DNA of 64,000 bases, from assembly GCF_001293685.1 (NCBI RefSeq), contig NZ_BCAG01000003.1, forward strand, positions 558,001-622,000. Reading direction: 5' to 3'. This document shows, piece by piece, positions 1 to 64,000 of the stretch; positions within the stretch are counted from its first letter, which is position 1; the number at the start of each line of letters is the position of its first letter. The notes beneath the pieces are model-generated. The model made no database searches and was not told where the DNA came from. It worked only from the letters and a program-made list of their open reading frames with translations. The DNA is from Desulfatitalea tepidiphila (GTDB lineage: Bacteria; Desulfobacterota; Desulfobacteria; Desulfobacterales; Desulfosarcinaceae). A program made the translations under genes and the position numbers.

Positions 1-651
1 GTCTTTGGGGGTGCGCATCGACGTGCCGGCATCATCGATGACGATGACCTTGATTCCCTTGGATCCCATGACCGCACCCACACCGCCCCGGCCCGCATGG
101 CGTGTCGGACGCTGCTCCATGTCGGTAAAGGCCACGGAAGCGGCGCTCAGTTTCATCTCGCCGGCCTGGCCGATGGAGATGCAGCTTACCTTTTCTCCGA
201 ACTCGGCCTTGATCTTGTCGACCAGGTCGTAGTTGCCGAGCATCTTGAGGCTGTTGTCCGCCTGGATGGTCGCGCCGTGCTTGTTGATCACCACTTTGTA
301 GAGCGTGTCGTCCTTGGGGGCGCCTTCGAGGATGATCGCCGCATAGCCCAACCGGGCAATCATCTGGGATGGCTGGCCGCCCGAATTGGCCTCTTTGATG
401 CCACCGGTCAAGGGGCTTTTGCAGCCCACGGAGATTCTGCCCGACATGGCCGCTGCCGATCCGCTGAGCAGGCCGGGCGCAATGACCAGTTTGTTGTCGG
501 TGCTGAGCGCATGGCAGGTGGGGGGCACTTCCTTGGCCACGACGGTCGATGTCATGGCGCGTCCGCCCAACCCGGCGTAGGGTCCGAGGGGTTCGGTTTT
601 GATCTCCGGACCGGCGCTGCCACTCATGTTGATACGTAAGATTTTGTCCAT
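1..651 (-). CDS. aor: Aldehyde:ferredoxin oxidoreductase, N-terminal part (runs off the window)
   Basis: Reading leftwards from an ATG at 651, 217 codons stay open to the window edge. The product begins MDKILRINMSG and contains AGRGGVGAVMGSKGIK near residues 187-202, which is typical of the N-terminal domain of tungsten-dependent aldehyde:ferredoxin oxidoreductases. These cytoplasmic enzymes oxidise aldehydes to acids with ferredoxin as acceptor, using a W-pterin cofactor and a 4Fe-4S cluster. The cluster cysteines and the pterin-binding C-terminal domains lie outside the window, so the catalytic residues cannot be checked. A GGGAGG ribosome site lies about 7 nt before the ATG. The two MoeA-type genes at 14.2-17.4 kb could serve its cofactor. 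Family is well supported; substrate is unknown. Confidence 0.88.
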   Translation of the reverse strand, partial: MDKILRINMSGSAGPEIKTEPLGPYAGLGGRAMTSTVVAKEVPPTCHALSTDNKLVIAPGLLSGSAAAMSGRISVGCKSPLTGGIKEANSGGQPSQMIARLGYAAIILEGAPKDDTLYKVVINKHGATIQADNSLKMLGNYDLVDKIKAEFGEKVSCISIGQAGEMKLSAASVAFTDMEQRPTRHAGRGGVGAVMGSKGIKVIVIDDAGTSMRTPKD

Positions 652-1079
652 GCCAAGCCTCCCGTTAAGATTGGTATTGGTTAAGCCGAACAATCATAAG
701 GCATCTAAGATACAATAGGGGTCTCTGGGAAAAGTGATCCTGTTAATAGGTTTAATTTAACATGTAATTATGGGTAATCATCGGTATTGTCAAGCAGAAC
801 CGGGAGCGACAGCATCTCGCGTAAGGGAACGTTCGGCGGGTGTCATGAACCGGGTGTCGGGTATGGAAAGGGGCTTCGATAAAGGACGGGATGACGACCT
901 GAGAAGATGACAAAAAAACCAGAAGCGACATTCGGCACCTTTCGGGGGTTCGACGGCCCAAAAGGCGTTTGGCCGGATGCGGAGGTGGGGTGGAGCGAGA
1001 AGACCACTGGGCAGACGCTCAGGTGACGCCGCCTGTCCAGTGGGTGATGGCGCGTGAGAAAAGCGAAGGCGATGAACGA
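652..1079. other. Intergenic region with a hairpin downstream of serC
   Basis: No convincing gene. It holds the promoter at 765-793 and an inverted repeat with arms 1004-1014 (CCACTGGGCAG) and 1033-1043 (CTGTCCAGTGG), one wobble pair, about 37 nt past the serC stop. No T-tract follows on the minus strand, so it could be a transcript 3'-end hairpin but is not a canonical terminator. Confidence 0.4.
765..793 (-). promoter_or_regulatory. Candidate sigma-70 promoter for the aldehyde oxidoreductase gene
   Basis: On the minus strand a perfect TTGACA (788-793) is followed after 17 nt by TAATTA (765-770), or after 15 nt by CATAAT (767-772). It is about 115 nt before the ATG at 651. By sequence match only. 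Confidence 0.5.
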
Positions 1080-2168
1080 TCAGCCGTTGCTCTTTTCGAA
1101 TTGTTTCATGAAATCGACCAGGGCTTCCACCGCTTTCAGTGGGGTCGGATTGTAGATCGATGCCCGGCAGCCGCCCACCGATCGGTGCCCCTTGAGTCCG
1201 CCCAGGTCGTTTTTCAGGGCTTCGGCCACGAATTTTTTCTCCAGCTCTTCGCTGGGCAGCCGGAAGGTCACGTTCATCCGGGAGCGGCTGTCCGCATCCG
1301 CGGTGCCTTTATAAAAGCCGCTCTGGTCGATATAGCCATAGAGCAGATCGGCTTTCTGCTGGTTGATCCGGGCCATGCTGTCGAGACCGCCGATTGTCTC
1401 CTCCAGCCATTTGAGGACCAATTGAACGGTGTACACGGAAAAGCAGGGCGGCGTGTTGAACATGGAGTTCTTTTCGGCATGGGTGGAGTACTTGAGCATG
1501 GTCGGCAAATTTGCCGGTTCCAGCTTGAGCAGGTCATCGCGCGCTACCACCAGGCAGACGCCGGCCGGCCCCATGTTCTTCTGGGCACCGGCGTAGATCA
1601 GGCCGAAACGGCTGGCGTCGAAAGGCCGCGAAAAGATGTCCGAGGACATATCGGCCACCAGGGGAACCTTGCCGGTGTCGGGCATCTCGGCCCACTGGGT
1701 TCCCTTGATGGTATTGTTGGTGGTGATGTGAACGTAGGTCGCATCAGGGGTGAACTGGATATTTTTGGGAATGTAGGCAAAGTTTCGATCTTCCGAACTG
1801 GCCACGACATTGACCTTTTTCCCCAGGATCTTGGCTTCTTTGATCGCCTTGGTGGACCAGGTGCCCGTGTTGACATAGTCTGCGCTGCGGCCGTCGGCGA
1901 GAAAGTTCATCGGAATCATGCAAAACTGCATGCTGGCCCCGCCCTGCAAAAACATCACCTGATAGCGGTCGTCCAGCTTGAGCAGGCGTTTCACCCGGGC
2001 CACGGCGTCGTTGATGACATCATCGAACCATTTCGACCGGTGACTGACCTCGGTGATGGACATGCCCGAGCCCTTGAAATCGAGAAAATCTCTCTGGATC
2101 TCTTCCAGTACGCTCAAGGGGAGTGCAGCCGGGCCGGCGTTGAAGTTGTAGATGCGTTTCGGACTCAT
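1080..2168 (-). CDS. serC: Phosphoserine aminotransferase
   Basis: 362 residues, the usual length for SerC. It is a PLP-dependent class V aminotransferase converting 3-phosphohydroxypyruvate and glutamate to phosphoserine and 2-oxoglutarate in serine (and pyridoxine) synthesis. The N-terminus RIYNFNAGPAALP, LQGGASMQF near residue 75 and YAGAQKNMGPAG near 190, with the lysine that binds PLP, are diagnostic. The ATG at 2168 has GGAGGT 7 nt upstream. The gene stands alone, divergent from hisD, with a foldback repeat between the two. A much longer reading frame on the opposite strand is a GC-rich shadow. Confidence 0.96.
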   Translation of the reverse strand: MSPKRIYNFNAGPAALPLSVLEEIQRDFLDFKGSGMSITEVSHRSKWFDDVINDAVARVKRLLKLDDRYQVMFLQGGASMQFCMIPMNFLADGRSADYVNTGTWSTKAIKEAKILGKKVNVVASSEDRNFAYIPKNIQFTPDATYVHITTNNTIKGTQWAEMPDTGKVPLVADMSSDIFSRPFDASRFGLIYAGAQKNMGPAGVCLVVARDDLLKLEPANLPTMLKYSTHAEKNSMFNTPPCFSVYTVQLVLKWLEETIGGLDSMARINQQKADLLYGYIDQSGFYKGTADADSRSRMNVTFRLPSEELEKKFVAEALKNDLGGLKGHRSVGGCRASIYNPTPLKAVEALVDFMKQFEKSNG

Positions 2169-2259
2169 GAGATGACCTCCATTGATATGAGTGATGACGG
2201 CAGATCCCAGCAGTCAAGGATGTGATGACGCTAACCTGTCGAGGCATTCAAAACGTCTT

Positions 2260-2288
2260 TCTATCTTAAATTCCGATGGATAAGTCAA
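2260..2288 (-). promoter_or_regulatory. Possible serC promoter
   Basis: Minus-strand TTGACT (2283-2288) and GATAGA (2260-2265) are separated by 17 nt, about 90 nt before the serC ATG. The -35 is good and the -10 poor. Confidence 0.3.
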
Positions 2289-2361
2289 TGCCAATTTGGA
2301 CGATCCAAAGAGGGGGCAGGGGCCTGTGCATTTGGCCACGGCCGCGGGCCGACACCAGCAG

Positions 2362-2656
2362 TTCTAACTGAATGTGATTCACCTTGAAGCGCATGGATTA
2401 CAGAAGTTGTTTGATAAAAATAATCGCATGGCAACGGCGATGGTAGGCGTGGGTGGAGCAGGTGACCAGGGCCACATACGCCTGCGGTCAATAGTGCCGG
2501 TTTAATGCAAACGGCGGACAAGCGGCCCAGACTGTTTGAGCGCAGCGAGTTTCTGGGCCGCCCGCCGTGCATTTTACCGGCACTTGACCGCTTGGCGTGT
2601 GGCATCGGCCACCTGTTCCATCCAGGCCGGGTTTAATGAACCGCATTCATTTAGAA
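2362..2656. repeat. Foldback (MITE-like) element, copy 1
   Basis: A 295-bp element in the serC-hisD gap. It has terminal inverted repeats (TTCTAACTGAATGTGATTCA left; TTCTAAATGAATGCGGTTCA read from the right end), and the arms stay imperfectly complementary almost to the centre. For example, CTGCGGTCAA near 2482 pairs with TTGACCGCTTG near 2584, and GCGGCCCAGA near 2522 with TCTGGGCCGC near 2551. A second copy of nearly equal length is at 8108-8400. It encodes nothing convincing, so it is probably a non-autonomous mobile or REP-derived palindromic repeat. No clear target duplication is visible. Confidence 0.8.
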
Positions 2657-2677
2657 TCCCTGGGCCGACTTTGCTAC

Positions 2678-2706
2678 TTGACACCCATGCGGCAATTGCC
2701 CATATT
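2678..2706 (+). promoter_or_regulatory. Candidate hisD promoter
   Basis: TTGACA at 2678-2683, 17-nt spacer, CATATT at 2701-2706, immediately right of the foldback element. Transcription would start near 2713, downstream of the upstream in-frame ATG at 2597. That supports the GTG at 2771 as the hisD start. Confidence 0.5.
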
Positions 2707-2770
2707 CGAATTTTTTGCTGACAAACCGATATTTTTTGGCGGATGCCATCACACCGACAAGGGGAAGACA

Positions 2771-4081
2771 GTGATTAACATATTGGAATATCCATCGGAA
2801 GCTGCCGTCAAACGGCTCGACCGCATCGTTGCCCGTGATCTGGCTTTCAGCCGCAAGGAGTTGGCGGCGGTGCAACGCATCCTGGAAACCGTACGGAAAG
2901 AGGGGGATCAGGCCCTCATCGCCTATACCCGCCAATTCGACGCCCCCGATTTCTCGGTCGACCAGATCGCTGCCACCCCGGAGGAGTTCGCGGCGGCCGA
3001 GCGCAAGGTCGATCGAAAATTCAAGCGGGCGCTCGGACGCGCCATCGAACAGATCAGCGAATTTCATCGCAAGCAACTGCCGCGCTCCTGGTTCGATACC
3101 CCGCGTCCGGGGACTTTCCTGGGGCAAATGGTCCATCCGGTGGATGCGGCCGGCGTCTATGTGCCCGGTGCGAAAGGCGGGGAGACACCGCTCGTCTCCT
3201 CGGTGCTGATGGGGGCCATTCCGGCCAGAATCGCGGGCGTCCCGCGCGTGACCATGGTCACGCCGCCCACCCGGGACGGTGCGGTCAGTCCCCATCTGCT
3301 GGTGGCCGCAAAGATGGCCGGCGTCGATGCGGTTTGCAAGGCCGGCAGCGCCTGGGCGATCGCCGCCCTGACCTATGGGACGGAAACGATTCCCAAAGTC
3401 GATGTGATCGTCGGGCCGGGCAACATTCACGTGACGTTGGCCAAAAAACTGGTGGCGGGTACCGTGCAGATCGATATGATCGCCGGGCCGAGCGAGGTGC
3501 TGGTCGTCGCAGATGAATCGGCCAACGCCGATTTCGTGGCCGCCGATCTTCTGGCCCAGGCCGAGCACGACCCCCGCGCATCGGCGGTTCTGTTGACCGA
3601 CTCCAAGACGCTGGCCGTCGCGGTTCAGAAATCCCTTCAACGCCAGGCCGCCCGGTTGGCGCGCAGGCAGATTGCCGAACAGGCGCTCAAAGCTTATGGC
3701 GCGCTGATCTGCGTGCCCGATCTGGATAGCGCCATCGACCTGGCCAATAGCATCGCGCCCGAGCATTTCGAACTTCAGGTGAAGGCACCTTTCGATTATC
3801 TGGGGCGCATCAAACATGCCGGCGCCGTCTTCATGGGCAGCTTCACGCCGGAACCGGTGGGAGACTACGTGGCCGGTCCCAACCATGTGTTGCCCACCGC
3901 CGGTACGGCCCGGTTCTCTTCGGCCCTGAGCGTCAATAACTTTCTGAAAAACACGAGTGTGATTTACTACACCCCCGATGCTTTCAAAGAGGAGGCCGAC
4001 GACATCATGTGCCTCGCGCGCATCGAAGGGTTGGAGGCGCACGCCCGTTCCGTCGAGCTGCGTCTGATACCGGAAAAGTAA
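2771..4081 (+). CDS. hisD: Histidinol dehydrogenase
   Basis: 436 residues from GTG 2771, matching the normal length of about 430. HisD is a zinc enzyme that oxidises L-histidinol to L-histidine with 2 NAD+, the last step of histidine synthesis. Visible signatures are GPGNIHVTLAKK, AGPSEVLVVAD, AQAEHDPRA (zinc-site Gln/His) and SIAPEHFE, the catalytic Glu-His pair, plus GPNHVLPTAGTARF near the C-terminus. The frame is open back to 2597, but those codons lie in the foldback repeat and before the promoter, while AAGGGG precedes the GTG by about 7 nt. It is not in a visible his operon. Confidence 0.94.
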   Translation: MINILEYPSEAAVKRLDRIVARDLAFSRKELAAVQRILETVRKEGDQALIAYTRQFDAPDFSVDQIAATPEEFAAAERKVDRKFKRALGRAIEQISEFHRKQLPRSWFDTPRPGTFLGQMVHPVDAAGVYVPGAKGGETPLVSSVLMGAIPARIAGVPRVTMVTPPTRDGAVSPHLLVAAKMAGVDAVCKAGSAWAIAALTYGTETIPKVDVIVGPGNIHVTLAKKLVAGTVQIDMIAGPSEVLVVADESANADFVAADLLAQAEHDPRASAVLLTDSKTLAVAVQKSLQRQAARLARRQIAEQALKAYGALICVPDLDSAIDLANSIAPEHFELQVKAPFDYLGRIKHAGAVFMGSFTPEPVGDYVAGPNHVLPTAGTARFSSALSVNNFLKNTSVIYYTPDAFKEEADDIMCLARIEGLEAHARSVELRLIPEK

Positions 4082-4156
4082 CAGCGCCACCCACAGCCGG
4101 CCGGAACCGATTGGGGATAGAGTTGATCCCGGGCTGGTTTTCAGGATGTGAAGAAC

Positions 4157-5164
4157 ATGGTCCATAACACCATTCTGATCGTCGATGACGATCGGGTCAT
4201 CCGTGAGATGCTGCGAAGCGGAATTCAGTTGGCCGGCTACCAATGCTTCGTCGCCGAGGGGGCGAGTACTGCGCTCGATCAAATGGCCCGGCACAACATC
4301 GATGTCGTCGTCGCCGATATCCGCATGCCCGAGATGAGCGGCATCGAACTGGGCCGGCTGATCAAGTCCAGATATGCCGCCGACGTGATCATCATGACCG
4401 GCTATGTCGATGACTTCAACTACGAAGACATCGTCGAACAGGGTGCCAGCGACTTCATCCAGAAACCCTTCCGCATCGCCGAGTTCGTGGCGCGGCTCAA
4501 ACGCGTGCTCTCCGAAAGGGCATCCCGGCAGGAGCTTAAAAAGGCGCTCGGCGACCTCAAGATCAACCTGGATAAGTTCAGGCGCGCCATGGAGGGCATC
4601 GTTCAGGCCATGTCCGTGGCCGTGGAAATCCGCGACCCCTATACGGCCGGCCATCAGCAGCGGGTGGCGGATTTGGCCTGCGCCGTCGCGGCCGAGATGG
4701 GCATGACGGAAGACGATGTCTACGGGCTTCGAATGGCCAGCGTGATACACGATCTTGGAAAGATCGCTGTTCCGGCGGGGATCCTGGCCAAACCGGGACG
4801 ACTGTCCGACCTGGAATACGAATTGATCAAAAACCACGTCAAGGCCGGTTACGACATTCTCAGGCAGATCGAGTTTCCCTGGCCCTTGGCCGATATCATC
4901 CTGCAGCATCACGAGCGGATCGATGGCAGCGGTTATCCCCAGGGCTTGCAAGGGTCAGATATCCTGCTGCCGGCGCGCATTCTGGCCGTGGCGGATGTAT
5001 TCGAGACCATTGCTTCCCACCGTCCCTACCGCCCGTCGCTGGGCCTGCAGCACGCCATCGACGAGCTTCAGAAAAACAGCGGAAAACTCTACGATTCCGA
5101 GGTGGTGGCGAGCCTTCTCAAGCTGGTCGAAGAAGGTCGCTTTTCCGAGTTGGTGCAATCATGA
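4157..5164 (+). CDS. Response regulator with HD-GYP phosphodiesterase output domain
   Basis: About 335 residues. The N-terminal receiver domain (1-120) has the acidic cluster DDD, the phospho-acceptor in VVADIRMPEMSG and the Lys in QKPF. The output domain (about 150-310) has IHDLGK near 196-201 and the expanded motif HHERIDGSGYPQGL near 250-263. The HD-GYP family hydrolyses cyclic di-GMP (or cGAMP) in the cytoplasm. The ATG at 4157 is preferred over GTG 4148 because AGGA at 4143-4146 is correctly spaced only for the ATG. The stop overlaps the next ATG by 4 nt, so translation is coupled to the cyclase-like protein. No sensor kinase is adjacent. Confidence 0.9.
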   Translation: MVHNTILIVDDDRVIREMLRSGIQLAGYQCFVAEGASTALDQMARHNIDVVVADIRMPEMSGIELGRLIKSRYAADVIIMTGYVDDFNYEDIVEQGASDFIQKPFRIAEFVARLKRVLSERASRQELKKALGDLKINLDKFRRAMEGIVQAMSVAVEIRDPYTAGHQQRVADLACAVAAEMGMTEDDVYGLRMASVIHDLGKIAVPAGILAKPGRLSDLEYELIKNHVKAGYDILRQIEFPWPLADIILQHHERIDGSGYPQGLQGSDILLPARILAVADVFETIASHRPYRPSLGLQHAIDELQKNSGKLYDSEVVASLLKLVEEGRFSELVQS

Positions 5165-7485
5165 TCAGCCTTTTCTTCTCAAACACGCCCAAGTTGCCTG
5201 CGCTCAGCCATTTCGATCTTAAAAAATATGTCGTCGGTTTTTCCGTGGATCGCCTGGTGCCGGGGGTGGACAACATCCGACACGATGTGTTCGTCAGCCC
5301 CATCTTTACCGCCGCAACCCGCAAGATCGTCACCCAGCTGGTCAAACGGCATGCAGGCCTCGAAAAGCGCAAACCCGATCATCAGAACGTCAGCTGGGCC
5401 AAGGAGATCGAGAGCTATAAACAGCTCTACAAAGAGATCATGCGCGATGCGCTCAACAAGGCCAAGGCGCTTCGCGAACCCCAGGTCGAATGTCTGGCCC
5501 AGGCGGCGGTCGTCAAAATGCTTCTCGAAGAGGTCCGTTCCCAGTACGACCACCTGGTGGGAAGCCTGAAAAAATCGGCTCGTAAATCGGAACTGGCCGT
5601 CCATAACGATGCCGGCGAGTCGCCCAAGCTCAAAAACAAACTGCAACTCATCCTTCAAGATCGGGCCGCTTTACTGGAGCGGGTGGGAAAGGAGATCTGC
5701 GGTTTCTGGATCGACATCGAGCGCAAGGAGATCCAGCCGATGCGGGAGGCGATCTTCGGCAACAGCGGTTCCTTTTTCGGAGATGTGCTCGGTACCTCTC
5801 TGCTGCACCTGGAAAGTGCGGACAATGAGCTCTTTGTCCTGTTGGAGTACGATGTCGCCTTGGGGCGCCGCATCGAGGACCCGGATCGCTACGAGGGTCT
5901 GCTTTACTTCGTCCGGCATCTGATCAGCACTGCCGATGGCCCGGATCGATCCAAAAAGGTATTTCCCGTGGACAAACGGGCGGCACTTCCCGGAGTGCAA
6001 ACGCCTGAAATGGAAGAACAAGCGCATAAGACCTACCTGCAAAAGATCGAAGCGTGGCTGCTGCACCTGGACAACATGGATCATCTGTTCAACTGGCAGC
6101 GCACCCGCGCGGAGGTGCAGGCACTTCGAAATAAAAAGACGGATCCCGAGGAGATCGCGAGGCTCAAACGGCTGGGAAAGAGCCAGAAGTTGATGTTGAA
6201 TTACTTTTACCGGCAATTTCTGAAAAAGGGTCTCGTGGAACGTATTTCGGCCGCATACGAGATGCAGCCCGAGTATCTGGAATACTGCCCCCCACTCGTC
6301 CCTCAGCAGATCATGCAGTATTTGGCACTGCCAAAGTCGCGGCGGCTGGTCAGGCAGCGACTGAAACGACTCTCCGCCGTGTATGGCCGCAGCTTCAGCC
6401 TGGCGCCGCTGAACAGGAAGATCAAGTCCATGGAGCAGATCACCACCGCCAAGCGCAAAGCGTACCTGGTTCGCTTCATGCACGCTTTTGCCCATTACCA
6501 CCGCGACGTGAGTATCTGCGACGTCATCAAGGATGCCATCCAGCGGGTGCAGATCGCGACAGAGGAGAAGATCGTCACCCTATCCCGCGAGAACAATACC
6601 CTCTATGAATTCCTGCTTCCCAACGAACAGGATTCTTCGAAAAAGCCCATCATCAACCACGTGGTCCTCAAGGCGGACGTCAGGGGATCGACCGATTTGA
6701 CCCACCGCATGAACGAAAGAGGACTGAATCCGGCCTCCTATTTCAGTCTCAATTTTTTCGACCCGATTTCGGAGATATTGACCGATTACGATGCGGCAAA
6801 GGTGTTCATCGAGGGGGATGCCATCATCTTGTCGATTTTTGAACGCCAGGATACGCCCGGCGATTGGTACAGTGTGGCCCGGGCCTGCGGGTTGGCCATC
6901 AATATGCTGATCATCATCCAGCGGTCCAACGAAAAGAGCCGCAAACACGATTTGCCCGTCCTGGAACTGGGCATCGGCATCAGCTACCTGAACAAGGCCC
7001 CCACTTTTCTTTTCGACGGCAACAACCGCATCATGATTTCATCGGCCATCAATCATGCCGATCGGTTGTCGAGCTGCTCCAAGACGGTACGGCGGGCCAT
7101 GGCCAATCACAAGGGGCCTTTCCGGTTGTATGTCTTCCAGACGCATTCGGAGGAGGAAATTGCCGCCACGGCCGACGATCTGTCCCTGCGTTACAACGTC
7201 AACGGCATCGAATTGAATGCGGAAGGCTTTGAAAAACTGACCAGAGAGATCGATCTTAAAATGCTGCCCGATGCTCCCGGCGCCGGCAAAAACCACAAGT
7301 ACAATCTCTACCTGGGAAAATTCCCCACCAAAAGCGGGCGCTATCAGCGTCTGATAATCCGGGAGGCCCAGATTCCCGTGGTCCATCCGGTATCGCTGAA
7401 ACCGGTTCGCTTCACCTTTAAAAAGTACTACGAAGTGTGCACCAATCCCGGCCTCTATAAATGGGCACGTAAACTGGAGCCCTAG
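5161..7485 (+). CDS. Large protein with C-terminal class III nucleotide-cyclase-like domain
   Basis: 774 residues. The first ~490 are mostly helical, charged and unrecognised. Residues about 500-680 resemble a class III adenylate/guanylate cyclase homology domain: KADVRGSTDLT carries the first metal Asp, FIEGDAIILSIF the second, and SSAINHADRL the Asn/Arg transition-state region. The Lys normally three residues before the GD pair is Phe here, so ATP/GTP cyclase activity is uncertain. There is no signal peptide or membrane segment. It overlaps the HD-GYP regulator gene by ATGA, which suggests one signalling unit. It could instead be a nucleotide-binding but inactive sensor. Confidence 0.75.
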   Translation: MISLFFSNTPKLPALSHFDLKKYVVGFSVDRLVPGVDNIRHDVFVSPIFTAATRKIVTQLVKRHAGLEKRKPDHQNVSWAKEIESYKQLYKEIMRDALNKAKALREPQVECLAQAAVVKMLLEEVRSQYDHLVGSLKKSARKSELAVHNDAGESPKLKNKLQLILQDRAALLERVGKEICGFWIDIERKEIQPMREAIFGNSGSFFGDVLGTSLLHLESADNELFVLLEYDVALGRRIEDPDRYEGLLYFVRHLISTADGPDRSKKVFPVDKRAALPGVQTPEMEEQAHKTYLQKIEAWLLHLDNMDHLFNWQRTRAEVQALRNKKTDPEEIARLKRLGKSQKLMLNYFYRQFLKKGLVERISAAYEMQPEYLEYCPPLVPQQIMQYLALPKSRRLVRQRLKRLSAVYGRSFSLAPLNRKIKSMEQITTAKRKAYLVRFMHAFAHYHRDVSICDVIKDAIQRVQIATEEKIVTLSRENNTLYEFLLPNEQDSSKKPIINHVVLKADVRGSTDLTHRMNERGLNPASYFSLNFFDPISEILTDYDAAKVFIEGDAIILSIFERQDTPGDWYSVARACGLAINMLIIIQRSNEKSRKHDLPVLELGIGISYLNKAPTFLFDGNNRIMISSAINHADRLSSCSKTVRRAMANHKGPFRLYVFQTHSEEEIAATADDLSLRYNVNGIELNAEGFEKLTREIDLKMLPDAPGAGKNHKYNLYLGKFPTKSGRYQRLIIREAQIPVVHPVSLKPVRFTFKKYYEVCTNPGLYKWARKLEP

Positions 7486-7533
7486 CACACCTTCGATCCG
7501 GTCCCGCGGCTGCCCGCGCGTTGTGCCGATGCG

Positions 7534-7992
7534 TTAAGCGTTCTTCTCGTGATAGGGATTGACCACCAGCACCGGAATACGGGCCGTTTTGATCACCCGC
7601 TCGGCCACGCTGCCGAACAGCACGCGATCCAGCCCCTTGCGGCCATGGGTTCCCATCACGATCATATCGATGTCCTTTTCCTGGACATAATTGATAATGA
7701 CATCCGATGGATCACCCAGCAACACTTCCCCCTGGGTGTTGGGCAGATGATTGAAATGCTTTGTTAAAAACTCGTCCATTTTTTTGCGGGCGCCTTCGAC
7801 CAGCTCGTTTTCAAAGATGGAAATCGACGGCGGGGCGACATAGATGTCGGTGAAATACTGAAAGATCCGGACCACAAAAACGACGTGCACCGTCGCGTTG
7901 AATTTTTCCGCCATGGTCAGGACATTGGGCACCAGCCGTTCGGAGCTTTCGGTCAGATCGACGGGGAACAGGATGCGTTCGATGGTTTTCAT
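7534..7992 (-). CDS. Universal stress protein (UspA family)
   Basis: 152 residues, a single Usp domain. The N-terminus RILFPVDLTESS and the C-terminal ATP-binding motif GTHGRKGLDRVLFGSVAERV (G-x2-G-x9-G-S) indicate an ATP-binding UspA protein. It is a small cytoplasmic protein linked to stress survival in the family; its target is unknown. It is convergent with the cyclase-like gene and preceded by a GGAGAGA ribosome site. A second, less similar Usp gene lies at 49,781. Confidence 0.9.
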   Translation of the reverse strand: MKTIERILFPVDLTESSERLVPNVLTMAEKFNATVHVVFVVRIFQYFTDIYVAPPSISIFENELVEGARKKMDEFLTKHFNHLPNTQGEVLLGDPSDVIINYVQEKDIDMIVMGTHGRKGLDRVLFGSVAERVIKTARIPVLVVNPYHEKNA

Positions 7993-8037
7993 CTGTCTCT
8001 CCTTTCCTGGATTGTCTGCGTTCTTTGCTGTTTCATC

Positions 8038-8065
8038 ATTATAATGGGAATCCGGCGGATTGAAA
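8038..8065 (-). promoter_or_regulatory. Candidate promoter of the universal stress gene
   Basis: Minus strand: TTTCAA (8060-8065), 16-nt spacer, perfect TATAAT (8038-8043), about 45 nt before the ATG. Confidence 0.45.
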
Positions 8066-8107
8066 GCGAAAACTCGAGCGTGTCGATGGCCGCCATGGAC
8101 ACAGCGA

Positions 8108-8400
8108 TTCTAACTGAACTTTATTCATCCTGAAGGGCATGCTTTTCAGAAATTGTCTTAAAAAAAATTCGCATCGTAACGGTGATGGCAGGCGTGGGTG
8201 GGGCAGGTGGCCAGGGCCACGTGAGCCTGCTGTCATAGAGCCAGTTAAATGCAAACGGCGGATAAGCGGCCCAGACGGTTTGAGCGCAGCGAGTTTCTGG
8301 GCCGCCTGCCGTGCATTTTACCGGTACTTGACTGCTTGGCGTGTGGCATCGGTCACCTGTTCTATCCGCGCCGGGTCTAATGAATGACATTCAGTTAGAA
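8108..8400. repeat. Foldback (MITE-like) element, copy 2
   Basis: A 293-bp relative of 2362-2656 in the same orientation relative to the following plus-strand gene. Ends are TTCTAACTGAAC and, read from the right, TTCTAACTGAATGTCATTCA. The central core with GCGGCCCAGA / TCTGGGCCGC and the flanking CGTGCATTTTACCGG are conserved. Differences are scattered, many in stem positions, so the copies diverged some time ago. Apparent reading frames inside are not genes. Confidence 0.8.
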
Positions 8401-8505
8401 ACGCTGCAATTGACACGCACGCCTTTTTTTACCGCCTTAAATCTGATAAAGCGCATGGACTTGGACCGGCGACGGTCTAAATTATTTCAGGAGGTAGGAT
8501 CGACA

Positions 8506-9375
8506 ATGCATTACGAAGGCAACATCATCCGGCCGCCCAGCGAGGCCAACTCCATTCTGCTGCAGGTAACGGTCGGTTGCTCGCACAACAAGTGCACTTT
8601 CTGCGGCACCTATCGGGGCGAGCGTTTCAGAATCAAACCCGACGACATCATCATGCAGGACATCGATTTCGCGGCTGAACATTGTCGGCGCCAGCGCCGC
8701 GTGTTTCTCTGCGACGGCGATGCCTTGATCATCCCCCAAAAGCGGTTGCTCAACATCCTGCAAACCATCCGCCGCAAGCTGCCCTGGGTGACCCGGATCG
8801 GTTCCTATGCCAACACCAAGAGCATCGCCATGAAAAGCGATGAGGAACTCAAGGAGTTGCACGCCAATGGATTGGGCATTCTTTACATGGGACTCGAGAG
8901 CGGGGATGACGACACCCTGAAGGCGATCAACAAACGCGCCACCGCCGAAAAGATGATCACCATGGGCCGACGGGCCAAGGCGGCTGGTTTCAAGCTGTCG
9001 ATTACGGTCATTCTCGGCATTGCCGGACGCGAACGCTCCCAGATCCATGCCGAGGCCACGGGCCGGGTGCTTTCGGCCATCGATCCCGATTACGTGGGCG
9101 CCCTGAGCCTCATGCTGGTGCCCAACACCCCCCTTTACCAGGATTACCGCGAGGGCCGCTTCCCCCTGCTCGAACCCGAGGAGATGCTCCGGGAACTGCG
9201 CACCATTTTTGCCCACACCCATCTGTCCCAGGGGCTGTTTCATGCCAACCACGCATCGAATTATCTTCCCATCCGGGCCAGGCTGCCCCGGGACCGTGAG
9301 GCCGTGCTCGATCTCATCGACAAAGCCCTGGCCGGCCAGGTGCCCTTGAAACCGGAATGGCTCAGGGGATTGTAA
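8506..9375 (+). CDS. Radical SAM protein (Elp3/B12-domain-lacking COG1032-type)
   Basis: 289 residues from ATG 8506, chosen because AGGAGG (8489-8494) sits 11 nt upstream; the frame is open further but into the foldback repeat. The cluster motif VGCSHNKCTFCGTYR near residues 25-39 has CX4CX2C spacing instead of the usual CX3CX2C. LYMGLESGDD and the VILGIAGRE segment fit the TIM-barrel core of the Elp3/MiaB-type fold, with no TRAM or B12 domain. Expected to bind 4Fe-4S and S-adenosylmethionine and make a 5'-deoxyadenosyl radical. Substrate unknown; no operon partner. Confidence 0.8.
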   Translation: MHYEGNIIRPPSEANSILLQVTVGCSHNKCTFCGTYRGERFRIKPDDIIMQDIDFAAEHCRRQRRVFLCDGDALIIPQKRLLNILQTIRRKLPWVTRIGSYANTKSIAMKSDEELKELHANGLGILYMGLESGDDDTLKAINKRATAEKMITMGRRAKAAGFKLSITVILGIAGRERSQIHAEATGRVLSAIDPDYVGALSLMLVPNTPLYQDYREGRFPLLEPEEMLRELRTIFAHTHLSQGLFHANHASNYLPIRARLPRDREAVLDLIDKALAGQVPLKPEWLRGL

Positions 9376-9555
9376 GGGGTAGCGGCCTTCAATCCGTGAC
9401 TTGCATACAACCTCAATCCATTGTAACAAGCCTTGCCGTCCGGCCGGAAGCGATGCCGACGGACAGCAAAAACAGAAAGAGCATCGGAACGAAACCGCGT
9501 CATCATGAATATGGTCCCGGTCGCCAGGCCGGCGGACCCCAAGGAGAAACGACAG

Positions 9556-11577
<2,022 letters not shown>

Positions 11578-11591
11578 AACCAATTTCGTAG

Positions 11592-11684
11592 GGGCGGGCT
11601 TTTCGCCCACCCGTGACATCGCACGGGCCATGCGCTCGTGCAGCCATTGATTCAAGAACATGGGCAGGCCGCGCGTCTGCCCAT
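11592..11684. terminator. Two hairpins between convergent transketolase and DUF3786-like genes
   Basis: First: GGGCGGGC (11592-11599) with GCCCACCC (11605-11612), one mismatch, TTTTC loop. Second: ATGGGCAG (11660-11667) with CTGCCCAT (11677-11684), a perfect 8-bp stem. Position suggests a bidirectional transcription stop, though T-tracts are weak. The first resembles the hairpin at 21216-21236. Confidence 0.45.
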
Positions 11685-11692
11685 TTCCATTT

Positions 11693-12304
11693 CTATCCAA
11701 CCTGCTTCGCTAAAGCCAGAATCGCCTGGCTCGTATATTCCCCCACGTCGGCCAGGGCGTCGGTGGGCAGGAACAAGTGCGCATTGTGGCTGTAGAGACA
11801 GGTGACGCCGGCCGGAAAATCGTCGTCCGGCAGGTAGCAGACGTAGCACAGGGCGATTTTGGGCAACGGCCGCACCACGAAGGCGATGTCGCCGCTCACT
11901 GCGGCCGGCGCGTCGCCACCGTCGAGCCGGGCGCGGATCGTCTCTTGCAAGTCGCCCAGACGCGGGACCAGGGGGACCAGGGACTGCTCGGTGCGGTTGG
12001 CGAAAGCGCCCACGTAAGGCGCGCTGTTGGGGGCCTCTTTGAACGACTGCAGGGGTTCAAGAACCGAGTCCTCGCCGGTGGCATGCAGCCCGTAGAGGGA
12101 GATGATGATGCCCCGCGGCCCGTCTTCCGGTTGTCCGTCCAGCGTGATACCTGCCGGGGTCAGGCGGCACGCGGCGCCGAACGCCATGAACTGCAGGGCG
12201 TCGCCGTCGCGTCGAGCGCCCATGGCCGCGGCCCGTTCGTCCAGGTCGAGTGAGAAGAGTCGTTCCAGATTGTCTTTAATGATCGTGGCGTAAGCACCGG
12301 CCAT
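11693..12304 (-). CDS. DUF3786-like protein
   Basis: 203 residues from ATG 12304, preceded by AAGGA. The C-terminal half (LPKIALCYVCYLPDDDFP ... LFLPTDALADVGEY) resembles DUF3786 proteins, which are common in anaerobes and have no known function; that assignment rests on memory of the family pattern. No signal peptide or membrane segment; the four cysteines are scattered. It starts 16 nt after the stop of the next gene upstream, so the two are probably cotranscribed. Confidence 0.6.
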   Translation of the reverse strand: MAGAYATIIKDNLERLFSLDLDERAAAMGARRDGDALQFMAFGAACRLTPAGITLDGQPEDGPRGIIISLYGLHATGEDSVLEPLQSFKEAPNSAPYVGAFANRTEQSLVPLVPRLGDLQETIRARLDGGDAPAAVSGDIAFVVRPLPKIALCYVCYLPDDDFPAGVTCLYSHNAHLFLPTDALADVGEYTSQAILALAKQVG

Positions 12305-12320
12305 AAAAATTGATCCTTCT

Positions 12321-12854
12321 TCAGGCAATCACCTTTCCGATGCGGTCGCCGATCTCCCTGGCGCCCGATTTGGAAAGCGTGTTCTGCAAGGCGCGCAGGA
12401 CGGCCTTGATGACTGCGGTTTTCGGTCGGGGAGAGAGCATCTGCACGTCGATGGTCTTGATGTCGATCACCATCTCTTCGATGCGGTCGAAGTCGGCCTC
12501 GATCCTGGCGACGGCCGATTTGACGGCGGTGAGGATCTGCGCCACGGCCTGCCGGCCCTGGTCATCGAGAAAGGGATTGCTGCCGATCTTCGCATCATCC
12601 GATCTGGCTGCCGATCCGCCGTGCTGAACGGCCGCCTCGATGCCATCGGCAGTGATGCCGATGCCCCCGGACAGGGTTCTGACCTCGGCCCAACCCCGCC
12701 CGATCAACTCTTCGGCCACCTTGCCGGCTTGCTCCTTGGCCAGACCGATGGCCGCGCCCGTTTCGAACATCGATTTCTGGACATTAGGATTGCCTTCCGT
12801 AGCACGATGCAGTTCGAGCAGGAAGGCGATTTCCGTTTCTTGCGTGATGGACAT
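12321..12854 (-). CDS. Hypothetical protein, possibly DNA-binding N-terminus
   Basis: 177 residues, not recognised. Residues 1-75 could form a winged-helix unit (SMFETGAAIGLAKEQAGKVAEELIGRGWAEV, then a basic-poor GITADGIEAA wing). Residues 95-177 are helical and amphipathic, ending GDRIGKVIA, and may be a coiled coil. AAGGA precedes the ATG by about 8 nt. It heads a two-gene unit with the DUF3786-like gene. No function can be assigned. Confidence 0.65.
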   Translation of the reverse strand: MSITQETEIAFLLELHRATEGNPNVQKSMFETGAAIGLAKEQAGKVAEELIGRGWAEVRTLSGGIGITADGIEAAVQHGGSAARSDDAKIGSNPFLDDQGRQAVAQILTAVKSAVARIEADFDRIEEMVIDIKTIDVQMLSPRPKTAVIKAVLRALQNTLSKSGAREIGDRIGKVIA

Positions 12855-13122
12855 TGACGTTTTCCTTATGGGTAGATGTCGCAGTTTTTGTGAGTGTCCG
12901 CGGCCACCATAACATAGCGGCCATGGGAATGAAACGGGACGGCCCGGTCTTCAGCCAAAGGCAATCTGTCCTGCACGCCATCTTTATCATTGAAGGGACC
13001 ACCGATTTCATCTACAAAAAAGCGGCGGACAAACGGCCAATGAAATGAGATGAAACCACAAAAAGTCCGTATCGGACGGCGTCGTCCAACATTAATCACA
13101 GATACGACTAAGGGAAGATGCC
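12855..13122. other. Intergenic region, no gene called
   Basis: About 270 bp between divergent genes. A minus-strand frame (12866-13099) ends in a protein-like stretch but has no ribosome site, so it is left uncalled. No clear promoter was found. Confidence 0.3.
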
Positions 13123-14118
13123 TTGAAAATTCTGGTGACCGGCAATCTGCCGGAAGACATCACGGACCGCATACGCGCCGATTATGCGACCCGCATCCAT
13201 GATCTGGATCGCCCCATGGGCCGCGATGCGCTGCTTTCCGCCGTGCCCGAGGTCGACGGACTCCTGTGCATGATCACCGACCGCATCGACGCGGAATTGC
13301 TCGACCGGGCGCCGCGCCTCAAGATCGTGGCCAACTTCGGGGTGGGCTACAACAACATCGACGTGGCGGCGGCCACCCGGCATGGGGTGATGGTGACCAA
13401 CACGCCGGGCGTGCTTACCGACAGCACGGCCGATCTGGCCATGGCCCTGCTTCTGGCCGTCGGGCGCCGCATCGTTGAATCGGACCGCCACACCCGGGAA
13501 GGCCGCTTTCAGTTCTGGGCCCCGTTTCATTTCCTGGGGCACGAGGTGTCGGGCACCACTCTCGGCATCGCGGGCATGGGGCGCATCGGCCAGGCCGTGG
13601 CCCGCCGGGCCAAAGGGTTCGGCATGCGGGTGATCTATCACAACCGCAACCGCCTGCCGGCCGATCAGGAAGGCCGCCTGGAGGCGCACTATGTGGAATG
13701 GCCGGCCCTGCTGGCCGAGTCCGACTACCTCTCGCTGCACGTGCCCCTGACCGACGAAACCCGCCACCTCATCGGCCCCGCCGAGCTGGCCGCCATGAAG
13801 CCGAGCGCTTTCCTGATCAACACGGCGCGCGGGCCGGTGGTGGACGAGGCGGCCCTGGTCGACGCGCTCAGGTCGGGCCGCATCGCAGGCGCCGGTCTGG
13901 ATGTATACGAAAACGAACCCGAGCTCACCCCCGGCCTGACGGATCTGGACAACGTCGTGCTGCTGCCCCACGTGGGCAGCGCCACCGTGGCCACGCGCCG
14001 CCGCATGGCCGCCATGGCGGTGGATAACCTGCTGGCCGGTCTCGACGGACGCGAACCGCCGAACTGGGTCAACGCGAACGACATGAAAGCCCGGCCTGCA
14101 TCCGGCCAAAACACGTGA
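13123..14118 (+). CDS. D-isomer-specific 2-hydroxyacid dehydrogenase (glyoxylate/hydroxypyruvate reductase-like)
   Basis: 331 residues from a TTG with AGGGAAG 8 nt upstream. It reduces a 2-keto acid to the D-2-hydroxy acid with NAD(P)H, or the reverse. The Rossmann motif GIAGMGRIGQAVA is near residues 148-160. The catalytic triad lies in INTARGPVVDE (Arg), DVYENEPE (Glu) and LLPHVGSAT (His). Overall similarity is to GyaR/GhrB-type glyoxylate reductases, but the family is broad and 3-phosphoglycerate is a weaker possibility. It lies 80 nt before moeA, perhaps in the same transcript. Confidence 0.85.
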   Translation: MKILVTGNLPEDITDRIRADYATRIHDLDRPMGRDALLSAVPEVDGLLCMITDRIDAELLDRAPRLKIVANFGVGYNNIDVAAATRHGVMVTNTPGVLTDSTADLAMALLLAVGRRIVESDRHTREGRFQFWAPFHFLGHEVSGTTLGIAGMGRIGQAVARRAKGFGMRVIYHNRNRLPADQEGRLEAHYVEWPALLAESDYLSLHVPLTDETRHLIGPAELAAMKPSAFLINTARGPVVDEAALVDALRSGRIAGAGLDVYENEPELTPGLTDLDNVVLLPHVGSATVATRRRMAAMAVDNLLAGLDGREPPNWVNANDMKARPASGQNT

Positions 14119-14198
14119 TGGATCTGCGGCCGCCTCGATGCGCGCCGGATCGGGAGAGCGAACGTCTCTATCGGGGCCTTAAGAATTGGAATGGATGA

Positions 14199-15422
14199 AT
14201 GAAACCATTTTTTGACGTGATGGATATCGATGCGGTGCTGGCCCTCAAGGCGCGGTTCGAGCCCGTGGGCGCCGCCCGGATTGCCCTGGAACAGGCCCTT
14301 GGAAGATTCCTGGCCGAAGATCTGGTGGCCGATCGCGACCTGCCGGGATTCGACCGCGCCACCATGGACGGGTACGCGGTCCGCGCCGCTTCCACCTATG
14401 GCGCCAGCGAGGGCAATCCCGCCTATCTGAACCTCGTGGGCGCGGTGGGCATGGGCCGGACGCCCGATCACCGGGTCGGCCCCGGGCAGGCATCGCGCAT
14501 CGCCACCGGCGGCATGCTGCCCGAAGGCGCCGATGCCGTGGTGATGATCGAGCATGCCGAAGCCGTCGACGACACCACCCTCGAGGTGTACCGCAGCGTG
14601 GCACCGGGGCAGCACATGGTGGCCCGGGACGAGGATGCGGCCAGGGGCGAGGTGTTGCTGCCCGCCGGCCGGCGCCTCAGGGCCCAGGAAATCGGGCTGC
14701 TGGCGGCGTGCGGTCACACATCGGTGCGGGTGTTCGACGTGCCCCGGGTGGGGATCATCTCCACCGGCGACGAAGTGGTTCCCGTCACCGCCGAGCCGGC
14801 CCCCGGCCAGGTGCGCGACGTCAACGCCTACACCCTGGCGGCGCTGGTCGCCCAGGCCGGCGGCGCGCCGGAGCGCTACGGCATTGTCAAGGACCGCTAC
14901 GAGGACCTGCTCGACGTGTGTCGCCGGGCCCTGGCCGAAAAACGCATGGTGCTGGTATCGGGCGGCAGTTCGGTGGGCACGCGCGATCTGACCGAGGCGG
15001 TGTTGTCCGCCCTGTCCGAAAGCAGCATCCTGGTGCATGGGGTCTCGATCAGTCCGGGCAAACCGACCATCCTGGCCCGCTGCGGCACCAAAGCCTTCTG
15101 GGGGCTGCCGGGGCATGTGACATCGGCCATGGTCGTGTTTATGGTATTGGTACGTCCCTTTCTGATACATATCGGCGGCGGGACCGGCGAAACGCCGGTG
15201 CGGGTGCGGGCCCGTCTCGCCCGCAACGTGGCCTCGGCCCAGGGCAGGGTCGATTATGTGCGCGTGCGGCTCGCGGAAAAGGAGGGCCAGCTGTGGGCCG
15301 AGCCGATCCTGGGGGCCTCGGGGCTGATCCGCACCATGATCGCGGCCGACGGGTTGATGGCCGTGGACCTGAACAGCGAAGGGTTGGAGCGGGGCGCCGA
15401 GGTCGAGGTGCTGTTGGCGTGA
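14199..15422 (+). CDS. moeA: Molybdopterin molybdenumtransferase (MoeA)
   Basis: 407 residues, the normal length. MoeA inserts Mo (or W) into adenylylated molybdopterin. Seen: DRDLPGFDRATMDGYAVR (about 43-60), ATGGMLPEGADAVVMIE (about 102-118), GIISTGDEVVPV (about 186-197), LVSGGSSVGTRD (about 251-262), and SPGKPTILA with WGLPGHVTSAM near 290-310. The C-terminal domain IV is present. It is followed after about 43 nt by a second, longer MoeA homologue. Paired MoeA proteins in anaerobes are often thought to split Mo and W duties; that is inference here. Confidence 0.92.
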   Translation: MKPFFDVMDIDAVLALKARFEPVGAARIALEQALGRFLAEDLVADRDLPGFDRATMDGYAVRAASTYGASEGNPAYLNLVGAVGMGRTPDHRVGPGQASRIATGGMLPEGADAVVMIEHAEAVDDTTLEVYRSVAPGQHMVARDEDAARGEVLLPAGRRLRAQEIGLLAACGHTSVRVFDVPRVGIISTGDEVVPVTAEPAPGQVRDVNAYTLAALVAQAGGAPERYGIVKDRYEDLLDVCRRALAEKRMVLVSGGSSVGTRDLTEAVLSALSESSILVHGVSISPGKPTILARCGTKAFWGLPGHVTSAMVVFMVLVRPFLIHIGGGTGETPVRVRARLARNVASAQGRVDYVRVRLAEKEGQLWAEPILGASGLIRTMIAADGLMAVDLNSEGLERGAEVEVLLA

Positions 15423-15465
15423 TGATCGTTTTTCGTCCTTGTAATCTATTGAAAAGGAAATCCTT

Positions 15466-17391
15466 GTGGTCCCGAAACGTAATGTCTATTTGAAGATGAA
15501 ATCCCTGGAAGAGGCGCGGCGCATCGTGCTGGAGGCGTTCGGCGACCGGACACCCGATGCGGAGACGGTGCCGACGCCCGAAGCCGTGGGCCGGGTCCTG
15601 GCCGAACCCGTGGCCGCGCGGCTCTCCTCTCCCCATTTCCACGCGGCCGCCATGGACGGGATCGCCGTGCGCGCCACCGACACCTTCGGCGCCCATCCAG
15701 CCAAACCCAAGACGTTGACCGTCGGCGAGAGTGCGATCTTCGTCAATACCGGCCATGTGATGCCCGCCGGCACCGATGCCGTCATCATGATCGAAAACGT
15801 GCAGGAACACGAGGCGGGCCGGGTGGTGATCGAGGCGCCGGCCTTCCCATGGCAGAACGTGCGAAAAATGGGCGAGGACATCGTGGCCACGGAAATGCTG
15901 TTTGCCCGTCGGCACCGGGTGACGCCTTACTGCGTCGGCGCCCTGCTGGCTGCCGGTCACTTCCAGGTCAAGGTGCTGCGCAAGCCATGGCTGGTCATCC
16001 AGCCGACCGGTTCCGAACTGGTCGATTGGCGGCGCCAGGGCGAGTGCCAGTTGCTTCCCGGCCAGGCCATCGAATCCAATGCTTACGTGCTGGGCAAACT
16101 GGCCGAGGCGGCCGGCGCCCGGTATGAGCGTCTGGAATTGCTGGGCGACGACCTCGATGCCATCGCCGGCGCCGCGCGGGCGGCCGTCGAAAAGGGGGCC
16201 GACGCGGTCCTGATCGTGGGCGGTTCCTCTGCGGGGTCGGAGGATTATGCCCGCGCGGTGATCGAGCGCCTCGGCGAGATCCTGGTGCACGGGGTCACCA
16301 TGATGCCGGGCAAGCCGACCATCGTGGGCCGGGCCGGGTCCACGCCCGTATTCGGCATGCCCGGATACCCGGTGTCGAACATCATCGCCTTCGAACAGCT
16401 CGTGGAGCCGCTGCTGGCCAGGATGCTGGGCCAGCCGCCGGCCCGCCGGGAGCGGGTCGATGTCTACCCCACGCGCAAGATTCCCTCCAAGCTGGGACTC
16501 GAAGAGTTCGTGCGCGTCAAGATCGGGCATGTGGGCGACCGCCTGGTGGCCACCACCCTGCCGCGCGGGGCGGGCCAGATCACCAGCATCACCGAGGCCG
16601 ACGGCATCATCCGCATCCCCTCCCAACTCGAAGGGGTGGCCGAGGACGAACCGGTGACGGCCGAACTGCTCAAGCCCCTGGCGGCCATCGGCCGGACCGT
16701 GGTGGTCGTGGGCAGCCACGACAACACCCTGGACCTGCTGGCCGACGAACTGCGCGCCCAGGGGGCCGACCTGAGCCTGTCATCGAGCCACGTGGGCAGC
16801 CTGGGCGGGCTCATGGCCGTCAAGCGGGGCGTTTGCCACGTGGCCGGCACCCATCTGCTCGACGAGCGCACCGGCACCTACAACCTGGCCGACATCAAAA
16901 AGTACCTGCCCGATGTCAACGTGCGGCTGGTGCACCTGGTGATGCGCGACCAGGGCCTCATGGTGCCGGCCGGAAACCCGAAGGGCATCCAGGGGCTCGA
17001 GGACCTGCGGCGCGAGGACGTCCGCCTGATCAACCGCCAGAGCGGTTCGGGCACGCGCATCCTGCTCGACTTCCGGCTCCGGCAGTTGGGTATCGACCCG
17101 GACCAGGTCGCCGGCTACACCAACGAAGAGTTCACCCACATGGCCGTGGCCGCGGCCGTGATCAGCGGCGCGGCCGACGTGGGTCTCGGCATCTACGCAG
17201 CGGCCAGGGCTCTGGGCCTGGATTTCATTCCAGTGGTCACCGAGCAGTACGATCTGTTGATTCCAGGCGCCTGTTTCGACAGCGATCCGATTCAAACGAT
17301 GCTGCGGGTGATCCGCAGCGAGGCGTTCAAACGCCGGGTCAACGCCCTGGGGGGGTATCACACCGAGCGTACCGGAGAAATACTTCTCTAA
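15466..17391 (+). CDS. MoeA-like protein fused to a periplasmic-binding-protein-like (molybdate-binding) domain
   Basis: 641 residues. Residues 1-405 are MoeA-like (HAAAMDGIAVRA, NTGHVMPAGTDAVIMIE, VGGSSAGSEDYA, MPGKPTIVGR, FGMPGYPVSN). Residues about 411-641 form a COG1910-type type II binding-protein domain: SHDNTLDLLADEL, SSHVGSLGGLMAVKRG, NRQSGSGTRILLDF, GAADVGLGIYAAA. No signal peptide, so the binding domain is cytoplasmic. GTG start with AAAAGGAAA upstream. It probably senses or delivers molybdate or tungstate to the insertion reaction. This fusion is a known arrangement in archaea and some anaerobes. Confidence 0.88.
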   Translation: MVPKRNVYLKMKSLEEARRIVLEAFGDRTPDAETVPTPEAVGRVLAEPVAARLSSPHFHAAAMDGIAVRATDTFGAHPAKPKTLTVGESAIFVNTGHVMPAGTDAVIMIENVQEHEAGRVVIEAPAFPWQNVRKMGEDIVATEMLFARRHRVTPYCVGALLAAGHFQVKVLRKPWLVIQPTGSELVDWRRQGECQLLPGQAIESNAYVLGKLAEAAGARYERLELLGDDLDAIAGAARAAVEKGADAVLIVGGSSAGSEDYARAVIERLGEILVHGVTMMPGKPTIVGRAGSTPVFGMPGYPVSNIIAFEQLVEPLLARMLGQPPARRERVDVYPTRKIPSKLGLEEFVRVKIGHVGDRLVATTLPRGAGQITSITEADGIIRIPSQLEGVAEDEPVTAELLKPLAAIGRTVVVVGSHDNTLDLLADELRAQGADLSLSSSHVGSLGGLMAVKRGVCHVAGTHLLDERTGTYNLADIKKYLPDVNVRLVHLVMRDQGLMVPAGNPKGIQGLEDLRREDVRLINRQSGSGTRILLDFRLRQLGIDPDQVAGYTNEEFTHMAVAAAVISGAADVGLGIYAAARALGLDFIPVVTEQYDLLIPGACFDSDPIQTMLRVIRSEAFKRRVNALGGYHTERTGEILL

Positions 17392-17417
17392 GGTGGTGCG
17401 GGCGGGAGGAATGCGGC

Positions 17418-17855
17418 ATGGCTCAACTCGATCCCGGTTATTTTCGCCTCTTCGATCATACCGCCGACCTGGGGATGGAGATCTACGGTGACGACGCGGC
17501 GGCCCTGTTCGCCAATGCGGCCCGGGCGCTGTTTCAATCGCTCGTGTCGACCGGGGAGGAGCAGCCGGCTGAAAGCTGCCGGAAAACGATCGCTGTCACC
17601 GGAGCGGACTGGCCCGACCTCATGGTCAACTGGCTCAGGGAACTGCTCTATCTCTGGAACGGGCATCAGAAGATTCTCATCGACCTTCACATCGAGTCCC
17701 TGTCCCAGACCGCCGTTCGCGCGCAGGTCACGGCGGGTGATTTCGATCCCCGGCGGCATACCGTCGACCAGGAGATCAAGGCGGTCACCTACCACCAGAT
17801 CGAAGCCGGACCGCACGGCGGCCGCTGGCGCGCCAGGGTGATCTTTGATATCTAG
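17418..17855 (+). CDS. Archease
   Basis: 145 residues from ATG 17418 (GGGAGGA 7 nt upstream), matching the size of the family. Archease activates the RNA ligase RtcB by promoting its guanylylation. Conserved FDHTADLGMEIYG (about 10-22) with metal-binding Asp/His, NWLRELLYLW in the middle, IKAVTYHQ near 122 and the C-terminal VIFDI ending in a conserved Asp-Ile are all present. It lies 27 nt after the MoeA fusion and 46 nt before rtcB, so archease and ligase are cotranscribed. Confidence 0.9.
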   Translation: MAQLDPGYFRLFDHTADLGMEIYGDDAAALFANAARALFQSLVSTGEEQPAESCRKTIAVTGADWPDLMVNWLRELLYLWNGHQKILIDLHIESLSQTAVRAQVTAGDFDPRRHTVDQEIKAVTYHQIEAGPHGGRWRARVIFDI

Positions 17856-17901
17856 CGGCCATGACCTGGTGAAATTCGGGTTTTGACATCAGGAGGACGC
17901 C

Positions 17902-19335
17902 ATGGACATCCATCGCATCGACGACTATCGTTGGCGGGTCGAACCCTTTGGGCAGATGAGGGTGCCCGGCATCGTCTACACCAGCGCCGGCATGCTCGAC
18001 CAGCTGCGCGAGGAGCAGGCCCTCAACCAGGTGGCCAACGTGGCGACCCTGCCCGGCATCGTCAAGGCCTCGCTGGCCATGCCGGACATCCACTGGGGAT
18101 ACGGTTTTCCCATCGGCGGGGTGGCCGCCTTCGACTGGAACAGCGGCATCGTGTCGCCCGGCGGCGTCGGCTACGACATCAACTGCGGGGTGCGCCTGGC
18201 GGCCACGGATCTGGACTACGAGGACATCCGCGACCGGAAGCGGGAACTGGTGGATGCCCTCTACCGCCACGTGCCCTCGGGCGTGGGGTCCACCGGTTCG
18301 GTCAAGCTGTCGGCCAAGGAGGAGAAGAACGTGCTGCGCATGGGCAGCCGCTGGGCGGTCCAGAACGGCTTCGGCACCGATGACGATCTGGCCCATACCG
18401 AGGACGGCGGGTGCCTGGCCCATGCCGATCCGGAACAGGTCAGCGAACGCGCCCTGGAGCGGGGCAAACAACAGCTCGGCACCCTCGGGTCGGGCAACCA
18501 CTTCGTGGAAGTTGGCGTGGTCGAGGAGATTTTCCTGCCCGATACAGCCGCGGCCTTCGGTTTGCGCGAGGGGCAGGTCACCGTCCTGCTGCACACCGGT
18601 TCGCGGGGCTTGGGCTATCAAATCTGCGATGACTTTCTGGCGCTCCTGAGCAAGCATGTGCTGACCTTGGGCATCCAATTGCCCGATCGCCAGCTGGCCT
18701 GCGCCTACATTCAATCCGAAGAGGGCCGGCGCTACCTCGGCGCCATGGCCTGCGCCGCCAACTACGCCTGGGCCAACCGCCAGATCCTGCTGCACCGCTG
18801 CCGGGAGGTTTTCGAAGAGACCCTGGCCATCGGCCCGAGGGATTTGAACATGCGCCTGGTCTATGACGTGTGCCACAACATGGCCAAAAAGGAAGAGCAC
18901 ATGGTCGACGGCCGCCGGCAGTGGCTCTGCGTGCACCGCAAGGGCGCCACCCGCGCCTTCGGCCCCGGCCAGCGCGCCGTGAGCGAGGCGTATCGCGAGG
19001 TGGGCCAGCCGATTTTGATCCCCGGCGACATGGGCACCGCCTCTTACGTCCTGGTCGGCACCCAGCGAGCCATGGAAGAGACCTTCGGCTCCACCTGCCA
19101 CGGCGCAGGCCGGGTTCTCAGCCGCAAGGCGGCCATGCGCAAGGCCAAGGGGCGCTCCATCGCCCGGGAACTCGAGGACCAGGGGATCCTCGTGCGTTGG
19201 ACCGGCCGCAGTACCCTGGCCGAAGAGATGCCCGAGGCGTATAAAAACGTCTCCGAAGTCGTCGACGTGGTCCACGGCGCCGGCATTTCCAGGAAGGTGG
19301 CGCGGTTGCGGCCGTTGGTGGTGGTGAAGGGATAG
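17902..19335 (+). CDS. rtcB: tRNA-splicing / RNA-repair ligase RtcB
   Basis: 477 residues, full length. RtcB joins RNA ends bearing 2',3'-cyclic phosphate (or 3'-phosphate) to 5'-OH ends using GTP and Mn2+. Motifs: MPDIHWGYGFPIGG (about 54-67), GGVGYDINCGVRL with metal-binding Asp and Cys (about 89-101), GSGNHFVEV (about 196-204), HTGSRGLGYQ, and STCHGAGRVLSRKA with the histidine that takes GMP (near residue 400). AGGAGG precedes the ATG. Paired with archease. No rtcA or rtcR is visible, so the physiological RNA is unknown. Confidence 0.95.
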   Translation: MDIHRIDDYRWRVEPFGQMRVPGIVYTSAGMLDQLREEQALNQVANVATLPGIVKASLAMPDIHWGYGFPIGGVAAFDWNSGIVSPGGVGYDINCGVRLAATDLDYEDIRDRKRELVDALYRHVPSGVGSTGSVKLSAKEEKNVLRMGSRWAVQNGFGTDDDLAHTEDGGCLAHADPEQVSERALERGKQQLGTLGSGNHFVEVGVVEEIFLPDTAAAFGLREGQVTVLLHTGSRGLGYQICDDFLALLSKHVLTLGIQLPDRQLACAYIQSEEGRRYLGAMACAANYAWANRQILLHRCREVFEETLAIGPRDLNMRLVYDVCHNMAKKEEHMVDGRRQWLCVHRKGATRAFGPGQRAVSEAYREVGQPILIPGDMGTASYVLVGTQRAMEETFGSTCHGAGRVLSRKAAMRKAKGRSIARELEDQGILVRWTGRSTLAEEMPEAYKNVSEVVDVVHGAGISRKVARLRPLVVVKG

Positions 19336-19340
19336 AAAAA

Positions 19341-19722
19341 GTTTAAAGTTTAAAGTGTAAAGTATAAAGTGGTGGAAGTTTGTCGATTTTGACAGTACGT
19401 AACTACTTGTTGTCATTTGGGCGATTACCGGGTACGCAACGAAGTTTCGGCGCTGATCGGAATGATCACTGGATCCCGGATCAGGTCCGGGATGACGGGA
19501 AAGACAAGAATCAGGCCGTTACGAGACTGTCGATTTTTATGGTTCCTGTCGGCATGGGGCCTTTCCAGTGAAAGCCGAGCACACAGTAAAACCTTGACGC
19601 TGACCAGGATGCTTTAAGTATCCAGAATCAAGTTCGTGTTTGGGGTAGATTGAACATTACATGGCTGCATCTATAATAGACAGCATTCCTTCACTTAACA
19701 CTTAAAACTTAACACTTTAAAC
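19341..19722. repeat. Heptamer-array-bounded intergenic element, copy 1
   Basis: 382 bp between rtcB and the phosphohexomutase. The left arm is a run of AAGTNTA heptamers (19341-19370) followed by GTGGTGGAA and a TGTCGAT-like motif. The right arm (about 19672-19722) is the reverse complement of the same order: CTGTC...GGAATGC...GTGAAGG then AAGTGTT heptamers. The interior differs from the second copy (21101-21431) but both share GACGCTGA...AGTAT near the right arm. It codes for nothing. Likely a mobile or recombination-derived repeat. Confidence 0.7.
19473..19493. repeat. Short palindrome inside the heptamer element
   Basis: ATCCCGGA (19473-19480) and TCCGGGAT (19486-19493), a perfect 8-bp stem with TCAGG loop, followed by GACGGGAAAGA. 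This palindrome type is dispersed in many bacterial genomes. Here it could end rtcB transcripts. Confidence 0.5.
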
Positions 19723-19750
19723 TCTTCTTCTAAACAAGGAGCCATCATCG

Positions 19751-21106
19751 ATGATCAATCCTGAAATATTTCGTCAATACGATATCCGCGGCATTGCCGG
19801 CAAGGACATGACGGCCGATGATGTGATGCGCATCGGCCAGGGCATCGGTACCTATCTGCAGCAGCAGGGCAACCGGCACGTCGCCGTGGGGCGGGATTGC
19901 CGAACGACCTCGGATGAATACGCCGAACGGATCATCGAAGGGCTGGTGGCCACCGGCTGCCGGGTGGTGGACATCGGCGTCTGCCCCACCCCGGTCTCCT
20001 ACTTCGCCATCCGCCACCTGGAGACCGAAGGGGCGGTGATGGTCACCGCCAGCCACAATCCGCCCGAGTACAACGGCTTTAAAATTTGCAGCGGGGTGGA
20101 TTCGGTCTTCGGGGAACAGATCCAGCAGGTTCGCGCGATCATCGATGAGGGGGCGTTCCAGAAAGGCGCCGGGGCCGTCGAATCCTACGAAATCCTGCCC
20201 GACTACATCGAGCATGTGTTGGACAATATCGAGCTGCGGCGGCCGCTGCGGGTAGGGCTGGACGCGGGCAACGGGACCGCCGGCATCACAGCCGTACCGA
20301 TCATCGAGAACCTGGGCTGCGAGGTGCACGAACTCTACACCGAGATGGACGGCACCTTTCCCAACCACGAGGCCGATCCCACGGTGGCGGCCAACATGGC
20401 CGAACTGGTCGCGTTGGTCAAGGAGAAGGGGCTGGACGTGGGCCTCGGTTTCGATGGCGACGGCGATCGCCTCGGCGTGGTGGATGCCGACGGCAGCCTC
20501 GTCTACGGCGATCAGCTCATGATCCTTTTCAGCCGGGAAATACTCGGCCGCAAGCCGGGCGCCACCTTCGTCTCCGAGGTCAAATGCTCCCAGACCATGT
20601 ACGACGACATCGAAAAGCATGGCGGACGGGCCATCATGTGGAAAACTGGCCACTCCATGATCAAGAAGAAGATGAAGGAGGTGAAGGCCGAACTGGCCGG
20701 CGAGATGAGCGGGCATCTTTTCTTCGCCGACCGCTACATGGGATTCGACGACGCGACCTATGCGGCCTGCCGCCTGCTGGAGATCCTGGCCGCCGAGAGA
20801 AAAACCATCGCCCAACTTCTGGCCGATGTCCCCAAGACCTGCAACACGCCGGAAATCCGGATGGATTGTCCCGACGACATCAAGTTCGATGTGGTAGCCC
20901 GCGTCACGGAATACTTCCGCCAGCGCGAAAAGGTCATCGACATCGACGGCGTGCGCGTCCTCTTCGACAACGGATGGGGCCTGGTGCGCGCCTCCAACAC
21001 ACAGCCGGCCCTGGTATTGCGCTTCGAAGCATTGTCGCAGGAGCGCTTGGCGGAGATCAGGAGCCAGGTGGAGACGGTGTTGGAGAAGATTAAAAAGGAA
21101 GTTTAA
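19751..21106 (+). CDS. Phosphomannomutase / phosphoglucomutase
   Basis: 451 residues, an alpha-D-phosphohexomutase interconverting hexose 1- and 6-phosphates for nucleotide-sugar (LPS, capsule, glycogen) synthesis. Domains in order: the active-site loop VTASHNPPEYNGFK with the phosphoserine (about 98-111), metal loop GFDGDGDRLG (about 234-243), sugar-binding loop GEMSGHLFF (about 317-325) and phosphate-binding RASNTQPALVLRFEA (about 414-428). Closest in pattern to AlgC-type dual enzymes. The stop codon TAA lies inside the heptamer array of the following repeat. AAGGAG precedes the ATG. Confidence 0.92.
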   Translation: MINPEIFRQYDIRGIAGKDMTADDVMRIGQGIGTYLQQQGNRHVAVGRDCRTTSDEYAERIIEGLVATGCRVVDIGVCPTPVSYFAIRHLETEGAVMVTASHNPPEYNGFKICSGVDSVFGEQIQQVRAIIDEGAFQKGAGAVESYEILPDYIEHVLDNIELRRPLRVGLDAGNGTAGITAVPIIENLGCEVHELYTEMDGTFPNHEADPTVAANMAELVALVKEKGLDVGLGFDGDGDRLGVVDADGSLVYGDQLMILFSREILGRKPGATFVSEVKCSQTMYDDIEKHGGRAIMWKTGHSMIKKKMKEVKAELAGEMSGHLFFADRYMGFDDATYAACRLLEILAAERKTIAQLLADVPKTCNTPEIRMDCPDDIKFDVVARVTEYFRQREKVIDIDGVRVLFDNGWGLVRASNTQPALVLRFEALSQERLAEIRSQVETVLEKIKKEV

Positions 21107-21431
21107 AGTGTTCAGTGTAAAGTGTTAAGTGGTGGAATTCTGTCATTATAAAATCGACAGGGCACCATCACATTAAACTTTAAACTCAATGTCGTTAACT
21201 TAAGCTGGCCACTGAGGGCGGGCATAAAGCCCGCCCCTACGAGGTCTTCTTGCAATACCGGCAGTTGCCATAGCCGGGTGTTGCAGGGGCAGGATTTATC
21301 CCCGCCCGCAGCATCGTTAAAACAATGACGCTGATTTTCAAGTATTAGACGGTGGATTCCACCATTATATAATCGACAGAATTCCTTCACTTTAAACTTT
21401 AATCTTTAAACTTAAAACTTTCACTTAAAAC
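21101..21431. repeat. Heptamer-array-bounded intergenic element, copy 2
   Basis: 331 bp. Left arm: AAGTNTA-type heptamers, then GTGGTGGAATTCTGTC and a TATAA(A)ATCGACAG motif. The right arm is inverted: TATATAATCGACAG, GAATTCCTTCAC, then heptamers to 21431. The interior holds a perfect hairpin, GGGCGGGC (21216-21223) with GCCCGCCC (21229-21236). The first heptamer supplies the stop codon of the preceding gene, so the insertion may have replaced the original 3' end. Confidence 0.7.
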
Positions 21432-21497
21432 TCGATTAAAAAAAGGCCCTCATGCACACTCGAAGATTTGCCACCCGACGTCCCCCCGGTGCCACAA

Positions 21498-22670
21498 ATG
21501 AATAAACCCATCTTCGCGACGCTTTTCTTCGCCCTGTTTTCAACCATCACCGGGGTGGGCATCGTGGTGCCGCTGCTGCCGGTCTACGCCCACGACATGG
21601 GGGCCGCCGGCATTTACATCGGGCTGATCTTCGGCGCCTTTTCCATATCCCGCACCTTCTTCCTGCCCTATTTCGGAAGACTTTCGGACCGCAAGGGGCG
21701 CAAACCCTTTATCGTCGTGGGGTTGATGGCCTACACGCTGGTGTCGGCGGCCTTCGTGGTGACCACCAGCGTGCTTCAGCTCGTGATCATCCGCTTCCTG
21801 CAGGGCATCGCCTCGGCCATGATCATGCCCGTGGTGCAGGCCTATGTGGGCGACATCACGCCGCCGGGCCGGGAGGGCTTCATGATGGGGCTGTTCAACA
21901 TGTCCCTGTTCCTGGGGCTGGGATTGGGTCCGGTGGTGGGCGGGCTGATCAACGACCACTGGAGCCTGCGGGCCACCTTCGTCTGCATGGGGGTGCTTTC
22001 GCTGATCGGCTTCGTCCTGTGCCTGTGGCTGTTGCCCCCCCGACGGGAAGAGGCCGTCGTTTTGCGCCGCCGGCCGCCGCTGTCCTGGCGCGCCATCGTC
22101 TCCGATCGAACCGTGGCCGGACTTTTTATCTTCCGACTCGCCTACACGGCCGGCATCGGTGTGATCTGGGGCTTTCTGCCGGTCCTGGCCGACACGGAGC
22201 TGCACCTGAGCAGCGCCAGGATCGGTGTGCTGGTGATGCTCGGCGTGCTCGTCTCCGGGGCGGTGCAACTGCCCATGGGCAAGCTGGCCGACAAAGTCAG
22301 TCGCACGGCCATGGTGGTCGTGGGCGGCGTGCTGGCCGGTGCGGCCATGCTGGCCTATCAGCACGCTTACAGCTACGAATACCTGTTTGTGGTCAGCATT
22401 CTCTTCGGCCTGGGCGGCGGAACGGCCATGCCGGCCCTCATGGCCATGGCCGTGACCAAGGGCCAGCAGACCGCTGCCATGGGATCGATCATATCCCTAT
22501 TGACCATGGCCCACAGCATCGGTATGTTTGTCGGCTCGGTGGGCGCCGGACTGCTGATGGACTGGTTCCAGCTGCGCTACGCCTTCCTGGTCGGCGCGAT
22601 CCTGATGGCGTGCGGCACGGTCCTGTTCATGATGTTCACGGCCGGCCGCGCAGCGAACGAAGAGACTTGA
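21498..22670 (+). CDS. Major facilitator superfamily transporter
   Basis: About 390 residues with twelve hydrophobic segments. Signature loop GRLSDRKGRKPFIVVG between helices 2 and 3, VQAYVGDITPPGREGFMMG in helix 5, and MGKLADKVSRTAMVV in the equivalent loop 8-9 mark an inner-membrane drug/metabolite:H+ antiporter of the TetA/MdtG type. The substrate is not predictable. ATG 21498 is preferred because the hydrophobic segment starts directly after it (MNKPIFATLFFALF), though no good ribosome site is visible. Upstream lies the heptamer repeat; downstream trmO follows after 53 nt. Confidence 0.88.
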   Translation: MNKPIFATLFFALFSTITGVGIVVPLLPVYAHDMGAAGIYIGLIFGAFSISRTFFLPYFGRLSDRKGRKPFIVVGLMAYTLVSAAFVVTTSVLQLVIIRFLQGIASAMIMPVVQAYVGDITPPGREGFMMGLFNMSLFLGLGLGPVVGGLINDHWSLRATFVCMGVLSLIGFVLCLWLLPPRREEAVVLRRRPPLSWRAIVSDRTVAGLFIFRLAYTAGIGVIWGFLPVLADTELHLSSARIGVLVMLGVLVSGAVQLPMGKLADKVSRTAMVVVGGVLAGAAMLAYQHAYSYEYLFVVSILFGLGGGTAMPALMAMAVTKGQQTAAMGSIISLLTMAHSIGMFVGSVGAGLLMDWFQLRYAFLVGAILMACGTVLFMMFTAGRAANEET

Positions 22671-22723
22671 CCCCGGGCGGTCGCCTGAACCGGTGCACTG
22701 TGGCCCAAAAAGAAGAGAGACCC

Positions 22724-23215
22724 ATGGCAGCCATTGAAATTCATCCTATCGGCATCATCTCCACTCCCTACCAGAAGGCCGAGGATATGCCCATCCAGCC
22801 GGGTGGTGCGGCCGAGACTGCGGGCGTGATCACCATCGACGAGGCTTACGCCGAGGGACTGGCGGATATCGAGGGATTTTCCCACATCATTTTAATCTAC
22901 CTGTTTCACCGGAGCCGGGGATTCGAGCTGCGCGTAAAACCCTTTCTCGACGACCAGCTGCGCGGTCTGTTCGCCACCCGCGCGCCGCGCCGGCCCAATC
23001 CCGTCGGCCTGTCCGTGGTTTCCCTCGTCCGGCGGGAAGCCAACATCCTGCACGTCCGCAATATCGATGTGCTGGACGGCACCCCCCTGATCGATCTCAA
23101 GCCCTACGTGCCCTCGTTCGATGCGCCCCGGGTGACGGCTACCGGTTGGCTGGAAGGCAAACAGGGCGTGGAGAAGACGCTGCGCTCGGATGACCGCTTC
23201 AGCCGGCCTCGCTAG
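22724..23215 (+). CDS. trmO: tRNA (N6-threonylcarbamoyladenosine37-N6)-methyltransferase-like protein (TrmO/TsaA)
   Basis: 163 residues. TrmO methylates t6A37 of certain tRNAs using S-adenosylmethionine in a beta-barrel fold. IHPIGIISTPY at the N-terminus, DIEGFSHIILIYLFHRS (about 46-62), and RAPRRPNPVGLSVV (about 87-100) are the hallmark motifs. Short bacterial forms like this lack the C-terminal extension of E. coli TrmO. The last 17 nt overlap the end of the convergent putA gene. Confidence 0.88.
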   Translation: MAAIEIHPIGIISTPYQKAEDMPIQPGGAAETAGVITIDEAYAEGLADIEGFSHIILIYLFHRSRGFELRVKPFLDDQLRGLFATRAPRRPNPVGLSVVSLVRREANILHVRNIDVLDGTPLIDLKPYVPSFDAPRVTATGWLEGKQGVEKTLRSDDRFSRPR

Positions 23216-26200
23216 TGTCGGCCATGGCCCTGAACCCCAGGTTGCCGTAGCGGTGGAAGTTGTCGCAGACCGACTGGTTCCGCACGTAGTGGAGCAATTC
23301 CAGGCGCCCTTCCATCAGCACGGCGGCGCGGGCGATGTAGTGCCCGCCGCGGGCGGCCGCGGCGAGGATGTCGGCCGGCACCCGCTCCGGCGCGGCATAT
23401 CGGACCCGCACATCCGGGGAGAGCGAAGCGGCGAGCTGTTCGTCGGACTGCCGATCCAACCGGGCGGGCCCCAGAAAATCCCGACCTTCCCGACCTTCGA
23501 GGAATTCGATCACCGGGCTGTGCATGTTGCCGGGAATGCTCACAACCACGGTGTTGCCGGCGATGCGGGCGGCCGCCACCCGAGCCAGCGCGTCGAACAG
23601 GGTGTCGTCGGGGTGCAGGCGGACGACGATGGCGCCGATGGGCCGGTAGCGGTGGATGTTGTCCTGGCCTCGCAGATGGAAATAGTCTTTTTCGACCCCG
23701 AACTCCTGCTCCCATTGAAATAGATAGCTTTTGACGGCGCGGCTGGTCTTTTGCAGGTCATCGGCCCATTCCGCCAGCCGGCCCCATCGCAGGCCGGCCT
23801 GCCAGGCCTGAATCCGGCTCAGCAGGGGGTGGGCTGCGCGGATCGCATCCACGCGCGGCGGCGCGGTTTCGGAAACCGCCATGAACTGCAGGACGTAGTT
23901 GGGCCCCCCGGCTTTGATGCCCGGCCCCAGGGCCGACTTGCCCATGCCGCCGAACGGCTGGCGCAAGGTGACCGCTCCCGTAGTCCCCCGGTTGATGTAA
24001 AGATTGCCGGCCCGCACGGAGGCCTTCCAATAGGCCTGCTCGCGCTCGTCCAGGCTCTCCAGGCCGGCGGTGAGGCCGTAGCCGGTCTGGTTGGCCAGCT
24101 CGACGGCATGTTCCAGGTCGTCGGCGCACATCACCCCCAGCAGCGGACCGAAGAATTCGGTGGTGTGGGTCACGCTGCCCGGCTGCACCCCGTATTTGAT
24201 GCCCGGTGTCCAGAGGTGCGGATTGTCCGGGTCTTGCCGGGGCTCCAGGGCCCAGCGCTCCAGGGGTTCCAGGCGCGTCAACGCCCGTTCGAGGCGGCCG
24301 GCCGGGGGATGGATCAGCGGCCCCATGCGGTTGGAAAAGTCCCAGCAGGCGCCCACCGGCCGGCTTCGGACCGCGTCCACCAGTTTGCGTTCGAAATCTT
24401 CATCGTCGTAGACCTCCTTTTCCAGGATCAGCAGGGAGGTGGCCGAACATTTCTGGCCGCCGTTGCTGAAGGCCGAATGGACGACATGCTTGATCGCCTG
24501 GTCCCGGTCGGCCATGGCCGTGACGATGGTGGCGTTCTTGCCGCCGGTTTCGGCATGCAGCGCCAGGTCGGGCCTGGCGCGGAGCATGGCCAGCCCGGTG
24601 GCGGTGCCGCCGGTGAGGATCACGAAATCGACGCCCGGGTGGCCGGCCAGGTGCGCGCCGGCCGACTCGCCCGAGCAGGGCACGAACTGCAGCGCGCGCC
24701 GGGAGACGCCCGCCCGCCAGAAGCATTGGCACAGCACCCAGGCCACCGGCACGGCCTCGCTCGAGGGCTTGAACACCACCGTGTTGCCGGCGGCCAGCGC
24801 GGCGATCAGACCGCCGCACGGGATGGCGATGGCAAAATTCCACGGCGAGATCACTGCGCCCACCCCTTTGCCCCGGAAGGTCAAGTTGGGCATCTCCGCG
24901 AAGGCGCGCGCCGAATGGGGATAGTACTCCGCGAAATCGACGGCTTCCGACACCTCGGGATCCGCCTCGGTGAAGAGCTTGCCGGTGCCGGCGGCGGCCG
25001 CGCCGATCAGGTCGCCCCGCGCCTTGCGCAGTTCGGCGGCCACGGCCGAAAGGATGTAGTGCCGCTCGTCCAGCGGCAGGTTGCGCCATCCGTCGGTATC
25101 CGCCGAGGCCGCAGCCACGGCCGCATCGACGTCCTGGATCGTCGCCAGGCGGAAGCGGGCGACCGGGATGCGCTGGGGGAGCCGCGACGGGTCGAAGCAC
25201 GGACGCACCTCGCGGTCGTCGTGTATCTCCCGGCCGTCGACCACCAGGGGGATCTCCATCGGCGGGCTGTCCGATGCGGCCATCCAGCGCTCCCGGATGG
25301 TTTCGGCCCAGTGCCGGTTGGCGGCCAGGCTCCAATCCGTGTCCGGTTCGTTGTGGAATTCGCCTTCGAACCAGCTGCCCATCTCTTTGGGAAAGCGTTC
25401 CGTCCGGTGGTCCTGCACGCGGTGGGTGACGGGCCCGGCAGGTTCCGGGCGGGCGCAGGCCGCCTCGAACCGGGCGCCGAGGCGGCGCCAGTCGGCGGAG
25501 CCGGGCTTCAGGCCGGGCGCATGGCGCAGAAAATTGTCCGGCGCCGTGTTTTCGTCCAGGCGGCGGACCAGGTAGGCCAGGGCGTTGATGAAGTCGTCCC
25601 GGTCGGCCACCGGCGCGTAGAGCAGCACCTCCAGGTCCTCTTCGCGCAAGGCCCGCCAGATCGGATCGGCCATGCCTTCGAGCATCTCGAAATGGCAGTG
25701 CGGCGCCACCCCATTGGCCTGGGCCGTGTGCCAGGCATAGGCCAGGTCGAACAGGTTGTGCGACGCGATGCCCAGGTGCACGGCCGGCGCATGTTCGGGC
25801 CGCAGGCCGAACCGCACCATGCGGATGTAGTTGGCGTCGGTGTCGAGTTTGGTGTCGAAGATTGCCGGGGGCCAGTTGCGGTGGGCCGCTTCCAGCAGTT
25901 CCATCTCCATGTTGGCTCCCTTGACGAGGCGCAGGGTGATCGGGCTGCCGCCCCCGGAGACCCGCCGGCGGGCCCATTCGGTGAGCCGTTGCTGGATGAA
26001 ATAGGAATCCGGCAGGTAGGCCTGCAGCACGATGCCGGCGTTGCAGTCGATCAGGTCCGCCTGCTCCAGGGTCTGGGTGAATGCCGCCACGGTCATCTCC
26101 AGGTCGCAGAACGCCTCCATGTCCAGGTAGACCAGCTTGGGCACGCTGGCCCCGTCGTTGCGCTCGAAGCCGTGGGATTGGGCCGCATGGTACAAGGCCG

Positions 26201-26819
26201 CCAGACGGTCCGACAGGATCTCCACGCCGTGCCGCATGGCCAGCGGTTCGATCTGGGAGTAGATGGTGGAGATCTTCACCGAGATCGCCTCGATGTCCGG
26301 GCGTTCGAGATCCGCCAGATAGGCCTGCAGGCGGCGGGCGGCTTCCGCTTCGCCCAGCACCGCCTCGCCCAGGTGGTTGATGTTCATGCGCACCCCTTCC
26401 GCGCGCCGCTGCCGCAAATGCGCGCGCAGGGCGCCGGGATCGCCGTCGATGATGACCCGCCGCGTGTCGCGGCGCATCTTCTCGACCATCTTGGGCACGG
26501 TCCAGAAGGGCAGGTGGCGTCCCAGGGTCAGAAACATCTCGGCCAGCACCTTCTCTTTGGCCGAGAAGAAATGCGGCACCCCGCGGGTTTTGAGAATGGC
26601 GGCGATCTGGTCGGCCACCCGGCGCTTGTCGCGCGTTCGAAAGCAGCGGTCGAGCAGCTGGATCAGGACGACTTTGTCCTGGGGATGGTCGAGCAGCCGC
26701 GCCAGTTGCGCCTGGCTCTCTTTTTCTTCTTCGGTCGTCAACGCAATGGCGCGCGACAGCCACTTTTCGGCCGTCTCGACGGCTTTTGAAATGATGTCGG
26801 GGTGGCGATGTTCTTCCAT
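23199..26819 (-). CDS. putA: Bifunctional proline dehydrogenase / L-glutamate gamma-semialdehyde dehydrogenase
   Basis: 1206 residues. PutA oxidises proline to glutamate in two steps: FAD-dependent proline dehydrogenase (about 75-480; DMEAFCDLEMT, LRLVKGANMEME, LGIASHNLFDLA) and NAD-dependent aldehyde dehydrogenase (about 540-1010; GKGVGAVISPWNFAIAIPCG, HAETGGKNATIV with the Glu near 755, NGGQKCSATS with the catalytic Cys near 788). The C-terminal ~190 residues are the extra ALDH-fold domain of long PutAs. There is no N-terminal ribbon-helix-helix domain, so it is not an autorepressor. Last gene of a three-gene operon, 31 nt after epmA. Confidence 0.93.
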   Translation of the reverse strand: MEEHRHPDIISKAVETAEKWLSRAIALTTEEEKESQAQLARLLDHPQDKVVLIQLLDRCFRTRDKRRVADQIAAILKTRGVPHFFSAKEKVLAEMFLTLGRHLPFWTVPKMVEKMRRDTRRVIIDGDPGALRAHLRQRRAEGVRMNINHLGEAVLGEAEAARRLQAYLADLERPDIEAISVKISTIYSQIEPLAMRHGVEILSDRLAALYHAAQSHGFERNDGASVPKLVYLDMEAFCDLEMTVAAFTQTLEQADLIDCNAGIVLQAYLPDSYFIQQRLTEWARRRVSGGGSPITLRLVKGANMEMELLEAAHRNWPPAIFDTKLDTDANYIRMVRFGLRPEHAPAVHLGIASHNLFDLAYAWHTAQANGVAPHCHFEMLEGMADPIWRALREEDLEVLLYAPVADRDDFINALAYLVRRLDENTAPDNFLRHAPGLKPGSADWRRLGARFEAACARPEPAGPVTHRVQDHRTERFPKEMGSWFEGEFHNEPDTDWSLAANRHWAETIRERWMAASDSPPMEIPLVVDGREIHDDREVRPCFDPSRLPQRIPVARFRLATIQDVDAAVAAASADTDGWRNLPLDERHYILSAVAAELRKARGDLIGAAAAGTGKLFTEADPEVSEAVDFAEYYPHSARAFAEMPNLTFRGKGVGAVISPWNFAIAIPCGGLIAALAAGNTVVFKPSSEAVPVAWVLCQCFWRAGVSRRALQFVPCSGESAGAHLAGHPGVDFVILTGGTATGLAMLRARPDLALHAETGGKNATIVTAMADRDQAIKHVVHSAFSNGGQKCSATSLLILEKEVYDDEDFERKLVDAVRSRPVGACWDFSNRMGPLIHPPAGRLERALTRLEPLERWALEPRQDPDNPHLWTPGIKYGVQPGSVTHTTEFFGPLLGVMCADDLEHAVELANQTGYGLTAGLESLDEREQAYWKASVRAGNLYINRGTTGAVTLRQPFGGMGKSALGPGIKAGGPNYVLQFMAVSETAPPRVDAIRAAHPLLSRIQAWQAGLRWGRLAEWADDLQKTSRAVKSYLFQWEQEFGVEKDYFHLRGQDNIHRYRPIGAIVVRLHPDDTLFDALARVAAARIAGNTVVVSIPGNMHSPVIEFLEGREGRDFLGPARLDRQSDEQLAASLSPDVRVRYAAPERVPADILAAAARGGHYIARAAVLMEGRLELLHYVRNQSVCDNFHRYGNLGFRAMADTSEAG

Positions 26820-26850
26820 TTGGACCTCGCGAAAAAGGGGGGAAACCGAT

Positions 26851-27780
26851 CTACAGCGTTTCGGGAACGAAGGCGACCACGTCGTCGATGCGATCGCTGT
26901 CGGTCAGGAGCATCGCCAGGCGGTCGACGCCCAGGGCATTGCCCGTGGCCGCGGGCATCCGTTCCAGGTCGCGCAGGAACCGTTCGGGGGCCGGGTAAAC
27001 CGCCTTTCCGGCGGCCCGGCGCCGTTCGCTCTCGGCGGCGAACCGCTGGCGCTGTTCGACGGGATCGGTCAATTCGGTGAAGGCGTTGCACAGCTCGATG
27101 CCCGCGATGTACAGCTCGAAGCGTTCGGCCAGGTCCGGTTGCCCGGGCTTCAGCCGCGCCAGGGCGCCGCAGGCCGCCGGATAGTCATACAGGATCACCG
27201 GCCGGGGCCAGCCCAGTTGCGGTTCGATGACCAGGCCCATGATCTCGTCGAAGCGCCCGCTGTCGAGCGCCGCCGACGCGGAGCAGCCGCCCCAGGTCCG
27301 GAAGGCATCGTCCACGCTCATGCGCGGCCACGGCGGCCGAAAGTCGATGGTGCGGCCCTGGTAGCTCAATTGGAGCGGCGACCCGAGCGCTGCCGCCACG
27401 TGCGGGACCAGCGCCTCGCACTGGGCCATCATGTGGGTGTAATCCTCGCCGGCCGTGTACCATTCCAGCATCGTCAATTCCGGCAGGTGGCGCCGGCCGC
27501 GCTCGCCGGTGCGAAAGCATTTGCAGATTTGATAGATCCGGGTGAACCCGTCGGCCAGCATGCGCTTCATGCACAGTTCAGGAGAGGTCTGCAGGTACCA
27601 GTCGCCGGCCGGCTCGGCGTCGATGTGCGTCTCCGGGGCCGGCGCCGGGATGCGAACCGGCGTATCGACCTCCAGGTAGCCCTGGCCGGTGAAAAAATCA
27701 CGCAACGCGGCGATGATCCGGGCGCGTTGCGCCAGGTTTCGAAACCGTGCCGATGGGGGGATCGCTGCCATGAGGCCCAT
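26851..27780 (-). CDS. epmA: EF-P lysyltransferase-like protein (EpmA/GenX, lysyl-tRNA synthetase paralogue)
   Basis: 309 residues, a catalytic class II aminoacyl-tRNA synthetase core without the anticodon-binding domain. Motif 2 FRTGERGRRHLPELTMLEWY and motif 3 GNALGVDRLAML are clear, with ETHIDAEP and LQTSPELCMKRML typical of GenX. EpmA attaches (R)-beta-lysine to a conserved Lys of elongation factor P. No efp or epmB gene is in this window. It starts 6 nt after the deacetylase stop and is followed by putA, so all three are likely cotranscribed. A GTG- or ATG-start a few codons downstream is possible. Confidence 0.88.
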   Translation of the reverse strand: MGLMAAIPPSARFRNLAQRARIIAALRDFFTGQGYLEVDTPVRIPAPAPETHIDAEPAGDWYLQTSPELCMKRMLADGFTRIYQICKCFRTGERGRRHLPELTMLEWYTAGEDYTHMMAQCEALVPHVAAALGSPLQLSYQGRTIDFRPPWPRMSVDDAFRTWGGCSASAALDSGRFDEIMGLVIEPQLGWPRPVILYDYPAACGALARLKPGQPDLAERFELYIAGIELCNAFTELTDPVEQRQRFAAESERRRAAGKAVYPAPERFLRDLERMPAATGNALGVDRLAMLLTDSDRIDDVVAFVPETL

Positions 27781-27786
27781 CGACGA

Positions 27787-29112
27787 TCAGGCGTCGCCTT
27801 TCTTGCGCTCGAGGTACTTGTCTTCGGGCCGGTCCTGGAGAAACACATGGTCGAAGCGGGCCAGGTTGGCCGATTCGTACCATTCGTAGGCCTGGGCCCG
27901 GCAGGCCGGACACGCCTTGCGCGGCAGGTGCACCGCCAGGATGGCGACATCCCTGTCCGACGACGATTCGATGCGCAGGGCGCCGGCGCACTCGTCGCAG
28001 ACGCGGATCGATTCGGATTGCACCTCGTAGATGTTGTCCGTGTCGTAGAAGATGCGCCGGGACCGCTGGTGGATGTTCGGGCCGACCCGGACCTTTTCGG
28101 CCAGGGCCTTGCGCTGCCGCCACTGCTTGAGCACCCGCAGGCCGGTCTGTTCGATCCAGCGGGTGGTGGCCGCGCTTTGCTGGTAGCGTTCCGGGTCGAA
28201 GTCCGGTTCGCGCAGGTGGTGGTAGTCGAGGCCGGCCATGGCCAGAATGATGCCGGTGTTGACATAGGGCAGGGCGCCCTCGATGGCGTAGCCGCCCTCG
28301 AGCACGGCGATGTCGGCCTGCAGCATTTCGGTCAGCTCGGCATAGCCCTGCGCCGAAAAGTTCATGTTGGTGATCGGGTCGGAGTAGTGGTTGTCCTGGC
28401 CGGCCGAGTTGATGATCAACTCGGGCTTGAAATCGTCCAGGATGGGCATCACCACCTCACGGATCGTGTAGAGAAATCCCTCGTCCGACGTCTGCGGCGG
28501 CAGGGGAATGTTCACCGTCAGCCCCACGGCGTTGGGGCCGCCCATCTCGTCGAGAAACCCCGATCCCGGGTAGAGCGTGCGGCCGTCCTGGTGCAGGGAG
28601 ATGAACAGGGTGTCCGGATCGTGCCAGTAGATGTCCTGGGTGCCGTCGCCGTGGTGGCAGTCGGTGTCCACGATGGCCACCCGGTCCACGCCGTAGGCGC
28701 GCCGCAGGTACTCGATCATGATGGCTTCGATGTTGACGTTGCAGAACCCCCGGGCGCCGTGCACCACCCGGTTGGCGTGATGGCCCGGCGGCCGTACCAG
28801 GGCGAATCCGCGCTCGATCTTGCCGTCCATCAACGCCATGCCGATGGTCTTGGCTCCCCCGGCGCTGATGAAGTGGGACTCGGTCATCACCGTCCAGGGG
28901 TCCGGCACGCAGAAGTGCACCCGTTGCACATCCTTGATGTTGACCAGGTCCGGCTTGAATTCCGTGATGCCGTCGATATCCAGCAACCCCTCCTCGAACA
29001 CCTGGTCCTGGGTATAGAGCAGCCGTTCTTCGCGCTCCGGATGCGACGGGTCGATGGCCCAGTCAAAGGCCGGAAAGAAGACGAGGCCGGTTTTCTTCTT
29101 GGTGAGTAGCAT
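27787..29112 (-). CDS. Histone-deacetylase-family protein with C-terminal zinc-ribbon-like tail
   Basis: 441 residues. Residues 1-310 are an arginase/deacetylase-fold HDAC domain: RPPGHHA (catalytic His pair), DTDCHHGDGTQ (zinc Asp and His), INSAGQDNH (third zinc ligand) and LEGGYAIEG (catalytic-Tyr region). These enzymes remove acyl groups from lysine or acetylpolyamines. Residues about 365-425 add two CxxC knuckles (VCDECAG and KACPACRA), consistent with a small zinc ribbon absent from simple AcuC proteins. It heads the operon with epmA and putA. The natural substrate is unknown. Confidence 0.87.
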   Translation of the reverse strand: MLLTKKKTGLVFFPAFDWAIDPSHPEREERLLYTQDQVFEEGLLDIDGITEFKPDLVNIKDVQRVHFCVPDPWTVMTESHFISAGGAKTIGMALMDGKIERGFALVRPPGHHANRVVHGARGFCNVNIEAIMIEYLRRAYGVDRVAIVDTDCHHGDGTQDIYWHDPDTLFISLHQDGRTLYPGSGFLDEMGGPNAVGLTVNIPLPPQTSDEGFLYTIREVVMPILDDFKPELIINSAGQDNHYSDPITNMNFSAQGYAELTEMLQADIAVLEGGYAIEGALPYVNTGIILAMAGLDYHHLREPDFDPERYQQSAATTRWIEQTGLRVLKQWRQRKALAEKVRVGPNIHQRSRRIFYDTDNIYEVQSESIRVCDECAGALRIESSSDRDVAILAVHLPRKACPACRAQAYEWYESANLARFDHVFLQDRPEDKYLERKKGDA

Positions 29113-29231
29113 GGTTTTAGACCACCTGTTTATGGATGGGCGCTATTTTGAAATCGATATCGCGTTGGAGCCGGCAGAACAAAAGCCGTCCGGATAAAAT
29201 AGAGCCATTAGAATCAGATCGCATACAACCG

Positions 29232-29263
29232 CTTAACACTTTAAACTTAACACTTAAAACTTT
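29232..29263. repeat. Isolated heptamer array
   Basis: CTTAACACTTTAAACTTAAC and following repeats: four to five TTAANACTT-type heptamers, the same unit that ends the elements at 19341 and 21101, but without the adjacent GGAATTC/TCGACAG motif. It sits directly after the stop of the hydantoinase-like gene. Confidence 0.6.
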
Positions 29264-29264
29264 A

Positions 29265-30956
29265 CTACAAATCTTCCCGCCGCAACTTCCCCGCGATCGG
29301 GTCGTACCCGGCGATGAGCCCCGGCTTGATCTGGGCCCTCACCCGGATGTTCTTGCCGATGGTGTGAAACCCGCGGATCATGTTGAACTGGTACGACTCG
29401 ATCACCTCCATTTCGAGATGATCGGGATTGGCGCCGCGCTGCAGCGCCTTTTCACGCAGCAGGTCCAGCGTCAACTGCTCCGCGTCCTCCAGGCTGAAGC
29501 TGCGCGGGATGTCCCGCCGCGCCTTTTCGCCGGCCGCCACGGCCACCTGCTGGGCCGTGTCGGCAAAGAGCATCACCTCGCAGGTGGTGCGGGCCAGGGC
29601 GCAGCCCACGGCGTTGGCCACCTGCCAATGGGGCACCACGCTGACGCTGCCGTCGAACAGGGTCATCAGCTTTTCGGCGAACTGGGGCGCCGGTCCGCCG
29701 AGAATCATCAGATGGCGCGGTTTGATCTCGCTGCCTTCCCACAGCTCGTGAACCGTGTAGACCGGCTTGCTGTTGACGCGGTCGATCATCTGCTGCGCGC
29801 CGTCCAGAATCTGCCGGCAGGCCTGATCGAAAATCTGCACGGACGCCTCTTCCACAGAGACCTTGAGCCGGTCCGCGATGGGCTGCAAGCCTTGAACGGC
29901 GCGCGAACGATCGCCGCCGCTGACCAGCCCCAGAACACAAAAGGCGTCCGTCGGGGTCGGCACCGGCCCGCCGTAGGCCATGGCGCGGCCCTGGCGTTCC
30001 GGACCGATCGTCAGCACCCCGTCCTGCTCGTGGATCACGCTGTCGCCGCCCACACCGATGGATTGGGTGTGCAGCGCGCGAATCAAGGTTTTATACGGGC
30101 TGATTTCGATTCCCAACGGATCCAGCAGGGGAACCCCGTCGATGAGCAGGGCCATGTCCGTGGTCGTGCCGCCGATATCCAGGACCAGCGAGGCGCCGCT
30201 GCTGGGCGCATAGGCCAGGGCCCCCATGACGCTGGCCGAGGGGCCGGAGAGGATCGACAGGGCCGGATCGTTGAACGACGAATCGAAACTCATGTTCCCG
30301 CCGTCCGGCTTGAGAATGCGGATCGGCACATCGAGCCCCTTTTTGACCAGGGACTGTTTGACCGCTTCGAAGAACGCCTTGTGGACCGGGTAGACGGCGG
30401 CATTCAAATAGGTGGTGGCGATGCGCCGGGGAAAGTTGAGGCTGCCCGACAACTGGTGGCCCATGAAGACCCGCTCGAACAGCGGAGAGATCAGGCTGGC
30501 GATGTGCTTCTCGTGCTCCGGATTGTGCACCGAAAACTTGGTGGCCACCCCCGCATAGCGAACCCCCTTTTTCTTGAGATTCTGGGCCACCATGGCGATC
30601 TCGAAATCATCCAGAGTTTCGATTTCCCGGCCGCGGTGGTCCATGGCGCCGCGCACCACGTGAAAGTCCTCGTTGGTGCGGAACTCCCGGGGATCGATGC
30701 CCGGCCCGCCGGCCACGATCATGCCCACCGGCGGCAGTTTGTGTTGGACGATGAGATTGGCCGCCAGGGTGGTGCTGAGAACCGCTCTGCGGATCTCTTT
30801 GGGATCGACCCCCTCGGTCACTTTTTCAAGACCGGTGAGCACGGTTTCGAACAGGTGGTTTTCGTCGGTGAGGACCTTGACTTCCTTTTCGATGCCTTTC
30901 TGGCTGATCAGGGCCACATCCGTGTGGGTGCCGCCGACATCCAATCCTATGATCAT
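29265..30956 (-). CDS. Hydantoinase/oxoprolinase-family protein, HyuA-like subunit
   Basis: 563 residues from ATG 30956. It has the actin-like ATPase fold of the HyuA/oxoprolinase family: GLDVGGTHTDVALI at the N-terminus and LDIGGTTTDMALLIDG near residues 260-275 are the two phosphate-binding loops. The family uses ATP to open cyclic amides or to act on acetone/acetophenone-type substrates, usually with a HyuB partner. No HyuB gene is present here, so activity and substrate stay open. The frame is open to 31,010, but ATG 30956 starts exactly at the conserved N-terminus. Monocistronic. Confidence 0.8.
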   Translation of the reverse strand: MIIGLDVGGTHTDVALISQKGIEKEVKVLTDENHLFETVLTGLEKVTEGVDPKEIRRAVLSTTLAANLIVQHKLPPVGMIVAGGPGIDPREFRTNEDFHVVRGAMDHRGREIETLDDFEIAMVAQNLKKKGVRYAGVATKFSVHNPEHEKHIASLISPLFERVFMGHQLSGSLNFPRRIATTYLNAAVYPVHKAFFEAVKQSLVKKGLDVPIRILKPDGGNMSFDSSFNDPALSILSGPSASVMGALAYAPSSGASLVLDIGGTTTDMALLIDGVPLLDPLGIEISPYKTLIRALHTQSIGVGGDSVIHEQDGVLTIGPERQGRAMAYGGPVPTPTDAFCVLGLVSGGDRSRAVQGLQPIADRLKVSVEEASVQIFDQACRQILDGAQQMIDRVNSKPVYTVHELWEGSEIKPRHLMILGGPAPQFAEKLMTLFDGSVSVVPHWQVANAVGCALARTTCEVMLFADTAQQVAVAAGEKARRDIPRSFSLEDAEQLTLDLLREKALQRGANPDHLEMEVIESYQFNMIRGFHTIGKNIRVRAQIKPGLIAGYDPIAGKLRREDL

Positions 30957-31301
30957 GATTTTATCCCGGCAACATCCCAACCGGTCACTGCGTCCCGATG
31001 GCAACACCACCGCCGTCCGACGGACGCATGGATTGTTTCGTCGCCTGATTTGAAAATGTTATCGTTTGTCTGAAAGACGCCCCAAAGCCATGAAACCACG
31101 CTATCCAAAAGGCCCCCAAAAGTCAAATTTTCCTTTGTTGTTGACTCTGTTACGCCACATGGGCTATCAGAGACAGTTTATGTAACGGGTGCCGCCGCGC
31201 GAGGCGCATCCGGATGAAAAACGGCGGGCCTCACGGCGTGCCCGCCGGGTTCGGACACCGGGATCGGACACCAAGGTCAATAATAGATTCAGGTATATTA
31301 A
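30957..31301. other. Intergenic region upstream of hisS
   Basis: Holds the candidate promoter at 31141-31170, a 7-bp hairpin (GGCGGGC 31223-31229, GCCCGCC 31240-31246) and a short direct repeat TCGGACACC twice just after it. No gene. The hairpin lies in the presumed leader of hisS; no tRNA-like or T-box structure was recognised. Confidence 0.4.
31141..31170 (+). promoter_or_regulatory. Candidate hisS promoter
   Basis: TTGACT (31141-31146), 18-nt spacer, TATCAG (31165-31170). It leaves a leader of about 125 nt. Confidence 0.35.
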
Positions 31302-32558
31302 ATGATACAGCTCATTCGCGGATTCAAGGATATTCTGCCGGCCGAGACGGCGCTCTGGCAGCACATCGAGCGCACGGCCGCATCCCTGCTGGGTGATTTC
31401 GGCTACGGGGAGATCCGCGTTCCCATCATGGAGAAGACCGAGCTGTTCGCCCGCAGCATCGGCGAGGACACGGACATCGTCGAAAAGGAGATGTACACCT
31501 TCGTCGACCGCGGCGGCGACACGCTCACCCTGCGTCCGGAAGCCACCGCCTCCATCGTGCGGGCCTATATCCAACACAAAATGTACGCCGACGACCCGGT
31601 GCGCAAGTTCTACACCATCGGCCCCATGTTCCGTCGCGAACGCCCCCAGAAGGGCCGCTACCGCCAGTTTTACCAGATCGATGCGGAAGCCTTCGGCATC
31701 GAAAGCCCCCTGGTCGACGCCCAGATGATCTACATGCTGCACACCCTGTTCGAGCGGCTCGGCGTGCAGGATACCCAGGTGCTCATCAACTCCCTGGGCT
31801 GCCCGGATTGCCGGCCGCGTTTCAGGCAGGCCCTGCTCGACCTGCTCGACGGCGTGGAAGAGCAACTGTGCAGCGACTGCCGCCGCCGCAAGGCGAACAA
31901 CCCGCTGCGCGTGCTCGATTGCAAGGTGCCCGGATGCCGCGAGGCCGTGGCCGGCGCGCCGGCCATCATCGATTACCTCTGCGACGCCTGCCGGGCCCAT
32001 TTCGACACCGTCACGGGCGCCCTCACCGCCCACGGCATCCCGTTCGTCCTGGACAAGCGGCTGGTGCGCGGGCTCGATTACTACACCCGCACCACCTTCG
32101 AAATCCAGACCACGGCCCTGGGCGCCCAGAGCGCCGTGGCCGGCGGCGGCCGCTACGACGGCCTGGTCCAAGCCCTGGGCGGACCGGCCACCCCGGCCAT
32201 CGGCTTTGCCATCGGGTTCGACCGCCTCGTGGAGATCCTCGGCCAGCAGACGCAGATCACCGCCGCCGGACCGGCCCTGTTCATCGCCGCCATCGGCGAC
32301 GCGGCCCGGGCCGCGGCCTTCGACTGGTCCCTGCGGCTGGGCGGCGCCGGCCTGTATGTAGAGATGGAGCACGGCGACAAGAGCCTCAAAGCCCAGATGA
32401 AGCGGGCCAACCGGCTGGACGCCGGTCATGTGCTCATCGTGGGCGAGAACGAACTGGCCGCCGGCAAGGCCGTGCTGCGCGACATGGCCACCAAAGAACA
32501 GACCGAGCTGCCCATCGACGGCATCGTCGACGCATTGCGGCAGCGCCTGGCGCCATGA
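31302..32558 (+). CDS. hisS: Histidyl-tRNA synthetase
   Basis: 418 residues, full length. Charges tRNA-His in the cytoplasm; class IIa synthetase. Motif 1 region GYGEIRVPIMEKTELF, TLRPEATASIVRAYI, motif 2 GPMFRRERPQKGRYRQFYQ, histidine loop LVRGLDYYTRTTFE and GGGRYDGLVQALGG, motif 3 GFAIGFDRLVEIL, then an anticodon-binding domain to the end. Two CxxC pairs in the insertion (GCPDCRP, CSDCRR and CDACRA) are visible. Lies 43 nt before aspS, a common gene order. Confidence 0.96.
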   Translation: MIQLIRGFKDILPAETALWQHIERTAASLLGDFGYGEIRVPIMEKTELFARSIGEDTDIVEKEMYTFVDRGGDTLTLRPEATASIVRAYIQHKMYADDPVRKFYTIGPMFRRERPQKGRYRQFYQIDAEAFGIESPLVDAQMIYMLHTLFERLGVQDTQVLINSLGCPDCRPRFRQALLDLLDGVEEQLCSDCRRRKANNPLRVLDCKVPGCREAVAGAPAIIDYLCDACRAHFDTVTGALTAHGIPFVLDKRLVRGLDYYTRTTFEIQTTALGAQSAVAGGGRYDGLVQALGGPATPAIGFAIGFDRLVEILGQQTQITAAGPALFIAAIGDAARAAAFDWSLRLGGAGLYVEMEHGDKSLKAQMKRANRLDAGHVLIVGENELAAGKAVLRDMATKEQTELPIDGIVDALRQRLAP

Positions 32559-32601
32559 GCGCGACACATAAATTTCCATGATGACATAAGGAGTAAGGCA
32601 A

Positions 32602-34392
32602 TTGGCTGATTTGCTTGGCGATATGAGACGCACCCACCATGGCAACCAACTGGGCGCGCAGGACGTGGGATCGGAAGTCGTGTTGATGGGCTGGGTTCAG
32701 CGCCGCCGGGATCACGGCGGCGTCATATTCGTGGATTTGCGCGACCGCGAGGGCATCACCCAGGTGGTCTTCAATCCAGAGATCAGCGCCGATGTCCACG
32801 CCAAGGCCCACGCCCTGCGCAGCGAGTACGTCATCGGCGTGCGCGGCCGCGTGGACCACCGTCCCGAAGGCATGGTCAATCCCAACCTGCAGACCGGCGC
32901 CATCGAGGTGATGATCACCGAGCTGCGGATCTTCAACACGGCCGCCACGCCGCCGTTTCCCATCGAAGAGGAGGCCGAGGTCTCCGAGGCGATCCGCCTG
33001 GCCCAGCGCCACCTGGATCTTCGCCGTCCGCACCTGCAGCGCAACATCATCCTGCGCCACAAGGCCGCCGCCGCCGTGCGCCAATACCTCAACGGCAACG
33101 GCTTTCTCGACATCGAAACCCCGGTGCTGACCCGCAGCACGCCCGAAGGCGCCCGCGACTACCTGGTGCCCAGCCGCGTCAACCCCGGCCAGTTCTACGC
33201 GCTGCCCCAGTCGCCCCAACTCTTCAAGCAGCTCCTCATGGTGGCCGGTTTCGAACGCTACTACCAGATCGTGCGCTGCTTCCGCGACGAGGACCTGCGC
33301 GCCGACCGCCAGCCCGAATTCACCCAGATCGATATGGAGATGTCGTTCATCGGCGAAGAGGACATCATGGCCATCTCCGAAGGGCTGATCGCCTTCATTT
33401 TCCAGGAAGTGCTCGGCGTGACCATACCCACGCCGCTGCCCCGCCTCACCTACCAGGAGGCCATGGCCCGCTACGGCCTGGACAAACCCGACACCCGCTT
33501 CGGCATGGAGCTGGTCGAAATCTCCGACATCGTCAAGGATTCCGGCTTCAAGGTCTTCGCCGACGTGGTCAAAAAGGGCGGTATCGTCAAGGTCCTGAAC
33601 GCCAAGGGGTGCGTGGACATGACCCGCAAGGAGATCGACGACCTGACCCAGTTCGTGGCCGTCTACAAAGCCAAGGGGCTGGCCTACGTCAAGGTGCGCG
33701 ACACCGAGTGGCAGTCGCCCATCGCCAAGTTTTTCACCGACGACGAGAAGGCCAGCATGGCCGAACGCATCGGCATGCAGCCCGGTGACCTGGTCTTCTT
33801 CATGGCCGATCAGCCCGCCGTGGCCAACGAGGCCATCGGCCAGCTGCGCGCCCACCTCGGCCGCAAGCTCGGCCTGATCGACCCAAATGCCTTCGCCTTC
33901 ACCTGGGTCACCCACTTCCCCATGTTCGAGTGGGACGAGACCGAAAAACGCTACGAAGCCCTGCACCACCCGTTCACCGCACCCCTGGAGGAGGATTACG
34001 GCCGCCTGGAAACCGATCCCGTCTCCGTGCGGTCGCGCGCCTACGACCTTGTCCTCAACGGCTTCGAAATCGGCGGCGGCAGCATCCGTATCCACGACAT
34101 GGATCTGCAATCCAAAGTGTTCAACATCCTGGGCATGGCGCCCGAGACCTACCGCGGCAAGTTCGGCTTCCTGCTCGACGCCCTGCAGTCGGGCGCACCG
34201 CCCCACGGCGGCCTGGCCTTCGGCTTCGACCGCCTGGTGATGCTGCTCTGCCGCGAAAGCTCGATCCGCGACGTGATCGCCTTCCCCAAGACCCAGAAGG
34301 CCGCCTGCCTGCTCACCGGCGCACCGTCGGAAGCCGCTCAGGCTCAGCTGGACGAGCTTTCCCTGCGCATCAAGGCCACAGCCAAGGTGTGA
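32602..34392 (+). CDS. aspS: Aspartyl-tRNA synthetase, bacterial type
   Basis: 596 residues from TTG 32602, with AAGGAG (32588-32593) 8 nt upstream. Class IIb enzyme: N-terminal OB-fold ([23 protein letters not shown]), motif 2 [18 protein letters not shown], the bacterial GAD insertion (about 290-420), and motif 3 [13 protein letters not shown] with the ending [10 protein letters not shown]. Charges tRNA-Asp. Because GatCAB genes are not in view, it cannot be told whether it is discriminating or also makes Asp-tRNA-Asn. It is followed by tRNA-Asn. Confidence 0.96.
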
Positions 34393-34443
34393 AGCATATG
34401 AAAATAAACAGTTTTCCGGCGACCTCAAAATTGCGAATAGCCC

Positions 34444-34470
34444 TTGACAAGTCGCCACGGTTTCTATAAA
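34444..34470 (+). promoter_or_regulatory. tRNA-Asn promoter
   Basis: TTGACA (34444-34449), 15-nt spacer, TATAAA (34465-34470), ending 42 nt before the mature tRNA. Strong match except for the short spacer. Confidence 0.55.
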
Positions 34471-34512
34471 AGACCAATTTTCAGCAGGGGTGCCACACTG
34501 CCCCGACCACGA

Positions 34513-34588
34513 TCCCTGATAGCTCAATCGGCAGAGCGGGTGGCTGTTAACCACTAGGTTGTAGGTTCAAGTCCTACTCAGGGAGCCA
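34513..34588 (+). tRNA. tRNA-Asn (GTT)
   Basis: 73-nt cloverleaf plus encoded CCA. Acceptor arms TCCCTGA / TCAGGGA, D-arm GCTC...GAGC, anticodon arm with loop CTGTTAA (anticodon GTT), T-arm GTAGG TTCAAGT CCTAC, discriminator G. Standard. Its 3' half is the presumed integration site of the element that follows. Confidence 0.97.
34555..34588 (+). other. Presumed attL core at the 3' end of tRNA-Asn
   Basis: An integrase gene ends 111 nt downstream and points towards the tRNA, the classic layout for tRNA-site integration. The exact core cannot be bounded, because no second copy of the T-arm/acceptor sequence was found by eye in the rest of the window. Confidence 0.4.
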
Positions 34589-34598
34589 ACAAAATCAA

Positions 34599-34631
34599 GG
34601 GGTTAGCCAAATGAGGCTAATCCCTTTATTA
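34599..34631 (+). terminator. Intrinsic terminator after tRNA-Asn
   Basis: GGGGTTAGCC (34599-34608), loop AAATGA, GGCTAATCCC (34615-34624), then TTTATTATTTT. A strong stem with T-tract. It may also serve the integrase transcript from the other side. Confidence 0.75.
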
Positions 34632-34698
34632 TTTTGTGTGAGAATCCGTGTGAGACTTTTTCGAACCATTTGTCCTGCCTGCACTCATCTGACATTAA

Positions 34699-35964
34699 CT
34701 ATTGGATCACTTTCGGGCTGCTTTCGTAGGCTCGGATCCACTTGCGAATCGCGTTATCGCTGACACCATACTTTCGGCCAGTACCTTTATATCCGAGTTG
34801 TTCGACTTCACGCATCAATACATTGTATTGTGGGCGTTTCGTTACCTTTCTGTGCCAAAAGGCCAAGTGTTTGTTCGTTGGCCCTTCAGATAACGATGTT
34901 AAGTCGCCTTGGAGCAGTTGAGTGGCTTCAAGTTTGGCCATGGCCTCTCTGTCGGCCTCACCGATGGTGTGAAGATAGATCTCAGTCGTTCGCCGATTTT
35001 GATGACCCAAGATTCTCTGAATAACGCCTATTGGGACGCCAAGATCATCAAGCATCGAGGCGGTCAGGTGGCGGAGGGCATGAAACCGGAAATATCTTAC
35101 CCCTGAAGCTTTGCACAGGGCTTTCATGAGCGATTTTCGCTCGCCATAGGGCCCCTTGACCCATTGCCCGACTTTCCTACTCCAATAGGTATGCCAAAAT
35201 ACCCACGGTAGGTCGTCCTTTCGGGTGTGGAAGCGATACCGCAAGATGTCGTATAGCCTTTGAATCATCGGCACCTCGCGCGGTTCCCGATTTCCACCTT
35301 TGCGCTTTCGGGTCCAAAGGGTCACAAGTTTCCGATCAAAATCGACATCATCCCAGGTCAGCGCATTGATTTCTCCGACCCGCGCAGCTGTCAGAATAAT
35401 GGTCCACAAATACTGCTGCGCTTCGGGATCACCCGAAGATATCGCCTTGAGAACATCGTCTTTGGGTGGGATGTATTTTTTTCGTCGCTCTATTGGAAAA
35501 AACTCGATACCTGCTGTTGGATTATTATTGATGAAACGCTTTTTGATTCCGAAATTGAACAAAGCTCGCAGGTATTGGAGTTCTTTATTGGCAACGTGAG
35601 CGGAAACTTCCAGTCTGCCTTTGAGAAATAGCTCTATCATTTCCGTTGTTATTTCTCCGACTATCAAGCCTTTCCAATGAGATACCCATCGTCTGCCATG
35701 ATATTTGATATCCCGATAATGCGTTACCGAATTATATGCCCTCACATGATCCAGCCGTCTATTGACCAAGTCCAAGAAGGCCATGTCGGTCTGGATCGTC
35801 TCGGACTGTATCGGCGGCGGCGCCGGATTTACAATCTCCTCCCTTCGTTCGTTTTCCGCCTTTCGAGCGGCGCCTTTTGTCTTGAACCAGCCCCTTGTGT
35901 GCCTGGTCCCGTTCAGGGTGAAGTCGTATCTCCATCCCTTTGCCTTTACCGAATAAACGCTCAT
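34699..35964 (-). CDS. Tyrosine recombinase / integrase
   Basis: 421 residues. N-terminal Arm-like region, SAM-like core-binding domain (about 65-165), catalytic domain (about 170-345). TAARVGEINAL gives the first Arg (near 195), FHALRHLTAS the His-x-x-Arg (near 295), LGHQNRRTTEIYLH the second His and the nucleophile Tyr (near 330). An unusual ~80-residue tail follows, ending in a helix-turn-helix-like segment GRKYGVSDNAIRKWIRAYE. AGGAGG precedes the ATG. Expected to integrate the element into tRNA-Asn. Complete, no frameshift. Confidence 0.93.
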   Translation of the reverse strand: MSVYSVKAKGWRYDFTLNGTRHTRGWFKTKGAARKAENERREEIVNPAPPPIQSETIQTDMAFLDLVNRRLDHVRAYNSVTHYRDIKYHGRRWVSHWKGLIVGEITTEMIELFLKGRLEVSAHVANKELQYLRALFNFGIKKRFINNNPTAGIEFFPIERRKKYIPPKDDVLKAISSGDPEAQQYLWTIILTAARVGEINALTWDDVDFDRKLVTLWTRKRKGGNREPREVPMIQRLYDILRYRFHTRKDDLPWVFWHTYWSRKVGQWVKGPYGERKSLMKALCKASGVRYFRFHALRHLTASMLDDLGVPIGVIQRILGHQNRRTTEIYLHTIGEADREAMAKLEATQLLQGDLTSLSEGPTNKHLAFWHRKVTKRPQYNVLMREVEQLGYKGTGRKYGVSDNAIRKWIRAYESSPKVIQ

Positions 35965-36127
35965 AGAGGTCCTCCTTTCTGGGGAAGAGCAGAGAACCTC
36001 CGAGTTTCCTGCCGCCCAACGCCTGCCAGTGCTTGTACACCCAGCTGGGGCTTTTGCGCAGGTATAGGGCGACCTCCTCGGGTGTCAAAATATCGTGACC
36101 GCCGGGATTGTCAATGGAATCTGTCAT
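35759..36127 (-). CDS. Excisionase-like helix-turn-helix protein
   Basis: 122 residues from ATG 36127 (AGAGGT upstream). Residues 10-57 match the MerR-like excisionase fold: ILTPEEVALYLRKSPSWVYKHWQ then a short wing and FPRKEDLYERLF. These proteins bend att DNA and steer integrases. The last ~67 residues are basic and low-complexity and overlap the start of the integrase in another frame by about 206 nt, so the functional part is probably the N-terminal half. Confidence 0.75.
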   Translation of the reverse strand: MTDSIDNPGGHDILTPEEVALYLRKSPSWVYKHWQALGGRKLGGSLLFPRKEDLYERLFGKGKGMEIRLHPERDQAHKGLVQDKRRRSKGGKRTKGGDCKSGAAADTVRDDPDRHGLLGLGQ

Positions 36128-36395
36128 GATGACCTCTGTCCTTCCCGGGTCCAGAGGTAACATCTTTTAAATTCGGTCAGTTATGACCTGTAACTAAATC
36201 GGTGTTGCGGGTAATTGGGGTAGGTTGGCCGGTGCACTGTGGCGGTGGCCTTAACATGATCGGGGTTCGGGACCCTGTATTGAATTATCGCTTAAAATTT
36301 TCAGTCATTTTGGAGTGACTGTTCTTGGTATAGGGAATGGAACTTAACCGTTGGGTTTCGATACCCATCCTGATTTATCCCGAAACCATTGGTTT

Positions 36396-36659
36396 TTATG
36401 CCTGGAATAAAACGGTCCGCCAGCAATCTACACAGTTGGTGTTGTTTGGAACAGCAAAACCACCGGGGTAGACAGCCAAAGTCAGCAAATTGGCCTGGGT
36501 TTTAAAACGCCGCATTAAAGACCGTGCGGTGCTCGAATCCATAATCCGGCTGAAGAAAACAAAAACTGTATAGGGTATTTCTTTCGACAAAATGATATCC
36601 CATTTCCCATCGTCCACTGAAAAATTGCCTGCATAGTCCACTTTGAATTCAGAACCCAT
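36396..36659 (-). CDS. Doubtful small hypothetical protein
   Basis: 87 codons with protein-like composition (DYAGNFSVDDGKWDIILSKE, FKTQANLLTLAVYPGGFAVP) but no ribosome site before the ATG and no recognised family. Could be a remnant or a spurious frame. Confidence 0.3.
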   Translation of the reverse strand: MGSEFKVDYAGNFSVDDGKWDIILSKEIPYTVFVFFSRIMDSSTARSLMRRFKTQANLLTLAVYPGGFAVPNNTNCVDCWRTVLFQA

Positions 36660-36811
36660 GTAATTTAAGCTTTACTTAATTAAATCGATGACATAAAGAT
36701 CTAATTCATTCATTCCTTAATCAATCCTTTCTGATCCCAATTTTTTCTAAACCTTTTGCTTGGTGAGTCGCAAGGGCTCCAGTCGGGATATAACTAAAGC
36801 CCATCGATGCA

Positions 36812-36830
36812 GGCCTGAACCGTTCAGGCC
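36812..36830. promoter_or_regulatory. Perfect palindrome, possible operator
   Basis: GGCCTGAAC and GTTCAGGCC separated by one base, about 130 nt before the regulator gene at 36962. It could be a repressor site or the end of a transcript hairpin. No T-tract follows. Confidence 0.4.
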
Positions 36831-36961
36831 CTCTACCGTAGCCTAAAGTAAACCAAAAATTCATATATTATATTGAAATATTTGGGTATATAATGATAAA
36901 AAAATAACCAATAAGCTCACATGATGGTATGGCCGGTCATGTTGAAGGGTGGTGTTTCAAA

Positions 36962-37462
36962 ATGATAAAAACCTGTTCCGAATGCCCACGAAGTGCTTCC
37001 TGTACGGAGCTTTGCGATGCCATAAAAAAAATGTTGGATCCTGAAATTAAGTCAACAAAAAATGATGACCGAATGACGTTTTTGGATCCAGGGGAAATTG
37101 AAAAAAACATCAAGATCGATGTAGGACGAAAATTTGAAGATATCGAAGATCTTAACGTGGAGTATTTGCAGACTCAGGTTGGTCCCCGATCGATGGGTCC
37201 GTCGCCGGATGAACTACGAATAATTAGAAAATATGTTGATGATGTGCTACGATCCGACCAGAAAAAATTAAAGGGTCGCTTCCTTTCCTTTCTTCGGTGC
37301 AATAGTATGGTAGATATTGCTACCAGGGCTAATGTTAAAAAACAGGCGATTTATAAGCAATTTTATAACATTGTAAAAAGAATTCACTACAGAATGTCAG
37401 CTGGAAAAAGGCACTTAAAAACAACGATTACTCCCTATCAATTCAAATTGAAATTGTCTTAA
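36962..37462 (+). CDS. Cys-cluster / helix-turn-helix regulator of the element
   Basis: 166 residues from ATG 36962 (GGGTGG upstream). Starts MIKTCSECPRSASCTELC, a C-x2-C-x5-C-x3-C cluster suited to metal binding. Residues about 110-145 (FLRCNSMVDIATRANVKKQAIYKQFYNIVKRI) resemble a sigma-70 region 4 helix-turn-helix. Probably a transcriptional regulator of the integrated element; the family is known mainly from Desulfobacterota mobile DNA by my recollection. It is followed 5 nt later by an orphan gene, likely cotranscribed. Confidence 0.65.
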   Translation: MIKTCSECPRSASCTELCDAIKKMLDPEIKSTKNDDRMTFLDPGEIEKNIKIDVGRKFEDIEDLNVEYLQTQVGPRSMGPSPDELRIIRKYVDDVLRSDQKKLKGRFLSFLRCNSMVDIATRANVKKQAIYKQFYNIVKRIHYRMSAGKRHLKTTITPYQFKLKLS

Positions 37463-37467
37463 ACAAT

Positions 37468-38379
37468 ATGAGAGTTGGCGATATGGATCAATATGGAGAA
37501 CTATTAGAAATTGTTTTCTGGCATCAATTAAATAAGCAATTCAATGCACTTATAAAGAATGGCTATGGTATTGATGATGAATCAAGAGTTATTTTTAAAA
37601 ATTTCATTTTAAATAATGAAGTATTTCGTAAAGTCACAGAAAAAGATCTAATTGATTCATTACCTTTATCTTTGATTACCGATTTAGCTGAAATTCAGAC
37701 ACTAACGCATGGCCTTTCAGAATGGACCGCGGCCATAAAAAAACTCAATGAAAAAATGGTCGCATTAGATCTCGATCAAGCATCCTACGAAGCCTTTGAA
37801 GTTGTAGAGAAGTTAGAAACAGAATATCAATTAACTAAAAGAACTGATGAGAAAGATGATCGTGAACTATTTACTGTTATCGATCAGTACGAAACTCTTT
37901 GTGAGAAAGTAGATAGAGATTTTTCTACTTTAATAGAAACATTATTTTATTTGAAATCTACTGCATTAAATAAAATCGGCACAATGTTTCAAATAAACCA
38001 ATCCGTCAGATACAGCAATGATATAATGATGGTTGATTTTGAGAAAGAATCAAACCGCAACTCAATTCTGGAAGTATATAAAAATGAATTTTGTAAACCC
38101 GCGAAAGATGCGATTGGACATTTGGTTTCTGCAACCTCAGTTTTCTCAGACAGCGAAATCGTCCAATTTTTTAATAACATTGAAAGCGATTCGGGGGCTA
38201 AACAATCTGTTCTTGACTTTGTAAATAATGAAAAAGCCGTATTTCATAACCTTAATAGAATGACCAGAAGATTTAACGCTGAGCTTTCAAAACGACTGAA
38301 CGACAACTTTAGCTATGACCTTCCCATTATTAATCTCAACAGTTTCTCATTTTTAGAATTCCCCTTCCCATCTGCCTAA
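37468..38379 (+). CDS. Orphan helical protein
   Basis: 303 residues (start could also be ATG 37483). Unrecognised. Acidic, very AT-rich coding sequence, predicted almost entirely helical with coiled-coil potential around 75-150 (IKKLNEKMVALDLDQASYE, VVEKLETEYQ). No signal peptide, membrane segment or Cys cluster. Directly follows the regulator gene. Nothing supports a function. Confidence 0.65.
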   Translation: MRVGDMDQYGELLEIVFWHQLNKQFNALIKNGYGIDDESRVIFKNFILNNEVFRKVTEKDLIDSLPLSLITDLAEIQTLTHGLSEWTAAIKKLNEKMVALDLDQASYEAFEVVEKLETEYQLTKRTDEKDDRELFTVIDQYETLCEKVDRDFSTLIETLFYLKSTALNKIGTMFQINQSVRYSNDIMMVDFEKESNRNSILEVYKNEFCKPAKDAIGHLVSATSVFSDSEIVQFFNNIESDSGAKQSVLDFVNNEKAVFHNLNRMTRRFNAELSKRLNDNFSYDLPIINLNSFSFLEFPFPSA

Positions 38380-38681
38380 CGTCAGCTTTTTTTAGCGTAA
38401 ATTCACCATCCCACTTTTATTAAGTCCAATACCATACACATTGTCATCCCCTTCCCAACACCATCTAATCGCCAACAATCGGCCGTTTAAACCGTAAAAT
38501 TTAAATAACTAAATAAAACTATAGGTTACCCTTACTTTGAGTTGACTTTTTCCATTAACAGGATCTGTGAGGGCAGAATCACGGATCTGTCGGGCAACGG
38601 CAACAACTCAAAAAATTTGGCTGGGATGAATAGTGCATACGAAAGCCCAGCAGAAAATGACATTTAAATCAAGGAGGGGTA
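38380..38681. other. Intergenic region, no gene seen
   Basis: AT-rich. Just before the next ribosome site, GCTGGG (near 38623) and CCCAGC (near 38646) could form a leader stem. Otherwise nothing found. Confidence 0.3.
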
Positions 38682-39134
38682 ATGTCACGTATTATAAATG
38701 ATTTTATCGATTGTTCCATACAAGGTTGTGGGGTCGGTTGTTTCCAGAATAATCCATTGGCTATTTCATATTCAAGGACAGTAGGAGCAAACCAACTTCG
38801 GAAATACAGAAAGTATGGGATTGTTCCTGCCGCGTTCATTGCCTATCTGAAGGCGAGCAATGCCCTTCAACCTGACGCATGGCTTCCGGAGCGGAAAAGA
38901 ACGGTGCATGGTCTGCTGGATCTGCTCTGCCAAGGCCCGGAAAGGCATCCTGGTGAATTTTCTGAAGGAGAAGCACTGCGGGAGGCTTTGTTGGTCGAGA
39001 TGTTTCCGGAGCTGAAAAATGCGATGGGCTCATCCGAACGCATTTGGCAGACGTTTGAACGGGACGGTAGCTTGTTTGGGTTAAACGGGCGAGGCGGAAC
39101 AAGCAAGGCCCCTGATTATCTGGATGAAAAGTAA
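38682..39134 (+). CDS. Orphan protein of the element
   Basis: 150 residues with a strong AGGAGGGG ribosome site. N-terminus MSRIINDFIDCSIQGCGVGC has three cysteines within 11 residues; the middle is helical (GIVPAAFIAYLKASNALQ), the end charged. Composition is closer to the host than the preceding gene. Not recognised. It is followed by a strong terminator at 39175, so it is probably transcribed alone or as the end of the first rightward unit. Confidence 0.65.
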   Translation: MSRIINDFIDCSIQGCGVGCFQNNPLAISYSRTVGANQLRKYRKYGIVPAAFIAYLKASNALQPDAWLPERKRTVHGLLDLLCQGPERHPGEFSEGEALREALLVEMFPELKNAMGSSERIWQTFERDGSLFGLNGRGGTSKAPDYLDEK

Positions 39135-39174
39135 TTAGCATCAATAAGTAAAAGTTCGATACCCTATCCTATGT

Positions 39175-39204
39175 CCGGCCGGATTCTTTCCGAGCCGGTT
39201 TTTT
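39175..39204 (+). terminator. Intrinsic terminator
   Basis: CCGGCCGGA (39175-39183) pairs with TCCG-A-GCCGG (39189-39198), one bulged A, followed by TTTTTT (39199-39204). Confidence 0.8.
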
Positions 39205-39252
39205 ATGCCCCATCATTTATATAGCTGACGAAGTGGCCGACCGACCCCATTA

Positions 39253-39279
39253 GGGACAAATGGGACCGATGGGACAAAT
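39253..39279. repeat. Three tandem 9-mers (iteron-like)
   Basis: GGGACAAAT, GGGACCGAT, GGGACAAAT in direct tandem, 68 nt before the SF3 helicase gene and next to an AT-rich stretch. Could be an operator or a helicase/primase binding site. Confidence 0.55.
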
Positions 39280-39346
39280 TCATTAATAACTTTTTAATTT
39301 CAACCGGGGGCATGCCTTGTCCTTAATTTAAAACATGGAGGTGTAA

Positions 39347-40846
39347 ATGACAAAAAAGAAGAATTTGGAAGAAAGCTTGAGCCAGCAGGTGCAACTTTGT
39401 GCTGCGAAACAGGCAATCGATGAGACTGGTGTGGACCAGGTCCTGACAGACAATGGAAAGGACCCTCCTTCCCAGGATGCATTCGAAGATGAGGTGCCCA
39501 ATGACGGTCCTCAGCCAAAACCCTGCACCGATCTTGGCAACGCCGAGAGATTGGTTGAGAGGTTCGGTCGTGAGATGCACTACTGCCAGGAAACCAACCT
39601 CTGGTATGTGTACCGACGCGGTAGGTGGATTAAGGGCTCCAAAGGAACAATATTTCGGATGGCGTATAAGGTCGTTCGAAGTATTGCCGATGAAGCGAAA
39701 GATGACCATCTGACGGCCGATCAGGCGGCTGACCTGAAAATCCATGCGAAAAAATCGGCATCCAAGGGACGAATAAGGGCCATGCTCGACCTGACCAAAT
39801 GGTTTCCAGGTGTCTGCGTATCTGTTGGAGAAATGGACGCAGATCCGTGGCTATTGAATTGTTTAAACGGCACCCTTGATCTTCGGACTGGTCAGCTAAG
39901 AGCCCATGACTCAAATGATTTGATCACCAAGATGTTGCCCGTAAACTATGACAAAGATGCCACCTGTCCGGGTTGGCAGGCCACCATCGATCGGATCATG
40001 GGCGGTGATGAAGAAAAAATAGGCTTTTTGAAACGGGTCTTCGGATACGCATTGCCCGGGGTGACAAGCGAGCAATGCATGTTTGTTCTTTACGGTTCAG
40101 GTGCCAATGGGAAATCGACCATCTTGGAGATCTTTCGTGAGCTTTTGGCCGGCTATGCCATGCACACGACGACCGCATCTTTGTTGGGCTCCAACGGGTC
40201 ACCGATCAGAAACGATTTGGCCCGCCTCAATGGGTCGCGGTTCGTATCGGCAGTTGAGGTCGGCATGGGTAAAAAATTGGACGAGGCCCTGGTCAAACAA
40301 CTGACCGGTGGTGATCAGGTGACCGCCCGGTTCCTGTACAACGAATTTTTCGAGTACAAGCCCCAGTTCAAGCTGTTCATCGCTGCCAATCACAAGCCCG
40401 AAATCAAGGGCGTCGATCATGGCATTTGGCGCCGCATCCATCTCATACCGTTTGATGTGACGATACCACCGGAGGAGATTGACAGGGATCTGCCCAACAC
40501 ATTGCAGGCAGAGCTTGCCGGTATCCTGGCGTGGGCGGTGCAAGGATGTTTACAGTGGCAGGTGCAAGGGCTCAATGTGCCAGAGTCGATAAAAAATGCC
40601 ACGGCAAGGTATCGTGCAGAAATGGATGTCGTAGCCGAGTTCATAAATGACTGCTGCAGACTGACCGCTGATAACAAAACGGCCTTGGCGGCTCTGTATG
40701 ATGTGTACAAAAAGTGGGCGGATGATGCCTGTCAGGATGTTTTAGGCAAAAAGACTTTTGGCAACCTGATGCGTCAGAAGGGGTTTATTCAATCCAAAAG
40801 CGGGGGTGTTCGTTTCTGGAACGGCATTGAGCTTATCGAGCAGTAG
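39347..40846 (+). CDS. P4/D5-type SF3 helicase (phage/plasmid primase C-terminal family)
   Basis: 499 residues, AGGAGGTG-like ribosome site (GGAGGTG). Residues about 60-200 are the D5_N-type region (CLNGTLDLRTGQLRAHD), and about 220-400 the SF3 helicase: Walker A GSGANGKST (about 250-258), RFVSAVEVGMGKKLDEALVK (Walker B region), TGGDQVTARFLYNEFFEYKP, LFIAANHKPEIKGVDHGIWRR (motif C and Arg finger). A C-terminal winged domain follows. It lacks a primase domain, unlike the protein at 43,795. Expected replication helicase of the element. Confidence 0.87.
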   Translation: MTKKKNLEESLSQQVQLCAAKQAIDETGVDQVLTDNGKDPPSQDAFEDEVPNDGPQPKPCTDLGNAERLVERFGREMHYCQETNLWYVYRRGRWIKGSKGTIFRMAYKVVRSIADEAKDDHLTADQAADLKIHAKKSASKGRIRAMLDLTKWFPGVCVSVGEMDADPWLLNCLNGTLDLRTGQLRAHDSNDLITKMLPVNYDKDATCPGWQATIDRIMGGDEEKIGFLKRVFGYALPGVTSEQCMFVLYGSGANGKSTILEIFRELLAGYAMHTTTASLLGSNGSPIRNDLARLNGSRFVSAVEVGMGKKLDEALVKQLTGGDQVTARFLYNEFFEYKPQFKLFIAANHKPEIKGVDHGIWRRIHLIPFDVTIPPEEIDRDLPNTLQAELAGILAWAVQGCLQWQVQGLNVPESIKNATARYRAEMDVVAEFINDCCRLTADNKTALAALYDVYKKWADDACQDVLGKKTFGNLMRQKGFIQSKSGGVRFWNGIELIEQ

Positions 40847-40878
40847 CTTTCAGTTAAACCATTATATGCGGCAACGGC

Positions 40879-40902
40879 GGCTCCCATGCGGGGGCCATTT
40901 TT
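40879..40902 (+). terminator. Intrinsic terminator after the SF3 helicase gene
   Basis: GGCTCCC (40879-40885), loop ATGC, GGGGGCC (40890-40896), then ATTTTT. Confidence 0.7.
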
Positions 40903-40980
40903 ATTTACACGTTCTGCTTTCACGAAGGGGGTGGTTGCATTGAGGGTCTAAATGATCGCACGCGAAGAGAAAACTGGTCG

Positions 40981-41009
40981 GCCGATCCAATATCTGGGTC
41001 GGCTTTTTT
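40981..41009 (+). terminator. Second intrinsic terminator before the next gene
   Basis: GCCGATCC (40981-40988) and GGGTCGGC (40996-41003), one wobble pair, then TTTTTT. It lies only 29 nt before the next start codon, so it may work as an attenuator. Confidence 0.7.
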
Positions 41010-41038
41010 AATTGAAAACATTCAAAAAGGAAGATTTT

Positions 41039-42523
41039 ATGAAAAAAAATCAAATAGTAAAAGAAGAGAATCATGCAAAAGAGTTAGAGGGTGACTACAT
41101 CACCGATATGCCGGTGGTCAAAACAGAGGCCCCAAGTGAAGACCCGTTGAATCGTTTCATCGAATGGCCCATCATCAGGCCAGATGGCACAAGACAACCC
41201 TTTCAGTTCCGCACGGCCGGTCATTTGATATCCAGTGGTGTTCATCCGGAAAACATCCAGGCAGCTAGCCTGATACATACCATTATGGTTTCGGCGGCAT
41301 TGGAGCATCCCATCTCGGCAATGATTGTATCGGATGATCGTCAGGAGGTTGTTCGCGTGCTGGATCAGTGCAAGAAGCTGATCCCAAAGGACGCGACCAT
41401 CGAAATTCAGAATCTAAAACCCGAGCATCTCTATTGCAAGGGCGGTGATCTGTTGGATCGCAAATGCATCATTTGCCCCGATGTGGGAGGATTTAAAACG
41501 GTGCATCGGGATCTGGACTTGATTATTGGCCGTGGGCATTGTGCCCGACAGGAAATCGTCAAGGGCAGATTTGAGTCCTCGTTGGCCGAATACAAGGCGA
41601 GGATGAAGATATCTATCATTGGAATAGATAATGGGCGGACAGACAAGGGATTGTCCCATCCGTCGATTCTCAAGATCCCGATTCGCGCTGGGGGTATCGC
41701 TTTGGATCTGCCGAATTCTAACTTGGTCGAACAGTTCGGCCTGCTGCAGGCTCCGCCATTTAAGGTTCGCAAGTCATTGCAGCGGCTCAAGCCAAGAAAG
41801 GTCCTCATACCCTTTGCGGCCCAACTGACCCAGGTCATGAAAGAAAGTGGTTGTGACTATCTTCGTGAAAAGATGGACGTCTTACTCAATATGATTTCGA
41901 TATGCACCATTATCAATCAGCCGCCGCCGGTTCATCCAGCCGAGTTGGGGGCGATCATGTATGATACGGATGAAAGCGAGGTGCAGCGATGGCTCATTGA
42001 ATCTGGCCTTCAATCGCCGGGGCAGGACGCTATGGCTGAGCCGCTTGTTGCCACAAAAGTCGATTATCACATCAGCCGTTTGCTATTAGATGGAATGCTA
42101 CTGGTCGGGTCGACACGTTTTACTGACCGTCAGAAGATGATTTTCGATACGGTCAAAACCTTGAATATGGCCAAACTCAGCACCGCCTTGTTGAGCAAGG
42201 GCGATGATGTCGAAAAATTGTCCACGATTGCTCAAGGTTCAGGATATTGGGTCACACGAGAAAAGATATTCGAAAAGATAGGCAGATCCGATGCCAAATT
42301 TTCGTTATCGAGCATGAGCAACGATCTTATGGCTCTTGTGACGATGGGTATGCTGGAGCGTGCCAAGCCCCCCAAGAGCCGCTATTACGGCTACTATATC
42401 ACGACGCCAACGCTTGAAAATGCAATTGGGTTGCCGGCTCCTGAAACGATCCAGGATCCGATCTATGAGGGTAAAGAGGTGTTGGTGGTCAATCCACTAT
42501 CCGGTCAAGTCGAGAAGATTTAA
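41039..42523 (+). CDS. Replication-module protein of unknown function
   Basis: 494 residues from ATG 41039 (AAAGGAAG upstream). Residues about 50-250 look like a P-loop-ATPase-type alpha/beta core without a Walker A motif (HPISAMIVSDDRQEVVRVL, DRKCIICPDVGGFK, MKISIIGID). The C-terminal third resembles winged-helix units (VTREKIFEKIGRSDAKFSLSS) ending in a YYGYYITT strand. Position between an SF3 helicase and a PrimPol suggests a replication or regulation role, but no named family was recognised. Confidence 0.6.
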   Translation: MKKNQIVKEENHAKELEGDYITDMPVVKTEAPSEDPLNRFIEWPIIRPDGTRQPFQFRTAGHLISSGVHPENIQAASLIHTIMVSAALEHPISAMIVSDDRQEVVRVLDQCKKLIPKDATIEIQNLKPEHLYCKGGDLLDRKCIICPDVGGFKTVHRDLDLIIGRGHCARQEIVKGRFESSLAEYKARMKISIIGIDNGRTDKGLSHPSILKIPIRAGGIALDLPNSNLVEQFGLLQAPPFKVRKSLQRLKPRKVLIPFAAQLTQVMKESGCDYLREKMDVLLNMISICTIINQPPPVHPAELGAIMYDTDESEVQRWLIESGLQSPGQDAMAEPLVATKVDYHISRLLLDGMLLVGSTRFTDRQKMIFDTVKTLNMAKLSTALLSKGDDVEKLSTIAQGSGYWVTREKIFEKIGRSDAKFSLSSMSNDLMALVTMGMLERAKPPKSRYYGYYITTPTLENAIGLPAPETIQDPIYEGKEVLVVNPLSGQVEKI

Positions 42524-42529
42524 AAATTT

Positions 42530-42577
42530 AAACTTTTAAAAATTCGGCAGCTTGAGCGGATAAATTTTTAAAACTTG
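42530..42577. repeat. AT-rich inverted repeat
   Basis: Arms 42530-42545 and 42562-42577 share the core TTTTAAAAATT in inverted orientation with a 16-nt GC-richer loop. Directly after the stop codon of the preceding gene. Confidence 0.5.
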
Positions 42578-42604
42578 AAACCTTGCCATGATGGCAGAGC
42601 TAAG

Positions 42605-42640
42605 GAGCCAATCTTCGTTTAAGGGGATTGGCTCTTTTAA
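42605..42640 (+). terminator. Intrinsic terminator before the radical SAM gene
   Basis: GAGCCAATC (42605-42613) and GATTGGCTC (42626-42634), perfect 9-bp stem, then TTTTAATTTT. It lies 24 nt before the next ATG. Confidence 0.75.
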
Positions 42641-42663
42641 TTTTACTTTGAAAGGAAAAAAAA

Positions 42664-43458
42664 ATGATTAAAAAATCGATAAAATGTGAAGGTACGCAAG
42701 AGTGGTCAGTAAAGACTGTAAATTGCTGCACCGGTTGTTCCCATGATTGTCTGTATTGTTATGCCAAAGAGATGGCCGTTCGTCGAAAACAACTGACGGT
42801 GGGACAATGGCCGCTTGAACGAGTGCGGGAAAAGGACGTGTACAAGTCTCATAAGAAATATCCTGGCCAGGTCATGTTCCCATCTACACATGATATTACC
42901 GATAGTAACTTGGATGCTTGTGAAAACGTCATTTGGCGGCTTGTTCAAGCGGGCAATCAGATCTTGATCGTATCCAAACCTCATTTCAACTGCATTGAGC
43001 AACTGTGCGTTTTTCTTCGCTCCTACAGAGATCAGATCCTATTTCGCTTTTCCATCGGCGCCCGCGATAATCGCATTCTTTCATTTTGGGAGCCGAATGC
43101 CCCAAGCTATGATGTCCGCAAGCAGTGTTTGATCCACGCCTGCCAGGCCGGTTTTAGGACATCGGTAAGTGTCGAGCCCATGCTCGATTCTGCCAACATA
43201 GATGCGCTTGTAAGCGATTTGTTGCCATATGTGACCCATTCGATATGGATCGGTACGATGAACCACCTGGTCCGCTTAGAGAAGCATGCAGACCCTGTTA
43301 TGCTACAGGCCATCGATAACGTGCGTCAGGGGCAAACCGAAACCATCATCAAGGCAATTTATCGGCGCCACAAGGACAACCCGATGATCCGGTGGAAAAA
43401 AGAGATTAAAAAGATCGTGGGTATTCCAATTCCCAAGCAAAACGGGTTGGATATTTAA
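42664..43458 (+). CDS. Radical SAM protein on the mobile element
   Basis: 264 residues, AAAGGAAA ribosome site. CTGCSHDCLYCYAKEM near residues 22-37 contains the canonical CX3CX2C cluster motif; the preceding NCC adds further cysteines. MFPSTHDITDSN, ILIVSKPH, RFSIGARDN and VSVEPMLD follow the order seen in SPL-like and phage Gp37/Gp68-like radical SAM proteins. Expected 4Fe-4S/SAM enzyme; substrate unknown. It is flanked by terminators on both sides, so it is an independent transcription unit inside the replication module. Confidence 0.78.
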   Translation: MIKKSIKCEGTQEWSVKTVNCCTGCSHDCLYCYAKEMAVRRKQLTVGQWPLERVREKDVYKSHKKYPGQVMFPSTHDITDSNLDACENVIWRLVQAGNQILIVSKPHFNCIEQLCVFLRSYRDQILFRFSIGARDNRILSFWEPNAPSYDVRKQCLIHACQAGFRTSVSVEPMLDSANIDALVSDLLPYVTHSIWIGTMNHLVRLEKHADPVMLQAIDNVRQGQTETIIKAIYRRHKDNPMIRWKKEIKKIVGIPIPKQNGLDI

Positions 43459-43483
43459 GCAGAAAATTGCAGAAAAATATTGG

Positions 43484-43520
43484 TGGGGCGATCTCCAACA
43501 GGGGGTTGCCCCATTCTTTT
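43484..43520 (+). terminator. Intrinsic terminator after the radical SAM gene
   Basis: TGGGGCGA (43484-43491) with TTGCCCCA (43506-43513), then TTCTTTTT. Confidence 0.7.
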
Positions 43521-43627
43521 TGCACGGACGAGTTTGCAACTGAATACTTCATGCTTCATTCGCGGTAACAAATAAATACAAAAGCAATTATCATTGCTGT
43601 TCATTTCATTTATAGGAGGAGTTAACC

Positions 43628-43795
43628 ATGAGAACACGTCAGTATTCAAAATCCCTCAGCGTGGCGCTGCCACAAGAACACTTCGATCTGATTAAACGGA
43701 TTACAGACGAAAAACACATCAGCATGGCTGAATGGGTCAGAGATGCCGTGGCATCGGCGCTGAACAATATTAATCGAGAGGAGGATTATATGTAA
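43628..43795 (+). CDS. Ribbon-helix-helix protein
   Basis: 55 residues. MRTRQYSKSLSVALPQEHFD then LIKRITDEKHISMAEWVRDA fits the beta-alpha-alpha Arc/CopG fold. AGGAGG lies upstream, and the TAA overlaps the next ATG as TAATG. Likely a small repressor or copy-control protein for the primase-helicase gene it is coupled to. No toxin gene accompanies it, so an antitoxin role is less likely. Confidence 0.8.
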   Translation: MRTRQYSKSLSVALPQEHFDLIKRITDEKHISMAEWVRDAVASALNNINREEDYM

Positions 43796-46110
43796 TGAAT
43801 CCACAAAACATGATCACAGACAAAGAGCAATTCAAAAACACGGCAACACATTTTTTAAGCAGTTTGTTCGAAGCATCTATGCAGAACGATTGCGGTGAAA
43901 TCCAAATTGACGGGTTTTGCAACGGACCAAAATATCAATCCTACCACAACACTATACCTGACGCTGTAGATGCAGCCTATAGAGCATGTCAGCAGGGTCT
44001 TGATGTCTATTATGGTGTAAATCCACGGGTAGGGAAGGCAGGCAAAGAGGAAAATGTACACTACCTGTCGTCCTTTCATGCTGAGATCGACTATGGACAT
44101 GATGGCCATAAAAAGAAGCCGGAATACGATACGTATGATGAAGCGCTCACTGCAATAAAGGCATTTGAAATGCCAGCGTCACTTGTTATTCACAGCGGTG
44201 GCGGATTTCATTGCTATTGGATATTGGACTTTCCGGCAGAGGTTTTAAAAATAGGCTTAAATGACCTTAAGAACGTCAACAGGGCGATTTTAAGTAAAAT
44301 CCATGCTGATGGTGGGACGCACAATATTAACCGCATATTGCGCGTTCCTGGGACATTTAACTTCAAGATCCCTGGCAATCCCCGTCCTGTAATTATAATT
44401 GATGACTCGGGGCCGACCTATGATCTGAAAGCGTTCGAATCATTTATGGATTTTCAGCCCAGACCCAAAAATAATGCGATACCACAAGCCACCGTCTATG
44501 ATCCACCCTCTTCGGATTGGGATAAAAACATATCCTCACTACCGGTATCGGATAAAATCAAAAACCTGATCCTGCATGGTAAGGATGGATCCTATGCATC
44601 CCGAAGTGAGGCAGACCAGGCGGTTATTATTGCTTTGGTAAATAAGGGTTTTGACGCTGGCCAAATCAGGGTCATATTTGAAAACTATGCCATCGGTGCC
44701 AAATATCGGGAACACTCCTCGCCAGAGGCCTACCTGAAACACAGCATTGAAAAGGCCAAGGAGTTTTCCCATTTGACTGAAGAAGAGCGCCAGGATCCAC
44801 TATTCATATCAGGCGCCCTGCAAAAAGACGACAAGGGTAAATACACCCTTAAAATCGTCAACTTTCAAGAATTCATGTATAAAAAGCATATGCTCAAATT
44901 CCTTGAAAAAGAGCGGGCTTTTTTCAGATACAATGGCCAATGCTATGAACAGTGCAGCGATGACCGGTTGAATAATATCTGTCAGGCCGAATTGGGTAAG
45001 CACCGTGAACTGTTTACACCGGCATCGAAAGCGAACTTTATCCATTATGCCATCGGAAATGATCTGATCGACATCGAGACGGCATTTGAAGACCAGGTCC
45101 GTTACCTGACCATGCAAAACGGCTTGTATGACCTGTCCCGATACAAGTTAGTCCCGCATGATCCGGACATATTTACGACCAACCTGCTGCCCTATGATTA
45201 TGCCCCCAGCGCCCAATGTCCCAGGTGGCTCCAATACTTGAATGAAATTTTTATGGGTGATAAAGCGACAATCCTATTTGTCCAGGAGGCGGTCGGTTAT
45301 GCATTCCATAAGGCCATTCCCAAGGCGGTCATATTCTTTTTAATCGGTGATGGTGGCAATGGAAAATCGGTATTCATCGATGTGATTAGCTGTCTCTGCG
45401 GGAAGGACAATGTGGCTAACATCAGCTTGAATCGATTGAACGATGAAAAATACCTGCCTGAACTTTTCGGAAAAATGATCAACGTATCGGGGGAAACGCC
45501 CAATGCCAGGTGCATGAATACCGATCTGATCAAGTCCGTCGTCGCTGGTGATTGGGTGACAGGCCGGGAGGTGTATAAGAAACCATCGAAATTCAAACCC
45601 TATGCCAAGCACTATTTGGGAATGAACACGCTGCCTGAAATCGAAGACAATACCTATGGCATGTGGAGAAGAATTCATGTGATCGAATTTCCGAAAAAAT
45701 TTACCGAAAGTGAAATGGATGTGGAGTTGACCGGAAAGCTGATGAATGAACTGTCCGGGATATTTAACTGGGCGCTTGAAGGGTACAGACGGTTAAGGGA
45801 TCATGATTTTATATTCGCTGTCAGTGATTCCATGAGAAAATCGAAAAGTCAGTACAAGCAAAAAAACAACAGCGTTTGTGAGTTTATCGAATCCCATTGT
45901 GACATCATTTTTTCGGATGACAGTTCAGCTCCACTAAAAGAGGTCTATAAGCTTTACCAGGAATTTTGTGAATCCGCTGGCATTAAACGGATATCATCGA
46001 AAATTGATTTTCGTAAGACGCTTGAGTCCGAGGGATTCTTGATTGAAAATTCGAGTAAACACGCCAATCAACTTCGGATATTTGCACCTGACAATGAAAT
46101 CGTGAATTAA
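43795..46110 (+). CDS. PrimPol-like primase fused to SF3 helicase
   Basis: 771 residues. The N-terminal archaeo-eukaryotic primase domain (about 50-225) has FHAEIDYG with acidic metal residues near 97-99, IHSGGGFHCYWIL near 131-143 and INRILRVPGTFNFK near 180. A PriCT-like segment (NKGFDAGQIRVIFENYA) follows near 285, then D5_N-like LTMQNGLYDLSRYKLVPHD (about 440), and the SF3 helicase with Walker A GDGGNGKSV (about 517), PKAV strand and GMWRRIHVIEF near 622. Probably the replication initiator of the element; coupled to the upstream ribbon-helix-helix gene. Confidence 0.87.
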   Translation: MNPQNMITDKEQFKNTATHFLSSLFEASMQNDCGEIQIDGFCNGPKYQSYHNTIPDAVDAAYRACQQGLDVYYGVNPRVGKAGKEENVHYLSSFHAEIDYGHDGHKKKPEYDTYDEALTAIKAFEMPASLVIHSGGGFHCYWILDFPAEVLKIGLNDLKNVNRAILSKIHADGGTHNINRILRVPGTFNFKIPGNPRPVIIIDDSGPTYDLKAFESFMDFQPRPKNNAIPQATVYDPPSSDWDKNISSLPVSDKIKNLILHGKDGSYASRSEADQAVIIALVNKGFDAGQIRVIFENYAIGAKYREHSSPEAYLKHSIEKAKEFSHLTEEERQDPLFISGALQKDDKGKYTLKIVNFQEFMYKKHMLKFLEKERAFFRYNGQCYEQCSDDRLNNICQAELGKHRELFTPASKANFIHYAIGNDLIDIETAFEDQVRYLTMQNGLYDLSRYKLVPHDPDIFTTNLLPYDYAPSAQCPRWLQYLNEIFMGDKATILFVQEAVGYAFHKAIPKAVIFFLIGDGGNGKSVFIDVISCLCGKDNVANISLNRLNDEKYLPELFGKMINVSGETPNARCMNTDLIKSVVAGDWVTGREVYKKPSKFKPYAKHYLGMNTLPEIEDNTYGMWRRIHVIEFPKKFTESEMDVELTGKLMNELSGIFNWALEGYRRLRDHDFIFAVSDSMRKSKSQYKQKNNSVCEFIESHCDIIFSDDSSAPLKEVYKLYQEFCESAGIKRISSKIDFRKTLESEGFLIENSSKHANQLRIFAPDNEIVN

Positions 46111-46224
46111 CAGCAGTAAACGAGGGATTGTCCTGAGCGATTAGTCTTGGGATGATCTCTCGCTTATTTGAGCGGATTTTATGCCGATGAGAATTTTGAT
46201 GTGTGAAAATTATAGTAAAAAAAT

Positions 46225-46673
46225 GAAGAGCGTTGCTCTTCCCAAAGCTGCTTGCTGCTAAAAATAATAATCCCCGCAGATTTAGATTAATAAAATTAAA
46301 ACGGATTAAAATGTTTTTAATCCCATAAATAAACTGATTCCAATATCTTACAACGAAAATTAAAAGATTAACTCACTTTATATCCCAAATACTCAAAAGT
46401 ATAAAAATAATACAATATATAAAAAAGCATATATATAGTATAAAAGTTCAGATCTTCGTTAATCTTTTAATTTTTCAACTACTATATTGTTATTATTCCA
46501 AATAATAGATTAAAAGAGTTTTTTAAATAACTTCACATTTTTTAATCTCACCGAGATGGCATCTACAGTTTATCAGCAGCTAATCATTGGTCACATATTC
46601 ATTTATCCTCGTATATCGTCTCAAGATTAAAGTTTTTAAAGCAGCAGCGACTTTGGGAAAAGCAACGCTTTTC
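46225..46673. repeat. Inverted-repeat-bounded AT-rich segment with GATTAA repeats (candidate replication origin)
   Basis: Arms of 34 and 33 nt (46225-46258; 46641-46673) are inverted copies, and each begins with its own perfect 7-bp hairpin: GAAGAGC/GCTCTTC on the left and GAAAAGC/GCTTTTC on the right, a compensated base change. Between them lie eight GATTAA motifs on either strand (46285, 46304, 46317, 46366, 46459, 46508, 46542, 46625), three of them extended to GATTAAA plus a T-run. There is no gene. It sits directly after the primase-helicase gene, as expected for an origin, but a foldback transposon is an alternative. Confidence 0.6.
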
Positions 46674-46851
46674 AAACTATCTCTAAAATGGGTTGCGAAT
46701 ATTAGATTTCAGCTAACCTAAATTATTTTTAATAAATTCGGGCATCTTGCTTAGGGCTATAATTATTATTAAAGTTCTTTTGAATAGTGACGACTATTAA
46801 GAAAAGGAATCGGATATTTGCCAAAAATAAAATGAAAAGTAAGAGGTTTCT

Positions 46852-47385
46852 ATGAAAAACCAGTGCAACAACAAAAAAGTTGAAATTATTGCTGCAGCAG
46901 TGATTAAAAAATTTAAAGAAATGAATGTACCACTTGAAAAGTCTAAGAAAGAAAATAACTATATTTCTCTTTTTTCGCCTATAATGATTTCGGTAGTCGA
47001 TTGCCAGGTTTTAATTGGAATCGATACTAAAAAAGAAATTATAGGTATTAACATACAATATAAAAAGCAGTTAGAGGAAAACGATATACCTATAATGGTT
47101 GAATTTGCAAACTATTATAACAAATTATATTCTACAGTTGGGTTCGCAACTTTTGATCCAGAGAATACTATCATTCAATTTAAGGCAGGGGTTGAATTAT
47201 TTCCGGGCAAAATTGATACTAATCATTTAGAGGCATGTTATAATTCTATTTATAGTGACGCAATTAGATATTTTGCATTTATTGAAAATACGAAGGACTC
47301 AGGTTACAGTGCGAAAGAATTAATGTCGAAATTTTGTGGATACAAAACTGATATCCCTTCAGCCGTAGAAGCCAAAATGAATTAA
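46852..47385 (+). CDS. YbjN / secretion-chaperone-like protein A
   Basis: 177 residues, AT-rich gene, AGAGG ribosome site. The order of strands and helices (IMISVVDCQVLIGIDTKKEI, FANYYNKLYSTVGFATFDPE, NTIIQFKAGVELFPGKIDTN, then a C-terminal helix) resembles the YbjN/type III chaperone-like fold; this is pattern inference without a family signature. It is followed 16 nt later by a second gene of similar layout. Confidence 0.55.
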   Translation: MKNQCNNKKVEIIAAAVIKKFKEMNVPLEKSKKENNYISLFSPIMISVVDCQVLIGIDTKKEIIGINIQYKKQLEENDIPIMVEFANYYNKLYSTVGFATFDPENTIIQFKAGVELFPGKIDTNHLEACYNSIYSDAIRYFAFIENTKDSGYSAKELMSKFCGYKTDIPSAVEAKMN

Positions 47386-47401
47386 TACTTAGGAGATAAA
47401 A

Positions 47402-47980
47402 GTGGACCAGAATAAATTAATGGCAAATACCAAAATGTTAGAAGAATGTTTCAAAAAGTTTGATCTGGAAATTGTAAATAAAAAAAATCAGACTGTTACT
47501 GGTATTAACCATACCGAATTTTCATCTTCCATTTTTGTAAACGGAGCAGGGCAGCAGACGTTCAATGCAAAATATTATCATGAGCTTAATATGATTGAAG
47601 TTTGTTTTTATTTGAAGTTAGACTTTGAATCGAGGCTCAGAGAGGCAATTGCCCATCTATTAAATCTTATTAATTCTTTAAGAAATGACTCTTTTTGGGC
47701 GATTTGCAGTTGCTGCAACGAGATAGAAATGAGATACGCAACTAGGATAAAAGATGTTATTTCAAAAAGCTATCTTGAAAGAATGTTTAAAAAATCATTA
47801 TTCCTTGCAAAAACGTTTACCCCACTGATTCTCCATCTGATCGCATCTAAAGATGATCCATATCAATTGTCGAAGGAATTCTTTTTAAACAATAGATATT
47901 TGGCTATGAGGCGAATTATAGCAAAATACGATGAAAAGAATCCAAATGTTGTCTATATCGATGAAATGGCCCTTGATTGA
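47402..47980 (+). CDS. YbjN / secretion-chaperone-like protein B
   Basis: 192 residues from GTG 47402 with AGGAGA upstream. Layout parallels protein A: strands around FSSSIFVNGAG and NMIEVCFYLKLDFESRLREA, helix AHLLNLINSLRND, strands WAICSCCNEIEMRYATRI, then helices. Low sequence identity to A. Probably forms a unit with A; function unknown. It is the last gene before the IS481 insertion. Confidence 0.55.
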   Translation: MDQNKLMANTKMLEECFKKFDLEIVNKKNQTVTGINHTEFSSSIFVNGAGQQTFNAKYYHELNMIEVCFYLKLDFESRLREAIAHLLNLINSLRNDSFWAICSCCNEIEMRYATRIKDVISKSYLERMFKKSLFLAKTFTPLILHLIASKDDPYQLSKEFFLNNRYLAMRRIIAKYDEKNPNVVYIDEMALD

Positions 47981-48298
47981 ATATTGTGATATGCATATGC
48001 TTCCTAAAGTTTAGATGGACATTAGTAGCTGTATTCTTTTCTATCGGATTTTTTTCACTCATTGCGGCCGCAGATATCCGTCGATGAAACGATAATGAAG
48101 AAATAAAGATCGGCGATGATTCTCCGGTTGGATATCATAAACTAAAGCATTTCACCGGAAGGCGATGAAGAACATGATCGTAAATGATAAAAGATTGGTT
48201 TAGGATCTTTCTGACTATCTTAACATCTTAACTGAATTAGTTAAGATCTTCCCGGACACCTTACCGAAAAAATAGTTTGGAACTCGGTGTAGGGGCGG

Positions 48299-48334
48299 CA
48301 TAGCCGGGGGGACCATAAAATCCCCCCGGCTATG
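48299..48334. terminator. Strong hairpin upstream of the transposase
   Basis: CATAGCCGGGGGGA (48299-48312) and TCCCCCCGGCTATG (48321-48334), perfect 14-bp stem. No T-tract; it could block read-through or sequester the leader of the transposase mRNA. A TATAAT (48357-48362) follows. Confidence 0.55.
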
Positions 48335-48404
48335 GCGGCCCGGTCGCTCTCTCGGTTATAATCGTTGTTGCCCAACAACCAACCGTAACCGAAAGGAGCC
48401 GACC

Positions 48405-49439
48405 ATGACCGCCAAATCCAAATTAGCACAGAAACGATTGACCTTGCTACAGCTTGCCGAAAAGCTCGGAAACGTATCCAAGGCGTGCCAGATGCACAAA
48501 GTCTCTCGAAGCCAATTTTATGAATATAAACGAGCCTTTCAGCTCCACGGGCTGGACGACCTCATAGACAAGCCGCCGATCCCGGGATCGCATCCAAACG
48601 AACTGACCGATGAAGTGAAACAAAAGATCATCGATCTGTCCTTAAAGCATCCAACTTATGGCCAGCAGCGCATTGCCGACCAGCTGGCCCTTGAAGGGAT
48701 CTCAGTGTGTGCCACCTCGGTGCGCAATCTATGGATCAAACAAGATCTGGAAACGCGCTACAAACGTTTGCTGCGCCTTGAAGATGTACACGCTGAAAAA
48801 GGCTTTGAACTGACCGAGCAGCAAATCCGGCTGATTGAAAAGGCCAATCCGTGTTTCAAGGAACGTCATGTGGAAAGCAGCTACCCTGGCCAATTGTTGT
48901 GTCAGGACACCTTCTATGTGGGCCGCTTAAAGGGCGTTGGCCGCATCTACCTGCAAGCAGTGGTGGATACCTATGGCAGCTTCGGCTTTGCCAAGCTGTA
49001 TACCAGCAAGCGCCCAGAGACGGCCGTGGACGTGCTCTATGATCGCGTCCTGCCTTTTTACCAGCAACATGGGCTGCCCATCGAAGCGATCCTGACCGAC
49101 AATGGCACCGAGTACAAGGGCCGGCCGATGATCCACCTGCATGAAATCTTTCTTGAGTTCAACGACATCGAACACCGCACCACCAAAGTGGGAAACCCCA
49201 GGACCAACGGCTTTGTAGAACGATTTAACCGCACATTGCTCGATGAGTTCTTTAGATCCTGCTTTCGCAAAAAACTGTATGAGTCGGTGCAAGCCCTTCA
49301 AACAGACCTGGATGCTTGGCTGCACCATTACAACTATGAGCGCCCCCACCGCGGCTATCGTAACCTGGGGCGCAGACCATTTGAAACCATTGAAAACGGA
49401 AAAATGGAACGAGAAAAAGTGATGGAGAAAGCCGCTTAA
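48405..49439 (+). CDS. IS481-family transposase
   Basis: 344 residues, intact. N-terminal HTH (LLQLAEKLGNVSKACQMHKVS), HTH_29/winged unit (about 60-110), and the DDE integrase core: CQDTFYVGRLKG (first Asp), ILTDNGTEYKG (second Asp), and GFVERFNRTLLDEF (Glu), with RPHRGYRNLGRRP at the end. GAAAGGAG precedes the ATG. Catalytic residues are complete. Confidence 0.92.
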   Translation: MTAKSKLAQKRLTLLQLAEKLGNVSKACQMHKVSRSQFYEYKRAFQLHGLDDLIDKPPIPGSHPNELTDEVKQKIIDLSLKHPTYGQQRIADQLALEGISVCATSVRNLWIKQDLETRYKRLLRLEDVHAEKGFELTEQQIRLIEKANPCFKERHVESSYPGQLLCQDTFYVGRLKGVGRIYLQAVVDTYGSFGFAKLYTSKRPETAVDVLYDRVLPFYQQHGLPIEAILTDNGTEYKGRPMIHLHEIFLEFNDIEHRTTKVGNPRTNGFVERFNRTLLDEFFRSCFRKKLYESVQALQTDLDAWLHHYNYERPHRGYRNLGRRPFETIENGKMEREKVMEKAA

Positions 49440-49489
49440 TATTCTCCTCCCGAGAGAGTGAATTGTTCGGGAAGATTTTGACTTTTACA

Positions 49490-49780
49490 TCTTAACACCT
49501 TGTGCCGTGAAATTTTTACCCGAGAAACCGGCCACACATGGCGTACCCTCTTTTGAGACAAATTTCCCTCGTTGTCCCATCTTCAAAATGATTGGCACCG
49601 GCCCGTCAATACAGCTTTCTATTCCCTTCTAACATTCTGTTATAATATCCTATTCTATTATTTCATTGACATAACAAAGCCATAGCGCTACGTATCACAC
49701 GATCCCTGCTCCAAATTCATAGCTATAAATCAGATGACAAAGGATCGCCCAGTAGCGTATGAATAGAATTATTTCAATGC
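49490..49780. other. Intergenic, right of the IS; no gene
   Basis: Begins with the TCTTAAC duplication. Contains no recognisable tRNA fragment or integrase-type attachment core. It includes GATGGGACAA (minus strand, near 49575), shared with the 9-mer repeats at 39253. Confidence 0.35.
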
Positions 49781-50173
49781 CTATTTTACCGTGATGACCG
49801 GGCAATGGGCGTTTAAAATCAGGTACTGGGCAGTGGAACCGAAAAACAACTTGCTCACCTTGGATCGCTTTCGAATACCAATTACGATTTCATCGATCCC
49901 CTTTTCCCTCGCATAGGAGACCAAGTCCTCACCCGGCGTCATTCCGCGCACCAGTAGTTGCGTTTCGCATCCGATGCCTTCACTGGTCAATTTATCTTTT
50001 CCGTTTTTCAACCCGGTCTCGAGATTCTGAATATCTTTTTGCTCGTCTTCGGTTCCTTTTTCCATAGAAGCCACTAAATGTAATTTGGCCTTAAATGCAT
50101 GGGCATACTTGATTGACACATCCAACGCTGCTCTCGATCCATCGGATCCATCATAACAAACCATGATTTTCAT
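49781..50173 (-). CDS. Universal stress protein (UspA family)
   Basis: 130 residues, single domain. N-terminus MKIMVCYDGSDGSRAAL and the C-terminal GIRKRSKVSKLFFGSTAQYL, in which the first Gly positions of the ATP loop are partly changed (G-x-R-K instead of G-x-x-G), so ATP binding is less certain than in the copy at 7534. AAGGAG precedes the ATG. Stands alone between the IS and the catabolic cluster. Confidence 0.85.
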   Translation of the reverse strand: MKIMVCYDGSDGSRAALDVSIKYAHAFKAKLHLVASMEKGTEDEQKDIQNLETGLKNGKDKLTSEGIGCETQLLVRGMTPGEDLVSYAREKGIDEIVIGIRKRSKVSKLFFGSTAQYLILNAHCPVITVK

Positions 50174-50494
50174 ATTTGCAACTCCTTAGATCCTTTTTTG
50201 TACCCGGCCGATAATTTGAATATATACCCATTCTCCATTGCAACTTTGCATGGCCACAAAAAAAATCAATTGGTTAAGAAGATTGTAACTATTGGATGCG
50301 TAATTATAAATGATGCAATGAATAAACTTGAGATCGACATTTTAAGTAAGCGCCTTTTTTTTTAAGGTATTGAAAACAAAGAAGTGTTGAAAAAATGTAC
50401 TGGGTAGAGATGCTGCCACCGAACGGATTTACAATATAATTCCTTCTATGTATCCTGCGTGGCTGATTTACCAGTCTAACCAGAAATAATAGAG
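50174..50494. other. Intergenic, no gene
   Basis: AT-rich 320 bp between the Usp gene and the first crotonase gene; the Usp promoter should be here but no convincing match was found. No clear terminator for the crotonase operon. Confidence 0.3.
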
Positions 50495-51295
50495 TTATCG
50501 GCCCTTGAAGGTCGGGTTGCGTTTCTCATGAAAGGCTGCCACACCCTCCATTACGTCATCGCAGTAATTGGTCACAAGTGTTCCGAGAGCGGCATCTTCC
50601 AACGCATTTTCGAGATCCATTTGCATCTGCTTGTACATCATCCTTTTTGTGATCCTCATGGCGATTGGAGGGCCTGCGGCGAGTCTTTTTGCCCATTCCC
50701 AGGCCACAGACATAAGATTTTCAACCGTCGTCACTTCATGCACCAGGCCAAGTTCTTTGGCTTTTTGGGCCGGGTAAATTTCAGAAAACAACGACATCTT
50801 CAGCGCATTCGCCAAGCCCATCACCCTCGGGAAAATCCATGCACCTCCTTCGTCTGGCATAAGCGCGAATCTGAGGCTCGTATCGCCCAATTTAGCGCTT
50901 TCAGCTGCAATTCGAAAATCGCAACACAATGCCAGCGTTAATCCCCCTGCAACAGCGGCGCCGTTAATTGCAGCCACCGTGGGTTTATCGAAACGCCAAA
51001 GGAACCTTACTATTTGATGGAAATTTTCGCGCATTTCGAGCATTGATTCAAGACGGTGGCCTCGGTAGCGTTCCGGATATCGATAGTCAGCTGAAACCTC
51101 CCCCCCGGAACAAAATCCACGACCGGCACCGGTAATGATGACCGCGCGCACCTCATCGTCATCGCGTGCGTTCGAAAGGGCCGTTATTATTTCATGAACC
51201 ATGACTTCCGAATAGGCGTTCATTTTCTCAGGGCGGTTCATTGTAATGGTGGCGACGTGCTTCTCCTTTGAGCATATTATTTGGCTATATTCCAT
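50495..51295 (-). CDS. Crotonase-fold (enoyl-CoA hydratase/isomerase family) protein 1
   Basis: 266 residues, GGAGGT ribosome site. Oxyanion-hole motifs GAGRGFCSGGEV and NGAAVAGGLTLAL are present. The two catalytic Glu positions of true enoyl-CoA hydratase are Thr and Ser here. Instead an Asp sits in FALMPDEGGAW, the position of the catalytic Asp in PaaG-type and related isomerases. So an isomerase or other CoA-ester rearrangement is more likely than simple hydration. Last gene of the leftward cluster, 66 nt after crotonase 2. Confidence 0.85.
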   Translation of the reverse strand: MEYSQIICSKEKHVATITMNRPEKMNAYSEVMVHEIITALSNARDDDEVRAVIITGAGRGFCSGGEVSADYRYPERYRGHRLESMLEMRENFHQIVRFLWRFDKPTVAAINGAAVAGGLTLALCCDFRIAAESAKLGDTSLRFALMPDEGGAWIFPRVMGLANALKMSLFSEIYPAQKAKELGLVHEVTTVENLMSVAWEWAKRLAAGPPIAMRITKRMMYKQMQMDLENALEDAALGTLVTNYCDDVMEGVAAFHEKRNPTFKGR

Positions 51296-51361
51296 TCGCG
51301 GACCTCCATCCCGATATTCTCAATCTTAATATGCGGCTGCTGGGTTCAAAGGACCCACTGT

Positions 51362-52189
51362 TCACTTCAAGGAGATTTTCTTGAATTTGGGTGGCCGTTT
51401 TTCTATAAATGATGCGATGCCCTCTTTGAAGTCACCACGCACCATGCTTTCCTCCATCAAGTGGGAAGTCTCCTGCATTGCCTCTCCCAACTGCATGTTG
51501 AGGTGCCGGTAAACTTGCCGTTTCATTGCCATCAGAGACATGGGAGCCGTCGTATTTGCCAGATGCTCGATATAATTGATCGATTCCTCGATCAACCTTT
51601 CGGGTTTAAAAACCCGATCCACCAAGCCGATCTGGAAAGCTTCTGCCGCATCCACCTTGCGGGAGCTCCACAGCAGATCGAGCGCCCGCGAAGGATGGAC
51701 GATCCTTGGTAGTATCCAGCTCTGTCCATGCTCAGCTACAAGTCCACGAGGAGAAAAGGATGTCAGAAACTTCGCATTTTCCGAGGCAAATCGCAGATCG
51801 CAAAAAAGAGAGAGTGACATGCCCAGCCCGACGCAGGCGCCGTTTACGGCGGCAATTATCGGTTTTCGAACGGACAGCAAGTAAGTAAGCCCAGGCCCAA
51901 AATTATCACCCATCGTCTTGTCGCCCGGGCTGACCTTGATCGTGTCTGATTGGCTTCCTTTTCCGTCTTGCTGCAGTTGATTAAGTGTATTCATGTCCAC
52001 GCCAGCGCAAAAACCTCTGCCCGCTCCCGTAACGACAATGCCCGTTACATTCTCGAGGCCCTCGGCTTCTTGGACAGCATATCCGAATTCATCGATCATC
52101 GGATAGGTAAAGGCGTTGAGGCTTTCAGGCCTGTTTAGCGTAACAATGGCTGCATGTCCGACAAATTCGAGCTTTATCGATTCGTACAT
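51362..52189 (-). CDS. Crotonase-fold protein 2
   Basis: 275 residues, GGAGG ribosome site. GAGRGFCAGVDMN and NGACVGLGMSLSLFCDLRFA give the CoA-binding and oxyanion-hole parts. The hydratase Glu positions are Ser and Phe; RGLVAEHGQSWILPR has a Glu in the column where PaaG has Asp. A Glu here is typical of a large unassigned subgroup. It acts on a CoA thioester in the cytoplasm; the reaction cannot be named. Confidence 0.85.
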   Translation of the reverse strand: MYESIKLEFVGHAAIVTLNRPESLNAFTYPMIDEFGYAVQEAEGLENVTGIVVTGAGRGFCAGVDMNTLNQLQQDGKGSQSDTIKVSPGDKTMGDNFGPGLTYLLSVRKPIIAAVNGACVGLGMSLSLFCDLRFASENAKFLTSFSPRGLVAEHGQSWILPRIVHPSRALDLLWSSRKVDAAEAFQIGLVDRVFKPERLIEESINYIEHLANTTAPMSLMAMKRQVYRHLNMQLGEAMQETSHLMEESMVRGDFKEGIASFIEKRPPKFKKISLK

Positions 52190-52251
52190 GACATCCTCCG
52201 GTTAAAAATGAGTTATTATTCGTAACCCATCAAGTCGAGGCACCCTCGGCA

Positions 52252-53073
52252 TCAACGTCCTGGAAACTTCGGCGGACGTTTTTCAAGAAAGGCTTGTACA
52301 CCTTCTTTGAAGTCTTCCGTCATGCCGCAACGGAGGTGTGTCTCGGCTTCGCGATCCAGCATGGTCCTGAAGTCCGCTGTTGCGGAGAGGTTAATATTGG
52401 CCTTCATGTAGCGGAAACTCGTCTGAGCCCCATGCGCGATGTGTGCCGCCACTTCGGTGACGCGGGCCTGAAAGTCCTCCTGCCGGACCACCTGGTTCAC
52501 CAGTCCTATCCGGTGGGCTTCGGCCGCGTCTATGATGCTCGAAAGAAAAAACAACTCTTTTGCCTTCGGGCCACCCACGTATTGCGCCAGCAACCAGCTG
52601 GTCCCAAAATCGCCCCCGAGGCCCACACTTGCGTAAGCAGCCCCGAATTTGGATTTATCAGAGCAAATGCGCAGATCACATGCCAGGCAGATGCCCAGAC
52701 CCGCGCCCATGGCAGGCCCGTTTACGGCGGCAATCGTCACCTTGGGCATATTGTAGAGTAGCCAGGAAAGCTCCTGTTCCTGCCGCAGGCCGTCGACATG
52801 CTGCTCCAGCGTCGAGCCCGCAAGCAGGTCCCCATTCTCCTTGCCCATCTTGGAAATGTCTCCCCCCACACAAAAGCCTCGGCCGGCGCCTGTTACCACA
52901 ACCGCACCCACATTGGGGTCAACGCTCCACTTTTTTAAAACTTCGATGGCTTGGAACTCCATTTGAGGGCTGAGCGCATTCAGTTTTTGTGGTTGATTGA
53001 GGGTCAACGTTGCTACTCTTTCGTTAACCTCTGTCAGGATTAGATCATCGGGTTGAGCAGGTTTATCTTTCAT
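52252..53073 (-). CDS. Crotonase-fold protein 3
   Basis: 273 residues, AAGGGG ribosome site. GAGRGFCVGGDISK and NGPAMGAGLGICLACDLRI are conserved. The hydratase Glu positions are Gly and Tyr; VGLGGDFGTSWLLAQ keeps an Asp in the PaaG column. Starts about 195 nt after the end of the CoA-transferase pair and ends 63 nt before crotonase 2. Likely part of the same catabolic sequence acting on the CoA ester made by the transferases. Confidence 0.85.
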   Translation of the reverse strand: MKDKPAQPDDLILTEVNERVATLTLNQPQKLNALSPQMEFQAIEVLKKWSVDPNVGAVVVTGAGRGFCVGGDISKMGKENGDLLAGSTLEQHVDGLRQEQELSWLLYNMPKVTIAAVNGPAMGAGLGICLACDLRICSDKSKFGAAYASVGLGGDFGTSWLLAQYVGGPKAKELFFLSSIIDAAEAHRIGLVNQVVRQEDFQARVTEVAAHIAHGAQTSFRYMKANINLSATADFRTMLDREAETHLRCGMTEDFKEGVQAFLEKRPPKFPGR

Positions 53074-53267
53074 CTTTTCCCCTTACTTTTGAAGAAAAAC
53101 TCAAGTTAAAGTTTCAGCTCTTTTAAATCGAGTGTGCATTTTATAAAGATCCATTCGTTTACATCAGCGCCGGTTTATTCACATCGCTGAGCAGCCCTGT
53201 GCGCTCAACCGCATTTTCGATCACGGCTGCCAAAAAAAAAGCCTATGAATTTTAAGCCTAATGATCC

Positions 53268-54608
53268 TCATTTCCGATCTTTCCAAATGTAATCGTTGTC
53301 TGCCCCCAGAGCAGTCATGAGTCTGTTAATCCTGGTTGGAGTTTCAGACATTCGCGGTGGCAGTGCCGGAAGAGTGATAATACCTGCCCCTTGGGCCTCG
53401 ATATCCACAAAGCTTCTGCGTATCTCCCAATGTTTATCCGCCGCAGCTTCCTGAGGGGTTCGCGTTTCGACCACCATTGGAAAACCTTTGGAGCGCAGTT
53501 TATCTCGAGCCGCTTTCGCGCCATAAGCAAACGTCTTGTCGAAGAGTTCTTTACGAGTGAACTTGGCGATTTCTTTTTTTATCTCGCGCTCGAGTTCATT
53601 TAGTTTTTCGGGGTCATCCGCGATTCGATCGAAAAGAAAGCGCCAATCATCTTCCAGATCCCATCTTCCAAGAATTTTGAGCAATCCCCGAAAATCGCTA
53701 TCTGATGAAGCCGCCACGGTCACATAACCGTCCTTGGCCTTGTAATACCCATAAGGGAACAGGCACCAGTCGAAATTACCGATGCGCTTGCGCGGTTCCT
53801 CATTGGTAAAGCCCCATACCAGCGAGAAAGGCTGCCAGGTGGACAGGGCATCATAGGTGGCCACATCGACCATCTGTCCACGACCCGTTTTGATCCTAAA
53901 AAGCAGGGCGGTCAGAATGCCGGCAACGGCAACGGCTGCGCTCGTGTAGGCAGCCGTCCAGATTCCAGCCCTTAAAGGAAAATTGTATGGCTCTGGTGCC
54001 TCAGGACTCCCTGTCAAAGCCGGATATCCGGATTCGGCCTGGGCTGTCAGATCGGTATCCGGAATATTGCGAGCTTCTTTGGCTTTGGAGGTAAAGTGCC
54101 CGTAAGGGCTGAGTGCCGCATAGATCAGGCCGGGGTTGAGTTCACACATACTGCGGTAACCTGCACCGTGAAAATCCAAATAGCCCGGCTGCATTGCATC
54201 GATGACGATATCCGATTTGGACGCTAAACTAATAATTTTTTCCAAACCAGCGGCTTCTTCGATATCAGCTGTAACCAGGCATTTGTTTCTGCTTTCCATG
54301 ACGAACGGGATACCGGCGCCGTTCAGGTATATGCCACTGTAAGTGGCCTCGCGGGCGGGATCTCCGCCCTGGGGTTCGATCTTGATGACGTGGGCACCCA
54401 TTTCGCCGAGCATTGCCCCACATATTAATCCCGGAAAATTGGCGCTTCCCAGTTCGATGACATTCAGCCCATCGAGGGGACCTTTCTTAGCAGCATCCGG
54501 GGCCATCATTTGTTTCAATAGATTGTTGAAGCTGTCCAGGTGATCGCGGGTCTTTTTCCCGGTCATGTGTTTGGAAAAAACTTGTTCTTTTTTTTCCACG
54601 GGGATCAT
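53268..54608 (-). CDS. Class III (CaiB/BaiF) CoA-transferase subunit without the catalytic Asp
   Basis: 446 residues. DGLNVIELGSANFPGLICG, MGAHVIKIEPQGGDPAR, and GILTALLFRIKTGRGQMVDV identify a family III CoA-transferase. In active members an Asp stands about 22 residues before GRGQ. Here that stretch reads RAGIWTAAYTSAAVAVAG with no acidic residue. Its ATG overlaps the stop of the next CoA-transferase gene (ATGA), so the two are coupled and probably form a heteromer, as in BbsEF. It would be the non-catalytic partner. Confidence 0.85.
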   Translation of the reverse strand: MIPVEKKEQVFSKHMTGKKTRDHLDSFNNLLKQMMAPDAAKKGPLDGLNVIELGSANFPGLICGAMLGEMGAHVIKIEPQGGDPAREATYSGIYLNGAGIPFVMESRNKCLVTADIEEAAGLEKIISLASKSDIVIDAMQPGYLDFHGAGYRSMCELNPGLIYAALSPYGHFTSKAKEARNIPDTDLTAQAESGYPALTGSPEAPEPYNFPLRAGIWTAAYTSAAVAVAGILTALLFRIKTGRGQMVDVATYDALSTWQPFSLVWGFTNEEPRKRIGNFDWCLFPYGYYKAKDGYVTVAASSDSDFRGLLKILGRWDLEDDWRFLFDRIADDPEKLNELEREIKKEIAKFTRKELFDKTFAYGAKAARDKLRSKGFPMVVETRTPQEAAADKHWEIRRSFVDIEAQGAGIITLPALPPRMSETPTRINRLMTALGADNDYIWKDRK

Positions 54609-55960
54609 TCCTCTTCTTCACGTTTAAAATTGAACAGACTATCTTTAGCGATATCTATATAGCTGGGCGGACGTTTACCCACCCGGTTGTCCCAGTAGCC
54701 GATAACGCCTTCTTTTTCCAACAGCTGGATCTTTTTTTCAGTCAGACCAAGTCTTTCTTTCAGTATGAGGCGATTGTGATATCCGATAGGTCTTGTTAGT
54801 TGTTTTATCCTTCCTGGTGTTTCGCTAAGTGCTGCGGCTGGCCCCGCCCATGTACCGCGGCCGTACATCGGGTCCTCGAAATCGATAACGCTGCCACGTT
54901 CTTTACGCCACCGATCCGAGACCAGCCGCCAGTCATCCATCACTGGCGATGCTGCGAAGCCATGTTGCCGTGCCGCCGCGATGATTTCCAATTCATCGTG
55001 GTTTTCAATCCACTCCTCGACGCGCTTATTCAAAACATCGGCATTGACCTTTTTTAACCTATCTTTGGTTTCGGCAAATTCGGGGACGGTCGCAAGTTCG
55101 TCCGACCCCATGGCCTTGCATAAGGCTTTGAACTGTTCTGCTGTGGCGACCGCTACTGCAACAAAACGCTCGTCACGGGTTTTGAAAATTCCCGATGGCG
55201 ACATGGTTGGGTCGAAATTGCCGCTCGGTCCTGGTGGGTCTCCGTCGGCGCTCTGGACGGTCCAATGCGGCATGGCTCGCATCAAAGCCTCTGTCTGGGT
55301 CATATCGATGTATTGGCCTTTTCCTGTTTTGTTTCTGTGGTAGAGTGCCGAAAGTACACCGACAGCCCCTAGAATTGCTGGGAAAAAATCTCCGAAGTAG
55401 TCGGGCAGTTTATAAGTATTATCTTCGGAATAGCCTGTTAGTCGCGCCACCCCTGACATGGACTGTGCGATCAGGTCATAGCTGGGGAAGTACCGTAACG
55501 GGCCGTATTGACCATACCCGCTGCAACTGATGTAAATAATGCGGGGATTTATTTTACTGATTGCCGTATACCCCAACCCCCAGGCCTCTATGAGTCCCGC
55601 CCTGAAATTTTCTATGACGACGTCCGCCTGCTTGGCCAGCTCCTTGACCAGCTCTTTGCCTCGCTCTTTCTTCAGATCGATCGCAATGAAGTACTTATTC
55701 GGGTTCAGCGACTGGAAATAAGGACACGAGTCCTTCCAGTATTTACCCCAGTAGGTTCCCGTCCGCCAGTCGTCACCCTCCTCGGGCTGTTCCACCTTGA
55801 TGACTTCTGCACCGAAAATGGCAAGCCATTTGCCGACCATCGGGCCGAAAATCACGCGAGTCAGATCCAGAACCTTTATGTTTTCCAATGCTTCCGGTTT
55901 TTCGTTTATCCGTGCTGCATCGAAAAGCTTCCCTGTATAATCGAAGTAATCCTGTGGCAT
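54605..55960 (-). CDS. Class III (CaiB/BaiF) CoA-transferase, catalytic subunit
   Basis: 451 residues, AGGAGGG ribosome site. IKVLDLTRVIFGPMVGKWLA, FGAEVIKVEQPEEGDDWR, YDLIAQSMSGVARLTG, and DYFGDFFPAILGAVG with the Asp that forms the acyl-enzyme anhydride in the family, then ALYHRNKTGKGQYIDM. Moves CoA between organic acids without ATP. Directly downstream of livF (11 nt), so import and activation of the substrate are joined in one operon. Substrate is unknown; a succinyl-CoA donor is the usual case. Confidence 0.88.
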   Translation of the reverse strand: MPQDYFDYTGKLFDAARINEKPEALENIKVLDLTRVIFGPMVGKWLAIFGAEVIKVEQPEEGDDWRTGTYWGKYWKDSCPYFQSLNPNKYFIAIDLKKERGKELVKELAKQADVVIENFRAGLIEAWGLGYTAISKINPRIIYISCSGYGQYGPLRYFPSYDLIAQSMSGVARLTGYSEDNTYKLPDYFGDFFPAILGAVGVLSALYHRNKTGKGQYIDMTQTEALMRAMPHWTVQSADGDPPGPSGNFDPTMSPSGIFKTRDERFVAVAVATAEQFKALCKAMGSDELATVPEFAETKDRLKKVNADVLNKRVEEWIENHDELEIIAAARQHGFAASPVMDDWRLVSDRWRKERGSVIDFEDPMYGRGTWAGPAAALSETPGRIKQLTRPIGYHNRLILKERLGLTEKKIQLLEKEGVIGYWDNRVGKRPPSYIDIAKDSLFNFKREEEE

Positions 55961-55971
55961 GCATCGCCCTC

Positions 55972-56679
55972 CTACAAGCCAAGATAGGCCTGCTTTACAA
56001 AATCATTCTTGAGCAAGTCCTGATTGGAACCTTCTAACACAATTCTGCCGTTTTCCAGCACATAGCCCCTGGATGCCAGCCTGAGTGCTTGGGTGACATT
56101 TTGTTCCGACAAAAGTATAGTGACGCCCTCCTCGCGGAGCTTGGCCAGGGTTGAGTATATTTCCAGCAATATTTTGGGGGACAGGCCGAGCGAAGGCTCG
56201 TCGATCATGAGTAGTTTCGGAAGCGCCATGAGACCGCGGGCGACCACCAGCAACTGACGTTCACCGCCACTCAAAAAACGCGCCTCCTGGGTCAGACGTT
56301 CATTTAGCCTGGGGAAGATCTTATAGATCCATTTTAGTGTCTCGGTCCGCTTTTTCCAGGCTTCATCGCGGCAAGAGGCGCCCATAAGAAGGTTTTCCCG
56401 CACGGTCATATGTGGAAATATTTTACCTCCCTCAGGGACCTGAGTTATGCCGACCGCATACCTTGCACTGGGCGATAAGCCATTAAAGCTTTGTTCTTCG
56501 AAGTGGATTTGACCGCTCATCAGCGGAATCAACCCTGACACTGCCTTTAGAATTGATGTCTTGCCCGCGCCGTTGGAACCGAGTAATGCGACGCATTCAC
56601 CTTCTTTCACGTAAAAACTCACTTCGTGGATGACTTGAATCACACCGTAGGCGATATTTGCATTTTCAATTTTCAGCAA
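55972..56679 (-). CDS. livF: Branched-chain-type ABC transporter ATP-binding protein (LivF)
   Basis: 235 residues. Walker A GSNGAGKTS, signature LSGGERQLLVVARGLM, Walker B LLMIDEPSLGLSP, and the LivF-typical TQVPEGGKIFPHMTVRENL. Peripheral inner-membrane ATPase. Its start overlaps the end of livG by 14 nt. Confidence 0.93.
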   Translation of the reverse strand: MLKIENANIAYGVIQVIHEVSFYVKEGECVALLGSNGAGKTSILKAVSGLIPLMSGQIHFEEQSFNGLSPSARYAVGITQVPEGGKIFPHMTVRENLLMGASCRDEAWKKRTETLKWIYKIFPRLNERLTQEARFLSGGERQLLVVARGLMALPKLLMIDEPSLGLSPKILLEIYSTLAKLREEGVTILLSEQNVTQALRLASRGYVLENGRIVLEGSNQDLLKNDFVKQAYLGL

Positions 56680-57403
56680 TTTTCTCTCCTAAATAGGCCT
56701 CGATGACCATGGGATCATTTACGACATCCAAGGGGATGCCCGACCTGATGAGCTCGCCATGATGAAGCACAATCACACGCTGGGTCGCCTCCATAATGAT
56801 CTTCATGACGTGCTCGATCCATAGAATCGTTACATGAAATTCATCCACCATTTTTCGGATGAGGCGCACTGCTCGTTTGCTTTCGTATTGGTTTAATCCG
56901 GCCATTACTTCATCGACCAGGATAAGCTTAGGGGTCGTGGCAAGGGCTCGTGCCATCTCTAACGCCCTGAGTTCAAAAAGAGACAGGTCGCGGGCCAGAG
57001 TGTTTCGTTTTCCGAAAAGGCCCACAAACTCAAGAAAGTGCGATGCGTCCAGCATGGCATCCCCCAGACTCATGTTCGGCCGCGGCTTTCCGCAAAAGGC
57101 ACCCACCGCTACATTGAGAAGCGCTGTCATATCCGGAAAAGGTCGCGGAATCTGGTAGGTCCTGCTGATACCGCTGCGACAAATCCGATGTGGCTCCCAT
57201 CCTGTGACGTACGTCCCGTCGAATTCGATCCGGCCTGTATCGGGTTTGAAAGCGCCTGAAATGAGATTCATGAGCGTCGTTTTGCCGGCGCCGTTCGGTC
57301 CGATCAGCCCGACGATCTCGCCGGTTTCGATACCGAAGGATACATCGTTGACAGCCACCAACCCCCCGAAACGTTTACTCACCCCCATTGCCTGGAGCAA
57401 CAT
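56666..57403 (-). CDS. livG: Branched-chain-type ABC transporter ATP-binding protein (LivG)
   Basis: 245 residues. Walker A GPNGAGKTTLMN, ISRTYQIPRPFPDMT (Q-loop region of LivG), Walker B LILVDEVMAGLN and H-loop ILWIEHVMKIIME. The signature segment reads LSLFELRALEMARALA rather than LSGGQ, a change seen in some Liv ATPases. It starts 18 nt after livM. Confidence 0.92.
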   Translation of the reverse strand: MLLQAMGVSKRFGGLVAVNDVSFGIETGEIVGLIGPNGAGKTTLMNLISGAFKPDTGRIEFDGTYVTGWEPHRICRSGISRTYQIPRPFPDMTALLNVAVGAFCGKPRPNMSLGDAMLDASHFLEFVGLFGKRNTLARDLSLFELRALEMARALATTPKLILVDEVMAGLNQYESKRAVRLIRKMVDEFHVTILWIEHVMKIIMEATQRVIVLHHGELIRSGIPLDVVNDPMVIEAYLGEKIAEN

Positions 57404-57421
57404 AACTTATGCCTTTCATGG

Positions 57422-58453
57422 TTACTTGCGCACACGCATGGTCGGGTAATATTCCCGATAGCGGTGTTTGCGGTAAATTCCATAGAGCCCCTCGGACAAT
57501 GAAAAAAGAAGGATCATCAGAATGAGCGGGAAAAGGATGTAATTTATCGTACCCGCGAATGTGAGCAATTTTTCGAGGATGACAACGAAATATGCGCCGT
57601 AGATCGCCCCGTAAATGTCGCCCCTTCCACCAATCATGACCATAAGCAGAATCTTCAGCATAAATGGCAACTGGAGGTAAGTGACGCCGGCAAAAGTTCC
57701 AAAGTAATGAGCCGCAAACCATCCAGTTAAAGTGACCATTACGGAGGTAACTACAAAGCTAATGACCTTCCAGAGCTTTATGTTCAAACCGAGGCTCTCT
57801 GCTACGTCTTCATCATCGTTGATGGCTGCTGCATATAGGCCAATCCTGGATGAAAGCACTTTTTGAACAATGACCAGGTAAAGAACCATCATTGCCAGGG
57901 AGATATAACCCATCACGAGATATTCCGCCTTTATGCTTTGCAGCCTGACCAGCGGAGCAATCCCATAAAGCCCGGTCTCTCCCTGGAAAATTCGAAAATA
58001 GTAAGTGACCTCGAGAAAGATCAAGGGCAAGATTAATGTTATTAATGAAAAGTAGAGCCCCTTGGCGATGGTCGTAAGGGGGCTGAGTGCAAGTCCGAGT
58101 AATAGCCCCAAGCAGAAAGCTACGGGCAAGGTCTGCCAAGGCCCCCAACCGAAGTGGACGCTGAGCAAGCCTGCGGCGTATCCACCAAGTCCAACAAAAA
58201 ATTGAGGCCCGAAGTTCATTCGCCCTATACCGGTCATCTGCCAGCCCAGTGGGATTGCGATGCAGGCATATATATTGGCGGTCGCAAATAGGCTTAAAAA
58301 ATCGGCTTTAGAATGAAAAACGAGGGGAAGAGTCGCCAGCAGTGCGATCCCCAAAAGCGGATTCCGCCAGTAACGGGGTTCGATAGGCCATTCAAATTTC
58401 TTTTGACCGAGACGGAAGACCAGCAGCGCTCTCTTATGCTCTATTTTCACCAT
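57422..58453 (-). CDS. livM: Branched-chain-type ABC transporter permease (LivM)
   Basis: 343 residues with about nine hydrophobic segments; MNFGPQFFVGLGGYAAGLLS and the cytoplasmic EAA-like loop GLYAAAINDDEDVAESLGLN are LivM features, as is IGGRGDIYGAIYGAYFVV. Inner-membrane permease subunit. The start overlaps the end of livH by 7 nt. Confidence 0.9.
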   Translation of the reverse strand: MVKIEHKRALLVFRLGQKKFEWPIEPRYWRNPLLGIALLATLPLVFHSKADFLSLFATANIYACIAIPLGWQMTGIGRMNFGPQFFVGLGGYAAGLLSVHFGWGPWQTLPVAFCLGLLLGLALSPLTTIAKGLYFSLITLILPLIFLEVTYYFRIFQGETGLYGIAPLVRLQSIKAEYLVMGYISLAMMVLYLVIVQKVLSSRIGLYAAAINDDEDVAESLGLNIKLWKVISFVVTSVMVTLTGWFAAHYFGTFAGVTYLQLPFMLKILLMVMIGGRGDIYGAIYGAYFVVILEKLLTFAGTINYILFPLILMILLFSLSEGLYGIYRKHRYREYYPTMRVRK

Positions 58454-59319
58454 AATGATTCACTCTTCGCAATTCCTTGAGGTTTAAATAGCAACACGAA
58501 AAACACGATCACCAAGATCGACAGCCCAACGAGCCGCGGGTTGGCGAAAAAAGCCACTGCAGATGAAACAAACCCAACAATAAAGCTCGCCGCCAGGGTT
58601 CCCCGCAGATTGCCGAGCCCCCCCAAAATAGTAACGAGAATCGCCGTCTGGAGCATGGAATGACCCAGTGTGGGTTCTATTGACCAGATGGGAGCGATGA
58701 CCAGCATGCAGACCGTAGGTGGAATAACCGACAACCCCATGGCCAGGGCATAGACTTGTTCGACCTTAACGCCAAGCAACCGCGCTGCCTCGCTGTCCTG
58801 GCTAACGGCCCTGATCTTGTATCCAATGCGTGTCTTCATGAGAAACAAGATGAAGAATGCTGTGATCAAAAGGGAAACAAAGACCATGACGATCATTTGG
58901 GTAGGAATAGTTGTCGTGCCTATCTGGATCGTGTCGGAAAAAATGGAAGTTGGGATATCCACACCGGCGGTAACAGGGTAGAAATGATTGACCGTTTCTT
59001 CCACGATCAAAGCGACCAGGAGCAATGAAGTGAGCAGAAGCTCCTCCTTTTCCATGTAGCGTTTGACAATAGGAAAGTAAACGAGGCCAATCCAAAAGAT
59101 AAATTGAAGAACGAAAACACCAACAATCGATAACGCCAAGCTCAACCCAAAAGTACTTTTAAGCATCCACATCCCGTACACCGCGACCAAGAACGTGGCG
59201 CCATAACCTAGATTGAATATTCTCAAGACACCACATACAAGTGAAAATCCTAAGGAAATCAGAAGGTAAAGCGAGCCAAAGAGAACGGCATAGATCATGA
59301 CTACCAGTAACGTTTGCAT
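58447..59319 (-). CDS. livH: Branched-chain-type ABC transporter permease (LivH)
   Basis: 290 residues from ATG 59319 (AAGGGG 5 nt upstream; a GTG two codons earlier is less well placed). Eight or so hydrophobic segments; IGYKIRAVSQDSEAARLLGV is the EAA-like loop and TILGGLGNLRGTLAASFIVG the LivH C-terminal motif. Partner of LivM in the inner membrane. Confidence 0.9.
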   Translation of the reverse strand: MQTLLVVMIYAVLFGSLYLLISLGFSLVCGVLRIFNLGYGATFLVAVYGMWMLKSTFGLSLALSIVGVFVLQFIFWIGLVYFPIVKRYMEKEELLLTSLLLVALIVEETVNHFYPVTAGVDIPTSIFSDTIQIGTTTIPTQMIVMVFVSLLITAFFILFLMKTRIGYKIRAVSQDSEAARLLGVKVEQVYALAMGLSVIPPTVCMLVIAPIWSIEPTLGHSMLQTAILVTILGGLGNLRGTLAASFIVGFVSSAVAFFANPRLVGLSILVIVFFVLLFKPQGIAKSESLW

Positions 59320-59396
59320 GAGCACCCCTTAGTTTTCATTATTAGGCGAGTGCGGGCGACCCGGCGGTCTCTGATTTCACTTTTCTCGGATTTTTT

Positions 59397-59426
59397 GACC
59401 ATGCCTCGGATCGACGAGGCATGGTC
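59397..59426. promoter_or_regulatory. Intercistronic hairpin between binding-protein and permease genes
   Basis: GACCATGCCTC (59397-59407) and GAGGCATGGTC (59416-59426), perfect 11-bp stem. On the coding (minus) strand it is followed by A-rich, not T-rich, sequence. It may stabilise the upstream binding-protein mRNA or attenuate the permease genes. Confidence 0.55.
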
Positions 59427-59466
59427 ACTCGGACGGCCGGATGCAGGTGAACTAAACTTTTATGTT

Positions 59467-60750
59467 TTATTGACCGGCGCGCTTTTTCAGTTCTTTTGAC
59501 CGGATGTATGTCGCCTCGGGATTCGTTATTTTTACCAGCTCCGGAGGATAGACCAGCACGAATTTCCCGTCTTCTTGAAATTGGCCAATCAGTGAAGGAT
59601 GGTAGGGATGACCTTTAAGCGGTTCATGGCGTTCGTCGAATTTCCATTTCCAGAACCCTCGCTGGATTTCAACCTTTTCAAGCGCACTAATGAGTTTACC
59701 CACATCGTTGACTGTACCAGCTTTTTCGGCGGCGCCCTTTACGATCCAAGGACCATCATAGGCACCGTAGGTGGATGCGAGCATTCCGGCCTTCTTTTCT
59801 TTCATTTTTTCGAATAACGTACGGGATTGAGCCGTGAAGGGAATTTCTATTTGGGGCCAATTGGAGGACGCACCCAGGGCTTGCCCACCTGTCATTTGCC
59901 AGAATGCAGCATAGCAGCTGGCTCCGCTCATCAGGATCAGATCAATATCCTTAGCTGCAGATTGGGCCCATTGTTTGGTCAAGGTGACCGTGTCCGAGTA
60001 ACCGGTAAGCCAGTAAATAGTGTCGGCCCCACTCTCGGCTGCTTTTTCCAGCATTGGCAGAAACATTTTTTCTTTAATATCGGTTTCTGCGTAGTAAACC
60101 ACCGGTATTCCTTCCTTTTCAAAGTATTCCTTGAGGGTCGGCAATTTTCCTTTTTCTCCCTTTCGGAACACCTCGGTCCAGCCGATGTCTTCTATCAGCA
60201 GGGCGAGTTTTTCGGAACCGACCGTGTTTTTAAAGAAGCCGGCGGAATCCAGCGCTTTGTTGTAGGCATCTGCTGTGCTGGAATAGACCCGAAAGAGAAA
60301 CTTATATTTTTCGTATTCATCCGCCACAAGGTCGGTTAGCCCAGCGTGTGCGGTCCAGAAAGCAAACTGAAGGTGTGGGTAAGAATTGTAAAGCCGCGAG
60401 GCGACCTGGGCGCAAGCCGTGGTCCCCTCGGTGCCCTCGGTAAACACCAGGAAGCATTTATCCTCCATCACAAGCTTTTTATAGGCTGCGACGGCCAGAG
60501 GGACTTCACGCTTCCAATCCTCAGTGATAAGCTTTACCGGATGGCCGAGAATGCCTCCCTCTTCATTGATTTCATCGATGCTGATCTCAAGTGCGGCCTT
60601 GTTGCTCGCTCCATATGGGGTGGAAAGTGCTCCTATAAATCCAATTTTTAGGGGTTCCGCGGCATTAACCGTATCGATAGTAGCAAACATAGATATACCC
60701 ACGATAAGTAGAACAAAACACACTGTGCCAAATTTGCTTATGGTCCCCAT
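59467..60750 (-). CDS. ABC transporter substrate-binding protein, branched-chain/amide type
   Basis: 427 residues from ATG 60750 (AAAGGAG 7 nt upstream). An N-terminal signal peptide (GTVCFVLLIVGISMFATIDT then VNAAEP) directs it to the periplasm. IKIGFIGALSTPYG-type start (LKIGFIGALSTPYG), INEEGGILGHPVKLITEDW and CAQVASRLYN fit type I periplasmic binding proteins of the HAAT/Liv group. The first gene of the leftward operon and the best candidate for the sigma-54 promoter target. The ligand is not predictable; an organic acid fits the CoA-transferases downstream. Confidence 0.9.
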   Translation of the reverse strand: MGTISKFGTVCFVLLIVGISMFATIDTVNAAEPLKIGFIGALSTPYGASNKAALEISIDEINEEGGILGHPVKLITEDWKREVPLAVAAYKKLVMEDKCFLVFTEGTEGTTACAQVASRLYNSYPHLQFAFWTAHAGLTDLVADEYEKYKFLFRVYSSTADAYNKALDSAGFFKNTVGSEKLALLIEDIGWTEVFRKGEKGKLPTLKEYFEKEGIPVVYYAETDIKEKMFLPMLEKAAESGADTIYWLTGYSDTVTLTKQWAQSAAKDIDLILMSGASCYAAFWQMTGGQALGASSNWPQIEIPFTAQSRTLFEKMKEKKAGMLASTYGAYDGPWIVKGAAEKAGTVNDVGKLISALEKVEIQRGFWKWKFDERHEPLKGHPYHPSLIGQFQEDGKFVLVYPPELVKITNPEATYIRSKELKKRAGQ

Positions 60751-60846
60751 GTCATTCTCCTTTGTAATTTGTGTTTGACTTGCCACCTTTAAACGGAACC
60801 TATAACCAATTTTTTCCTAAATTCATTCATTGAAGCGAATTGGTGG

Positions 60847-60862
60847 GCAGTAACGGTACCAA
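60847..60862 (-). promoter_or_regulatory. Alternative -24/-12 (sigma-54) promoter for the transporter operon
   Basis: Minus strand TTGGTACC-GTTA-CTGCC. Keeps the invariant GG-N10-GC spacing (GG 60859-60860, GC 60847-60848) but departs elsewhere from the consensus. About 97 nt before the binding-protein ATG. Confidence 0.4.
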
Positions 60863-60974
60863 GGTTGAAAAGCTCATCTCTCTGGTATTATTTAAACAGC
60901 ACCAATCCATATTTCCGTATCCAATCCCCCTTTTTTTGGATTAGAGAATCGATATCGTGATTCAACAACACTAA

Positions 60975-60990
60975 AACAATATCCATGCCA
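60975..60990 (-). promoter_or_regulatory. Candidate -24/-12 (sigma-54) promoter for the transporter operon
   Basis: Minus strand TGGCATG-GATA-TTGTT, 10 of 12 positions of TGGCACG-N4-TTGCW, but the -12 GC reads GT. Lies 74-209 bp from the three inverted repeats, the usual distance for a sigma-54 enhancer. Confidence 0.5.
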
Positions 60991-61063
60991 TTCTTGATGA
61001 TTTCCGAAAATGATGCACAACTGCTGCATGGACTACAGGCATGAATTATCCGTCCATTATTCG

Positions 61064-61081
61064 TGTCGCAAAATAGCAACA
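61064..61081. promoter_or_regulatory. Upstream activator site 1
   Basis: TGTCGCAAAATAGCAACA: TGTCGC-N6-GCAACA, one base from a perfect inverted repeat. First of three related sites. Confidence 0.65.
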
Positions 61082-61096
61082 TTTTTGGACCTTCGA

Positions 61097-61114
61097 TGTC
61101 GCATTTTAACGACA
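61097..61114. promoter_or_regulatory. Upstream activator site 2
   Basis: TGTCGCATTTTAACGACA: TGTCGC-N6-ACGACA. Starts 33 bp after site 1, close to three helical turns. Confidence 0.65.
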
Positions 61115-61181
61115 TATAAATATATCTTAATCTCTGAACCATTTTTTCTATTTGAATTTTATGCTAAAATAAAAAAAATTA

Positions 61182-61199
61182 TGTCGCAATAACGCGACA
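61182..61199. promoter_or_regulatory. Upstream activator site 3
   Basis: TGTCGCAATAACGCGACA: a perfect TGTCGC-N6-GCGACA inverted repeat, 85 bp (about eight turns) after site 2. Confidence 0.7.
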
Positions 61200-61562
61200 A
61201 CTTTGTTAAACTTTTTTTAGGATTTCACCGCGCCGCCAGCGAAACTGGAGAGACAGATGGGGCTTTAAAGTGGCTAATTCGAACCAATCCGCCATTGGCA
61301 AGACCGTGATAAAGCCATGGATGCAAGTGAAATGGAAATTCGTAAGGGTACCGGGTAAATTCGTTTTTGATTTTTGTCAGAATGGCGGTTAGAAATTAAA
61401 TGTAGTTTCCTTTGTTTTATGAGGTCCAATTGTCAAGATATCCATATATCAGAAAAAAATGCCCATAATATATTATGACTAAACGTATTTATAGTGGCAT
61501 AAATTTTGTTTCAAACTTTACTGCGGTGACCATAGAAAAAGGCTAACTTTAGGATAAAAGGA

Positions 61563-63521
61563 TTGGGATCTGTCGTGGGTGAAGTTCAAAATATTTGGAA
61601 ATCTCTGCGTAAAACCGGCCATTGCGATGGTATTACCATAACGCCGGAAATCAGAGAGTCTTGGTCACGAAGCGAAAAATATGGGGTTGATCCATATAAA
61701 CGTTATTGCGACGTGATCGTCTCTCCCGAAGAACTTAAAGAGAGGAGACATCGAAATAGTTTTTTAATGGAACAGGCAGCCGTGATGATGTCCCATCTCA
61801 ACCAGTTTGTCGAGGGAACCGATTTCGTTTTTGCCCTGGCCGATCGCGACCTAGTCATTCTCTCCCGGGTGGGCGGTCAAGGTGGGCTTGATTTTGCTAA
61901 CCTCGCCAATTTCGTGGAGGGAGCCGACTGGTCAGAAAAAGTCATGGGAACAACTCCGGCAGCCATTGCCCTTATCCTAAAAAAACCAGTTCAGTTTATT
62001 GGCTATGAATCATTTTGTCGAGTGGCTACCTTTGGCTGCGGCTGTGCATCCCCGATTTTTGACAGTGAGGGGGAGATCCTTGGATTCCTCACTGTCGCCG
62101 GACCGCAGCACCTTTTCAATCCTCACACGCTGGGTATGGCGGAGGCGGCAGCACGAGCTATCGAGCACCAGATGGCCCTCCTGGATTCATGTCAACAAAG
62201 TGAAATGGCCAACCTTCATAAAACAACCATCATGGAATCCATGTCTGAAGGTGTCTTAACGTTAGATCGCAATCACAGAATTACCCATATCAATATGATT
62301 GCAGGCAGAGTTCTGGGGATCGATTCAGCAAAGTCGGAAGGTAAAGCTCTTGAGAACCTGATGCCTCCCGGCAATGAACACTTTCTTTCCAAGCTATTCA
62401 GTAGCAAGAGACTTTCCGCAGAGCCTTTGTTGATCCGCAAAAAGGGAAAACTGGAAAAATTGGCCGTCAGTTCTACTGCTTTAATAGGACAAAATGGCAG
62501 GATCCTTGGCACGGTTGTCATCCTCCAGCCTATGAAACAGTACAAACAATTGATTGAAAGAGTCTCGGGAGCCCGCGCCAATGTTACTTTCGACCAAATC
62601 ATAGGCCAAAGCCGTGAATTTACATCTGCCTTATCCTATGCCCAAAAGGCTGCCGACTCAGACTCCAACGTGCTTTTGCTGGGTGAGAGCGGAGTAGGTA
62701 AGGATTTGTTTGCCCAGGCGATTCATAACGCCAGTGATCGTTCTAAGGAACCATTCTTTGCTATTAATTGTGCTGCGTTGCCCAAGGAACTCATATCCAG
62801 TGAGTTGTTCGGCTATGAAGACGGAGCATTTACCGGTGCACGAAAGGGAGGAAATCCCGGTAAATTCGAGCTGGCTGACCAAGGGACGGTCTTTCTTGAT
62901 GAGATTGGAGAAATGCCGTTGGACATGCAGGCCTCGCTGTTGCGATTGCTTGAGGAAGGGACTGTCGTTCGACTGGGAGGCAAAGAGGTGATTCCGGTTA
63001 ATGTGCGAATCATCGCCGCCAGCAACAAAAACCTATTGGAGGAAGTCAAAAACGGCAATTTTAGACTCGACCTCTATTATCGACTGGGGGTCATGGATAT
63101 CAGAATACCTCCCCTGAGAAACAGAAAGGATGATATTCCAGGATTGGTAACCCACTTCATAAAGTCAATCGGTCCTAAGCTGGGTAAATCGGTTCTTGGT
63201 GTTGATGATAAGGCAATGGCCTTGCTGCTGAATTACGACTGGCCTGGTAACGTGAGGGAGCTGAGCAACGCCATTGAACGCGCCATCAACCTCTCCTCGA
63301 AGACTTTGTTGACGGCAGACGATTTTTCTCTGGAGATAGGAAAACAAACACAAGCAGTCCCAGCGAGTATGGACTTTAGAACCACTAAGATGAACATGGA
63401 AGATCAGTTGATCAGGACATGCCTGCTAAAGCACAACAATAACCGGGTCAAGGCGGCCGAGGAACTGGGAATCAACCGAGCTACACTCTATAGAAAAATG
63501 GCAAAGTATTCTATCAAGTGA
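61563..63521 (+). CDS. Sigma-54-dependent transcriptional activator (GAF-PAS-AAA+-Fis)
   Basis: 652 residues from a TTG with AGGA 8 nt upstream. An AcoR-like N-terminus (ITPEIRESWSRSEKYGVDP) and GAF-like domain (about 60-215, with FGCGCASPIFDSEGEILG), PAS domain (about 225-335, MEGV..TLDRNHRITHIN type), AAA+ domain (about 345-570) with Walker A GESGVGKD, the sigma-54 contact loop GAFTGAR (near 421) and DEIGEMPLDMQ, then a Fis-type HTH (NNRVKAAEELGINRATLYRK) at the end. Divergent from the transporter operon, whose upstream region carries three matching inverted repeats. The GAF or PAS domain probably senses the catabolic substrate. Confidence 0.93.
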   Translation: MGSVVGEVQNIWKSLRKTGHCDGITITPEIRESWSRSEKYGVDPYKRYCDVIVSPEELKERRHRNSFLMEQAAVMMSHLNQFVEGTDFVFALADRDLVILSRVGGQGGLDFANLANFVEGADWSEKVMGTTPAAIALILKKPVQFIGYESFCRVATFGCGCASPIFDSEGEILGFLTVAGPQHLFNPHTLGMAEAAARAIEHQMALLDSCQQSEMANLHKTTIMESMSEGVLTLDRNHRITHINMIAGRVLGIDSAKSEGKALENLMPPGNEHFLSKLFSSKRLSAEPLLIRKKGKLEKLAVSSTALIGQNGRILGTVVILQPMKQYKQLIERVSGARANVTFDQIIGQSREFTSALSYAQKAADSDSNVLLLGESGVGKDLFAQAIHNASDRSKEPFFAINCAALPKELISSELFGYEDGAFTGARKGGNPGKFELADQGTVFLDEIGEMPLDMQASLLRLLEEGTVVRLGGKEVIPVNVRIIAASNKNLLEEVKNGNFRLDLYYRLGVMDIRIPPLRNRKDDIPGLVTHFIKSIGPKLGKSVLGVDDKAMALLLNYDWPGNVRELSNAIERAINLSSKTLLTADDFSLEIGKQTQAVPASMDFRTTKMNMEDQLIRTCLLKHNNNRVKAAEELGINRATLYRKMAKYSIK

Positions 63522-63554
63522 TAATATCTTTGTTCAATGTTCAAAAGGGTTGAA

Positions 63555-64000
63555 CTATGCCCGTCTTGCCAGAACTTTTACACCATATGTCTCTATAGTT
63601 TGCCTTAATTGTTCCATCTGATCCCGTTTGGGAGGCTCAGTATCTCTAAGCAAATAATCTCTACCCATTCGAATATACGTATTCAGGCCAAATTGATGAT
63701 ATGGGAGCAGCTCTATCTTCAGAAGATTTTTTCCGAGGCCGGATGCAAACTTCGCAGTGGCTTTGATGTTGTCAACATTATCATTACATCCAGGGATCAC
63801 AGGGACACGAAGGATCAGGGGCCGAACTTGGGCAACCCTTTGTGCATTCTTTAATATCAGGTGGTTTGAGACCCCGGTCAACTCACGGTGGCGCGTGTCG
63901 TCCATATGCTTGATGTCCATATAGACCAAATCCAAGTGCTCGAGGAGGCTTTCCAATTTTGCCTGTTGGCAATACCCACAGGTTTCAATTGCCGTGTGAT
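63555..64000 (-). CDS. Glycyl-radical-enzyme activating protein, C-terminal part (runs off the window)
   Basis: The frame is open to the window edge; the visible part starts with HTAIETCGYCQQAKLE and continues HLDLVYMDIKHMDDTRHREL, VRPLILRVPVIPGCNDN and ELLPYHQFGLNTYIRMGRDY, the conserved second half of PflA-type radical SAM activases. These install the glycyl radical on a partner enzyme. The cluster cysteines and any ferredoxin-like insertion lie beyond the window, as may the glycyl-radical enzyme itself. Convergent with the sigma-54 activator. Confidence 0.88.
   Translation of the reverse strand, partial: HTAIETCGYCQQAKLESLLEHLDLVYMDIKHMDDTRHRELTGVSNHLILKNAQRVAQVRPLILRVPVIPGCNDNVDNIKATAKFASGLGKNLLKIELLPYHQFGLNTYIRMGRDYLLRDTEPPKRDQMEQLRQTIETYGVKVLARRA

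Follow-up and report, generated by a model that had tools for sequence, protein, structure and literature searches.

The locus studied here raises the question of what switches on a transporter-catabolic operon of Desulfatitalea tepidiphila that diverges from the gene of a sigma-54 activator, and whether three inverted repeats lying between the two could be the sites through which this activator works. Both the operon and the activator gene lie in the window, by which we mean the whole stretch of DNA analysed (64,000 nucleotides).

Palindromes and a promoter-like element upstream of operon A

Operon A comprises ten genes on the − strand to the left of the repeats, and their strand and gaps suggest that they are co-transcribed. 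For its first gene, the ATG at 60750, which is preceded by AAGGAG, was preferred over the listed GTG at 60786. The features of this part of the locus are:

50495–51295, 51362–52189 and 52252–53073, − strand: three enoyl-CoA hydratase-family proteins
53268–54608 and 54605–55960, − strand: two class III CoA-transferases (PF02515)
55972–56679 and 56666–57403, − strand: two ABC ATPases
57422–58453 and 58447–59325, − strand: two branched-chain-type permeases (PF02653)
59467–60750, − strand: periplasmic binding protein (PF13458), gene 1 of operon A
60975–60990, − strand: -24/-12-like element of operon A, TGGCATGGATATTGTT, identical at 15/16 positions to L009:9135–9120 (see below)
61064–61081, no strand: site 1, TGTCGCAAAATAGCAACA, centre ~108.5 bp upstream of the inferred start at 60964
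61097–61114, no strand: site 2, TGTCGCATTTTAACGACA, centre ~141.5 bp upstream of the inferred start at 60964
61182–61199, no strand: site 3, TGTCGCAATAACGCGACA, with perfect 6-bp arms, centre ~226.5 bp upstream of the inferred start at 60964
61563–63521, + strand: sigma-54 activator of 652 aa when read from the listed TTG, with GAF, PAS, AAA+ (with GAFTGA) and Fis-type HTH

A scan of the 64-kb window for TGTCGC-N6-RCRACA with 0 mismatches returned three matches, beginning at 61064, 61097 and 61182, and no others; these are the same three repeats that a previous reading, made from the sequence only, had pointed out. In the 776-bp intergenic stretch (60787–61562), three exact + strand dyads were observed against a mean of 0.0001 in 20,000 mononucleotide shuffles. 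At ≤2 mismatches the window holds 31 strand matches against 16.6 expected (none of 100 dinucleotide shuffles reached 31), so that loose dyad matches turn up often and the exact ones alone are informative. The three palindromes are genuine and well beyond chance at these positions. Their start-to-start spacings of 33 bp (sites 1–2) and 85 bp (sites 2–3) equal 3.1 and 8.1 helical turns of 10.5 bp, which confirms the near-integral helical spacing proposed earlier for the first two and places all three roughly on the same face of the helix.

The activator gene encodes the domains of a sigma-54 activator (PF00158, 227.2 bits, cut-off 20.2; HTH_8, 47.4 bits, cut-off 22), with GAFTGA present in the translation, and the genome has one rpoN match (455.9 bits, cut-off 277.35). 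The sigma-54 consensus used for scoring was TGGCACG-N4-TTGCW. The sequence-only reading had indicated two -24/-12 candidates facing the operon, and both are present on the − strand. The one at 60990–60975 has 2 mismatches (shuffled mean of 0.03 for 2-mismatch sites in the intergenic stretch; four such sites in the whole window) and is conserved in the second region described below, but TGGTACCGTTACTGCC at 60861–60846 has 4 mismatches, at which level 3 sites were observed against a shuffled mean of 1.1, and the 15-column windows over it contain only 2–4 identical positions in the alignment of the two regions. This second promoter was rejected as chance-level and unconserved. The element assigned to operon A was chosen from these two candidates with the second region in view.

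A second region before the glycyl radical enzyme operon

The 18-bp motif had also been put forward as searchable genome-wide. The scan did turn up a second region, about 8 kb away and before the operon of a glycyl radical enzyme (GRE), but single sites of any core at ≤1 mismatch were near background (25 genome places in the forward count against 19 in the reversed control), so a single-site scan alone would mislead. Region B has two dyads with AT-rich cores, at C3:627242 and C3:627328 (L009:9242 and 9328), and a degraded third, in the same order as in region A. Its features, together with those of operon B, are given in coordinates of locus L009, to which 60000 is added for the window scale:

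L009:3555–4472, − strand: GRE activase, 3' part in the window at 63555–64000
L009:4611–6179, − strand: AMP-forming CoA ligase of operon B, outside the window
L009:6436–8937 (window scale 66436–68937), − strand: GRE of operon B, outside the window
L009:9109–9345, outside the window: region B
L009:9209–9226: counterpart of site 1, 14/18 identical, offset as in region A; degraded, with 3 half-site mismatches
L009:9242–9259: counterpart of site 2, 17/18 identical, offset as in region A
L009:9328–9345: counterpart of site 3, 14/18 identical, its distance to the promoter element longer by 1 bp

Counted upstream with the last base of the promoter element as reference, the starts of sites 1, 2 and 3 are 89, 122 and 207 bp away in region A, and 89, 122 and 208 bp in region B. 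Repeated dyads some 80–250 bp upstream of the promoter are therefore found in both regions (three in A, two plus a degraded one in B). The -24/-12-like element of region B, TGGCACGGATATTGTT at L009:9135–9120, has 1 mismatch to the 16-base consensus, and in both regions the element reads GG-N10-GT, with GT and not GC as the -12 dinucleotide, a departure from the GG-N10-GC of -24/-12 promoters that may weaken the promoter. The -24/-12-like sequence common to the two regions, TGGCAYGGATATTGTT, has two exact copies in the 5.6-Mb genome, only these two; at 2 mismatches there are seven other genome matches and three in the reversed control.

When the two regions are aligned, the four elements (three sites and the promoter element) are identical at 60/70 positions, compared to 139/266 for the other upstream columns (Fisher p = 1.1e-7) and 70/174 downstream of the inferred start. 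This test is biased, since it was sites 2 and 3 that led to region B, which makes their identity ascertained, and since the promoter element was picked with region B in view. With these two left out, site 1 and the promoter element are identical at 29/34 positions (p = 1.4e-4), and site 1 alone at 14/18 (p = 0.03). The order of the elements, their near-identical spacing and the location before the neighbouring operon were not used in finding region B.

The resemblance could also be the trace of an intergenic duplication only, with the sites being functionless relics in one or both regions. The other upstream columns are indeed more alike than the downstream ones (139/266 against 70/174, p = 0.009), so that common descent accounts for some of the resemblance, and site 1 of region B is degraded. 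However, the elements are far more alike than their surroundings, also without sites 2 and 3, and the spacing has been preserved through diverged sequence, which makes this explanation very unlikely.

Two further readings concern the function of the sites themselves. Firstly, site 3 might be an intrinsic terminator, or the sites might be RNA hairpins and not protein sites: on the − strand, site 3 gives a 7-pair stem followed by TAATTTTTTT, which passed the terminator scan (two terminator-like matches, shuffled mean 0.7). Yet the T run of region A is absent from the region B counterpart, the scan reported nothing terminator-like at sites 1 and 2, one sequence pattern is common to all three sites, and Rfam returned 0 families at the gathering threshold over L009:700–9800, all of which leaves this reading hardly any weight. 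Secondly, the sites might mainly serve the activator's own + strand promoter; a weak -24/-12-like match, TGGCATAAATTTTGTT, is found at 61495–61510 before the activator gene. This match has 3 mismatches (shuffled mean 0.22 in the intergenic stretch), while region B has the sites with no activator gene beside them, and it is to the operon promoters that the conserved spacing refers; as the main role of the sites, autoregulation is extremely improbable. Autoregulation through the 61495–61510 element in addition to operon control is possible.

The most likely explanation, to which we assign a probability of roughly 0.78, is that the palindromes serve the adjacent sigma-54 activator as upstream activating sequences, through which it would switch on operons A and B together. 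The enhancer layout that the sequence-only reading had proposed for the activator and the divergent operon is supported, and strengthened by its second copy before the GRE operon. The Fis-type HTH of the activator would bind the palindromes as dimers, and its GAF/PAS sensor part would meet an inducer, probably the substrate or an intermediate of the pathway. The AAA+ part would then assemble on the sites, the DNA would loop, and the activator would remodel the sigma-54 RNA polymerase held at the promoter-like element of operon A, starting its transcription. The same protein, placed between its two target operons, would act on the homologous region B and start operon B, so that uptake, CoA activation and radical chemistry would be induced jointly. 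Against this explanation stand the GT at -12 in both copies, the degraded site 1 of region B, the ascertained identity of sites 2 and 3, the lack of the site pair at the activator homologue loci examined, and the different activators found beside the closest GRE relatives. All the direct support for the dyad scheme comes from one genome.

Specificity of the site pair in the genome and beside activator homologues

The pair formed by sites 2 and 3, searched as GTCGC-N6-RCGACA followed after 55–80 bp by GTCGC-N6-GCGACA, has two matches in the genome, which are regions A and B. Among the other 388 genomes of a 389-genome sample of the class this pair pattern gave 0 matches; its reversed control gave 0 in the source genome and one match in one other genome. 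Exact half-sites occur at nine distinct genome places, four of them in the cluster (reversed control 1). The others were considered as extra targets and rejected: C1:756597, C1:1039847 and C3:2629219 fall inside ORFs of ≥80 aa, and C3:2028673 and C3:2515725 lie outside such ORFs but have no -24/-12-like element or second site (each at ≤3 mismatches) within 400 bp.

Restricting the core to A and T gave, at ≤2 mismatches, 17 forward and 10 reverse matches against 8 and 13 in the reversed control, that is, near background. At ≤1 mismatch five places remained, the four of the cluster and C3:2072295, inside a 535-aa ORF (L027:8557–10164, G000:C3). By eye this ORF resembles a HisH-HisF fusion, and its motif match is taken as a chance one; such fusions are known from eukaryotes. 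A single dyad with a non-AT core (AGTCGC-TTTGGG-GCGACA) was seen at C1:677428 (L003:1501–1639, G000). A -24/-12-like sequence, TGGCATACCGATTGCT, whose inferred start lies ~140 bp downstream of this dyad, precedes an ORF which by eye resembles a TauE/SafE exporter. As a third target this place is possible but unlikely.

The best full-length identities of activator homologues were 39% among 60 relatives, 46% among 389 genomes of the class and 46% among 395 of the phylum, with only the top candidates scored per genome and the 46% homologues coming from one genome each. Homologues were also present in 53 plasmid records, all below 60% identity (37.6–38.9% for the eight listed). Beside the homologues, TGTCGC dyads were absent apart from the window's own copy (loci L009–L026 and L038–L043, and the 20 loci L017–L020, L022 and L044–L058), and the site pair was absent at every homologue locus examined. 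Outside the own region, L009–L026 contain scattered 2-mismatch matches only, three of them in L012, within the GRE/activase coding region of that locus. The HTH ends of the homologues that were read differ from that of this activator (L047 has no readable HTH end, and the end of L058 is not an HTH). The dyads in the gaps of 12 further loci (L059–L070) have no common motif by eye.

Dyad arrays of other sequence were seen at two of these loci. L040:7555–7660 (G017:C45) has TGTAA-N7-TTACA-like dyads at 7555, 7626 and 7644, each with a single arm mismatch, in the gap that separates an activator homologue from a TRAP transporter-like operon, so that the multi-site layout is kept with a different motif. 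Several TGTTC-type dyads occur near the homologue of L051. Such TGT...ACA arrays agree with the general scheme and are not evidence for the TGTCGC motif.

An alternative is that the palindromes are operators of another protein, be it a CRP/FNR-class regulator, a repressor or another sigma-54 activator. CRP/FNR-class proteins also use TGT...ACA dyads, the genome has at least 21 matches to sigma-54 activator-like proteins at the default threshold (scored among 20 of 92 candidates), and the motif is not kept beside the homologues of this activator. On the other hand, sites of CRP/FNR/CooA are dyads of 14–16 bp positioned around -41.5 or -61.5 relative to sigma-70 promoters, whereas the present dyads are 18 bp long and lie ~108–227 bp upstream of the inferred start. 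Enhancers typically lie 100–230 bp upstream, a distance at which sigma-70 activators do not usually act, and the region has no more sigma-70-like matches than expected by chance (2 against a shuffled mean of 3.2). The activator gene is adjacent to the sites, and in the 389-genome sample the pair pattern occurs only before the two operons that flank this gene. Another protein is thus an unlikely user of these sites, and we retain the adjacent activator as their probable binder.

The activator and the glycyl radical enzyme in relation to known systems

The DhaR model spans residues 23–651 of the activator with 387.3 bits (curated cut-off 551), and the PrdR model gives 388.2 bits (curated cut-off 795). 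The GAF-PAS-AAA-HTH order is common to DhaR, PrdR and this activator, but the targets differ and the scores remain below the curated cut-offs. AcoR activators have the same order. None of the best 25 of the 38 matched NCBIfam families reaches its cut-off. The DhaR sensor structure 4lrx aligns with residues 22–268 (E = 2.1e-17).

In the available text of a study of Desulfovibrio vulgaris (PMC4641369), three activator motif groups have TGT and ACA 9, 11 or 12 bp apart, most sigma-54 activator regulons comprise one to four operons, promoters most often lie <100 nt from the nearest site, and two activators adjoin pyruvate formate-lyase (GRE-type) operons. The present system is alike in its TGT-N12-ACA form, its two operons and a promoter-like element 74 bp from the nearest site, and differs in the full motif and the target genes, as far as that text shows (PMC4641369). 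The D. vulgaris motifs rest on cross-species conservation, whereas the present one rests on two copies in one genome (PMC4641369). In the Clostridiales, according to the text available, fifteen activator groups including PrdR have TGT/ACA repeats with a 10–12-bp spacer, the prd operon is preceded by multiple PrdR sites, and the DhaR and AcoR groups have a domain order like that of this activator but different motifs (PMC6615313). By architecture, the present sites would belong to the published TGT-N10-12-ACA sites of sigma-54 activators, a well-known type of switch. A literature search over the titles and abstract starts listed, which is a weak test, gave no description of this motif or regulon, and the available text of PMC3543383 and PMC4630880 has nothing on the motif.

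The activase of operon B is over the cut-off of the GRE-activating subfamily (334.2 against 174.35). The GRE itself matches nine NCBIfam families at E ≤1e-20, each below its cut-off (the best with 559.2 against 678.2). Its GCNE aligns with the GCVE of glycerol dehydratase, choline lyase and hydroxyproline dehydratase, and, in the two alignments displayed in full, its RVAGY with the reference RVAGY. It thus has the C-x-E motif of dehydratase/lyase-type GREs. Its relatives include one of 60% identity from a Syntrophaceae genome, and two Lokiarchaeia genomes encode relatives of 52% identity, which suggests transfer between domains. The nearest ones (60% in the Syntrophaceae, 64% in a same-genus genome) adjoin different activators. 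In the same-genus genome (L038:6972–12039, G001:C97), two tandem GREs (64% and 47%) and an activase are accompanied by an activator homologue (38%) that is divergent; nearby genes look by eye like those of a CoA ligase and a Liv-type transporter. This is a related cluster under different sites.

A broader proposal, which we consider evenly balanced, is that the activator stands outside the named families with its own class of sites (TGTCGC-N6-GCGACA with an AT-rich core), and that its two-operon regulon serves an undescribed anaerobic pathway. This pathway would combine a GRE outside the named functional classes with the CoA ligase, two class III CoA-transferases, three crotonases and a dedicated importer, acting on a substrate not yet linked to GREs. 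If this holds, two neighbouring operons are joined in a single regulon without recourse to expression data, with promoter and sites named, and an unassigned GRE is linked to a specific importer and CoA chemistry. Co-induction would narrow the search for the substrate, for which the sensor part of the activator could be used as a screen.

By eye, mobile-element-like ORFs flank the catabolic cluster on both sides (window 39347–49439 and L009:9735–14285), primase/helicase-like and transposase-like on one side and single-strand-binding-like and helicase-like on the other, and for this reason the cluster may be an island.
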